Assembly (NCBI GenBank): GCA_029204225.1
Contig: CM055101.1
Span: 45,630,180-45,694,179, forward strand
Reading direction: 5' to 3'
DNA length: 64,000 nt
DNA from: Diphasiastrum complanatum
Lineage: Eukaryota; Streptophyta; Lycopodiopsida; Lycopodiales; Lycopodiaceae
In this document: positions 1 through 64,000 of the stretch, one piece after another
How the letters are laid out: each line of letters opens with the position of its first letter
How positions within the stretch are numbered: position 1 is the stretch's first letter
The notes under the pieces: model-generated
What the model was told of the DNA's origin: nothing
Database searches by the model: none
What the model saw: the letters and a program-made list of their open reading frames with translations, nothing else
Made by a program: the position numbers and the translations under genes

Positions 1-2903
1 ATGGGTGTCCCTGTGCAGCTGATAGTGGAGGATAGGTCCGAGGAGTGTGTGCCCGTGGGCCTGCTACTGGTGGAGGAACTGGATGTGGAGGGGCCGTCCC
101 TGCAGGAGGCAAGTACAGCGGCGATAAGTACTGAAAGGGGCGCTGCGGTGGACGGTACTGGTACATCTTGGGTGCTGCCAAAGGAGGAGCCGGTGCTGTG
201 GGTGCTGCCAAAGGAGGAGCCCGTGCCGTGGGTGCTGCCAATGGAGGAGGATGTGTTGTGGGTGCTGTCACGCAGGAGCGTCTGTAGATGTGGGTGCTGC
301 AAGAGAAAATCTGGGCACAGATGGTGGCCTGCCATGGAGACCTGTTGCTGCAAAACTGGATGGCGATGAAGGGGCTGCAGGCCTCAACGGTATTGGTGGC
401 ACTGGAGGTGTTGTGCGGCGCACATACACCCTCTGAGGAACTGGAGGAATTGCAGGCACCTCGTGTAGCTACTCTGGCTGAGACTCTGTGTAGGGCATGT
501 TGGCTAGAGAGGATGGGGGCGCCCTGACGCTCGGCATCTGCTGGGCCTCTGAATTCGAGTCTGCAATCAAGTCGTCCAGCTGGGCATCCGAATACAAATG
601 CTCTGGGCTCTGGGACTCATCATGTTCACACGGAGGCAGCACAGTCCTGTGGTGCGTGCATTGAAATACTTCAGCACATTGTGGCAGAGGTGGAACTTCA
701 ACGAAACACAACAATGGAGGATAAAATGAGATGCATACCTGAGAAAGGACACGCAGTGCAAGACGCTGTATAGATGGGTATGTGCTACCGAACATGGTCC
801 ACCAGGTAATGGGTAGCTGCCTCCTCTCTGGATCCTGAGCAGCCGGGTGGCCGAATGTGCCCATGCCGAAACGAAATGCAGCAAGCTCCTCCATGAGCCT
901 GATAGGATCCCAACCTATATGTGGACCCACCCTGTGAATGTACTGAAGCCAATCGGCCTCGAGCTCCCTGTCTGCGATCTGTGTCGGAGAGAGGAAGAGG
1001 GGATGCAGCATGTGTGCAACGCTGTGGATACTCTTGTGGAAGTAGTTCCACCGCGTCTCCCAGATGAACTTCAGCTCGGTCATCCTGCAGGTGAGAGGCA
1101 TTTGGTTTAGGGCATTACGAAAAAACGTAACATCGACAGAAAAACAAACTAGCAAACACTGAAAAGATAAAGAACAATTACAACACTGTACCGCTTACCT
1201 CTCTGGCTGCAAGATGGGCAGCTGCAGGAACTGTCCAATCTAGTCCATGAGCTCATATACCAGTCCAAGTGTCGACCCCTCGCTGTCAGCCATGCGGAGC
1301 ACAATGTATAGTGGTCGAAGCAGTCCTGACAATGTTTGTGCATCCCTCCAGAATTGGTCTCCCCTCACCGTGGAAGAAAAGTGCTCCCCATCCTCAGTGT
1401 GCTGAAACGTACTGGCACACCAAAGATCACTGGCAACCATCTGTAGAAGCTGTGCCCTACACCTGATCAGACGGTCGATGACCACCAAGTCGAATGCAAA
1501 GCGTGTGGGGGCTGGCTTACGGAGGTCCAGATGGCTGAACACCCGGAACATGGCAAGAACACGCCTTTTCCTGGTGACTTTTGTCACCAGGAAGAGGGCC
1601 TCACGGACGATGGCTCTAACCGAGGGAAGTGCACCTATGTCCCCCATCAGAAGGTCTATGCCGTGCGCGGCACAGGGGGTATGAACAATGTGAGGGAACT
1701 CGGCCTCTAGCAGTACACCCATCTGAATGCAGTTTGTGGCATTGTCCGTCACCATCGTGACGCCATGTTGTGGGCCTATGGACAGGATGGAAGACCTGAT
1801 GACATCAAACATGAACTTTGCAGATATGACTCTCCCCCCCTACTGCAATCCACGACCCTCAAAAATTGTGTGCCCATGCAGCTGGAGACCAAGATGTTGA
1901 GGATCGGCCTCCTCCTGACATCTGTTAGCCATTGGACATGATGCTGCAACCGTAAGTGGCCCAGTGGCGACATAGAGGCTCCATCTCTCTAGACAAGGAC
2001 TCTACCCTATCCCTCAGCATGTGTGTACGGACAACCTCTGAACTGGGGACTCTCCAGCTAGGCTGACAGACTGTGCAAGGCGGAAGGCCCTTCTGAAGGG
2101 TTCAGAGTCGGTGATGTAAAATGGAAGGTTTAGCTCATAAATCAGACTGGCCACGGCCTGTGTGGCCTCTCTGTCCATGTGCGGCTGATGCGTCCCGCGA
2201 ATGCTCTGCTGCCTAAGAACTCTCCTAGCTGGGCGACGGGTAGCGGACCTCCAGCACGGTGCACCAAACGTGACGGGAATGGATGATGACACGACAGGCT
2301 GGGCACTAGTGGATGCATCAGCTGTAGACGTGGAATGGGGAGAGTGGGATGCACTGGCCGGGATGGGTGCAGCAGCGTAAGTGGGGTACACTGGTGGAGG
2401 GTGGACATCTGGCATGGGATACGAAAAGAAAGTCGTAAACTGGCGGAGTGCGAGCAACAGTAGGTGGTGGTGGAACCGCAGTGGCAACTGGCGGACGCGG
2501 TGGGACAGGATCCACCGGAATGGGTGCAGATGCAGGTGCGTGAGGCGGAACTGTCTGAGGGGGATGAGGGGCAAAGGGACTGGACGAGGATGCACTCCCT
2601 CTCCTCGTGCGTGCCAGCCAAGCAGGCAGCAACTCAGGGTCAACCACATAAGGAGCGGTGCAAAACCGAAGAACACCCTCCGAAATGGTGTTCTTCCCCG
2701 CCACAAGACGTGGCCCGTAGGTATCCAAAAGTCGCTGCCTGACGGGAACGGACATGCTGGCACAGAGGGCAGCATTCAGTGTGCCACCATCTCTCTCGCG
2801 TGCGCCGAGTAGGTGGCCTTTAAGGCGAGTGAGGGTGGCAACGAACTCGGTCAGGCAATATCGACAGCGCACGATCCTTGCACCGGACTTGTTAGACTTG
2901 TCA

Positions 2904-2908
2904 GGAAC
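2904..2908. repeat. 5-bp target-site duplication, left copy (GGAAC)
   Basis: GGAAC lies directly before TGTTACGAG at 2909 and again at 4089-4093, directly after the terminal TAACA. Removing the insert and one GGAAC restores the transposase sequence seen uninterrupted in copy C (GGCAACCCGCCTGAC there, GGAACCCGCCTGAC here). Five bases is the usual duplication size for LTR retrotransposons. Confidence 0.85.
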
Positions 2909-3147
2909 TGTTACGAGCTCGTAACCAGTGCCGAACCCTAGAGAACACAGATAGGTCAGATACCACAGTCAGGGTCGTGTCCAGCGTACACGACCAACAG
3001 GGCAAGACAGTGTGAGTAGTGTGCCCCAGCACGGTCCATAGCCATGGCGGGCCTAACACAGCCTAGGGACCCTGTCAGCAGGATAGGGCTCCCAGTTGGG
3101 TCCCGACGTGCAGTCGGCCACGTCAGTGACACGTGGCCGACACTTGG
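2909..3147 (+). repeat. LTR, 3'-truncated copy
   Basis: Matches the first 240 or so bases of the complete LTR at 3383. It stops after GGCAGTAG and switches directly to pol sequence. Confidence 0.85.
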
Positions 3148-3149
3148 CA

Positions 3150-3371
3150 GTAGGGGACAGTGTTCTAGTTCTCCCATTGGATCCCCAACAACCTCCACAT
3201 GAACCAGAGGAGATTCTTGATAGTAGAGAGACGCAGACTCGTCATACTCTATACCGAGAATATCTGGTTAAGTGGAATGATCAGCCTGTTGAGAATGCCA
3301 CTTGGGAAAGAGGCAGCGTCCTTCGCAAGATTTTTCCAGACTTTGTCTTAGAGGACCAAGATGGTTCTTAA
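3150..3371 (+). pseudogene. Chromodomain end of a Ty3/gypsy polyprotein
   Basis: The reading frame gives PEEILDSRETQTRHTLYREY followed by LVKWNDQPVENATWE, and ends at a stop at 3369-3371. The EYLVKW...ATWE pattern is the chromodomain found at the C-terminus of chromovirus integrases, where it is thought to guide integration to modified histones. Only this last piece of pol remains, and upstream the frame runs into LTR sequence. It lies just before a polypurine tract and LTR, the expected place for the end of pol. Confidence 0.85.
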
Positions 3372-3382
3372 GGGGGAGGGAG
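3370..3382 (+). other. Polypurine tract
   Basis: AAGGGGGAGGGAG directly precedes the LTR start at 3383. This is the normal position of the plus-strand primer. Confidence 0.75.
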
Positions 3383-3740
3383 TGTTACGAGCTCGTAACC
3401 AGTGTCAAACCCTAGAGAACACAGATAGGTCAGATACCACAGTCAGGGTCGTGTCCAGCGTACATGACCAACAGGGCAAGACAGTGTGAGTAGTGTGCCC
3501 CAGCACGGTCCATAGCCATGGCGGGCCTAACACAGCCTAGGGACCCTGTCAGCGAGATAGGGCTCCCAGTTGGGTCCCGACGTGCAGTCGGCCACGTCAG
3601 TGACACGTGGCCGACACTTGGCAGTAGCATGCTACCAGTCCTCACACTGGGCTAGGAGGGGCTTACTCTATATCAGGGAGTAGGCAAGGTTGGGTGGATC
3701 AGTTAGTGTTTGCCCTACTGTGGTATTAGGATCTATTACA
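3383..3740 (+). repeat. Complete LTR (358 bp)
   Basis: Begins TGTTACGAGCTCGTAAC and ends CTATTACA. The preceding polypurine tract and following primer binding site confirm both edges. Confidence 0.85.
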
Positions 3741-3741
3741 C

Positions 3742-3753
3742 TGGTATCAGAGC
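3742..3753 (+). other. Primer binding site for initiator tRNA-Met
   Basis: TGGTATCAGAGC lies one base after the LTR end. This is the usual plant retrotransposon site complementary to the 3' end of the initiator methionine tRNA. Here it lies in the loop between two inverted LTRs rather than before gag. Confidence 0.9.
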
Positions 3754-4088
3754 ACCACAGTAGGGCAAACACTAACTGATCCACCCAACCTTGCCTACTC
3801 CCTGATATAGAGTAAGCCCCTCCTAGCCCAGTGTGAGGACTGGTAGCATGCTACTGCCAAGTGTCGGCCACGTGTCACTGACGTGGCCGACTGCACGTCG
3901 GGACCCAACTGGGAGCCCTATCTCGCTGACAGTGTCCCTAGGCTGTGTGCCATGGCTATGGACCGTGCTGGGGCACACTACTCACACTGTCTTGCCCTAT
4001 TGGTCATGTACGCTGGACACGACCCTGACTGTGGTATCTGACCTATCTGTGTTCTCTAGGGTTCGGCACTAGTTACGAGCTCGTAACA
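3754..4088 (-). repeat. Inverted LTR copy
   Basis: Reverse complement of LTR positions 3383-3724, with a short deletion near 3950 and scattered substitutions. It ends at the palindromic terminus CTCGTAACA. Confidence 0.85.
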
Positions 4089-4612
4089 GGAACCCGCCTG
4101 ACAATGTCCACCTCGTCCCACAGATCGGCAAGGTTATGTCTCTTACTTCCAGCCGGTTTCTCCTTTATTGCTCTTATTGGCAAGTACCTTCCCAATGCAC
4201 CATCTCTGTAGAAAGGAATAGGGAAAGAAGGCAGAGATCTCTGTGGGTGCAATAGGAGTCGGAAGGCTTGAAAAAACCACAATAAAGGCCGAAATAGCAA
4301 TAGCAGGGGAGGACGCGATCAATGCAATGCGAAGACAGCTGGGAGGGCGCGGACAGTAGGGCGATGGGCATACAACAGAGAGGGCTCGGACAGCAGGGAG
4401 GGCGCGAACAATAGGGCGACGGGCAAGAAGAGAGATGAAGCGAGGGGGGGGGGATTAGGTTAAAAAAATATATAGTGATATATTAAATGCTAAAAAATAT
4501 TATATGTTAAAAAATAATATATATTGTGGAACCGCGAATCAGTATGGATCCGCGGTACCACACTGGATCCGCGATACCGGGATCGGCGGATCCTGGTACC
4601 GCTGGATCTATG

Positions 4613-4634
4613 ATATATATGTATATATATATAT
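4613..4634. repeat. (TA)n tract between elements A and B
   Basis: About 22 bp of alternating T and A with one G. It separates the CTATG end of A from the CATAG end of B. Confidence 0.85.
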
Positions 4635-4858
4635 CATAGTACCTCATGGTACCGCTAGTATGGTACCGCCGATGCCATATCAGTGGTATCGCCGGTACGG
4701 TACCGCCCTGGGATCCACGGTACCAGGGCGGTACCATTATATTTTTAATAAATTTTTTTTGCATATTAACTACCAAAAAAGGACAAAAAAATTAAAAAAA
4801 GGGGGTTCTGGGTGTAAAAAAAGAGGGTACAGTACATGATGCAGGGGACTGTTGCAGT

Positions 4859-5041
4859 GGCACATGGGCACTGCGAGTGAGCAGACCGAGGGGCCAATGG
4901 GAGACCAACACAGGGGGGTAGCATCACATGGGGGCAAGTACAGAGGCACATGGGCATTGTGGGTGAGCAGACCATGGGCCCAATGGGAGACCAACACAGG
5001 GGGGAGCATCACATGGGGGCAGGTACAGAGGCACATGGAGG
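4859..5041 (+). repeat. 85/86-bp subterminal tandem repeat, copy B
   Basis: Units begin GGCACATGG at 4859, 4945 and 5030 (periods 86 and 85 bp); the third is partial. The units are rich in CACATGGG and ACCAACACAGGGGGG. They lie between the element end and the accessory-gene promoter, as in C and D. Confidence 0.85.
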
Positions 5042-5258
5042 GATGATGGGGATCCACATGGCCGATCAGGCTGTGGGGATAAATAGGCACTCACAATGCC
5101 ATTGTGGTCAGCATTTTCAGAGGCTGTGAGAGAGCTAGTGATAGCCAGTGAGAGAGCAAGCGAGAGCCGGTGACACGCTGTGAGAGGCTGTTTGAGAGCC
5201 AGGGTGTTGTGAGAGGGTGTTCAAGGACCAGGGTGCTGTGAGGAGAAGGTCGATCGAG

Positions 5259-5430
5259 ATGGCAGACCGAAGCCCGAGGGCGAATCCAGGAGGAAGCTTG
5301 AGGAAGATATCCGAAGGCACAACGAGAGACATCGGAAGCAAGAGGCAGATATCCGAGAGATGCTGCGACAGACTCGACAGAGAAATCCGGAACTGGAGCC
5401 ACCCGCCCCCGCTGTGGATCCTGTCCCCAC
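5259..5430 (+). pseudogene. Truncated accessory-protein gene of copy B
   Basis: Corresponds to the first half of the 121-aa accessory ORF of copy C, starting at the matching ATG. It is frameshifted soon after the start and ends at the 1.5-kb deletion junction, where it runs into transposase exon 4 in antisense. No functional protein is expected. Confidence 0.8.
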
Positions 5431-8400
5431 GTGTGGCATGCTGGCAAGAGATGATGGGGGCGCCCTGACACTCGGCATCTGCTGGGCCTTTGAATCCAAT
5501 GTGGCAACCAAGTCGGCCAGCTGGGCATCCGAATACAAATGCTCTGGGCTCTGGGACTCATCCTGTGCACCAGCCTCTAAATCATCCTGTGCACCAACCT
5601 CTGAATCATCCTGTGCACCAACCCCTGAATCAACCCAAGCCTCATCCTGTGCCTCATCATGTGCACCCTGTAGACCCTGCATGGCCTCCCAATCTGTGCA
5701 ATGAAAGTCATCAGGTGCCTCCTCTGGTGTGCTGTCGTAGTAACGGCCATGACTCTGTGCTGCATGCATCCAAACATCTGCGGGACCGGCATATAAACCA
5801 CTCTGCCCTCTATCAAGAGCCTCCTCCATCATGTCGACATAGGTAGGTATGCCACTGCCCCCCCCTGTGTGCCCTGCCTATCTGCCGGTATAACAAGTGC
5901 CATGTGTCCCACCTCTGCCACGTGATGCACCTGTGACCCCTGCCCGTGGCTTGTGCCCTACACCTGTATAATCTGCCTCATCCCTCTCTGGTCTGGCAAA
6001 CACAACCCGAATGGGCTCATCCTCATCATGCTCATCCTATGACACTGGCTCATCTGCCTCATACAATGGGGGCTCTCTGTGCTCAAGCCCAAGCTCTCTC
6101 TCTCTCATCTCGGCAAGCTCCCTCTCTCTCTCTGCCATCAACTGTGTGCCCAGGTCATCTGCAGGCATGGGATGGGTGTTGTCCGTAGGCAAGTCAACCT
6201 GGCGCTCCAAATCTGATATCTTCGTCTGCAAGGTTTAAAATTTGCATGTCAGAGAGACAAATTTATCAAGTAATGAAACCAACATACCAGGAGTCAACCA
6301 ACATGCTATGAAAGATTAGCTTATCACCTACAATGTGCTCGTAATGGTCGGAAGTCTCCTGGCGAGACGTGCGTTGGTGCTACAGAACACCAACCGCTCC
6401 AACTGACTCACTGACAACCGGTTTTTTCTCCTCGTGTGAATGAGTGCCCATGTGCTCCAATTACGCTCACACACGGAGGCAGCACAGTCCTATGGTGCGT
6501 GCATTGAAATACTTCAGCACATTGTGGCAGAGGTGGAACTTCAACGAAACACAACAATGGAGGATAAAATGAGATGCATACTTGAGAAAGGACACGCAGT
6601 GCAAGACGCTGTATAGATGGGTATGTGCTACCGAACATGGTCCACCAGGTAATGGGTAGCTGCCTCCTCTCTGGATCCTGGGCAACCGGGTGGCCGAATG
6701 TGCTCATGCCGAAACGAAATGCAGCGAGCTCCTCCACGAGCCTGATAGCATCCAAACCCATGTGTGGACCCACTCTATGAATGTACTGAAGCCAATCGAA
6801 CTCGAGCTCCCTGTCTGCGATCTGTGTCGGAGAGAGGAAGAGGGGATGCAGTATGTGTGCAACGCTGTGGATACTCCTGTGGAAGTAGTTCCACCGCGTC
6901 TCCCAGATGAACTTCAGCTCTGTCATCCTGCAGGTGAGGGGCATGTGGTTTAGGGCATTACGAAAAAACTTAGCATTGACAGAAAAACAAACTAGCAAGT
7001 ACTGAAAAGATAAAGGTCAGTTACAACACTGTATCGCTTACCTCTCTGGCTGCAAGATGGGCAGCTGCAGGAACTGTCCAATCCGGTTCATGAGCTCATA
7101 CACCAGTCCAAGTGTCGACCCCTCGCTGTCAGCCATGCGGAGCACAATGTAGAGTGGTCGAAGCAGTCCTGACAATGTCTGTGCATCCCTCCAGAACTGG
7201 TCTCCCCTCACCGTGGAAGAAAAGTGCTCTCCATCCTTAGTGTGCGGAAACGTACTGGCACCCCAAAGATCACTGGCAACCATCTGTAGAAGCTGGGCCC
7301 TGCATCTGATCAAACGGTCGATGACCACCAAGTCGAATGCAAAGCGTGTGGGGGCTGGCTTACAGAGGTCCAGATGGCTGAACACCCAGAACATGGCAAG
7401 AACACGCCTCTTTCTGGTGACAAAAGTCACCAGGAAGAGGGCCTCCCGGACGATGGCTCTAACCCAGGGAAGTGCTCCAATGTCCCCCATCAGAAGGTCT
7501 ATGCCGTGGGCTACACAGGGGGTATGAACAATATGAGGGAACTCGGCCTCTAGCAGTACACCCATCTGAATGCAGTTCGTGGCATTGTCCGTCACCACCG
7601 TGACGACATGCTGTGGGCCTATGGCTAGGATGGAAGACCTGATGACATCAAACATGAACTCTGCAGATATGACTCTCCCCCCCCTGCTGCAATCCACTGC
7701 CCTCAAAAAACTGTGTGCCCATGCAGCTGGAGACTAGTATGTTGAGGATCGGCCTCCTCCTGACATCAGTCCTGCCATCGGACATGATGCTGCAACCGTA
7801 AGTGGCCCAGTGTCGACGTAGAGGCTCCATCTCTCTAGACAAGGACTCGACCCAATCCCTCAGCATCTGTGTGCGGACAACCTCTGAACTAGGGACTCTC
7901 CAGCTAGGGCTGACAGACTGTGCAAGGCGGGAGGCCCTTCTGAAGGGCTCAGAGTCGGTGGTGGCAAAGGGCAGGTTCAGCTCGTAAATTAGACTGGCCA
8001 CGGCCTGTGTGGCCTCTCTGTCCATGTGCGGCTGATGCGTGCCGCGAATGGTCTGTTGCACAAGGGCTCTCCCTGGTGGGCGACGGGTGGTGGACCTCCA
8101 GCACGGTGCACCAACCGTGACGGGAATGAACAATGACGCGACAGGCTGGGCACTGGTGGATGCATCGGCTGTAGACGTGGAATGGGGAGAGTGGGATGCA
8201 CTGGCAGGGATGGGTGCAGCAGCATAGGTGGGGTGCACTGGTGGAGGGGCAACATCTGGCATGGGGTACGAAAACTGCTGGCTGAGGAGGTCATCCGGAT
8301 GGGAAGGGAAGGAAGAAGGGATCTCTTCCACATCCTCGAAGGCCCGCCCAGTAGCATCCTGGGCCAGCTCGAGTGGCGGAGAGTCCATGAGAAAGTCGTA

Positions 8401-8923
8401 GACTGGTGGAGTGCGAGCAACAGTGGTTGGTTGTGGAACCGTAGTGGCAAGGCGGACGCGATGGGACGGGATCCACCGGAATCTGAGCAGATGGGGGTGC
8501 GTGAGGCAGAACTGTCTGAGGGGGATGAGGGGCAAAGGGACCGGAGGAGGATGCACTCCCTCTCCTCGTGCGTGCCAGCCAAGCAGGCAGTAACTCTGGG
8601 TCAGCCACATAAGGAGCGGTGCAAAATCGGAGAATGCCCTCCGAAATGGTGTTCTCCCCTGCCACGAGCCGCGGCCCGTAGGTGCCCAGTAGTCGCTGCC
8701 TGTTGGGGACGGTCATGCTGCCACAAGGGGCAGCATTCAAGGTGGCACCATTTTTGGCGCGTGCACCGAGCAGATGGCCTTTAAGGCGAGTGAGGGATGC
8801 AGCAAACTCGACGAGACAATATCGGCAGCGCACGATCTTCTGACCGGTCTTGTTGGCCTTGTCGGCAACCCGCCTGACAATGTCTACCTCGTCCCACAGA
8901 CCGGAAAGGTCGGATTGCACCAT
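5431..8923 (-). pseudogene. Transposase pseudogene of copy B
   Basis: Exon 1 (about 7042-8923) still shows the start MVQSDLSGLWDEVD, the BED finger CRYC...RLKGHL, the SDG(R)TD core, VTDNATNC and CVAHGIDL. It is split into three frames by frameshifts near 7700 and 8400. Exon 2 is 6582-6927 and exon 3 is 6328-6489, the latter ending with TAG in place of the CAG of copy C. Exon 4 (5431-6225) keeps only its N-terminal half because of the deletion, so the AT-hook region is gone. This could be a source of small RNAs but not of an active transposase. Confidence 0.85.
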
Positions 8924-9140
8924 TGCAGATGAAATGAGGGATGGATTGCTGGAAAAAAAACAGCAGGGTTCACTGTTGGAGAGACGCTGAAAATGGGCGA
9001 AGGCAGGGCGAAGCAAGTCAGATGCAAGGCAGGGCAATGCGTGGGCGAAGGGCGATGCAAGGAATCGAAGGCAGGCAGGCGGAAACAGTAGCGATGGCAG
9101 GGCGGAGGAGGGCGCAAAAATATTTCTGATGAAATGCGAG

Positions 9141-9285
9141 GGGGGCGGGTAGTTTAGGTTAAAAAAAATATTAAATAATATATTATATTGTGGTACCGCG
9201 GTACCATGTTAGGGGGGCGGGTAGTTTAGGTTAAAAAAAATATTAAATAATATATTATATTGTGGTACCGCGGTACCAACATGGT
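9141..9285. repeat. 72-bp tandem duplication at the end of copy B
   Basis: The block GGGGGGCGGGTAGTTTAGG, then an AT-rich stretch, then GTGGTACCGCGGTACC occurs twice in a row with a 72-bp offset. It is present once in C and D. Confidence 0.85.
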
Positions 9286-9406
9286 ACCGCGGTACCAACA
9301 TGGTACCGCAGTACCAGTATGGTCCCGCGGTACCAGTACGGTCCCGCGGTACCAGTACGGTCCAGCGGTACCGGGATCCGCGGTACCCAATACCGCGGGT
9401 ACCATG

Positions 9407-9411
9407 ATACA

Positions 9412-9451
<40 letters not shown>

Positions 9452-9466
9452 CACATATATATATAT
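9407..9466. repeat. (TA)n tract between elements B and C
   Basis: About 60 bp of TA repeats with a few C interruptions. It lies exactly between CCATG of B and CATAG of C. Confidence 0.9.
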
Positions 9467-9569
9467 CATAGTTCCTCGTGGTACCGCTGGTATGGTACCG
9501 CCGGTACCATATCAGTGGTACCGCCGGTACGGTACCGCCCTGGGATCCGCGGTACCAGGGCGGTACCAT
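9467..9569. repeat. Left palindrome-rich terminus of copy C
   Basis: Starts CATAGTTCCTCGTGGTACCG and contains a dense array of GGTACC and GGATCC hexamers, many in the context CCGCGGTACC or GGTACCGCC. It is followed by an A/T homopolymer-rich stretch. The same array ends every copy in the chain, so it probably holds transposase binding sites. Confidence 0.75.
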
Positions 9570-9717
9570 TTTTAATATTTTTTTTTATTTTTTAATATAT
9601 TTTTAATAATTTTTTTTTGCATATTAACTACCAAAAAAGGACAAAAAAAAGATATAAAAGGGGGTTCTGGGTGTAAAAAAAGAGGGTACAGTACATGATG
9701 CAGGGGACTGTTGCAGT

Positions 9718-9900
9718 GGCACATGGGCACTGCGAGTGAGCAGACCGAGGGGCCAATGGGAGACCAACACAGGGGGGTAGCATCACATGGGGGCAAGTAC
9801 AGAGGCACATGGGCATTGTGGGTGAGCAGACCATGGGCCCAATGGGAGACCAACACAGGGGGGAGCATCACATGGGGGCGGGTACGGAGGCACATGGAGG
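9718..9900 (+). repeat. 85/86-bp subterminal tandem repeat, copy C
   Basis: Units start GGCACATGG at 9718, 9804 and 9889; the third is partial. They lie upstream of the accessory-gene TATA box and are conserved in B and D. They may be enhancer or transposase-binding repeats, like the subterminal repeats of Ac/Ds. Confidence 0.85.
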
Positions 9901-9936
9901 GATGATGGGGATCCACATGGCTGATCAGGCTGTGGG

Positions 9937-9947
9937 GATAAATAGGC
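9937..9947 (+). promoter_or_regulatory. TATA box of the accessory gene (copy C)
   Basis: GATAAATAGGC lies about 180 bp before the ATG at 10118 and directly after the subterminal repeats. It is conserved in B and in D (reverse strand, 21491-21500). Confidence 0.6.
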
Positions 9948-10117
9948 ACTCACAATGCCATTGTGGTCGGCATTTTCAGAGGCTGTGAGAGGGCTAGTGA
10001 TAGACAGTGAGAGAGCAAGCGAGAGCCGGTGACAGGCTGTGAGAGGCTGTTTGAGAGCCAGGGTGCTGTGAGAGGGTGTTCAAGGATCAGGGTGCTGTGA
10101 GGAGAAGGTCGATCGAG

Positions 10118-10483
10118 ATGGCTGAGCGAATACCACCGAAGCCCGAGGGCGAAGCCAGGAGAAAGCTTGAGGAAGATATCCGAAGGCACAACGAGAGGCA
10201 TCGGAAGCAAGAGGCAGATATCCGAGAGATGCTGCGACAGACTCGACAGAGAAATCCGGAACCGGAGCCACCCGCCCCCGCTGTGGATCCTGTCCCCGCT
10301 GTCGAGCTGGATCTGGATGAGCAGATCGGAATGAATTTCACACGACGGCAGCTCATCATGGTCAGGGAAAGGGCGGCCAGACGTCGGGCTAACCAGGAGG
10401 CAGCTCGGGCTAACCGGGAGGCAGAGCAAGAGCGACAAAACAATGCACCAGACGAGGGCGAGGAGTCGGTGGAGGATCAGTGA
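10118..10483 (+). CDS. Accessory protein of the hAT element (121 aa), copy C
   Basis: Unrecognised family. The product is highly charged: an Arg/Glu-rich helix at residues 10-46, a Pro-rich hinge (PEPEPPAPAVDPV, about 47-59), a second basic helix with FTRRQLIMVRERAARRRANQ at 74-93, and an acidic tail ending EEESVEDQ-like. This suggests a coiled-coil or protein/DNA-binding adaptor; there is no signal peptide or membrane segment. I chose the MAER start because copy D has a stop just upstream of it in the same frame and both copies then give exactly 121 aa. It converges on the transposase gene with 523 bp between the stop codons. C and D differ at only four residues. A role in transposition or in countering host silencing is inference only, by analogy with two-gene Mutator-type elements. 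Confidence 0.75.
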   Translation: MAERIPPKPEGEARRKLEEDIRRHNERHRKQEADIREMLRQTRQRNPEPEPPAPAVDPVPAVELDLDEQIGMNFTRRQLIMVRERAARRRANQEAARANREAEQERQNNAPDEGEESVEDQ

Positions 10484-11006
10484 GGGATGTTTAGAATAGA
10501 TGAGGTCCACCCGTATGTGGCGGACTGTTGCTATGTAGTTTTCGGCAGTTTATGGTGCAGCAAATAACTAGATGGCTGCTTAAAAAAATGACAGTATATG
10601 TGATGTTATCCTGATACAACGGTTGAATATATACATAGTTGTTTTTTGTGCAACGCGAGCCTGGTCATGTAAGATGCAATGTTTGTAATTTTTTTAAATG
10701 CAGATGTATTACATGTGTTTATTCAATGTCGTTTGGGGTGTAGGGGTGATTGCTGTGCTCATGATGTAGGTGCATCTATGTGAAGCTAGCATTCACTTCA
10801 AACGAAATTAAATGAAAATAGGATTCACACACGCACATAGAATTCTTCAACATAAAATAAAGCATCACATGTACAGAGCGACATACGCACAATGTGCAGC
10901 AAATAATGTAGGCCAAACACTGTATATAATGTGAAAAATCATCTGAGTACAATGGTAGACCGACTGCTAGAGACAAACTACTGAAACTAAAACAATAGAG
11001 CCACAA
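10484..11006. other. Intergenic region between convergent genes, overlapping poly(A) signals
   Basis: No ORF. A plus-strand AATAAA at 10856-10861 could end the accessory transcript. A minus-strand AATAAA (10718-10723 on the plus strand, as TTTATT) could end the transposase transcript. If both are used, the two mRNAs overlap by about 140 bp or more at their 3' ends. Confidence 0.5.
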
Positions 11007-14000
11007 TCAATGCTCTGGCTCTGACTCAGACGAATGCTCTGGAGACAACTCAGGGCCCCGAGCTGACTCTCGCAGCCGATATCTCTGCCTGTCTGGAACT
11101 GGCATGGGCTGTGTATCCGAGGGGGAAGACTCGTCATCCTCATCCTCCCAATCAGCCTCCGCATCAGCCCCCAAGCAGGCCAAACCAACAACACCTGCTC
11201 CAACTGGCTGTGATACTGCACCTCTACCTGTACCTGGAGCCCTGCGTGGTCGTCCTCTCCTCCCTGGCAGTTTCTGTGCCTTGCCTTTCTTGTTCGGTGC
11301 ACCCTTGGGCCTGCCTGGTCTCTTGCGGACAAGAGGAGCTGTCAATGCCTCGTCACCCCCATGCAAATCACCTGGCTGGCTAGGCTGGGCCCAAGCTGAG
11401 GCCGGCTGGGATAGGGAAGCAAAAGAGGGAACTCCCTGTGCAACTGAGCGAGGAGGATGAGCTCGTGGAGTGTGTGCCCGTGGGGCTGCTGCAGGTGGAG
11501 GAACTGGCTGTGCAGGAGGCGAGTACAGTGGCGATATGTACTGAAAGGGGCGCTGTGGTGGCCGGTACTGGTACATCCTGGGTGCTGCCAAAGGAGGAGG
11601 ATGTGACGTGGGTGCTGCCACTGGAGGAGACACTGTGGATGTGGGCGCTGCAAGAGAAAACCTGGGCACAGATGGTGGCCTGCCATGGAGACCTGGTGCT
11701 GCAGAAGTGGACGGCGATGGAGGGGATGCAGGCCTAAATGGCATCGTTGGCACTGGAGGAGCTGTGCGACGCACATACACCCTCTGAGGAGCTGGAGGAA
11801 CTGTAGGCACCTCATGCGGCTGCTCTGGCTGGGACTCTGTGTGTGGCATGCTGGCAAGAGATGATGGGGGCGCCCTGACACTCGGCATCTGCTGGGCCTC
11901 TGAATCCAATGTGGCAACCAAGTCGGCCAGCTGGGCATCCGAATACAAATGCTCTGGGCTCTGGGACTCATCCTGTGCACCAGCCTCTAAATCATCCTGT
12001 GCACCGACCTCTGAATCATCCTGTGCACCAACCCCTGAATCAACCCAAGCCTCATCCCGTGCCTCATCATGTGCACCCTGTAGACCTTGCATGGCCTCCC
12101 AATCTGTGCAATGAAAGTCATCAGGTGCCTCCTCTGGTGTGCTGTCGTAGTAACGGCCATGACTCTGTGCTGCATGCATCCAAACATCTGCGGGACCAGC
12201 ATCTAAACCACTCTGCCCTCTATCAAGAGCCTCCTCCATCATGTCGACATAGGTAGGTATGCCACTGCCCCCCCCTGTGTGCCCTGCCTGTCTGCCGGTA
12301 TAACCTGTGCCATGTGTCCCACCTCTGCCACGTGATGCACCTGTGACCCCTGCCCGTGGCGTGTGCCCTGCACCTGTATAATCTGCCTCATCCCTCTCTG
12401 GTCTGGCAAACACAACCCGAATGGGCTCATCCTCATCATGCTCATCCTCTGACACTGGCTCATCTGCCTCATACAATGGGGGCTCTCTGTGCTCAAGCCC
12501 AAGCTCTCTCTCTCTCATCTCGGCAAGCTCCCTCTCTCTCTCTGCCATCAACTGTGTGCCCAGGTCATCTGCAGGCATGGGATGGGTGCTGTCCGTAGGC
12601 AAGTCAACCTGGCGCTCCAAATCAGATATCTTCGTCTGCAAGGTTTAAAATTTGCATGTCAGAGAGACAACTTTTTCAAGAAATGAAATCAACATACCAG
12701 GAGTCAACCAACATGCTATGAAAGATTAGCTTATCACCTGCAATGCGCTCGTAATGGTCGGAAGCCTCCTGGCGAGACGTGCGTTGGTGCTACAGAACAC
12801 CAACCGCTCCAACTGACTCACTGACAACCGGTTTCTTCTCCTCGTGTGAATCAGTGCCCATGTGCTCCAATTACGCTCACACACAGAGGCAGCACAGTCC
12901 TGTGGTGCGTGCATTGAAATACTTCAGCACATTGTGGCAAAGGTGAAACTTCAACGAAACACAAAAAATGGAGGATAAAATGAGATGCATACCTGAGAAA
13001 GGACACGCAGTGCAAGACGCTGTATAGATGGGTATGTGCTACCGAACATGGTCCACCAGGTAATGGGTAGCTGCCTCCTCTCTGGATCCTGGGCAGCCGG
13101 GTGGCCGAATGTGCCCATGCCGAAACGAAATGCAGCGAGCTCCTCCATGAGCCTGATAGGATCCAAACCTATGTGTGGACCCACCCTGTGAATGTACTGA
13201 AGCCAATCGGCCTCGAGCTCCCTGTCTGCGATCTGTGTCGGAGAGAGGAAGAGGGGATGCAGCATGTGTGCAACGCTATGGATACTCCTGTGGAAGTAGT
13301 TCCATCGCGTCTCCCATATGAACTTCAGCTCTGTCATCCTGCAGGTGAGGGGCATGTGGTTTAGGGCATTACGAAAAAGCTTAACATTGACAGAAAAACA
13401 AACTAGCAAGTACTGAAAAGATAAAGGTCAATTGCAACACTGTACCGCTTACCTCTCTGGCTGCAAGATGGGCAGCTGCAGGAACTGTCCAATCCGGTCC
13501 ATGAGCTCATACACCAGTCCAAGTGTCGACCCCTCGCTGTCAGCCATGCGGAGCACAATGTAGAGTGGTCGAAGCAGTCCTGACAATGTCTGTGCATCCC
13601 TCCAGAACTGGTCTCCCCTCACCGTGGAAGAAAAGTGCTCCCCATCCTCAGTGTGCGGAAATGTACTGGCACCCCAAAGATCACTGGCAACCATCTGTAG
13701 AAGCTGGGCCCTGCACCTGATCAAACGGTCGATGACCACCAAGTCGAATGCAAAGCGCGTGGGGGCTGGCTTACGGAGGTCCAGATGGCTAAACACCCGA
13801 AACATGGCAAGAACACGCCTCTTTCTGGTGACAAAAGTCACCAGGAAGAGGGCCTCCCGGACGATGGCTCTAACCCAGGGAAGTGCTCCAATGTCCCCCA
13901 TCAAAAGGTCTATGCCGTGGGCTGCACAGGGGGTATGAACAATATGAGGGAACTCGGCCTCTAGCAGTACACCCATCTGAATGCAGTTCGTGGCATTGTC

Positions 14001-15326
14001 CGTCACCACCGTGACGACATGCTGTGGGCCTATGGCTAGGATGGAAGACCTGATGACATCAAACATGAACTCTGCAGATATGACTCTCCCCCCCCTGCTG
14101 CAATCCACTGCCCTCAAAAACTGTGTGCCCATGCAGCTGGAGACCAGTATGTTGAGGATCGGCCTCCTCCTGACATCAGTCCAGCCATCGGACATGATGC
14201 TGCAACCGTAAGTGGCCCAGTGCCGACGCAGAGGCTCCATCTCTCTAGACAAGGACTCGACCCTATCCCTCAGCATGTGTGTGCGGACAACCTCTGAACT
14301 AGGGACTCTCCAGCTAGGGCTGACAGACTGTGCAAGGCGGAAGGCCCTTCTGAAGGGCTCAGAGTCGGTGATGGCAAAGGGCAGGTTCAGCTCGTAAACC
14401 AGACTGGCCACGGCCTGTGTGGCCTCTCTGTCCATGTGCGGCTGATGCGCGCCGCGAATGGTCTGCTGCACGAGGGCTCTCCCTGGTGGACGACGGGTGG
14501 TGGACCTCCAGCACGGTGCACCAACCGTGACGGGAATGGACGATGACGCGACAGGCTGGGCGCTGGTGGATGCATCGGCTGTAGACGTGGAATGGGGAGA
14601 GTGGGATGCACTGGCAGGGATGGGTGCAGCAGCATAGGTGGGGTGCACTGGTGGAGGGGCAACATCTGGCATGGGGTACGAAAACTGCTGGCTGAGGAGG
14701 TCATCCGGATGGGAAGGGAAGGAAGAAGGGATCTCTTCCACATCCTCGAAGGCCCGCCCAGTACCATCCTGGGCCTGCTCGGGTGGCGGAGAGTCCATGA
14801 GAAAGTCGTAGACTGGTGGAGTGCGAGCAACGGTGGGTGGTGGTGGAACCGCAGTGGCAACTGTCGGACGCGATGGGACGGGATCCACCGGAATCTGAGC
14901 AGATGGGGGTGCATGAGGCAGAGCTGTCTGAGGGGCAAAGGGACCAGAGGAGGATGCACTCCCTCTCCTCGTGCGTGCCAGCCAAGCAGGCAGCAACTCT
15001 GGGTTAGTCACATAAGGAGCGGTGCAAAATCGGAGAACGCCCTCCGAAATGGTGTTCTCCCCTGCCACGAGCCGCGGCCCGTAGGTGTCCAATAGTCGCT
15101 GCCTGTCGGGGACGGTCATGCTGCCACAAGGGGCAGCATTCAAGGTGGCACCATTTTTGGCGCGTGCACCGAGCAGATGGCCTTTAAGGCGAGTGAGGGA
15201 TGCAGCAAACTCGACGAGACAGTATCGGCAGCGCACGATCTTCTGACCGGTCTTGTTGGCCTTGTCGGCAACCCGCCTGACAATGTCTACCTCGTCCCAC
15301 AGACCGGAAAGGTCGGATTGCACCAT
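11007..15326 (-). CDS. hAT transposase with AT-hook C-terminal tail, four exons, intact (copy C)
   Basis: Predicted exons: 15326-13453, 13338-12993, 12899-12738 and 12635-11007, all with GT/AG borders and matching phases, giving 1,336 aa. The start MVQSDLSGLW is conserved in D. Residues 33-67 form a BED finger (C33, C36, H50, C67). Residues 100-290 are Pro/Ser-rich. The DUF659/RNase H-like core follows with SDGWTD (D380), VTDNATNC (D443) and CAAHGIDL (C467/H470). Exon 3 carries the hAT dimerisation motif SVCERNWSTWALIHT, with E748 as candidate third catalytic residue. Exon 4 adds a Pro-rich and acidic tail with a GAQDDSEV-type repeat and two AT-hooks (RKRPGRPKG and GRRGRPRR, about 1230-1260). 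Ordinary plant hAT transposases are 600-800 aa, so the tail is exceptional. The intron 1 donor contains an in-frame TAA, so retention yields a 625-aa protein. Confidence 0.8.
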
Positions 15327-15610
15327 TGCGATGGAGAAAACTAAGGACAAAACGCTGGAAAAAAAACAGCAGGGTACACTATGTGAGAGACGCTGAAAAT
15401 GGGCGAAGGCAGGTTCTTGCAAATCAGATGCAAGGCAGGGCGGTCTGTGGGCGAAGGGCGACGCAAATCAGACGCAAGGCAAGGAAGACAGGGCAGCAAA
15501 ACCAGTAGCGAAGGCAGGGCAACGATGGCTGGAAAAAAATTGGGAGAGAAGAAGCGAGGGGGGCGGGTAGATTAGGTTTAAAAAAATTTCAAAAAATATT
15601 AAATATTAAT
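15327..15610 (-). promoter_or_regulatory. 5' flank of the transposase gene, copy C
   Basis: GC-rich purine-biased leader upstream of the ATG, then an A/T-rich stretch leading into the palindrome-rich terminus. It presumably holds the transposase promoter, but I see no clear TATA box. The matching region of D is 15860-16130. Confidence 0.35.
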
Positions 15611-15625
15611 TATATTAATATATTA

Positions 15626-15710
15626 TGGTACCGCGGTACCATCATGGTACCGCGGTACCAGTACGGTCCCGCGGTACCGGGATCCGCGGTACCCAGTACC
15701 GCGGGACCTA

Positions 15711-15712
<2 letters not shown>
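15626..15712. repeat. Right palindrome-rich terminus of copy C
   Basis: An array of GGTACC and GGATCC units ending GCGGGACCTATG, immediately followed by (TA)n. Read inwards it starts CATAGGTCCCGC and is an imperfect inverted match to the left end. Confidence 0.75.
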
Positions 15713-15765
<53 letters not shown>

Positions 15766-15773
15766 GTACCATG

Positions 15774-15826
<53 letters not shown>

Positions 15827-15829
15827 TAT
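15713..15829. repeat. (TA)n tract between elements C and D, with a 16-bp remnant
   Basis: About 117 bp of TA repeats. In the middle (about 15761-15776) is TATAGGTACCATGATA, which combines a D-like left end (TATAGGTACC) with a B-like right end (GGTACCATGATA) sharing one GGTACC. It looks like a fully deleted element. Confidence 0.8.
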
Positions 15830-16130
15830 TATAGGTCCCGGTACCACAATATAATAATATATTTATTATTTAATATTTTTTTAGTTTTTTTTTTACCTAA
15901 ACCTACCCGCCCCCCTCGCATTTCCTCTGAAATTTTTTTGTGCCCTCTCCGCCCTGCCATCGCTGCTGGTTTTTCTTGCCTGCCTTTGATTCCTTGCGTC
16001 GCCCATCGCCCACGCAACGCCCTGCCTTGCATCTGATTTCCTTTGCCCCGCATTCGCCCATTTTCAGCGTCTCTCCAACAGTGAACCCTGCTGTTTTTTT
16101 TCCAGCAATCCATCCCTCATTTCATCTGCA

Positions 16131-19100
16131 ATGGTGCAATCCGACCTTTCCGGTCTGTGGGACGAGGTAGACATTGTCAGGCGGGTTGCCGACAAGGCCA
16201 ACAAGACCGGTCAGAAGATCGTGCGCTGCCGATACTGTCTCGTCGAGTTTGCTGCATCCCTCACTCGCCTTAAAGGCCATCTGCTCGGTGCACGCGCCAA
16301 AAATGGTGCCACCTTGAATGCTGCCCCTTGTGGCAGCATGACCGTCCCCGACAGGCAGCGACTACTGGACACCTACGGGCCGCGGCTCGTGGCAGGGGAG
16401 AACACCATTTCGGAGGGCGTTCTCCGATTTTGCACCGCTCCTTATGTGACTAGCCCAGAGTTGCTGCCTGCTTGGCTGGCACGCACGAGGAGAGGGAGTG
16501 CATCCTCCTCCGGTCCCTTTGCCCCTCAGACAGTTCTGCCTCATGCACCCCGATCTGCTCAGATTTCGGTGGATCCCGTCCCATCGCGTCCGACAGTTGC
16601 CACTGCGGTTCCACCACCACCCACTGTTGCTCGCACTCCACCAGTCTACGACTTTCTCATGGACTCTCCGCCACCCGAGCAGGCCCAGGATGGTACTGGG
16701 CGGGCCTTTGAGGATGTGGAAGAGATCCCTTCTTCCTTCCCTTCCCATCCGGATGACCTCCTCAGCCATCAGTTTTCGTACCCCATGCCAGATGTTGCCC
16801 CTCCACCAGTGCACCCCACCTATGCTGCTGCACCCATCCCTGCCAGTGCATCCCACTCTCCCCATTCCACGTCTATAGCCGATGCATCCACCAGCGCCCA
16901 GCCTGTCGCGTCATCGTCCATTCCCGTCACGGTTGGTTCACCGTGCTGGAGGTCCACCACCCGTCGTCCACCAGGGAGAGCCCTCGTGCAGCAGACCATT
17001 CGCGGCGCGCATCAGCCGCACATGGACAGAGAGGCCACACAGGCCGTGGCCAGTCTGGTTTACGAGCTGAACCTGCCCTTTGCCATCACCGACTCTGAGC
17101 CCTTCAGAAGGGCCTTCCGCCTTGCACAGTCTGTCAGCCCTAGCTGGAGAGTCCCTAGTTCAGAGGTTGTCCGCACACACATGCTAAGGGATAGGGTCGA
17201 GTCCTTGTCTAGAGAGCCTCTGCGTCGGCACTGGGCCACTTACGGTTGCAGCATCATGTCCGATGGCTGGACTGATGTCAGGAGGAGGCCGATCCTCAAC
17301 ATACTGGTCTCGAGCTGCATGGGCACACAGTTTTTGAGGGCAGTGGATTGCGGCAGGGGGGGGAGAGTCATATCTGCAGAGTTCATGTTTGATGTCATCA
17401 GGTCTTCCATCCTAGCCATAGGCCCACAGCATGTCGTCACGGTGGTGACGGACAATGCCACGAACTGCATTCAGATGGGTGTACTGCTAGAGGCCGAGTT
17501 CCCTCACATTGTTCATACCCCCTATGCCGCGCACGGCATAGACCTTCTGATGGGGGACATAGGTGCACTTCCCTCGGTTAGAGCCATCGTCCATGAGGCC
17601 CTCTTCCTGGTGACAAAAGTCACCAGGAAAAGGCGTGTTCTTGCCATGTTCCGGGTGTTCAGCCATCCGGACCTCTGTAAGCCAGCCCCCACACGCTTTG
17701 CATTCGACTTGGTGGTCATCGACCGTCTGATCAGATGTAGGGCGCAGCTTCTACAGATGGTTGCCAGTGATCTTTTGTGTGCCAGTACATTTCAGCACAC
17801 TGAGGATGGGGAGCACTTTTCTTCCACGGTGAGGGGAGACCAATTCTGGAGGGATGCACAAACATTGTCAGGACTGCTTCGACCACTATACATTGTGCTC
17901 CGCATGGCTGACAGCGAGGGGTCGACACTTGGACTGGTGTATGAGCTCATGGACCGGATTGGACAGTTCCTGCAGCTACCCATCTTGCAGCCAGAGAGGT
18001 AAGCGGTACAGTGTTGCAATTGACCTTTATCTTTTTAGTACTTGCTAGTTTGTTTTTCTGTCAGTGTTAAGCTTTTTCGTAATGCCCTAAACCACATGCC
18101 CCTCACCTGCAGGATGACAGAGCTGAAGTTCATATGGGAGACGCGGTGGAACTACTTCCACAGGAGTATCCACAGCGTTGCACACATGCTGCATCCCCTC
18201 TTCCTCTCTCCGACACAGATCGCAGACAGAGAGCTTGAGGCCGATTGGCTTCAGTACATTCACAGGGTGGGTCCACACATAGGTTTGGATCCTATCAGGC
18301 TCATGGAGGAGCTCGCTGCATTTCGTTTCGGCATGGGCACATTCGGCCACCCGGCTGCCCTGGACCCAGAGAGGAGGCAGCTACCCATTACCTGGTGGAC
18401 CATGTTCGGTAGCACATACCCATCTATACAGCGTCTTGCACTGCGTGTCCTTTCTCAGGTATGCATCTCATTTTATCCTCCATTTTTTGTGTTTCGTTGA
18501 AGTTTCACCTCTGCCACAATGTGCTGAAGTATTTCAAAGCACGCACCTGTGCTGCCTCCGTGTGTGAGCGTAATTGGAGCACATGGGCACTAATTCACAC
18601 GAGGAGAAGGAACCGCTTGTCAGTGAGTCAGTTGGAGCGGTTGGTGTTCTGTAGCACCAACGCACGTCTCGCCAGGAGGCTTCCGACCATTACGAGCGCA
18701 TTGCAGGTGATAAGCTAACCTTTCATAGCATGTTGGTTGACTCCTGGTATGCTGGTTTCATTTCTTGATAGAGTTGTTTCTCTGACATGCCAATTTTAAA
18801 CCTTGCAAACGAAGATATCCGATTTGGAGCGCCAGGTTGACTTGCCTACGGACAACACCCATCCCATGCCTGCAGATGACCTGGGCACACAATTGATGGC
18901 ATAGAGAGAGAGGGAGCTTGCCGAGATGAGAGAGAGAGAGAGAGCTTGGGCTTGAGCACAGAGAGCCCCCATTGTATGAGGCAGATGAGCTAGTGTCAGA
19001 GGATGAGCATGATGAGGATGAGCCCATTCAGGTTGTGTTTGCCAGACCAGAGAGGGATGAGGCAGATTATACAGGTGCAGGGCACACGCCACGGGCAGGG

Positions 19101-20441
19101 GTCACAGGTGCATCACGTGGCAGAGGTGGGACACATGGCACATGTTATACTGGCAGACAGGCAGGGCACACAGGGGGGGGCAGTGGCATACCTACCTATG
19201 TCGACATGATGGAGGAGGCTCTTGATAGAGGGCAGAGTGGTTTAGATGCCGGTCCCGCAGATGTTTGGATGCGTGCAGCACAGAGTCATGGCCGTTACTA
19301 CGACAACACACCAGAGGAGGCACCTGATGACTTTCATTGCACAGATTGGGAGGCCATGCAGGGTCTACAGGGTGCACATGATGAGGCACAGGATGAGGCT
19401 TGGGTTGATTCAGGGGTTGGTGCACAGGATGATTCAGAGGTTGGTGCACAGGATGATTTAGAGGCTGGTGCACAGGATGAGTCCCAGAGCCCAGAGCATT
19501 TGTATTCGGATGCCCAGCTGGCCGACTTGGTTGCCATATTGGATTCAGAGGCCCAGCAGATGCCGAGTGTCAAGGCGCCCCCATCATCTCTTGCCAGCAT
19601 GCCACACACAGAGTCCCAGCCAGAGCAGCCGCATGAGGTGCCTACAGTTCCTCCAGCTCCTCAGAGGGTGTATGTGCGTCGCACAGCTCCTCCAGTGCCA
19701 CCGATGCCATTTAGGCCTGCAGCCCCTCCATCGCCGTCCACTTCTGCAGCACCAGGTCTCCATGGCTGGCCACCATCTGTGCCCAGGTTTTCTCTTGCAG
19801 CACCCACATCCACAGTGGCTCCTCCAGTGGCAGCACCCACGTCACATCCTCCTCCTTTGGCAGCACCCAGGATGTACCTGTACCGGCCACCACAGCGCCC
19901 CTTTCAGTACATATCGCCACTGTACTCGCCTCCTGCACAGCCAGTTCCTCCACCTGCAGCAGCCCCACGGGCACACACTCCACGAGCTCATCCTCCTCGC
20001 TCAGATGCACAGGGAGTTCCCTCTTTTGCTTCCCTATCCCAGCCGGCCTCATCTTGGGCCCAGCCTAGCCAGCCAGGTGATTTGCATGGGGGTGACGAGG
20101 CATTGACAGCTCCTCTTGTCCGCAAGAGACCAGGTAGGCCCAAGGGTGCACCGAACAAGAAAGGCAAGGCACAGAAACTGCCAGGGAGGAGAGGACGACC
20201 ACGCAGGGCTCTAGGTACAGGTAGAGGTGCAGTATCACAGCCAGTTGGAGCAGGTGTTGTTGGTTTGGCCTGCTTGGGGGCTGATGCGGAGGCTGATTGG
20301 GAGGATGAGGATGACGAGTCTTCCCCCTCGGATACACAGCCCATGCCAGTTCCAGACAGGCAGAGATATCGGCTGCGAGAGTCAGCTCGGGGCCCTGAGT
20401 TGTCTCCAAAGCATTCGTCTGAGTCAGAGCCAGAGCATTGA
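16131..20441 (+). pseudogene. Transposase gene of copy D, defective in exons 3-4
   Basis: Exon 1 (16131-17998) and exon 2 (18113-18458) are open and match copy C, including the BED finger, SDGWTD, VTDNATNC and AAHGIDL. Exon 3 (about 18545-18706) keeps TCAASVCERNWS-type dimerisation residues, but a short deletion removed the CACAG acceptor used in C. An in-frame alternative AG exists at 18528-18529. The exon 4 acceptor has also changed (TTGCAG to TTGCAA). Exon 4 has an early stop (GCATAG near 18900) and a frameshift before the 489-aa frame 18972-20441, which still encodes the Pro-rich tail and both AT-hooks. At most a truncated transposase can be made. Residues around LPSVRAIV...STFQHTEDG resemble copy A rather than C. 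Confidence 0.8.
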
Positions 20442-20964
20442 TTGTGGCTCTGTTGTTTTAGTTTCAGTAGTTTGTCTCTAGCAGACGGTCTACCATTGTA
20501 CTCAGATGATTTTTCACATTATATACAGTGTTTGGCCTACATTATTTGCTGCACATTGTGCATATGTCGCTCTGTACATGTGATGCTTTATTTTATGTTG
20601 AAGAATTCTATGTGCGTGTCTGAATCCTATTTTCATTTAATTTCGTTTGAAGTGAATGCTAGCTTCACATATATGCACCTACATCATGAGCACAGCAATC
20701 ACCCCTACACCCCAAACGACATTTCATAAACACATGTAATACATCTGCATTTAAAAAAATTACAGACATTGCATCTTACATGACCAGGCTCGCGTTGCAC
20801 AAAAAACAACTATGTATATATTCAACCGTTGTATCAGGATAACATCACATATACTGTCATTTTTTTAAGCAGCCATCTAGTTATTTGCTTCAGCATAAAC
20901 TGCCGAAAACTACATAGCAACAGTCCGCCACATACGGGTGGACCTCATCTATTCTAAACATCCC
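20442..20964. other. Intergenic region between convergent genes of copy D
   Basis: Mirror of 10484-11006 with no ORF. The AATAAA of the transposase strand is changed to CATAAA here, while the accessory-strand signal (TTTATT at about 20588-20593) is kept. Confidence 0.5.
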
Positions 20965-21330
20965 TCACTGATCCTCCACTGACTCCTCGCCCTCGTCTGG
21001 TGCATTGTTTTGTCGCTCTTGCTCTGCCTCCCGGTTATCTCGAGCTGCCTCCTGGTTAGCCCGACGTCTGGCCGCCCTTTCCCTGACCATGATGAGCTGC
21101 CGTCGTGTGAAATTCATTCCGATCTGCTCATCCAGATCCAGCTCGACAGCGGTGACAGGATCCACAGCGGGGGCGGGTGGCTCCGGTTCCGGATTTCTCT
21201 GTCGAGTCTGTCGCAGCATCTCTCGGATATCTGCCTCTTGCTTCCGATGCCTCTCGTTGTGCCTTCGGATATCTTCCTCAAGCTTCCTCCTGGCTTCGCC
21301 CTCGGCCTTCGATGGTATGCGCTCTGCCAT
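20965..21330 (-). CDS. Accessory protein of the hAT element (121 aa), copy D
   Basis: Same length and frame as the accessory protein of copy C, with four substitutions: two in the N-terminal IPPKPEG stretch (IPSKAEG here), one Pro to Thr in the hinge, and one Ala to Asp in the second helix. It stays open although the neighbouring transposase is broken. The frame upstream of MAER contains a TAG, which fixes the start. Function unknown; a charged helical adaptor or DNA-binding protein is possible. It could still act in trans on other copies. Confidence 0.7.
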   Translation of the reverse strand: MAERIPSKAEGEARRKLEEDIRRHNERHRKQEADIREMLRQTRQRNPEPEPPAPAVDPVTAVELDLDEQIGMNFTRRQLIMVRERAARRRANQEAARDNREAEQERQNNAPDEGEESVEDQ

Positions 21331-21490
21331 CTCGATCGACCTTCTTCTCACAGCACCCTAGTCCTTGAACACCCTCTCACAGCACCCTGTCTCTCACAGC
21401 CTATCACCGGCTCTCGCTTGCTCTCTCACTGTCTATCACTAGCTCTCTCACAGCCTCTGAAAATGCCGACCACAATGGCATTGTGAGTGC

Positions 21491-21500
21491 CTATTTATCC
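21491..21500 (-). promoter_or_regulatory. TATA box of the accessory gene (copy D)
   Basis: Reverse complement reads GGATAAATAG, identical in context to the copy C TATA box and about 160 bp before the start codon at 21330. Confidence 0.55.
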
Positions 21501-21540
21501 CCACAGCCTGATCGGCCATGTGGATCCCCATCATCCATCC

Positions 21541-21725
21541 ATGTGCCTCTGTACCTGCCCCCATGTCATGTTCCCCCCCTGTGTTGGTCCCCCATTGGCC
21601 CCATGGTCTGCTCACCCACAGTGCCCATGTGCCTCTGTACCTGCCCCCATGTGATGCTCCCCCCCTGTGTTGGTCTCCCATTGGCCCCATGGTCTGCTCA
21701 CCCACAGTGCCCATGTGCCACTGCA
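21541..21725 (-). repeat. 86-bp subterminal tandem repeat, copy D
   Basis: Units marked by ATGTGCC at 21541, 21627 and 21713 (period 86 bp). This is the reverse complement of the repeats in B and C. Confidence 0.85.
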
Positions 21726-21966
21726 CCAGTCCCCTGCACCATGTACTGTACCCTCTTTTTTTACACCCAGTACACCTTTTTTTTCCATTTTTTGTCCTTT
21801 TTTGGTAAGTAATAGGCAAAAAAAAATTATTGAATATATTAAAAAGTAAAAAAAATATTAAAAATGGTACCGCCCTGGTACTGCGGATCCCAGGGCGGTA
21901 CCGTACCGGCGGTACCACTGATATGGTACCGGCGGTACCATACCAGCGGTACCAGAGGGTACTATG

Positions 21967-21981
21967 ATATATATATAATAT
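21967..21981. repeat. (TA)n tract between elements D and E
   Basis: Short alternating T/A run between CTATG of D and CATAG of E. Confidence 0.8.
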
Positions 21982-22086
21982 CATAGTGGCACGTGGTGCC
22001 GCCCGAAAATTCGCGGTACCAAGGCGGCACCATTTTTTTATTTTTTTATTTTTTTTTTAAAAAAAATTATTTAAAAAAAAAATTAT

Positions 22087-22653
22087 TGGGCAATATGGGT
22101 ATCAGCTTGAAGATCTTGACGAGAGCAGTGCATTTATGCAGGCTGCCGGTGCTTTTAGCTACAAAATTTGTTAGACAACTAAACAATGCACCTCTCAGTT
22201 TAGTAGTCACTAGTTAATCGTGAGCTCAGATCTGTAAGGCCCCCGTTATGAGGAGAAGCCATTACTGAGCACGGTTGTTAGTATAGGGTCTATTGTGAGA
22301 CCATGATGGTTATGAGATGGCTAGATTACAGTTTCTATATAGCAGCAAGTCTTGGGGGGTTCAGGGGGCGTTAGCCCCCCGAGAAACGGGGGGTCCGGGG
22401 GGCTACGGGACGGTAGCCCCCCGGCTGGGGGTTTGGGGGGCAGAGCCCCCCAACGGCGGGGTCCGGGGGCCATTAGAGGTCCCGACGGTACGACCTCTTC
22501 ATGATTTGGCCTTCCGACTCCCTTAGTGAAAACACACTTTTTGGTGTTTTGCATCCCCTTGGTCCTTTGGTTGTTCGCTCTGGTCAGAACCGGCAACCTG
22601 CATAAATGCACTGCTCTCGTCGACAGCTTCAAGCTGATACCCATATTGCCCAC
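22087..22653. repeat. Internal inverted repeat of element E (arms about 65 bp)
   Basis: GGGCAATATGGGTATCAGCT at about 22087 is repeated in reverse complement near 22653. Both arms continue through GACGAGAGCAGTGCATTTAT. The arms enclose about 430 bp. This may be a second foldback element nested in E. Confidence 0.8.
22352..22470. repeat. G-run/C-run hairpin block
   Basis: At least three self-complementary units, such as GGGGGCGTTAGCCCCC and GGGGGGCAGAGCCCCCC, are separated by GGGGTCCGGGG-type runs. They could form hairpins or G-quadruplexes. No coding signal. Confidence 0.7.
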
Positions 22654-22777
22654 TTGATTTTATTTTTTATTTTTTTTTAAATTAAAAAAAATAAAAAAAA
22701 TATTATATATTATGGTACCGCGGATCAGTATGGATCCGCGGTACCGGGATCCGCGGATCCTAGTACCGCTGGATCTA

Positions 22778-23285
22778 ACCGTTAGGCTATAGCTCAAAAG
22801 CTAGCAAGAGCTTAAAAGTCTCTAACTGCATGAAAAAATCTAGTTTTTAAGCTAGTTTCTTGGAGCAAGCTTGGAATTTGAATTTAGAAAGTCGAACATT
22901 TATCACAGTGCACAATGTCATACAAAGGGATAATGGATCTATAAATGCTAGAAAGGAGGCAAGAAGCTCTAAAAAGTAATAGACTCAAGTGTTTATCATC
23001 TTGAATAATAGAAAAGGAGCTCTTGCATTGTCATATTGAAGAATGTATTGGAGTAATTGGTTTGAAGAACTTTGGTTTGTTGGTTATGCATATGTTGTTG
23101 CTCTACAAGAGTTAGAATTTTTTGTTTAAGTATTAACCAATTTAAAATGATGGCTTTCTTATTAAGTAGATTTAACAAGAGAATAAGGCTCTAGAGTGCA
23201 CTTAATCAGAGAGGGTAAGCAAGTAAAGTGCACTTAATAAATTGGCTATGTGTCATTTCTTTGCACGTTTAAACATTAATGAAGT
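22778..23285. other. AT-rich sequence, nothing recognised
   Basis: The composition changes sharply from the GC-rich transposon chain. Only short ORFs with no familiar motif are present. Confidence 0.5.
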
Positions 23286-23840
23286 TGTTGGGATTAAAAC
23301 GAAGATTCAAACTCACATAAATGGCGCATTTTATCCCAACCCATAATAAGATTGATGCATCTCGTACTACTAACTTGTTCAAAATGTGTTTAAACTTCAT
23401 GGACCTTGACCTATTGTGTCTGACAAAAATTCACATTCTACTCGCAATTTTTGGATCGTGTTATTTGAGAAGTTAGAGGTGCAATAGTATTGATCATCTT
23501 GATACGAATGGACAAACTGAGAAAGTTAACCAGACACTCGAAGATATGCTTTGGGCATATGTGAGTGTAAGACAAACGCAATAAAAAGAATGCTTCTAGA
23601 AAATTGAGTTTTTTTGAGGCCAGCCAGTCCTACTACTGTAGGTATGCCTCATAATATGCCTAGTGTGTTGGAATTTCTAACTCAAACGAAACAGACGTTG
23701 GAGTTACAAAATGCAGAATGTGAGAGCGACAATAGATCGAGTGAAAAGTTACGCTGATATGAATTGTACGCCAGGAGAGTTCGTAGAAGGAGACATTGTG
23801 TTTCTCAGGGTTCCAAACTCGACGCCTTCGTTACTATGAG
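23286..23840 (+). pseudogene. Ty3/gypsy integrase fragment
   Basis: Broken frames resemble MAHFIPTHNKIDASRTTNLF followed by a FMDLDLLCL-type stretch and [18 protein letters not shown], parts of the integrase core around the DDE residues. A better preserved copy of the same family lies at 30,640-31,002. Several stops and frameshifts are present and no LTR was identified. Confidence 0.75.
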
Positions 23841-24635
23841 AGGAGCGTTATTGTGCTTGTGAATGATAATAAGCTATGTTTATGGTAGTATCGAATTAGT
23901 TTTGTTATGACATTAGCTATCATTTCTACTATCGACTATCAAACTATCGTTGGATAGTTATTCGACTAATATATAGCTTATTTTCCAACAGTTGTTCCTC
24001 TCACAATATTATTAATTCACGTGTGAAGATATTTCTCGTAGCTACTATGCCTTCAGGTTATTGATATACAGTTGAGATCCCAAATGGTAAAGGCATAGAG
24101 GTTTGGGATAAGAAAGTCTCTCAAGCATCGTTATCTATTCAAACATATTCTAAGAAGTTAGAATTTTAGATCACCAAAATAGCTAAGTTTTGTATAGCTT
24201 TGTGCAAGCACTAGCATGCAAGTAGGCACCCCACTATATATTTTATTATGCATGTGTAGAAGTTTAGATATGAGGGTATGTCTGACGACTTAAAAGCAGG
24301 AGAGACCGTTTGTTCAGCATGCTCTTATTACCTCTATTCAAATAAAGAAGAAGAACTTGTAGTATTTGGTTGTGTTATGTGAATGTTGTTTCCAATTTTG
24401 ATAGGAATCAAATAATCCCACTCTAATAGTCCACAAGCAGCTTCATCTATATTTACATCTTTCATGGCATGTGCATTTGCATTGTAGCAAAGATGGGACC
24501 CAACAAGTGATCTGGAGAAGTTCATATGAGCTAAGCTTAAACATTTGTAAGTTAGTGACATGCTAGAGGGATTGCCACCTACGAGCTCTATCCAAGGTCC
24601 CTCCTTATAGAATGAGCCTAACATAGGAGAAAGTC
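23841..24635. other. No gene recognised
   Basis: AT-rich. One 96-aa minus-strand ORF (24334-24624) has no motif I recognise. Confidence 0.4.
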
Positions 24636-26980
24636 AAAAGGATGTTGGAGTAGATCAACGTAGGATATGTTCGTCCTAGTTATTCATCCTTTGCCTCTCC
24701 TAATATACTTCATAAGAAACAGGATGATAGTTTTCGAACATGCGTTCATTATAGAGGATTGTATAAATTCATTGTAAAGCACAAATATCTTATGCCTAGA
24801 ATTGATGATCTAGTAAATGCGTTGCAAGGTGCAACCATTTTTAGTTAAGATAGATCTCAAAGTAGTTACCATCATACATGGATTCAGGACAAAGAGGTCC
24901 AAAAGAAGGCCTAACGAACCCGATTTGGGCATTATGAATTTTTTGTGATGCCATTCGGGCTAATAAATGCACTAGACATGTTCGTGATGCTCATGAACAA
25001 TGTCTTGCATGACTATATTGGCAAGTTTGTCATCAATTTTATTGATGATATACCTGTCTATAGTAAGGCAGTGGTGGAGCATGAGAACCATCTCTAGACC
25101 GTAAATGGCAAGTTACAAGTTTCTACCTTGTATGCTAATGCTTATAAGGCCAATTTCTTGTGTAAGACTCGTGTTGCAAGTATCTTGGTCACGTAGTGAT
25201 GATAGAGGGTATTCTAGTTGACCCAGTCAAGGTGCTTGTGGTAAGGAAGTGGTTGAGGCTTGCTGATATACGTCTATTATAGTGATTTACGGGCTTATGT
25301 AAGTTCTACCATAGGTTTGTTAACAACTATTCTTGGGTAACTACTCCTTTAATGGACCAATCATGGAATAATAACACTGTCGTGTGATGAGATGCTAAAG
25401 TTTAGGAGGCGGTGGCCACAGCTCCACCAGTCCTCAAAGCTGTTGATACCCAAAAATTGTTTGACCTAGAGATGGATGCAAGTAGAATCTTTGTAGTTGT
25501 AGTGTTGAGCCATGACGGTAGACAAATAACCTTTGAAAGTAAAAAGTTGACTACAAGTCAACAGAGGTTTCTAACATATAAGCATGAGTTGTATGTGATT
25601 ATAAATGCGTTAAGATGTGGCGCCGTTGTTTGTGGGGTGCCCAATTTTATGTGTACACAAATCATCATAATCTAAAGTATTGTTACACTCAGCCAGATTT
25701 GAAGGGTCGCCAAGCTTGGTGGATCAAGCTGATGCGCAAATTTTAGTTGGAAAGTCTCTTTCAAAGAGGAAAGGAAAATTGGTCGCTAATGCACTATCGC
25801 AGTTACTGCATTAAATGAGCATTATTGTAGTTGATACTGATCTCATGGAGGAGATCAAGAGAGCCCATCAAAAGGATCCACATTGGCAACGCGTGTGGCC
25901 TGAAGCTCGCAAGATAACCAAACAGAAGAGTTAGTTTTCTTTGTCCGTTATGTAGAGGCACACATCAGTACGTATGTTACGTAAATACACTGTTAAGAAA
26001 GGTATGTTGAATTGAAAAGTGTTTGTGCCAGACGTGGAGGACCTCCATTGTAAGATACTCCATGAATGCCATGATGGTACTTGGCCAAGGCACCTTATGT
26101 TAATAACACTAGTAAGCTATTGAGATGGCATTATTCCTGGCCATGATTGCAACAAGATTTAAAGTCATACGTTGAGCGTTGCATATTTTGTCAAGTGAAC
26201 AAGGTTGAGAGAGTAAGTTTCGGGCTCGCTACATCCACTTGTGATAGCTACAAGAAGGCCGGAAAGCATTTCTATGGATTTCAATGTTGGTCTACCTCAA
26301 TGTTTCATTGAAACGTGTTTTATTCAATGAAACTCCATTTAGAAAAGTCCTTTTCAAACAGACCGTTCGAAATGGATTTTAAAACTATGAAAAACAAAAA
26401 CCTCCTAATGTGTGTGTGTGAAAGTTTGGCATATAAAACTTTAGTTAGAACTGAGTTGTGGAATAGTAGAATATTGAATACCTTGTGCATGTGCATTGTG
26501 TGATGTATCATTGAGTCCTCAATCATCTAAATGTGTGAATTACCAATTGTTTATATTGTCATTGTATAGAGCTATAATCACTATCTAGACACTTAAACAA
26601 CACTTGGTTTTCCCTTAACCAAACTCTGTGAGTAAAACCAAGAAGAAGAAAGCCCTACAAATGTTTTGTCGTTTCTTTCTCGACAAAGTTGATTCTTTCC
26701 TGTTTCAAACGTGTTTCAAACACATAGCAGAAAGGCTTTTCAAAAAGGTTCATGAAACATGGGTCTACCTAGGATTTTACTATTGGATTCCATTATGGTA
26801 GTGGCAGACAAGTTTTCCAAGATGGAATGAGCAAGAAGGTCATAGTTCTGCAAGTAGTTGAGTTGATTATCCAAAATGTGGGCAAATTGCATGGACTTAC
26901 GAAGTCTGTAAAAATAGCTCCATGCCATGCGTACTATCGTGGTAAAATAAGGATAAAGATGGCCAATTATCTTCAAGACT
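24636..26980 (+). pseudogene. Ty3/gypsy pol remnant (RT, RNase H, integrase) split by a MITE
   Basis: In order: reverse transcriptase with [33 protein letters not shown] and the catalytic-box variant FIDD (about 25036-25047); RNase H with LEMDASRIFVVVVLSHDGRQ (about 25460); integrase zinc-binding remnants (CIFCQVNK near 26190); and the integrase core start SMDFNVGLPR continuing after the MITE as ILLLDSIMVVADKFSKM. Many stops and frameshifts. This belongs to the same or a close family as the fragments at 23.3 and 30.6 kb. Confidence 0.8.
26298..26761. mobile_element. MITE-like insertion, 464 bp, 9-bp target duplication
   Basis: Flanked by GGTCTACCT at 26289-26297 and 26762-26770. The ends are imperfect inverted repeats (CAATGTTTCATTGAA against CATGTTTCATGAA). 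Removing it and one repeat restores the gypsy integrase phrase FNVGLPRILL in frame. A 9-bp duplication points to a Mutator-like family. No coding capacity. Confidence 0.8.
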
Positions 26981-27890
26981 TATAAATCTTTTCTTTCAAA
27001 AGTTCTTACTATATTTTTGTGTGAACTTAGAAATAGATAAACACCTATCAAATAGAGCTTATTCTTTCACACTTTGTTAGGGTTCAATCATACAATATTT
27101 AATGTGCATATTAAATTATGTAAACTAGGTGCTATGAGAGAAACTCTTGTGAAAAAGGAGAGGTCATAAGAAGAAGACATATTCTTATCAATCAATGGAC
27201 TCATGGAGTACACAAATGTTTTGCAAACTACTGATAATGATGATCTGATCTTTAGCAAACATAATTGTCCTACATGCACACTAAGCAGCACTTCCTTTTT
27301 TGACATGATCTAGCAATTATTGAGAATCATGATATGTGAGTTTGCTATCAACATGACCAGAACTCCTTGTGCCGGTTATGGACTGTTGTTAGATACAAGA
27401 TTTCTATATTGTAGGTTTTCTGTTCCCTTTTTAATACCACTTTTTTGTACATTTTGCTGTTTTATGCTTTTGTAAGTTCATGTCAATGGCATTGTGAGCA
27501 ACATGTTTAAAAGTTCCTGGATGTATTTTACTTGAGATTTGGAGAGATTCGGTCGTGTTGGAAGATATTCTACTAAAATTCAATTCTTTGTTAACTTTCA
27601 AGATTTCGCAAAACTATCATAAAAGGTGTTGTAAAAGTTTAGAATTTGAAGGGTTAAGAAGTTCATATGTTAACCTTATGCTAAAAAAACATTAGTTCCT
27701 TTTCTTTTCTTTTTTCTCTCAATGCATTTCCTTTCTCCCACACAGCAACTCCTTTCTCCATATGCTGTATCTTTCCTTTCTCCCACACCACAACTCCTTT
27801 CTCCATGTGTTGTAACTTTCCTTTTGCTTCTTCTTTGCTTGTCTTCTACATAATTGTGTTATTTGAATAAATACTATCAAGCATATTATC
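26981..27890. other. No gene recognised upstream of the first ABC exon
   Basis: AT-rich, with pyrimidine-rich runs and a repeated CTTTCTCCCACAC motif at 27690-27830. Probably intron of the ABC transporter gene, because its 5' exons must lie upstream. I found none of those exons in the window. Confidence 0.45.
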
Positions 27891-30800
27891 AAGATGGTAT
27901 GCAGACATTCGCAGAAGGATGTTTCAAATGTGATGGGTGCACTCTATTCTGCCGTGTTGCTTTTGGGGGTCAACAATGCTTCTAGTGTTCAGCCAGTGGT
28001 CTCAATTGAGCGTTCAGTTTTCTACAGAGAACGTGCAACTGGCATGTATGGGCCACTTCCGTATGCCCTTGCACAGGTATGTAGATATTGAGGTTGCATT
28101 TTGCTTCAAACTACCAATTATATTTGTAGCAGCCCATACATAGTAAGCCATAAATTTTAAATTATCTTAGAAAAGCTTTTGGTAAGGAACAAGAAAGTAT
28201 ATGATGCTCTCCATTCATCCTTATACAAAGTGTGGCTTACGAGAATCATTATTGTTACTTACATATGCATTATTAGACTTACCCCCTCACTTTTTGTAAA
28301 GGCTACTTAAGTGGTGTGCAATCTAAGATCACACCCTACAGAAGTAGAACCTAGCTCCTCCCCTATGATAACCACGAAAATCTGCACCTAAAACCCCTCT
28401 CTGACTGTTGTATGCAAACATGTATATCTGCCAATATCATAACCACCCGAGCCTCATCTCACAATCATAGAATGCAAAGAATGCATCTGCATATGGAGGG
28501 TATTTCCACTCAATATTCATGCTCAAAGCAACATTACAAAACATGATTTGTAGCATAAGTATCATATGCATGTTTTATAAATCAATAGCCATAAGCAAAC
28601 CAAGAGAAACAAAATTGCTAGCCACTAGGAAAACAAAGAGAATTATGGATCTATATCCTGTGAAACCAGGGATGGATTTCACATCACAGATCCCCAGCTA
28701 CCTAAGTTTGGTCTTAAAAAACTCACATTCTGACTCCTTGGCAGTCCTGAAGTTGCATGAAAATTTCATCCTCTTCCTTCAAGTTAACCCTATAAGGAAA
28801 CAACGATACTTGGGCACTATCAAGAAGTAGCTTCATTTTGATGGTCTACACTTTTGGAGAGGTGTAGACCTTCAGGTAGGCGCTCAAGAATAAAATTGCT
28901 AAAATCTTGCCCAAGCCTATTGAACACTCTACATTCAAGTGAGTCCTCAGCTAAGGCATTATCAAGAGGTGAATCTAAAGTCATTTGTGATAACCCAATT
29001 TTTAGACTGAAACATGATCATCTATAAACATAACATCTTTCAAAAAGCATGGATAAACACAATAATTAAGATCTTTCATACTATCTTTAGCTTCCAAAGC
29101 AATCACAAAAGGAGCAGGCATGTCAACATCACCTTTCAGTTCAATCAATGAGCAATTAATCGAAATGGATAAACTATGTGTAACATAGTCCTTTTAAACA
29201 AACTCATTCTTGGAGGAAAACCACTCCTTTCCAAAAAATCATATCCACTTTATTTAAATTCATATTATCAAAATCAAGAGGTTCAACATAATCTTGGATT
29301 GTCGCTAAGGAACACCTAGTCCTAGATTTGACGATCCTCTCCACGCCGCCATCTTCACCACATGTTGGTGATTTCTTGGTGTTGTGGTAGTTTGTCGTAA
29401 ACTTTGTTGATGACATTTTGACTTGCAATTCAAGTGAGGTCAAGCATATGACTCACCTTAGAACTATGTTGTCTACTTTGAGGGAGAACACTTTATTTGC
29501 CAATAGTAAAAATGTGAATTGTTTACAAAGGAAATAGAGTATCTTGGTCATATCCATAGGCCAGATAGGTTGTTGTGATCGTTGCATGGCCTGTGCCTGC
29601 TGATTTGACAGCACTCTGTTCTTTTCTTGGATTAGCAGTATTTTATGAAAATATGCTAAGAGGTACTCCTATATTGCAACACCTTTGACTGATTTGACTC
29701 AAAAAAGTAGATTTGGTAAGTGGACTGAGCTTTGATCAATTAAAGCAAGTTTTTGCTAAGTGTGTCACTCTAAAGATTGTAGACCCTCAAAAGCCCTATG
29801 TTCTAGATACGGATGCGAGTGACATTGCTATGGGTATAGTTCTGATGCAAGAGGATAGGCTGGTGGCCTTTGAGAGCAAGAAGCTCAACTTTGCATAGAA
29901 ATTTATCCAACTCATGAAAAGGAGTTGTATGCCGTAGTTCATGCATCAAAGGCATGGAGGCATTATTTGTATGGATCGGAATTTGAGGTATTCATTGATC
30001 ATGATACCTTAAGATACTTTGTAAGCAGCCAGACCGTAGAGGCCAGCAAGCCAGATGGTTTGAGCTCATGCAGGAATTCCTAATGGAGGTTCGGTACAAG
30101 AAAGGTGTCGAGAATTGTGTGGCAGATGCACTATCTCGTGTGGTGTATCAGATGTCATTTGTAGTCATTGAAAATGACTTATTGTTTGAGATAAGCAGGA
30201 AGATCCTCACTGTAAGAAAGTGGAATAGGAGGTTAGTCATGGCCAAGCAGAGTCTCAAGAAGAGAGCTCTTCTACCTTGGTTCGCTCTTATCTTAAGTAT
30301 TCCATAGAAGATGGAATAGTGATGAGAAATGGGCCATGGCAAGGCTCTTGATCCAACTTGTGAGGTGCTGTGAAAGAGGATCTTGCATCTCTGTCAAGAT
30401 AGCCCTAGTGTTGGTCATTCTGGTGTGGATAGGACCTATGAGTTGATACGACGTAAATTTTGGTGGTCTAGACTTAAGAAAGACGTAAACCATTATGTGA
30501 CACATTTTTTTAAGTAATAAAGCTAAAAGGATAAAAGTGCCTGGATTATTACGCCCATTACCTATACCAAACGGGAGATGGGAAGGTATTTCCATGGACT
30601 TCACCACGTACGCAGCAGCAACATAATGCTATCCTAGTTGTGGTTGACAGACTCACTAAAATGGCTCATTTTATCCCAACTAATAATAAGATTGATGCAC
30701 CTGGTACGGCGGACTTGCTTATACATCATGTTTTCAGACTTCATGGATTACCTAGATCCAGTGTGTTTGATAGGGATTCTCGTTTTACTGGCAGTTTTTG

Positions 30801-33800
30801 GATTGCAATATTTGAGAAGTTAGAGGTGCAGTTGGGAATGAGTAGTTCTGATCATCTTGAAACGTATGGGCAGACTGAGAGAGTTAATCAAACTTTGGAA
30901 GACATGCTTAGGGCGTATGTGAGTGAAAGGCAAACGCAATGGGAACTTCACCTATCGTTGTTGGAGTTTGCCTATAATGATAAAAAGAATCTACAAAGAT
31001 GAGTCCTTGCGAGCTAAACTATGGTTTTAAACCAGCCAGTCTAGTTACTATAGGTATGCCTCATAAGACACCTAGTGCTATGGAATTTTTAACTCACATG
31101 TAACAGATGTTGGAGTTAGCAAAGGAAAATGTAATAGCGGCGATGGATCAGGCAAAGCCGTATGCCGATTTGGATCGTATGCCAAGAGAGTTCGAGGAAG
31201 GAGACATGGTGTTTCTCAAGATTCCAAGGACTCGAAAACCCTGAAGACTGATAAGTGTTATAAGTTGTCACCTAGATACTATGGACCTTGGAAAATTATT
31301 AATCTATATGCTTAAAAAAGGTTTTAGATGACGGTGAAAATTTGTTGGTTGATGGCCTTGTATTATTTTAGGAGCATGGGGAGGTGATACATGGACCAAC
31401 GAGAGTATAGGACCGGAGGCAAAGACGATTGTAGAATGGTTTGCTTTGTGAGTACTTGGTTGCATGGCATGGATGACCTCTCAGTGATCCTACCTGGGAG
31501 ACCGCACATGGGTTGCATGCACAGTATCCAGATTTTGACAATGTCATCTGAGGAGGGAAGGGATGTCAATGTAAATATCAGTTATAGTGACTAATTCCAA
31601 GATGGCCAAGGGGATACTAGGTCCCATGAGAGTCTGTTGGACTGACCTCCTAAAAAGTAGGAAGGGTCCAATTGACCAGTTAACGTGACACGTGTCATAT
31701 GTCAACGTGACACGTGTCATATGCTCATTGGGACACTTGGTCCAGTGCATGAGTGACACTTGTCAAACGGGTGGGTCAACAGGACGTGTCATATGCTCAT
31801 AGATCCACCTCTATATGCATAGTACAGGTAGGGTCATCTCCACCAACATGGTCACGTCCAAACCATGGGCACATTCCAATTGTGCCCACTAAAGCAAGTC
31901 AATGACAGTAATCATTTTGCATCAATAGGACATCCCACCAAATTGATTCATAGCTCCAGATTGGCCTTCCATCGCATATAATGAGATTTTCACCTCTTGT
32001 TTACTTGTTGTGTGCCCTTCTAGGTATGTAACAGGAAGGGGAGGGGATCGATCCTTTTGATCTAACAAATAGACACACATAGCTCTATGCCACAATACGA
32101 ATGGTTGTCCATGGAACATTTGCATTACCAAAGCAAGGAAAAAATATCTCAATAAAAGGAGTTCTACTATCAACTTGGAGATCTAATCTCAACCTAAGGA
32201 CATATTGGAGATTAATAGTAGCCTTTCTTCGTTCTAGTGCCAATGCAAAGAAGTATTTTAGGGTGGAGCACCATTTGAAACTAGAAAGGGGTTAGTTAGG
32301 GAGGGTAAAGGACAAAACCATCAACTCTAATGGGAGTTTGGGTTCCCCACCTACAATAATGGTTTAGGGTTAACTATTGGGTGGCCTCGCCTGCAATATG
32401 TAGGCACCCGTTGATCACTAGTAGCTTGAGGAAAAAACGACGTATGTGTTATGGACTGAATTACAGATTTTAGCATGAATGAAGCATAAAGATGATAAAT
32501 TGAGCAACTTAAACTAATCCCTACAAGAATAGGAAACATCACACGTAAGATTATAACCTAACCTTACAAGCAATGAAAGAAGATGACTAATGAGGACTAA
32601 GAGAGAGATATCAATATCATAAGCTACCTAATGAACAAATGATAGCCCTTAGCGGAACCTTCTAGAGATTAGGGCAACTTAGGGTACTTGGGTCCCATAA
32701 GGACATGCCCTTAATGATAATGGCTCAATGCCTAATTATACCATAGAAGCACTACGTTTTAAGAGCATTTTGGATCGAAACACTACTTTCTTTAAGTTTT
32801 TTTTGGGTCTTTTTTGTATGTATTTGTTAGGGTGGGAAAAAACAATAGTTTAAGGATGTAAAACAATTTCCAAACACATTGCAATTTTCTGTGAACTGTG
32901 AGTCTTCATCCATACTATAATTTATGTTAGAGTAGTAACTATAGGGTTTCCGAAACTCTGAAAAATCAGAGAAATGTAACAGACAACAATGAGCCATCCC
33001 AAAACCGACAAAGATGCTAGCATCTAAAGATTTCTAAACTTCAACTCTTCAACAAACCGACATCCTCATCATCATCATCATCACCATCATCATCATCCAA
33101 TCCCTTCTCAGCTCCCTCAGCCGCCACCCTCCTCTCTTGCATCCTATGCATCAGCCCTAGCCATGGATCTAGTGGTCCTACGCTCCATAATGACGTGTCA
33201 GCTCTTGATGATACTCCAAAAAGATATCATCACCAACTCCAGCCTTTGTGTTATCATGGCATTGTAGGAAAAAACAACTCAACAACGCTAAAAACTTTTA
33301 TTAAACAAATGCACAAAATAGATTACAAAAAAGTATACGTGCACTCATCGAAAACTAGAAGAGATGCATATACTAAACATGAAAATCCAAAATTGCGTAA
33401 TATTGGCTATAGGATTGCCAAATTTTCCATAGAGTGTTGTTGTCACATGGAACACCACAAGAAAATGCATATGATGAAATGCCACACTATGCTTGCAACA
33501 TGAACATATGTAACCATAAAATATGGAGTACTTGTTGATTGGTGATATGAAGACTCTATCAAGCTATACTAATGGACCATGAAAGCAAAATCAGGGCCTC
33601 GTGATCAATATCATAGGCATATGATAATGATTCTTCGGCAAATAAATGTATACCATGTCAAGCGTATTGACCAAGAATGCAACATAGTAGCATCAATATG
33701 AGTATCATGGTTAAAGAATGGCATAACAAAATTGTAACTTGTTGTATACATCTATAGAACCAAGATTGTGCTCTAATACAAATACACTACAAGACTAGAC

Positions 33801-36800
33801 TGGTAGCCTCAAAGTGGCTCAAAGCTAGCTGCATAGCCATGCAACACAATGAAAATAGCAAAAGGAAATGGTATAGAATGCACTTGTATATGCCTAGTAG
33901 GTAGAAGCAACAGCACTGGTTCTAGAGCATAAAAAGTAATCTTAAGCCCACTTTATGAACCAGAAAGGACAAATGGAAGCCATAATACATGGCCCAAAAA
34001 TCACATCCCAAGGCAGTTGAACACGTTGAAGATTTCATGTACAAAAAGGAATGTATCTCTCAGTAGTGATGACCTTGCAAAAGACCAGTATACCTCTCAA
34101 AACAATGAATGGAATTGCATCAAAGCGATGAATGGAGTTGCAGAGAGAGGCATGGGGGCATATGTGTATCACACGACCTGTGCATGCCTGTAAATGTACA
34201 TTTGGTTGATAACCACCATGAATCTAATTCTTAATGAAAAGGGGCACAATTCCAGCATAAAGGCATAAACATGGAGATTGTGGCGAAGGAAGACTGTATC
34301 ACTTTGTTACAAGTAAATAGACCCACACCTAGCAGAAAGATCAGGACTAGCATTGTAAATAGCACAAATGATGAGCATAGGTGCCAAGCTACATATTGCT
34401 ACATTTGATGCCTCGAAAATCATAGATAGATTTCAAGCTAGTTTAACGGCCCATGATAACCAAATAGAAGTAGTAATAGTAGGTCAAATATTAGCCACTT
34501 GTGAAAGCCAAACTTGATTGTAAATGCACCTATAAAGTGCGCAATATATCCAAGTAGAGTCCAATGTAACAGAGCAAACTATGGCTGCCATACAAGCATG
34601 GAGGTATTCCCCTCAATGGAATGATTGAATGATCAAATAGCCTAAAATGAAATTGCCAACTAGAACCTCTGCAACAGTGATGGAATAACCTTCATGCATG
34701 ACCAACACTGTAAAATTGGTGTTGTACAAATGGATACACAATTGCTCCTATAGACCATGTCATTTTACCAATGGACAACGAATACCAAAGAAAACATCAA
34801 CTTGTATTGTAGGCCTAAAGAATGGATTAAGAATGTCACTGACTTTGCTAATCTGCGCCAAAAGAACTCTACTACTGCATCATGTCTTGCATGAGCACAC
34901 CAGCGCTTCCACTGCACCAATCTAACAAAGGAGTGCTAGAGAAAAGTGAAAACATCACCACTAGATAATCTAAAGTGCAGAAAAGCATCCCAAGCTAGAC
35001 ATATAGTCCAGGAATGCCACTTCGCCATAGAAAGAAATAGCTATGGAGGTACTCAAAGATCCCAAACTATCCAAACGAACTAAGAATGCCAAGTAGCATC
35101 CACATGAACTCAATCAAAGGCATCCCAAGCTAGTCCTGTATACTAGGAATGATATGTAACTTTTGGGAGGTACAAAGCGATTTCAAGGTGTTCTGAAGGG
35201 ACCCTGATTCCGTGTACTAGTGTAGATATCTTATTTTCCCAAAAACTTGACTTGTTGATGATTTGAGCTATACAACTCCAATTTACATGCTGTGAAATGC
35301 ACTTCAGTCTTTTGAGCATATAGACCAATATAGTGTCATAGTTTACACATGATATTCTTGACATTAAAACAAAATTTTCTCCGTTATGACAGACATTTGA
35401 CTTTGAAGTAACATGATATAGCAACTCTGATTCACAAATCATTAGTAAAAACTGTAGTGAACAGTGTCTCTATATCATGTAAAAGTTCAAGATTTGATTC
35501 GCCAAAAAATATGATAGTGACAGTTTTGACCAAAGATGGCAATTTTGGGTTTTTGATTGAAACCCTTCTATAGGCAAATTTGTCAACACTAGACTGTGAG
35601 GGTTGAAAACTCCCATCCTTGACCTCCACACAAAAAATAAACAAATAATTACAAACTGGGCATTGAGTGGGAGTAGGACATGTGTAGAGGTCTCCTTTCA
35701 AACTGGAAATGTGGGCAGCAAGCTGGAAAATTTGTTCCACACTTTTTAATCTATGTTCTCCAAGATAGAAAGTGTTTCTCCATGTTAGAAATGAAGACAA
35801 GTAGGTTGCACACATTTAAATTTTAAAAGTATGTTCTTCATGGTGCTCCAAGCTGGAATGTGATTTGTCCCTACAAGAAAAAGCTATTGCCAGCCCTGGA
35901 AAGTGCTTAAATATCAAGTTAAGAACTCTATATCCGTTTGTATATTTGTGTTTGTGTGAGCTCATCCTTCAAGTAGACCGCAGACCTTCTTCCAAAGGTG
36001 TGAGTCCTTAGTCTCTTATGCCTTACCGTTTGCTCCATGGCCAAATTGGATCCAGATAATGCTGTCTTTTCCACTTAAAAATAGGGACCACCCGAGTTCC
36101 CAATCCTGTTAGTAGACCATATAATTGACAATATGTGGGGCCCTTAGTAATGAATAAGAATGTCCTTAACTGGTATTATAGAAGTTGTAATGTGTTTTTG
36201 ACAGTTTGATGTGATTTTGAGATCAGCACCTGTTATGTTCTTAGTTTAGTACCAAAGGTATAAGAGATCCTTAGGAGGTATAGTGTATTGAGCTGTGGTA
36301 AAGGCTTTGTAATCTTGAATATAATTCTATGCTTGAGAACTTTGATTATTATTAGCATAGCGTCACCACTACTTTATTACACGTTTTTACATATATTTGA
36401 GATGCTAAAAAAAAATTTGCATATCATGGAAAAGAGTCAGAGTAGTATTACACAGCTCAAAAGGAGAAAAAAGCTGTGTTTCAATTCAATGTTATTGAGA
36501 AGATGGCTGCTTACCAAAGAAATTACATTTTTCCTTCTATTTTTTGACATCGGTGTATGCAGAGTATCATAGAGCTCCCATATATTTTTGCGCAAACTAT
36601 AGTATATGGTGTCGTGACATATTCCATGATTCATTTTGAGTGGGCTCCAGGTATGGGATTGCTACTTGGGTGATCATCATTATAGATTGATCACATCTAC
36701 TTGAACTTGTGGATTCTTTATTTGGTGATTGTTCTTGCACATGGCAGTCAGAGTTATTCATACTGGAAATGCACATTTGAGCATGTTTCGTTTGCAAGCC

Positions 36801-37432
36801 TGATATTTGGAAGTGTCATGGGTGCAGATAAATTTTTTTGGTACCTACTATTTATGTTTTTGACATTCACATACTTCACATTTTATGGGATGATGGCGGT
36901 TGGGCTTACCCCTTCACAGCAGTTAGCAGCAGTTGTTTCATCAGCTTTCTATTCTCTGTGGAATCTCTTTTCAGGATTTTTGATTCCTCGTCCTGTAAGC
37001 ATCTTTGCTTTCTGTTTTTTCCAAAGTAACTGCTGATTTCTATATGGAAATTGTACTGGAAGATGCTTGTTCATTTTGTCCAATACTGACCAAAAAAATA
37101 TGATGTGGTTACTATCTAAGAGCCCTTTAATTTTTTACTGAAACTAATGCTTCTGGGATTTACAGAGGATGCCTGGATGGTGGGTATGGTTTGCATACCT
37201 GAGCCCAATATATTGGACTCTTGAAGGAATGGTAACTTCTCAACTTGGTGATGTTACAGATCCAATACAAACTATATTGGGAAAACTTGAAGTACGAGAC
37301 TATATACGCTCATATTACGGCTACAAACATGAACTTTTAGGAGTTTGTGCTGCAGTTCTTCTTGGGTTTATCATTCTTTTTTGGTTGGTTTTTGCATTTT
37401 CAATTAAATTTTTGAACTTCCAAAGACGCTGA
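27891..37432 (+). CDS. PDR-type (ABCG) ABC transporter, last four exons
   Basis: Exons: about 27891-28076, 36563-36650, 36828-36994 and 37166-37432 (TGA). The first encodes [19 protein letters not shown] then [20 protein letters not shown]. The second encodes [20 protein letters not shown]. The third encodes [29 protein letters not shown] and [11 protein letters not shown]. The fourth starts [20 protein letters not shown] and ends [12 protein letters not shown]. This is the second transmembrane domain and C-terminus of full-size pleiotropic drug resistance transporters, plasma-membrane pumps of plants and fungi that export lipids, hormones or defence metabolites; the substrate cannot be told. 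GT/AG borders and phases agree at all three introns (8,486, 177 and 171 bp). The first exon's acceptor is uncertain. The nucleotide-binding domains lie outside the window. No stops are seen in the exons. Confidence 0.9.
29560..31390 (+). pseudogene. Ty3/gypsy pol remnant inside the ABC intron
   Basis: RNase H with [20 protein letters not shown] followed by FESKKLNFA (about 29713-29898). Then the RNase H end, [18 protein letters not shown] (30068-30150). Then the integrase core, [40 protein letters not shown] and [18 protein letters not shown] (30640-31002). Then integrase C-terminal remnants to about 31370. Single-base frameshifts and stops break it. Same strand as the host gene. Confidence 0.8.
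31684..31722. repeat. Duplicated CGTGACACGTGTCATATG box
   Basis: Two adjacent copies of an 18-bp motif containing the palindrome GACACGTGTC, and a third partial copy near 31785. Possibly part of a decayed LTR promoter. Confidence 0.6.
33067..33098. repeat. (CAT)n microsatellite
   Basis: About 32 bp of CAT repeats with one CAC interruption. Confidence 0.85.
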
Positions 37433-38730
37433 GGCTCCTGCCTATACTACTTGCTCATATCAGAACATTGGGAGCACTCCAGCCTAAATGGCTTCATTTA
37501 AATTGTTGAGAATTTTACAAGTGCTTCACAGCTTCTCCCAAGCCCATGTTGATTTAGACTTCATTGTATGTAGATGTATCCTTTCACAGAGTGATAAAAA
37601 ATGACAAATAATGATCATGCATGTAAATGTGTGTAGTGTTTTTAATATTTCATAGTGAGTTGTACTGATAACGAGTAATCTGATTCATAGTATGCATTGT
37701 GAGGAGATTAGGTAGTATCATGCATGAAATCTGAAGACAAGCTGATGCTATGTACATATAGTTTTCAACTTACAATCTGTTCAAACTACATCTCAGTTGT
37801 TATTTGCACAGCTAACTGAAATTCTTTGTTTTGGATGAGACACCCCAAACTTACCACGGTGAACAATTGCAATAAGAAAGCAGTCAAGACTTTCCACTTA
37901 TCTGTACAAGTTAATCAATGTGGACATTGATTGTGACCAGTTTTAAGCATCATTTGTGTTTGTCACTTCATGTTTGATGTTAATCATTTCTTCATTGTTT
38001 GCAATGATAGCCGCAATTCATTCTGGCTCGAAAACTTGACAAGCCCAGTAAAGCATCTTAAGCTACAAGTACTACTGTTGTGTCATGGTATATTTGTAAT
38101 GAGCCTGACTTGTCAGCAGCAAGCATGCTTACAAGCTGCAGTGAAGCTTAAAATCATTTACAGATTATGTCTATTGCTATAGGATCTATAAAACTTGCTA
38201 ACACAAAGATGTCATTTGTATTCGTCAATTTGTGAATCCAGTTAGCTGACCTCTTGTAGCTTCATAAATTAAAATTTAATTTGTGCTCTTGCTAGTCATA
38301 TTTCTGCAAGGCTAACTACAGCAACATTTGGCTAATCTTGTCAAGTTCGTGCTGTGAAGTTTACACATACTTTGTTTGATCCTTTGTTCTTATTTCATCA
38401 GGTTTAAACAATGAATGAGCTCAGCGTTCTTGATAAAACTAGTTCTTGCTAATATGAGGTCAAGAAGAATGCTTTATGCTAATAATCAAGAGAACACATT
38501 GTGCTAGTAAAGTAAGTTATTGCAAAGATATTGTCATCAGTTTTGACTATGATGCAAAGAAGAAGAAATAAACTAATTGGATTAGGCAGGAACATATATT
38601 GTATAACAGCAAGTTGGCTACAACGTCTATATAATGATGGAAACCAGCGCTAAGCTGTAATTACTCACTCACAGCAATTGGCAGTTATTAAGCTCCAACA
38701 AGAGGGCTTTACATAGTGAGCGAGCTGAAA
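37433..38730. other. 3' flank of the ABC transporter, no gene
   Basis: Likely 3' UTR followed by AT-rich intergenic DNA. Short ORFs only. Confidence 0.5.
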
Positions 38731-38920
38731 AGGATCAGCATATTCTGCACCACCACTACAGTGACAGTGGTGGGCTCCAAACAGTCCAAGGGTGAAGGTG
38801 AGTGACACCACAATTTCCCTAGAGTGACACCACAATTTCCCTAAATTCTATGTTTTGTTCTTCACCCTTATATGGCTGGGAGCCCACCAGTGTCACTGTA
38901 TTGACGGAATACGCTGATCC
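38731..38920. repeat. 190-bp hairpin, MITE-like
   Basis: Outer arms GGATCAGCATATTCTG (38731-38746) and CGGAATACGCTGATCC (38905-38920). Inner arms TACAGTGACAGTGGTGGGCT (from 38757) and its complement ending at 38900, matching at 21 of 22 positions. The loop holds two copies of GAGTGACACCACAATTTCCC. No coding capacity. Confidence 0.7.
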
Positions 38921-42340
<3,420 letters not shown>

Positions 42341-43188
42341 CTACATATATGGCATGGTTGCTTGACTGCTAAGTATACCCAAATGCTCATGACAAGCCTG
42401 CACTTGAAGACTTTCTTCAGCAGTCAATAGTATCGCTTGAGAACAAGGCCTTGATACTTGAAACCCTGGATTTGGCCTTTTAAGTATTGTTACACCCGGA
42501 TCTGGCGTTGGGTTGGGGGTCTGTTGCAACGTAAAACAATCAGACTTTGGTTGAATCTTGCTCATTGAAGAAAAATCTTCAATCTTAGTCTTTCCCTTCC
42601 CATTGTCTTGTGGTCTTGAAGACCATGTGACTGTGCTGGCATGTGTACCTTGTGTTGGTTTCCACCAAGAGTTCCACTTGTCACAGATACCTGTTGTAAT
42701 GTAGCATCCACTGATTGTTGTAGAAGACTTGGTAGAATTTGCGTAATTTCTGCTGCTGCAATTTGTTTGATGGATTGTACCAGCTCTGTGTTTTGTGATA
42801 TAGTAGGCATTAGAGCGTGAGGTGACTCTGTGTGCTTTTTGGATTTGGGAGGATTGTCTTGTAATCCCGGTGGCATCAAGAATTTTTGTTTGTGGTGCAT
42901 GTTGACTAGAATTTCCTGATAACATGGTACATGCTGGTCCTTATAAGATAATGTCATTCTTGCTTTTTGTAATTGCCTCAATGGACAATCTAGACATGGA
43001 TGGTTGACATGGAAGGTTGTTCGATCACCTCGATGTGGGCATTCTGATTGGCGATGGCTTCCACCACATCCAAAACAACGTACCATGCACATAATACCAT
43101 CCCCTCGGAGGTGATAAACATACACAGATAAAAAAATGTCCCTTCTCACTCTCCACATAGTAGAGTGGTAAGCTATCATGGTCTTCAC
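42341..43188 (-). pseudogene. Retroelement fragment with a variant zinc knuckle
   Basis: Two overlapping minus-strand frames. One contains MVRCFGCGGSHRQSECPHRG, a CX2CX3HX4C knuckle followed by PH, one residue shorter than the usual CX2CX4HX4C of Gag proteins. The remainder (TEITQILPSLL-like and Gln-rich) is not recognised. Because a gypsy integrase remnant lies just upstream on the same strand and a similar knuckle lies in a gypsy gag at 58.5 kb, I read it as Gag-derived. Confidence 0.5.
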
Positions 43189-43640
43189 TTGATTTTTGGG
43201 ACATGCCTAACGATATTACCAAGACTTCCACTCCACCTTTTTCGGTTGAGGACTATCTTGATGTGCTCGAGACAAAACTCTTTACATCCGTTGAGTGATC
43301 CTCGTCTCGCAAAGTTTTTGTAAAGCTCCATGGCGCAATTGTAGAGATTTGGACTCATCAAGGCGTTGTGTGGTGGCAACCCGCAGTGATGGGACCAAAA
43401 ACTCCACTGACATTACGGCATCTTGACCATAAATCGATTGAAATGGCGATTGATCAGTGCTTCCCTTATATGTTGTCCTGAATGCCCACAGAGCAGCATG
43501 TAGTTTGTGTTCCCAATCAGATCTGCTAGCTTAAACTGTTTTCTTGATAACGCTAGACAAGATCTTGTTGGATGATTCTACCAGCCCATTACCTTGAGGA
43601 TAATATGGTGTGCTGAATTGGTGGATCACGAAAAATTCCT
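43189..43640 (-). pseudogene. Ty3/gypsy integrase fragment
   Basis: Broken minus-strand frames give phrases like YYPQGNGLVESSNKILS, LHAALWAFRTTYKGSTDQSP and FQSIYGQDAVMSVEFLVPSL, the conserved end of the integrase core. Stops and frameshifts throughout. Confidence 0.7.
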
Positions 43641-43977
43641 CCAATAGACCTTGGGAACTGTAATGTCAGATGAAAAATGACCACCACCAATGCCTTCATG
43701 TGACAATGATATGATCTGGGTGGTTTCATGTGGAAGAACATATCTTCGGAGGATGGTATTTGATCCTTGTTGATATAATTGGCTGGCAATCAGTTGGTAA
43801 GATCTAGCCTTAAGTATTAACCTCTTCTACTTCGCCGTTTGGTAGGGATCTATCTGGTTGGCCCCACATTAGATATTCAACTATATATGCGGCCCATTCC
43901 GGTATTGTATCAATATAAAATAGGGCATCATCTAGTAACTCATCATCAGGTTGGGTTGTCACTTTCTTCCATTTGAT
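43641..43977. other. No gene recognised
   Basis: Short frames only. Lies between gypsy and copia fragments of the same strand. Confidence 0.4.
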
Positions 43978-44527
43978 TCACGGCACATGATCTGCCATAT
44001 TTTTCTTGCCTACCACTATCCAAAAATCTAACTCCAACAATAGAAGCAACCATCGAGTGATTCGTCCTGTGTTGCAAGTTTTATTCACTAGATATATCAT
44101 GTATGGCTTGGCCTTCTCATCATATCCAAGGAGAATACACCTAACAGCTTTTACATCCAATTTCCTTCGTTTCTCATTAGGAATATGAGCATAAGCATCA
44201 CAACCAAATACTCTCAAATGAGAAATATCAGGTTTCTTTCTAGTAAAAGCTTCACGAGGTGTCTTACCTTCCACATATTTCGTAGGACACCTATTCAGGA
44301 TGTGCGTAGTTGTGCTGCAAGCTTCTGCCCATATGTTTGGCATACCCTTGCTTTTGAGCATTGCCCTGGCCATCTCAACAATGGATTTGTTTTTTCGCTC
44401 TGCAACTCCATTTTGTTTTGGTGAATAAGGTGTTGTAGTCTGCCTCTTGATCTCTTAATCTTTGCAAAAAACAATAAATTCTGTCAAAAAGTACTCACCA
44501 CCTCCATCAGATCTCAAAGTTTTGAGC
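43978..44527 (-). pseudogene. Ty1/copia integrase fragment
   Basis: Minus-strand frames give LKTLRSDGGGEYFLTEF, then a stop, then TTPYSPKQNGVAERKNKSIV, EMARAMLKSKGMPNIWAEA and HLRVFGCDAYAHIPNEKRRK, followed by LLGYDEKAKPYMIY. This is the core and C-terminal part of a copia integrase. It is cut at about 44,527, where plus-strand copia RNase H sequence begins. Confidence 0.85.
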
Positions 44528-44985
44528 TGGGGAGGAGATGTAGACAATCGTAAGTCCACATCTGGATTTCCATTCTTCTTCAACGGCGGTCCTATCTCAT
44601 GGAACAGTCGTAAGCAAACCTCTATCGCACTTTTTTCTACAGAAGCATAATATATTGCTGCTTCTCAATCTATTAAGGAAGCGTTTTGGTTGAGAAATTT
44701 ACTGACGTTAATCTGTATCAGTACAGCCCTACAATTTTATTCTATGATACTCAGAGTGCTATTGCCTTATCGGCCAACCCTAGATTTCACTCTAGGAGTA
44801 AGCACATTGAAATCAAATATTAGGGACAAGGTTCTCAACAAGGAGGTAAGCTAAACGTACTGCAGAATGCAGGACATGGTTACAGTTATATTCACGAAAG
44901 CATTAAGTGTTAATGTACACAACAAATTTTGTGCATTGCTCAGTTTGAAGATCAAGGCATTCACGGATCCAAATTAAGGGGGGGT
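44528..44985 (+). pseudogene. Ty1/copia RNase H end and polypurine tract
   Basis: SWGGDVDNRKSTSGFPFFFN and WNSRKQTSIALFSTEA, then a stop and frameshifts through KALSVNVHNKFCALL-type sequence, ending in a GGGGGG polypurine tract before an LTR. A second, similar copy ends at 49,767. Confidence 0.8.
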
Positions 44986-45676
44986 GTTGGATTTATCTCC
45001 TCTACTCTCCTAAATCCCATTTTAATCTGTCTCCATGCATGCTGCATTTTTACTCATGTTGTCGCACAGTCTGCGTACTTACATGTAAAATAAGACAGAC
45101 GAATAAAATGCAACTATCTACATAAATACAAGTAAATTCTCACAAGCGAAAAAGAGACGAAAAAAACACGACACTGTGTTTTTACACGTGTTTTGTGATA
45201 GGCGAAAAAGGCGACACTACCTTGCAAAATGCCAAAGGTGCCCTAGGAAAAGTGAAGGCACTCTGTAAATCAAATCCTAAGGCATTTCGTCAGAATGATG
45301 CATTTTTCACATCTTCACCAACGTTCATTTCAACAAAAACTGACATCGCATCCTTTTCACGCTCATCCCATGCAATTGCACTAACAGATTTGACAACGAC
45401 AACAGCCACCCACGATCTCCTGCAGACAGCACATCCACTTTGTACTTTCTTCATTTGCACACCTGTAACATTGTGTATATATATTGCATACCTTTTTGCG
45501 TATTCAGTGATTAATAAATCAAGAACAAGTGTGTGTGTAAGATATAGCATCAGAAGCTTATCAGAGATAGACGAAGTAGATGTCTTGCGCATTAATTCTT
45601 TATTGTCAGTAATAGGTTCATTCCTTTTTCAGATTGAATTAGCTTTGTAGAGCACGCGGTTTCGTCCGCTATTGTC
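44986..45676 (+). repeat. Copia LTR, 3'-truncated
   Basis: Starts TGTTGGATTTAT after the polypurine tract and runs to CGTCCGCTATTGTCTTG, where another LTR copy begins. It is longer in its middle than the matching part of the LTR at 49,769, which has lost about 350 bp. Confidence 0.7.
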
Positions 45677-45849
45677 TTGTGTGTTGTATTTATTCTCTCT
45701 ACTCTCCTCAAATCCCATTTTGATATGCCTCCATTCATGCTGCATATTTACTAACATTATCGCGTGGTCTGCATATTTACACGCAAATTTGCTCAGACAA
45801 AGAAAAGGCGAAAGAATCGTGACACTGTGTTTTTACACACGTTATGGTG

Positions 45850-48800
45850 ACAACAATTACCATCTAAGGAAATTTAAAATGAAAAATGTACTAATGGCAA
45901 AAGAATTGTACGACGTTGTTACAGGTGCAGAAGGAAAACCCGAAGCAGACGACGCGGCAATTGCCAGATGGAAGCTAAAGGATGGAAAAGCTTTCGCGCT
46001 GCACACTATACAAAGTGCGAGATATAGCTTCCAAGCTACATCTCAGGAAGAAATTCTACTCCCTCAAGATGACGAATGGTGATTCTCTACAGAATCACAT
46101 TAATCAATTCAAGAACCTGCTAAGACAAATGGCCATTGTCGGATCTGTCATAGACGATCAAGACGCAGTGATGCAACTGCTTACAAGCTTGCCAAGTTCT
46201 TATGACAATTGGATGATGATCATCACGACTCGTCCAGAATTGACTCTTTCGAGAGTCATTACTATGTTTTTGCAGGAAGACGCGAAGGAACGAAGCATCG
46301 AGTTCCTCAGCCGATTCTCACGCCTTGTACACCAACAAGAGCATGACAAAGCAGAAGAAGAAGAAAGGCCTAAAGCAATCAAATCCAGACCGGAAACCAG
46401 CTCAGCACAAGGAACAGTCGAATCCGCAGACAAAGAAGAAGCTGTTCTGCAGATACTGCAAATAAAACAACCACAAAATACAAGACTGCCGAATACTTCA
46501 AGCGAAGAACAACAGCAAAGGGTAGTCGAATCAAGTGGAAAATGCAGTTGCAGAAGCTCCACAGCCTATTCAAGAAGCGGATCATGATGCCTTCATGACC
46601 AATCATCAAGGAGCATCTGGCGACAATTCTTGGTTCCTGAATTCCAGAGCCACTCAGCACATGACTAGCCTCATTGGTTGTTTCGAGTCCTATACACCTT
46701 ACAATACTCAGAAATTCGTTCACCTTGGCGACAATAGCACACAAGCTATTAAACGTGAAGGCACTGTAAAATTATGCTTTGCAAATGATCAATCTAAACT
46801 ACTCTCTAAAGTCCGGTATGTACCAAAGTTATCTACGAATTTGCTATCTATAAGCAGAATCACAGATCTAGGACATAGAGTAGAGTTCAAATGTGATCAG
46901 TGTCAAGTAGTTGATAGGACAGGCAAGATCCTAGCACTCGGAAAGAGGCATGGATACTTGTATAAGTTGAGTCATTGCTTTTCTGCCTCTAGTCAGGCTC
47001 TCAGTATTTCAATTCATTCAAATAAAGGTTTACTTTGGCATTATAGACTTGGTCATTTAAATCATGATGTTGTACAACAAATGTCTAGACAATCTATTGT
47101 TCTTGATGTCGACTATCCTCGCGAAAAGGTCGAGTTACCTGTCTGTCAAGATTGTCTAGTTGGTATACAGACTAGGAAACCATTTAAGTCAAGCCATCAG
47201 CATGTTGCTAGATGATTGCTAGATGTTGTACATTTAGATATTTGTGGCCCGATGAAAAATCCTTCGTTAAAGGACACCAAGTATTTTATAACCTTTATTG
47301 ACGAATTCTCCAGAAGGACTATGGTGTACTTCATAAAGAAGAAATCAGAAGCCTTCAACTGCTTCAAAATCTTCAAGGAGTGTGCAGAAAAGGAGACTGG
47401 AAGGACGATCAAGGCCCTAAGGTCAGACAACGGTGGAGAATAAATCTCTGTCGAGTTTAAGGAGTATTGCCAAAGCCAAGGCATTGAGCAGCAATTCATC
47501 ACTCCTTACAGTCCTTAGTCTAATGGCTTAGTTGAGAGGAAGAACTGTACTCTGGTCAAATATGCTAAGTGTATGCTATCGCATGCATCGTTGCCCAAGA
47601 GATTCTGGGCTGAAGCTGTCTCCACTACAACTTACGTCCAGAACAGATGTTCTACCAAGGCCCTCTCAGACAAGACACCCCACGAGGTGTGGACAGGCTC
47701 GAAGCCTTCTTCGAAGAACCTAAGAGTGTTTGGGTGCATTGCCTACGTGCAGATCCCAAAGGACACAAGGAAAAAATTGGACTTCCAAGATCTCAAGACC
47801 ATCCTGATTGGATATACTTCGAATGATAATAATTACAAGTTGTACGATTCTGATACCTAGCAAATCTTGTAGAGCCGGGATATAGTCTCTATCGAGGATC
47901 AGTTCGTCGACCTCAAAGGCAAGGATGTTGCTCAAGAAGAACCTTCATCACCTGCCATTGACACAACAGTCCGAGCTTCTGGCTCAGGCGTATGTATTTT
48001 CGACCCACTTCGAGACAGCGAATCAGATGAAGATGTTGCTGCTACCCAGCAACAAGTCCCAGGAGCGGTTCATCAGTCAAATCTTCCCAGAAGATCAAGC
48101 CGAGTGCGCACACAGCCCACAAGGTATACTCTTGAGTCTGCCTGTCTCTTAATGTAGGAACCGACAACAATCGAAGAGGCACTTAGCCAACCAGACTCTG
48201 ATCTCTGGAGAGAAGCCATGGACAGAGAGTATTCCTCTTTGATCAAGAATCAGACATGGTCATTAGTCGAAGCTCCTATTGGCTGCAATATCATTGATTG
48301 CAAATGGATTTTTAAGATCAAATATAATGCCAACAGAGCAATTGATCGAAGGAAGGCTAGACTGGTAGCACGAGGATTCACCCAGATCCCGAATGTCGAC
48401 TACAGTGAGACTTTTAGTCCAGTCGTCAAACATTTGTCGATCCGAATGCTCTCGTCTTATGCTGCAGCTGCCGACCTTGAAGTACATCAACTTGATGTAC
48501 AAACAGCCTATCTGAATGGAGTTATACAAGAAGATATCTACATGATCCAGCCCGAAGGATACATTCTGAAAGGCATGAAGAATTGTATCTGTAAACTCCA
48601 CAAAGCACTGTACGGCTTGAAACAGTCTGCCAGGGCTTGGTTTTAGAGGATCAACACATTCCTCATTGAACAAGGATTCAAACCAAGCACTGCTGATTGC
48701 AACGCTTATTTGAAGTTAGTGCAACAATCCTTCATTATCATCACCTTGTACGTGGATGATACATTGCTCTTCAGCAACGATACCAATATGGTTAAGGATT

Positions 48801-49767
48801 CGAAACAGATGTTGTTCTCAAAATTCGACATGACTGATCTAGGCGAAGCCCACTTCTGTCTGGAAATTCAAATCCACAAAGATAGAGCAAATCGACTAAT
48901 TTACATCACTCAACAAAGGTATCTTCATAATGTTCTTAACAGATACAATTTGATGAATTGTAAATTAGCTCACTCACCAATGGATCCAGGCCTGCATTTG
49001 TCAAAGGACCAATGTCCCCAGACCAAGCAGGAAGAGGAGCAAATGAGAGAGTATATGTATCGATCGATACTAGGATCTCTCATGTACGCAATGGTCTGTA
49101 CAAGACCAAATATCTCTTTTGTTGTTAGCTCACTCAACAATACATGGCTAATCCTGGCATTACCCATTGGAAGGCTCTTATTCGAGTCATGAGGTATATT
49201 CAAACTACCATGGACTAGTGCATCTGCTATGGAGATGTCAGCAATGACAATCTTCATCAGCTTAGTGGTTATTCTGATGCAAGCTGGGGAGGAGATGCAG
49301 ACAATTGTAAGTCCACATCTGGATTTACATTCTTCTTCAACGACGGTCCTATTTCGTGGAACAGTCGTAAGCAAACCTCTATCGCACTTTCTTCTTTGAG
49401 GCAGAATACATTGTTGCTTCTCAATCTATTATGGGAGCATTTTGGTTGAGGAATTTGCTGTCAGACATCAATCTATATCAATACAGCCTTACAATTTTAT
49501 TTTGTGATAACCAAAGTGCTATTGCCTTATCGGCCAACCCTAGATTTCATTTCTAGGAGTAAGCACATTGAGATCAGATATCACTATATCAGTACATCAG
49601 GGGCAAGGTTCTCGACAGAGAGGTGAGCTTAACGTACTTTAGAACACAGGACATGGTTGTAGACATCTTCACGAAAGCACTCAGTGTTAATGCACACAAC
49701 AAATTTTGTGCATTGCTCACTCTGAAGATCAAGGCATTCACGGATCCAGATCAAGGGGGGGGGGGGG
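45850..49767 (+). pseudogene. Ty1/copia gag-pol pseudogene
   Basis: Gag begins YHLRKFKMKNVLMAKELYDV; its knuckle is CRYC...NNHKIQDC with a stop inside. Protease reads WFLNSRATQHM, where copia has (D)SG(A), so the catalytic Asp is lost. Integrase: LLWHYRLGHL, CQDC, HLDICGPM, RSDNGGE, GLVERKN and LRVFGCIAYVQIP. Reverse transcriptase: CKWIFKIKYN, ARLVARGFTQ, LDVQTAYLNG and the intact box LYVDDTLL. RNase H continues from about 49,200 in shifted frames. Premature stops at 47213, 47516, 47858, 47870, 48155 and 48644 mostly replace Arg or Gln codons. Confidence 0.9.
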
Positions 49768-49768
49768 G

Positions 49769-50644
49769 TGTTGGATTTATTCTCTCTACTCTCCTCAAAT
49801 CCCATTTTAATCTGCATTCATGCTGCATATTTACTAACGTTGTCGCGCAGTCTGCATATTTACACGCAAATTCGCACAAACGAAAAAAAGACGAAAGAAT
49901 CGTGACATTGTGTCCTGTAATATAATGTATATATACTGGATACCATTTGCGTATTGAGGTTAATGAGTGAATGAGTTCATGAGCTGATGAATGAGACGAA
50001 GTAGATGCCTTGTGCATTGATTCTTGATTATCAGCAATAAGGTTTTATTCCATTACAGATTGTATAAGCTTCGTAGGGCACGTGGTTTCGTCCGCTATTG
50101 TCTTATGCTCTACCGCATTATTGACATGTATACATGATATACTTAATTTGATACAGTTCTTTGTTCTGCGTTCAGATATATGTTAATATTTCTATGCTTA
50201 TCATTCATTCTGTCTAATCTTTGTAGTTGTTCTTTCTAGTAATAGACGACTAACATTTAGTCTTGTCTTTCGCAAATCATTCGTGACTGATTATCAGTCG
50301 AGCGCCGTCTAGCTCTTCGCGAATCATTCGCGACAAATAGTTTGTCTTACTATTCACGACAAACCATTCTTCTGGAGCTTCATTCATTTATTAAAGTTTG
50401 GCTACGTAATCAAGAACGACTGTGATTCCCATCACTACCATTTTGTTCGTTCTGATAGACGTAGTCATGCTTTCGGAGAGAGTTGTATAGCTCGTTCCGT
50501 TGCACATGAACATTTTCTGTTTGAGTTCGTTTCTCGTTCGTTTCTTGTTCGAGTTCGTGTCCGTCCTACCTCTTTGAACTTATTTTTTTTTCGTTTCTAA
50601 CATACGACACCTTTTCTCAACTCGTTCATCTCCCTCTCTCCAAC
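49769..50644 (+). repeat. Copia 3' LTR (876 bp)
   Basis: TGTTGGATTTATT...CTCTCTCCAACA with a preceding poly-G polypurine tract. The internal part has several short hairpins around TTCGCGAATCATTCGCGA. Confidence 0.75.
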
Positions 50645-50647
50645 ATT

Positions 50648-51209
50648 GTGCTCTACTGCATTATTGACATGTATATTTTGCTATACTTGATTTGATAACA
50701 ACTCTTTTGTTCTGCATTCAATATTGTTATACTTATTTTTATTCTGTCTGACTTTCTTGTTGCTCAATCTGGTAATCTGTTCTTAGCGAGTTATTATTAG
50801 TCTAGTTGTTGACGACTAATATTTAGTCTTGCCTTTCGCGAATCATTCACGATTTATTATCAGTCGAGCTCAATCTAGCTCTTCGCAAATCATTTGTGAC
50901 TAATAATTTGTCTAGTTGTTCGCGATAAATTATTCTTCTGATGTTTTGTTAATGTTCGGCTACATAATCAGATCGACCGTGATTTTTATCACTAACGTTC
51001 TGTTCGTTTCTGATAGGCGTAGTCATGCTTAGGGAAAGAGTAATATAGCTCATTTCGCTGCGCACGAACAGTCTCTGTTCGAGTTCGTTTCTTGTTTGAG
51101 TTTTGAGTTTGTTTCGAGTTCGAGTTTCGAGTTCTCTTCTTTTTCGTGTTTGTTTTCTTTTTGAGCTATTTTCGTTTCTCACGCACGACACACCCTCTTT
51201 CTCCAACAA
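50648..51209 (+). repeat. Tandem extra copy of the LTR 3' part
   Basis: Starts TGCTCTACTGCATTATTGAC, repeats the segment 50107-50644 with substitutions, and again ends CTCCAACA. It may be an LTR-LTR recombination product or a second truncated LTR. Confidence 0.75.
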
Positions 51210-52204
51210 AACCAGGTACATATTGCACATTTCTTATCCGCTTTATCATCCTGATGGCTAGCTTGACTAGTACCACTCCAAATCCTTTAAAAGATAGTAA
51301 TTGGCCATCAGTTGATCAACTTCATCACCATTGTTCTTATTTTTGGAGTATCAAGTTGCAATATTCAACAAGTCAAGCATTTCTTAGAAACTTGGATGGA
51401 TAACTTGGACATAGAACTCAAAAGATATAGAAGATTATTACTTTGATATGTATGTTGTAAAAATTAAACATCCAAAATTGATCTAATCATAAAATCTAAG
51501 CCAACAATGAATGCAACTTGCTTCTAAGGTCGAATAAATATCATACATGATTGAAATAACACAAATAGATGTTTATGAAAATTTTCATCAAATTTGAATT
51601 TCTTTGTAAATAGGCCATAAAGCAATTATAAAGTGATCAATAGCATTCAAAACTAGCTACTCCATCACTCTCCAAAACAAATCTAGAGAAAAGAGCAAAA
51701 ATAACATAGTAATTCAATAGAATGATCTCCAATACAATGTTCGACTACTCTAGCCTATTTATGGTCATTAGAGATGACTCTCTCTCCTCTCTCTAGAGAT
51801 ATATAGCATTAAAATTAAAATATGATTCCCACACTACCAATTTTGGTCCAGATGACCAAATTACATCAAATAAAGGTCATTTTGTGGAACTTAAGGTCTA
51901 CTGCTTTTAAGAGTTGTCTAAAAATAGCAAATAGTAGTATTTTAATCAACTAAAACTATGTGGAAATTTTGATGTACCATATGTACAAGTTTGACATCCA
52001 TTTGACCAAAAATAGACAAGCATACTAGTTGAAAGTTTCTCACATATGCTTCATATACTTGTCTTCAAACCATAAAAAGTGAGTAATTATATTGATTTGC
52101 TTCATAGCTTTATGAATTTTTAACATTTCAAGTAAAATGATTGAAAAGTTCTTTTTCTACTACTTATGAGTTTATTGATTCTCTTGTAAGTCCTAAAAAA
52201 AGTC
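51210..52204. other. No gene recognised
   Basis: AT-rich; short ORFs only. Confidence 0.4.
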
Positions 52205-52900
52205 GTCTGAACGAATACAATTTATGAATACATTGAATATTGATCATGGATACTTTAAACACTGATAGGGAATGCTCATAATTTTGATTATGAATATTAT
52301 GACGAATCATCATGAAGGCTTTGAATATTGATTTCGAATGCTCCAAATATTGATTGTGAATATTCTAAATACTTATTGTGAGTACTATGAAATTTGACTA
52401 TGAATACTCTTATATCAATCGTAGTCCTATAATTTATAAATACTTTGATTGTAAATACTATAAATATTGATCGTGATTATGAATATTGATTAGGAATACT
52501 TTGAATATTGATCATAAATATGTTGAACTTTGATCGTGAATACTTTGAATTTATATCTTGAATATATGAATATTGTCTATATGCTTTGAATATTGATCAT
52601 GATGATGCTTTGAATATTAAAACATGAATACTATGAGAACTAGCCGTGAGTGCTTTCAATATAAAAGTAAATTATCTAATACTAACATGAATGCTCTAAA
52701 TATTGATCATGAACTATTTGCCTATTGATTACGAATGTTTCAAAATACTAGTCATAGATACTCTAAGTACTTATCAATTTTTTTTTCTAAATATCAATCA
52801 TGAACATCTTGAATATTCTTAATACTAGAGTAATTAGAATATAAATTATAAATAGTCTGAACATTAATATTGAATATTCTTGATACTGATCATGGTGTGA
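52205..52900. repeat. Degenerate minisatellite, TTTGAATATTGATCATGAAT type
   Basis: Dozens of imperfect copies of a roughly 20-24-bp unit alternating GAATATTGAT with TGAATACT. A second small cluster lies at about 53,390-53,530. No coding signal. Confidence 0.7.
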
Positions 52901-52909
52901 CTCACTCGT

Positions 52910-53150
52910 AGACTATTTCTCTTGCTTCTTCTAAAAGCATTGTCATTGACTCTAATTTCACATGGTCTCCATTCAAGTGTGATATTTTTGTTATAGGGCT
53001 TCATTGACCAACACACAACCACTTTAACATAAACTTTCATACAATTTTTGCACTATTTCTCTTGCTTCATCTAATAGTGTTGCCATTCAATTTTGAATGG
53101 TCTCTACTCAAGTGCGATAGTTTCGCTATAGGGCTTCATTGAACAACACA
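52910..53150. repeat. Tandem duplication of about 140 bp
   Basis: ACTATTTCTCTTGCTTC... to GGGCTTCATTGA(A/C)CAACACA occurs twice (about 52,910 and 53,047) with moderate divergence. Confidence 0.65.
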
Positions 53151-53912
53151 AATTTTGTTTCAAGCCTTTTGAGAAATGACCAGTAGTGATGCTCTTCAAA
53201 AAAAAATGTTGATAAACAAGAACTACCCTACAACTATCTCACGACTTGATCTTTGTGCCCATCAGCCAGAAGAAAGATCGCCACCACCCACTCTTGCTTA
53301 CATTTCATGTGACTTGCAATGGGTTAGGGGCTCCATCATGGCTAGTCGCAAATGAGGCAGAACTCCCTACATGCTGATCTACCTTAATGGCACTCTCTAT
53401 ACTTGTAGTCATGACTACTTTGAACATATATCATGAATTGTTTGAATATATACCATGAACAATTTGAATGTTGATTATGATTACTCAAAATATCGATTGT
53501 CAATACTCTGAGTAGTGAATGTGTTTGATATGAAAGTGTGAAGAATTGCCAAAAATTGGCAAATCTAGCTTGATCAAAAACCATGTAGAATAGTGAGAAG
53601 ATAGAAAAATTTTGGAGCTCATTGGCAATCTCAATCTAGTTCACTATGTACATTGAGTTTTTGTGATCCAAATGAAACCAAATCAATTTCTACCTGTTTC
53701 TCAGGTTGAAGGCCGTACTACAGCCTGTAGTACACACGTGTGGGCTCGGTTTCAATGTTGATCAATGCTTTTGATTGTGAATGCTTGTTGTTTGTCAAAA
53801 TGCCAATCTAGATCAACTTTTTTGTGTCTAGTTTTTTGATAGATTGTTAAGCAAGCATCCAATCAGTCTTGTGGATCTAGAATCAAGTCTCTAAATAGGG
53901 AGTTGGCTTTCA
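53151..53912. other. No gene recognised
   Basis: Intergenic, with the second minisatellite cluster near 53.4-53.5 kb. Confidence 0.4.
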
Positions 53913-54937
53913 TTGGAGAGAAGATTCATGATGGAGAGCTTGTACTTTGCCAACTATAGAAAACTTCACAGTGTATTAGTGGCTGAAGAGTGTAGGATGC
54001 TCCATGCAAAATCTAGGATGGGTTCCTTGTCGTTGCAGGATGGTGATGAGAAAGCCAATTTCTCATTCAAGGGCAAAAAGAAGACCAATGGAAAGAAGAA
54101 GCATCCAAAGGAGGCCAAAGAAGAGGATGATGCATCAAGCTCAAAGGACAAGTCAAAGCAGAAATGCTTCTTTTGTGGAAGGAAGGAGCATTATGCATCT
54201 GAATGCTACAAGAGGCTAAGAGCACAAGTGGAGGAGGACAAACAAGGAAACCTTGCAAAGGAGGAGGAGGAGGATGAAGTAGATGTATTCTTGATGGCAT
54301 CTACATCCTCACCAACAAGCAATAGCAATTCAAGAGACAATTTGTGGATCGATAGTGGGGCTAGCTCCCACATGTCTTGTGAAAAGACTTTTTCTCAACC
54401 TTACACTCTTTCAATGCTGCTAAAAAGTTTGTCTTTACTTCAAATGATGAAGAGTGTAGGATAGATGGTGTTGGTACCATCTCTTTGTGTCTAGAATCCT
54501 CAAAATGCATGGATCTAGAAAATGTCCTTTATGTATCATCAATCACCAAGAATATGCTTAGTGTTGGTCTACTCTTAGAAAGTGGTTTGGATGTCTACTT
54601 TAAGCATGGTGTTTGCTTCATCTTGAAGAATGATGATTGCATTGCAAAGGGATTTAAACATGGAAGACTGTTTAAGTTGGAAGCTAGTGTTGCTTTTGAA
54701 AGAATGAGGTTGGCAAAGGAGGAGATCACTCAAGAGGAGATCTTGGCAAAGTGTGACCTTGCTTGCATTGAGGAGGAGCATCAAAAGGAGGAAGATCTTG
54801 AGGATCAGCCTCAAATCATGAGAGTTCCAAGGGAGTCCTCAATGACAATGGCCAAGGGAGAGGAGGGGTGTTTTCAAAGCAATCTACTATTTTCAAAGGA
54901 GCAAAACTATTTTCAAAGGAGCAAAGTGGGCTCCTGA
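53913..54937 (+). pseudogene. Ty1/copia gag-protease fragment
   Basis: Lys-rich linker, then a canonical knuckle CFFCGRKEHYASEC (CX2CX4HX4C, about 54165-54207), an acidic stretch, and the protease active site LWIDSGASSHMS. A frameshift near 54,430 leads to LENVLYVSSITKNMLSVGLL and GRLFKLEASVAF. The Asp-Ser-Gly triad is intact, but the frame is broken and the rest of pol is missing; the sequence runs into tandem repeats. Confidence 0.85.
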
Positions 54938-55146
54938 GTTTTTTCAGGTGCTTTGGAAGCGTGGATCTGTAGCATGGATCTGTAGCGGGTGCATCCAAGG
55001 TATAAGGTATAGAACATGTTTTTTCAGGTGCTTTGGAAGCGTGGATCTGTAGCGAGTGCATCCAAGGTATAAGGTATAGAACACATTTTTTCAGGTGCTT
55101 TGGAAGCGTGGATATGTAGCAGGTGCATCCAAGGTATAAGGTTTCT
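54936..55146. repeat. Three-copy tandem repeat, about 65-80 bp
   Basis: Each unit reads TTTTTTCAGGTGCTTTGGAA, then GCGTGGAT(C/A)TGTAGC, then GGTGCATCCAAGGTATAAGG. The first unit has an extra internal ATGGATCTGTAGC. Confidence 0.85.
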
Positions 55147-56600
55147 AGGTGTTTTCAAGTGTCTCTTGTCCACGGGCCTGTCCACGGATTTCTTGTGTTG
55201 TCCACGGGCTTGTCTAGCACGTTGCTTTAGCTGTTTTTCAGTCGCATCCAGCCTTGGTGTCTTGGGTTCACTCCTATACCAGTTTTTGTCAATTGTTAGA
55301 TGATGTTTGCGTAGATACTGCAGCTGATATGACAAGGATTAGGCATAAGTAAATCATGCTCTTCAGGCTATTCAAAGATCAGATGTTGTGGTTTTGGTTA
55401 TTGATGCCATGGACTATGGATTTTAGCATCTTTTAAGCATCCTTACTCTTCGCCTCTTCTTTTAGCATTCTTTTCCACTCCCTTCCACGTTTTCTTGTTG
55501 TCCTCATAAGCTCTTCCAGCGTTGAAGTTCCAATCACAAAGATTTATTACAACAATGCAGGTCACAAGCAGCTGAGTATCCATTCATCTGCACATGAGCT
55601 CATGGGATGATCTTTTGACCAAGCGCCCACTAGTTCTAATGTATCTTGTTGTCTGGAACAAGACCAGGGCACAATCTTCAGCCTTGTGAGGTCTAATCAC
55701 AAAGTTTTAGACCATCAAGTTTTAATACATACCAAAATAGTACACATCCTTCATCAGTGTGTGATGCATAAAGAGACCATGCATTTTATGTCCGGCCACT
55801 TGGACTTCACTATGCATTGAAAACTACACTCAAATGGCTAGTGTCATGTAGACCTAATTCTTGTCTGTCCCATTCCTACCTCCTATACTTGTCACATTTC
55901 TGAATTGATCTTCTTAGCTACTATGAAGCCAAAGCACAATTTTCACACCTGCAGCCCTTTGAAGATCCGCATCAATGTGTATCTACTGTCAGTCACTTTT
56001 CTAAAGATTACAAATCTCTAATAATCATGCTTATGGCTAAGGAATTTCTTTGTCAGAGATCACTCTTCTGATGGAGAGTATCGTTACTAACTAACACATT
56101 TTTGCATTGCAAGTCCAACACACTTTTCTATCTAGAAAGAGGCATAGTTCCAATTCAGATATCAACGCACTTTCTGGAAGCAAAATCAACGCATCTTCTG
56201 CCCTCAAAAGTAGTGCATTGCATCTATGCCATTTTCCAGGTAGTGCAAACCCTAAGATCCATCAAAATGGCCTGTCAGATTCTCTTCTCCGCTGCAAAGA
56301 TGATGGTGTGTAGATCCAATCCAAAGGAGTTGCGTTTTTTGCTGAGCGAGTGCGTGTAGACTTGTGCAGATCGGCTTTTGGCTTGGCAAGTGCGGGAAAA
56401 GCACATGGGTCACGTTTTTTGGCTGGGCAAGAAGAGCACAAGTAGGGCGAATTTTTTTTTTGGGACTTTCCAAGCATTAAGATCCACTATTTGGGCTGAG
56501 AAAATCGGTATAATCAGTGATAAATGTCGGAGGTGGGCTATTACACTACTCGCACAACCATTTTTGGCATTTGGAGATATTAAGATCCATCTTTTGGAGC
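55147..56600. other. No gene recognised
   Basis: Includes a short triplication around TTGTCCACGG(G/A) at 55,170-55,220. Otherwise short ORFs without motifs. Confidence 0.4.
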
Positions 56601-57385
56601 TATGCGAGTACTCAGGTGTGCGAGTCATTTCAATCTATTTCTTACCTTCTTCCGATCTGTGAGCAAGTTCCTCACCATTCAAACAGCTGTGCGAGTACCT
56701 CAAGTAGGTTGGGTGGGTAGGTTCCCCTGTGCGAGTCATTTTTGTTGATCTTGCATCATTACTTCTACGATTCTATTGTGGGGTCATTTTTTGGAGTTGT
56801 GCGAGTAATTTTTGTGTTGTGCGAATCATTTTTGGAGTTGTGCGAGTCATTTTTGTGTTGTACGAGTCATTTTTGGAGTTGTATGAGTCATTTTTCATCA
56901 TGCACGAGTAAGTTCCCGTGTGAGAGTCCTTTTTCACCCTGTCTGTACGAGTCATTTTTCATCGTGTGCGAGTAAGTAAGTTCCCGTGTGCGAGTCATTT
57001 TTCACTCTGACTATGCGAGTCATTTTCCATTTTGTGCGAGTCCTTTTTCACCCTGTCTATGCGAGTCATTTTCATCGTGTGCAAATAAGTAAGTTCTTGT
57101 GTGCGAGTCATTTTTTCACCCTATCTGTGCGAATCATTTTGACTTCTTTTTTGCATCATTCAGATCTGTGCGAGTCATTTAACTTGTTTTTTGCATTATT
57201 TAGATCTATGCAAGTCACTTTGACTGCGAGTCATTTTGACACCCTCAGAAGTTTGTTGTGTGCATCATTTTTTGAATTGTACGAGTCATTTTTTGAGGTG
57301 TGCGAGTCATTTTTTTTGAATTTTGCGAGTCATTTTTTGAATTGTCTGAGTCATTTTGGAGCTGTGCAAGTCATTCCCTGGAATT
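56601..57385. repeat. Minisatellite of GTGCGAGTCATTTTT units
   Basis: More than 20 imperfect copies of a 15-16-bp core, spaced about 16-50 bp apart, often joined by TGGAGTTG or TGTGTTG. The frames through it (YESF.../CESF...) are repeat artefacts. Confidence 0.85.
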
Positions 57386-57848
57386 TACACAGACCCTTTA
57401 CCAACTATAGGAGTGCTCAAAAACTCCCAAAGGAGGTAAAAATAATAAAAAACAAAACAAAACCTATAGAAATACCTTCAAGTGCAAAATCTTTGATCTT
57501 TCCCAAAATAGAACTATCTAGTACTCGCATAGCCTATTTTTGACAAGATCTTGACTTGTTTGATATGGTTCTACTCAAGAAAATCCGAGCTCTTGCAGAT
57601 GCACATTGCACCTAGAATTGTACATATCCATCTTCCATCGCCGACAATTTTATCATGATGAATCTGGTTTGATAGCCTTAGGCACCTCTAGTAGGGAACG
57701 CCTTGGAAGTGTCCTAGTAGGAAGCCATAGATCCATCACGATAAGCTTGCCAAATCTGTCGATATCAACATCCATCACCCATCACCTAAGTGCATAGAAT
57801 ATATGCTAGATCACGATGGCAACAAGTGTAAATCAACAACCTCCGTGA
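57386..57848. other. No gene recognised
   Basis: Region before the gypsy gag. It may contain its leader, but no LTR or primer binding site was identified. Confidence 0.35.
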
Positions 57849-58700
57849 GTGGCAAAGAGGACCTTGCGAATCGATACACCGAAGTATGATGGGGACTCAG
57901 ATCCAGTTTGTTTCCTTCAAGACTTCGACAATGCTTGTAAGTTCTATGGAGACAGTTTGGACACTGAAAAGTTAAGACTGTTTCTGATGGTTCTACAAGG
58001 CAATGCGAAAGAGTGGTATTTAAATCTAGAGAGCCCGGATATCGAGTCATGGGAAACCATAGAAAAAGCTCTCACCACAAGGTTTAAACCCTCCAAGCTC
58101 ACTCGAAGCCCTTTCGTCCAATTGACTCAGATCAAAATGAGGACCAAAGGAGTCGGCACCTATATTGAGCATTTTAAACATCTCAAGGTAGCGTGTGGGC
58201 TATAAAATCATCAAAAAATGGCCATTAAACTATTTTTAGTCAGTGTACCCAAGGCCATCAGGAGTGAATTGAAACCCGCAGACTCGTGATGAAGGGTCTG
58301 ACAAGGAATGCGATTATCGCGAGAAAAAGAGTAAGGGGTTGGATAAACACGAGACTTCACGTATTGAAGAATCCGCCTCAACCAGCACGGTCCATATCCT
58401 TCAGCATCTAGAAGGTTGGCAATGGGCACACCAAGCACAAATGGAGAAGTTGACCTTAGAGTTCCAAAAAAATGCTAAAGGATGTGGCCGAAAAGACCTT
58501 CCCTATCCATGAAAATATATGGTGCCCTCTGTGTGCTCAACACCATGCTGCTAATGAGTGCCCACATGCAAGAATGTACTATCAGCAAGCAACAAGACCA
58601 ATATACGATCCGTACCTCCAAATTATGCACCGAACTCCACTGCCAATGCATCCATGCAGAGGCCAGGAAAATACCAACCAAGGCCAATAAGCCCAGTTTT
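57849..58700 (+). pseudogene. Ty3/gypsy gag fragment with variant zinc knuckle
   Basis: The capsid-like region reads IDTPKYDGDSDPVCFLQDFD, LFLMVLQGNAKEWYLNLES and LTTRFKPSKLTRSPFVQLTQ, the plant retrotransposon gag domain. A stop at 58203-58205 and frameshifts follow. Further on, WCPLCAQHHAANECPHARMY gives a CX2CX3HX4C knuckle followed by PH (about 58,515-58,570). The remaining pol is not seen. Confidence 0.75.
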
Positions 58701-59921
58701 TCATCAACCTCGATCCACTGGTTCTATGAACCATCCTACACGACTTTTATATTCTCAACTAGAGTCTTCTTGTCCAAGGCCGATCGCTCTCCATCCAACA
58801 CAACAGCCTTTTGTAGAAAGGAAAATATTGCTACATCATCTATCACACAAGTTGATTCCGACTACATAGACCTAGCGATGTATTATATAGAAGCTACCAA
58901 TGTGCATGCTTATCAAGTTGATCCATTTGCACCTTACTAAAATTAGTAGTATTAGATGTGTCTAGGCTCGTCTAGTCTTACTGATTCTTTTGTCATCCAC
59001 GGATACATAGTTGCTTCCAATTCAAATAGAGTTACATCCTATCTAGCAACCATGTAAGGTCTATCTCAAACTCCATCCATAGATAAAACCTAGAATGTAC
59101 CACCTCAGATTTGTGTCTTCATTACATATCTATGACCAAGCAATTGATATCATACCCTGGAGCCAGTTTTGAGCTACCGCCTGATGAATCATGGCCGTAT
59201 GTTTTATCTGAGTGAAAGTAATCTAAGACATAATTGTCTTATTGCATGCTATGTAAATGTTATACGTTATCACTTGTTTTTCTTTGGTAGCAGAATAAAA
59301 TCTAAACACATAACTTGCCCATCATGTTTAGGCTTATACTTTATCCGTAATGGCTTAAGTTATTCAGTTCTAAGGTTAAATTGTCATGGGAACTGCACAT
59401 AGATATGTGATTTCAAGTTATGTAAAAGTTAGTCACAAAGGCCTATTGGGGGTTTGTCCCATGGCACCAGTGTAAATCAAAGTTAAGTTAGTCTATGTGG
59501 CTTACTTGTCCCACAGTGCATTTCTGTAAGTGACCAGCACTCCAAGTATAAATAGGAGTGGAAGAGTCCATTTTCAAGAAGAACCTCATTTTCAATACAT
59601 GCCTATCTTTCTCTTTGAGTGTTCTCCCTTGTGTGGTTTCATGTACTGTGTTACTTCACATTGTATTGTATATTATTCATCTGGCAACAGGGCCCTCCAT
59701 TCTCTAGTAGGGTAAGCCTTAGAGGAGGGGATTTTAGGTTAAGCTGTCATTGAATTAGGTTAGGCCATCATTTGAGTCAGTTCCTAAGTAGAGAAACGAG
59801 AGAAGAGCGGATCTTACCCTCAGAATACTCATCCTATGCTCATAATGCTCTTCCCATCCTCTTGCTCAAGCTAATTGGAGAAGCCATAGCGTAGACTAGT
59901 TGGGAGACTTCCATAGTCATG
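58701..59921. other. No gene; possible decayed LTR with a TATA box
   Basis: TATAAATAGG at 59548-59557, followed by a leader-like stretch, lies downstream in the orientation of the minus-strand gag. It could be an unrelated LTR promoter, but no boundaries can be fixed. Confidence 0.3.
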
Positions 59922-60944
59922 CTAGATGGAGCCATAGCTGATGGAGGATGCTGAAGATCCAACACAAACTGTTTCATCTTTAAAAGATACATCAATGTAA
60001 GGCATAGAAGAATTACCTGGTGCCTTAAAGGAGCGGTCACCTTTCTTCCATCTCTTCGGGCAGTCCTTGGAAAGGTGCCCTTTCTCCATGCAGGAGAAAC
60101 ACAGCTTGTCGCTTTTGGCCTTGTCGAAGTCCGCTCTCTCCAACCGAGGACGCTCCTTTTTCTTCCCCGAAGGAGAAGCTTTGTCGACCATGCGCTCCTT
60201 GTCTTTTTTGAAAGAAGGGCCCATGGAGGATTTGTCTTTGGCTTCGGGCTTTGGCTGCTCTTTGCGGGTTATCATGTTCGTATCGTTGAAAATCCAAGCG
60301 AAATGCACAACATCCTCTAAGGACTGTGGCTAATTACGACATACCTCCAACTGATATTCCTTGGGTAAGCCCAAAATGAAATGCAGCTTAAGGAGTACCC
60401 TGTCTATGCAGTTAAAAGCCCACGAAGCAGCCTCTTGGAAGTCTTGCAAGTAGACGTCCAAGGGCTTCGTCCCCATTTGCAACGTGGCAAAACGATGATA
60501 ATATTCAAAATTGTCTAGGACAGGCATAAAGGTAGCCTTAAAGGCTACCTGGAAGTCATCCCAAGTGGTTGGGACTGTAGCTCGGTCTTTAAGATCCTAC
60601 CACCACGAATACGCCTTACCACGTAAAAACATGATGGCCGTCGAAATATGCAAGCTATCTGGTAGATCGTGCATGGAAAAATGCGAAGTCCATCGATCTA
60701 ACCAGGCTAACACCACATCTTGGTGTCTGTCCTTCTTTTCTCCGGTAAAAAATTTCAGAGTAAACGCCGGGTTTAGGAGAGCTTGTCAAGACAAGGACAT
60801 AGCCCGAATCTCAACTTTCGCCCATTCATATTTTGAGCGTATGTCCACAATTTGTTGTTGTAATAAATTTATGGCATGCGTCATGTTCTCCATATCAGTC
60901 CCGACGGGACTTGGAACTCTAGTCTCATCCAAAAGGGTGTCCAT
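59922..60944 (-). pseudogene. Ty3/gypsy gag (minus strand)
   Basis: Starts MDTLLDETRVPSP at 60944. The capsid region reads FTGEKKDRHQDVVLAWLDRW, ISTAIMFLRGKAYSWW, a stop, DLKDRATVPTTWDDFQVAFK, FATLQMGTKPLDVYLQDFQE and LGLPKEYQLEVC. Then comes a basic linker and the knuckle CFSCMEKGHLSKDC (CX2CX4HX4C). Internal stops (including WW-stop, probably an old Gln codon) make it a pseudogene. No pol follows. Confidence 0.8.
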
Positions 60945-61575
60945 GGAAAAAGGAGTAATAGAGGAAAAACTAGAGGAAAAACGGAGAGCTACGGTGAAAA
61001 CCCTAAACCCTAAACCGCAAAAGGGAAAAAGCTAAAGCACGAGGCCTCAAGAAATAACCAATTTGAGAGCATGCAACTTGAGAGCAAAAGAACTCTACAA
61101 CAACTTGGGAGAATGAGGGAAAGGAAGTGAACGTATCTCCTTTACCCCCTCCCCAAAGCTCCTCTCCACCCTCATGCAAAAAGGACAAGTGGAGCCCAAG
61201 AAAGGCCCCTGCCCATTTGTCCCTTCTAGACCTTTCTAGACATGTGGTGCCACCCTAAGCTGCCACATGGATCATGGACCCCAAGGATTCCTTAAATACA
61301 ATTTTGGCCCTTTCTCCCCTCTCAAACTCCTAACGTACTACAGCTCTCTCCCCTCTCATGAAGATCTGCAGGTACAAAGATGGAGGAGGGAGAACGTACG
61401 ACCCTTCAAGGACAGGCCATTAGGGAGTACCGAACCACATTCACACAAAGGGAACGTGTGCAACTTAAGAAAAATCGATGGCTCTTTGATTATCACAAAA
61501 TAATGTCGTCGGAGAATATTGATTCAGACCGATATCTGAGAGTAAGTTCCTCGACCAAATTTCTTCCTTTGTAGC
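60945..61575. other. Leader of the minus-strand gag and unassigned DNA
   Basis: Two CCCTAAA units at about 61,002-61,016 lie in the leader. No primer binding site or LTR edge could be fixed. Confidence 0.35.
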
Positions 61576-63112
61576 CTAAGAGGCTACGATATACTCTGAT
61601 TCAGTGGAAGATAGAGCTATCAAAGATTGCTTGCAACTGTTCCAAGAAATTGGACCATTGTTGAGGAAGAATGTAAATCCGAAAGTAGATTTACGAGTAT
61701 CTACATCTCTTGCCCAACTTGCATATGTGTAACCACTGAGGAAATTGAGTTTGTCGTTGCCGACTGTTCCATAACAAATGCAAAAGTCCATAGTAGCTCG
61801 AAGATATCTCATGACTTTGATAAGAGCCTTCCAATGAGTTATACCAGGATTAGCCATAAACTGACTGAGAGAGCTTACTGCAAAAGCTATGTCCGGCATA
61901 CATAAGAGACCCTATAATAGAATGGTAAGGATACTCACACATCTGCTACTTCTCGTGAATTGTTTGGGGACACTGGTCCTTTGACAATTTGAGTCATGGT
62001 TCCATTGGCGAGAGAGCTCACTTGCAATTAATCAGATTATATCTGACTAAAATCTGTTGTGTAATGTAGATCAACTTCTATTTTCTATCTCTGTGGATTT
62101 GAATACCAAGGCAGAAATGAGCTTCGCCCAGATCGGTCATGTCGAATTCGGAAGATAGCATCGTCTTTGCTTCTTTTATCAGATCGGTACTATTGCTGGT
62201 ATCATCCACATATAAAGTGATAATGATAAAAGACTGTTGCACTGCTTTGAAGTAAACGTTTGAATCAGAAGAGCTAGGTGTGTAGCCGTGATTAATAAGA
62301 AAAGTATTGATCCTTTGAAACCATGCTCGAGCAGATTGCTTCAAGCCATAAAGTGCCTTATGGAGTTTGCATACATGATTGTGTTTACCCTCGATAATAT
62401 AACTTTCAAGTTGCACCATGTAAATGTCTTCTTCAATAACTCCATTCAAATATGTTGTCTATACATCCATTTGATGTATTTCCAAATCTGATGCAGTGGC
62501 AAATGATAGCAAAAGTCGAATAGAAGAATGCTTGACTACTGGACTTAAAGTTTCAGTGTAATCGATGTTGTATACCTGAGAAAAACCTCTGGCGACAAGT
62601 CGTGCCTTTCTTCTGTTGATGCTTCCACCTGCGTTGTACTTGACTTTATATATCCATTTACAATCAACTACATTTCTACAAGCAGGTAATTCGACAATCG
62701 TCCATGTCTGATTATTGATAAGAGATGAATACTCTTTATCCATAGCTTCTTTCCAGAGATCAAAATCAGGCTAACTGAGTGCCTCTTCGACAGATGTCGG
62801 TTCCTGAACAAAATAAGCTGTAGACTCGTCAATATACTGGTTGGGTGGTTTGTTAATTCTTGAAGATCTTCTGGGTAATAGAGGAAGTTGATCATTTCTA
62901 TCATACTGTAGTTGCTGAACTACAACATCATCATCTTCTGACCTGCCGTTGATTCGTTGTTTGTCGAAAGTAGAAGAGCTTGGACTTTCAATGGGAATAG
63001 TTGCCTGCAAAACTGGAAAGTTCAAAGCGTCAAGAGAATCTAACAGGTCGACTACATGGAAATTGCCCTTTCCTTTGAGGTTTTGAGACTGATCTTCGAT
63101 GAAGAATGCCAT
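61576..63112 (-). pseudogene. Ty1/copia pol fragment (integrase end, RT, RNase H)
   Basis: Minus-strand order: linker with RRSSRINKPPNQYIDESTAY and FVQEPTSVEEALS; RT with VDCKWIYKVKYNAGGSINRR and ARLVARGFSQ; the expected DVQTAYLNG reads DV-stop-TTYLNG at 62,459; then KLHKALYGLKQSARAWFQRI, LYVDDTSN and FDMTDLGEAHFCLGIQIH; RNase H with MPDIAFAVSSLSQFMANPGI, STFGFTFFLNNGPISWNS and ALSSTESEYIVAS. It is close in family to the plus-strand element at 45.7-50.6 kb. Stops and a small deletion after YVDDT disable it. No LTR seen. Confidence 0.88.
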
Positions 63113-64000
63113 TCATCACTCTAAACCATGTAAAGGCTGTGATTGGTCAAGAACACATTGAGGTCCAGCGATCGATAACAATGTCACTTTTTAATTCTTG
63201 AAACTGTCCACCCTGCCTCAATAGATAGCGATAGACAGTTTTGGATATGTGATAATCTTCTAAAAATGTAGGTGACAGTAATGATATAATTACAATTTTT
63301 CCATGCTATAACTTGCTCTTTATGGCTCAGAGAGCAGCAACGAAGGGTTGCCTCACTCATGCACATACTATATGCATTTTTGGTGATTGGAATGGGCGCT
63401 ATCCAACGATGGACATATCACTGCATATTGTCCAAAACATGAGTGTTTATCAATATTGATATGTTCTATCCAGTGATGGATTGCATAGGCATGATGGACT
63501 CACATTTACTCACCAATTTACACATAGAGCCCCTGCTGTTCCAACAATGGGCGGGAGAGTGATCTCCTTTTCAAGTGTTAATACTGTAAATTTATTTATG
63601 GCTAACTGTCTAGCGATGGACCATGAACTTATGCTATTTGTTCATAGACTTCTTCGCTTGATATCTCATGTTGTAGCTTCATTATACTGCTCCGGCTTTG
63701 TTAGAATATTACTTGGTTCTTTCCTGAACCGATACTCACTATTGAAAGGTATGCAACCAACTGGATCTCTGCAATGCAAGTTAACTAACACAGTCAAGAG
63801 ATGTCTTGTATAGTGCTTTCTACATAACTTCTCGTAGCAATACGCTCAGTCCACGGTTTCTTGGCTTGCTTATGATCTAAAAGAGTAAGAACTCATTCGC
63901 TTAAAAACTACTATGGTTGCCTCTCAAGAAGCTACGTCTACAACTATTCAGGTACGCTTCCCGAGTTTAAATAAATTATTCACAACTGTTGGAAGTAAAT
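63113..64000. other. No gene recognised
   Basis: A 110-aa plus-strand frame (63481-63813) has no motif I can name. The rest is AT-rich, with no clear repeat. Confidence 0.4.

Follow-up and report, generated by a model that had tools for sequence, protein, structure and literature searches.

The 64-kb stretch of Diphasiastrum complanatum DNA analyzed here (the window) contains most of a chain of transposable elements that begins upstream of it. The chain comprises at least six elements (Z and A to E) and a 13-bp relic, about 30 kb in all, with (TA)n between the units (Table 1); the window opens within A, so that the first part of A and all of Z are upstream of it. The initial annotation had described five elements joined by TA microsatellite only. 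Its lengths for the four tracts were exact, but Z has to be added and the C–D tract also holds the relic TATAGGTACCATG, which looks like two element tips sharing one GGTACC.

Table 1. Features of the chain in window coordinates (negative positions are upstream of the window).
Feature	Position	Length	Strand	Remarks
Element Z	-6994..-2166			upstream of the window
Element A	-2125..4612 (window part 1..4612)	6,738 bp	-	divergent subfamily
TA tract A–B	4613..4634	22 bp
Element B	4635..9406	4,772 bp	-	hAT copy with internal deletion
TA tract B–C	9407..9466	60 bp		interrupted
Element C	9467..15712	6,246 bp	-	transposase gene open
Short open frame	10055..10483	142 aa	+	inside C, opposite to transposase
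Transposase exon 4	11007..12635		-	predicted; proline-rich tail, AT-hook-like RKRPGRPKG and GRRGRPRR
Transposase exon 3	12738..12899		-	predicted; CERNWSTW, remaining dimerization region
Transposase exon 2	12993..13338		-	predicted; hAT dimerization region begins
Transposase exon 1	13453..15326		-	predicted; DUF659, BED-like zinc finger by eye
TA tract C–D	15713..15829	117 bp		contains relic
Relic	15761..15773	13 bp		inside C–D tract
Element D	15830..21966	~6.1 kb	+	orientation opposite to C
TA tract D–E	21967..21981	15 bp
Element E	21982..22777	~800 bp		A-like ends

The eight boundaries in the window all read CATAG, CTATG or a one-base variant, as previously proposed: CTATG at the right end of A, CATAG and CCATG at the left and right ends of B, CATAG and CTATG at those of C, TATAG and CTATG at those of D, and CATAG at the left end of E. 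Exact alternating TA runs of at least 12 bp occur seven times in the window, all within tracts A–B, B–C, and C–D, the longest such run in the D–E tract being only 11 bp. Upstream, a TA tract of 40 bp separates Z from A, and another of 45 bp borders Z on its outer side. Element A contains extra repeated segments, and the exon 4 frame of D is broken near its start. The outer end of E is without its last TG and without any TA tract, and the list of open reading frames of the window holds no long frame for this element.

Element C encodes a transposase of 1,336 amino acids that looks intact, assembled from four exons by predicted splicing. The predicted spliced protein matched the Pfam domains Dimer_Tnp_hAT (34 bits, cut-off 21.4) and DUF659 (137 bits), in agreement with the hAT identity suggested earlier; taken by itself, the open frame surrounding exon 2 reached 18.5 bits for the dimerization domain, below the cut-off. 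Pfam gave no AT_hook and no BED match on this protein, both being recognized by eye as motifs. AT-hooks consist of a GRP core surrounded by basic residues and can bind the minor groove of AT DNA. The two AT-hook-like motifs are located within the best conserved block of the long tail: the first was present in five of the five aligned tails and the second in four, both being kept in element A, and the second GRP motif was absent from the remote tail P0006. Protein homologues were found for the N-terminal part (four) and for the tail (three).

A pattern for the right end matched the whole genome 1,724 times, and its reversed control never. The bases directly outside these matches were ATATATAT in 1,252 cases and the other phase, TATATATA, in 13 (about 96 to 1). 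Among 150 ends read on two contigs, exact pattern matches only, 120 adjoined a TA tract, vs. 59 of 81,912 background positions, which bears out the insertion preference put forward by the initial annotation. Since 30 ends failed the TA test (two of them not being true tips), TA tracts are strongly preferred as targets without being obligatory. The tip CATAG (CTATG on the other strand) was found at 143 of the 150 ends, as short terminal inverted repeats; the right-end pattern itself includes CATAG, so that the free test of the tip lies in the left ends (48/55). Most copies were flanked by (TA)n and many formed arrays, at least 32 of the 120 TA-flanked ends facing another element across their tract, a lower bound because the text match used passes over visible cases. 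Some insertions had gone into sibling elements, at AT-rich spots surrounded by long tracts. Another probe, CATAGGGTACC, was dropped: it gave 1,760 genomic matches and its reversed control 1,722, and the eight loci read corresponded to other repeats without TA.

Identical 8-bp flanks, as in hAT elements, were recovered for 27 of 30 elements. Pure ATATATAT flanks are unable to reveal a duplication, and after exclusion of the pairs with such flanks at both ends 15 informative ones were left: 12 agreed over 8 bp, none agreed over 6, 7, or 9–12 bp, and in the remaining three the flanks were unequal at 8 bp. The end L022 and its opposite end, which displayed no duplication, were left outside the 30-element set. 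Because the flanks are duplicated at exactly 8 bp, TA corresponds to the target and not to the transposon. The alternative raised by the initial annotation, that (TA)n forms the ends of the element itself, does not hold: copies outside TA stop exactly at CATAG/CTATG with 8-bp duplications, and interrupted tracts are likewise duplicated to exactly 8 bp. Such non-TA copies, which that annotation would have counted against targeting, do exist, in smaller numbers. In the chain itself, four elements (Z, A, C, and D) are bordered by ATATATAT left and right and are uninformative, and B (ATATATAT vs. ATACATAT) and E (TATAATAT vs. ACCGTTAG) lack an exact duplication because their two flanks differ. Membership in the Mutator-like/SaTar elements was also considered and rejected, as no informative pair (0/15) matched at 9, 10, or 11 bp and hAT domains were found, a MULE domain being unreported in the Pfam result.

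The preferred target appears close to RTWYRWAY, judged against a small background. For the hAT element Hermes, the duplication has been reported to carry T at position 2 and A at position 7, a bias that the clubmoss family shares and that agrees with the nearly exclusive use of the ATATATAT phase in TA tracts. In 18 distinct 8-mers adjoining CATAG tips that failed the 16-bp TA test, T2/A7 was found in 25 of 36 readings on both strands; in the as-read orientation, the CATAG-side 8-mers had T2 in 18/27 and A7 in 22/27, some of these 8-mers being partly TA and the other end having been checked for part of them.

We consider it very probable that the chain is built of stacked hAT transposons of the cut-and-paste type whose preferred targets are TA microsatellites. 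The tracts could instead have been made after insertion, slippage expanding the duplicated 8 bp on either side of a short ATATATAT site, as in the TAFT-type model of maize. The phase locked to one register and the long tracts around insertions into siblings would fit such an expansion, which the guayule and rice paper reports for maize (PMC5907723). However, junctions between units of another repeat (X) carry TA stretches of about 14 to 55 bp, some interrupted, without insert; several elements lie where TA links one X unit to the next; and interrupted tracts display exact, unexpanded 8-bp duplications next to longer TA. We thus regard this explanation as rather unlikely. Empty (TA)n sites were thereby seen at paralogous junctions and not at the orthologous loci called for by the initial annotation. 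We give still less weight to random insertion followed by survival, against selection or excision, in TA tracts only: a minority of copies do lie outside TA, including L032, a young copy 98.1% identical to C, but the phase bias exceeds what survival alone would yield, and C, Z, L015, L023, and L041, all young and nearly identical, are in TA.

The architecture of the array also resembles that of the SaTar elements, for which the proposed route is recombination between circular intermediates containing TA filler and the TA tracts of the genome (Valdes Franco et al., 2018; PMC5907723). This seems highly improbable here: the duplications are exactly 8 bp long and include non-TA bases, both in tracts and at non-TA sites, as expected from strand transfer at a constant stagger but not from homologous recombination.

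The least credible possibility is local or tandem duplication of a single TA-ended element. Units do lie head to tail, and Z and C are 99.6–99.95% identical over their aligned parts, but not all units point the same way, a large internal deletion distinguishes C from Z, A and B lie between these two, and A shows about 33% divergence from the other copies in the compared end. In addition, C and Z are each closest, in the compared set, to copies on another contig, so that they represent separate insertions, consistent with the stepwise growth previously suggested and contrary to an array built by duplication. The nearest relative of B in the same set was a chain member, Z (2.8%), followed by L023 (3.0%).

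According to the targeting scenario, the transposase would connect the CATAG tips to target ends staggered by 8 bp. As (AT)n meets RTWYRWAY every 2 bp, insertion would occur in the phase ATATATAT and leave TA at either side, so that the tract would remain a target and later copies would land next to earlier ones, an order of insertions that we infer within the chain. Slippage would then regrow the tract. The exact 8-bp duplications in interrupted tracts and the fixed phase point to the transposase itself, whose AT-hook-like motifs may allow a grip on AT-rich DNA and could make TA tracts more attractive than the 8-bp consensus alone would. More tentatively, and with doubt slightly prevailing, the family could be a hAT lineage that carries its own targeting module, in which the proline-rich AT-hook tail tethers the transposase to TA microsatellites and the consensus fixes the phase, making a self-stacking, site-directed element.

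Stacking in TA microsatellites is already known for Mutator-like elements; what is new here is a hAT that stacks in one fixed phase and carries a candidate targeting module. The SaTar arrays of guayule and rice are Mutator-like with 9–10 bp duplications, and similarly consist of end-to-end elements joined by microsatellite, mostly (TA)n, with mixed families per array, duplications flanking a minority, and some multi-kilobase autonomous-type copies. They are mostly non-autonomous units of 0.4–1.9 kb that reportedly never interrupt each other, whereas the clubmoss family is hAT, duplicates 8 bp, and has some copies in AT-rich spots of siblings (PMC5907723). The Ac-mMITEs of pineapple share the TA preference and form clusters of adjacent insertions (46.1% of full-length copies), but are short MITEs placed in Mutator, with duplications of 9/10 bp, for which that study reports no autonomous partner (Lin et al., 2021; PMC8449440). 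MuTAnT of Medicago truncatula likewise occupies TA microsatellites, has a putative autonomous copy, and discloses its duplication through few non-TA copies; it differs in being Mutator-like, with 9-nt duplications and 218 copies, 90% of them of 200–300 bp (Stawujak et al., 2015; PMC4486113). A (TA)n preference is also reported for Micron (rice) and TAFT (maize) in these three papers. Among hATs, hATm-3, named in the paper on hATx-6, has TATATATA as an example of its 8-bp duplication, in the other phase, according to a figure legend that describes neither arrays nor microsatellite targeting (Riggs et al., 2021; PMC8721813). Literature searches combining hAT with TA microsatellites or repeats, and AT-hook with hAT transposase or target site selection, gave no title on hAT stacking in TA tracts among the matches listed.

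A carrot study describes the way in which plant elements locate TA microsatellites as unclear (PMC8227079), and the conserved motif block in one intact-looking protein offers a direct route to testing targeting. With this family, TA stacking would be seen to have arisen in two superfamilies, and the element could serve as a natural model for safe-harbour targeting by a cut-and-paste transposase. The short open frame also present in element C had a single homologue, a predicted protein of D. complanatum.

The chain of hAT-type elements joined by (TA)n tracts is real, and the positions that the initial annotation gave for four TA tracts and for the element tips (CATAG, or CTATG on the other strand) were confirmed by sequence reading. 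Elements A to E stood but the count of five did not, since a further element, Z, was found upstream of the window, with 40 bp of TA tract between it and A (see table). Z is 99.62% identical to C over 2,893 bp and 99.95% over 1,938 bp, and lacks an internal part present in C. The outer left TA tract of the chain adjoins an A-rich stretch, and E forms its right end, where the outer tip has neither the final TG nor any flanking TA. Within the tract of 117 bp lies TATAGGTACCATG, which may represent two tips fused at GGTACC. The 8-bp flanks of Z, A, C, and D read ATATATAT on both sides; those of B and E do not match exactly. Element A carries one segment three times, probably through later insertions, and element B a perfect 72-bp tandem duplication of a subterminal block with a GGTACCGCGGTACC palindrome. 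Tandem repeats of the TGTGCGAGTCATTTTT type also occur in the window.

Coordinates of elements, side features, and copies (negative values, upstream of the window; C1 and C2, contigs of the assembly)
Feature	Sequence	Coordinates	Remark
Element Z	upstream, 30 kb read	-6994..-2166	inverted relative to C
Triplicate segment, element A	window	2903-3153, 3377-3627, 3851-4089	last one inverted
72-bp duplication, element B	window	9139-9278	
142-aa open frame	window	10055-10483	+ strand
Tandem repeats	window	56776-57375	
Informative pair without 8-bp match	C1	74011196-74011878	
Informative pair without 8-bp match	C2	21221420-21224154	
Informative pair without 8-bp match	C2	36445089-36451321	
Copy apparently within a sibling element	C2	32777412-32783656	
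Repeat X	locus L039	670-1490	

Pattern searches covered the 1.74-Gb assembly. The right-end pattern (at most 2 mismatches) gave 885 + 839 matches and the left subterminal pattern 527 + 537; with ATATATAT placed before the right end we obtained 635 + 617 matches, and with TATATATA 5 + 8, none of them exact (reversed right-end control and all other controls, 0). The ends read were those on C1 and C2 among the matches listed (95 of 100 right, 55 of 100 left, two of the latter not true tips), all exact pattern matches, which biases the sample to young copies. This tabulation, proposed in the initial annotation, bears out an insertion preference for TA microsatellites: among the matches listed, 79/95 right and 41/55 left ends had TA flanks (9 or more alternating steps out of 15, within 16 bp), a test passed by 59 of 81,912 background positions (nearby and control DNA, some loci overlapping). 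The last flank bases were AT in 115 cases, AC in 5, and TA in none, and 15 of 31 opposed-end pairs were 6,229-6,255 bp long, again among the matches listed.

The same annotation had opposed to targeting singleton copies with non-TA flanks and clear 8-bp duplications. Three such copies exist, of 3,550 bp (CCTCCAAC), 6,231 bp (98.1% identical to C; GTCTAAAT), and 2,358 bp (GTGTGGAC), but most ends listed are TA-flanked; for a fourth non-TA copy, L022, no duplication was found. The 8-bp flanks matched in 27/30 elements and in 12 of the 15 informative pairs (not pure ATATATAT on both sides), which gave no match at 6, 7, or 9-12 bp, three at 4 bp, and one at 5 bp; 10,000 shuffled pairings gave a mean of 1.1 and a maximum of 7 matches. 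Several duplications lie inside interrupted TA tracts (ATATAGAT, ATATGTAT, ATATATAC, ATATACAT, ATACATAC, ATGTATAT), and together with those at non-TA sites they speak against the alternative that (TA)n belongs to the element's own ends. At the sequence level, the 8-bp duplications thus show that the TA tract is the target and that the stagger is of the hAT and not the Mutator type. Targeted insertion is well supported as the cause of the chain.

TA stacking is known for Mutator-like elements (PMC5907723, PMC8449440, PMC4486113), and a carrot study assigns such elements to Mutator and terms the targeting unclear (PMC8227079). The papers listed by our literature search on hAT elements with TA microsatellites or TA repeats included none on hAT arrays; hATm-3, a hAT element with a TATATATA duplication, is named in a study of a Hydra hAT (PMC8721813). 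In contrast to the published description of SaTar arrays, some copies (C2 32777412-32783656, and those at L033 and L034) apparently lie within sibling elements, in AT-rich subterminal places surrounded by long TA tracts. These cases suggest that a short AT site may also be used as a target and expand afterwards. Loci L016 and L031, both on C1, are 98.8% identical over 3 kb of element plus flank; here a larger element-containing block was duplicated.

Repeat X (L039, L014, L015, and L016) represents another family found with TA microsatellites, made of TA-joined, GGACGCG-rich units of ~200-340 bp with ends ...CCGCTTCCTTAG and CATGAGGGTCCGGGCC... Among 19 distinct X-to-TA junctions in the fetched loci, 5 run directly into the next X unit, 13 into a CATAG tip (in the case of L056 the tract between is poor), and 1 elsewhere, filled sites being over-represented because loci were fetched for the element. 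One further empty junction, in L014, failed the stricter match and is outside the 19.

The 18 distinct 8-mers beside tips failing the TA test, taken on both strands, gave the consensus RTWYRWAY, symmetric by construction, with T2 and A7 in 25/36; a few of these 8-mers consist partly of TA, and the opposite end was checked for some of them. Hermes is reported to favour T2 and A7 (PMC8721813). ATATATAT agrees with the consensus at every position and TATATATA does not. Only 6 of 103 consensus sites in the background (76,066 bp) lie in TA-like context, so the 8-bp consensus by itself does not account for the ~80% of ends in TA tracts and a second determinant is needed. TA flexibility and open chromatin are other candidates for it; ours would be the AT-hook-like tail of the predicted transposase, which we hypothesize tethers the enzyme to TA tracts.

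Four exons with GT-AG borders, predicted from genomic DNA alone, give element C a protein of 1,336 aa with zero internal stops. Pfam recovered DUF659 (4.8e-40) and Dimer_Tnp_hAT (2.5e-8) and matched neither BED nor AT_hook; by eye we recognized a C2H2 pattern of BED-like type and a CERNWSTW block. The dimerization domain is followed by ~560 proline-rich aa with RKRPGRPKG and GRRGRPRR close to the end. AT-hooks bind the minor groove of AT-rich DNA. Both motifs, preceded by PSQPG.LHG.DE, fall in the best conserved stretch of five aligned tails (those of C, D, a protein from D. complanatum, and two distant homologues at 37-38% identity), the first being present in 5/5 and the second in 4/5 (missing from the homologous protein P0006). 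In the divergent element A both survive with conservative substitutions, and a stop codon follows a little downstream; P0003, a single comparison, is a DUF659/hAT protein without such a tail. Two predicted D. complanatum proteins match element open frames, one at 83% across 52% of the query and the other at 87% across 78%, so the host is probably this clubmoss or a relative; the values refer to copies of the elements and are no measure of the distance between species. Near the right end of C, opposite in strand to the transposase, lies a 142-aa open frame, also found in D and truncated in B; it had no Pfam match, and the one homologue found is a predicted D. complanatum protein.
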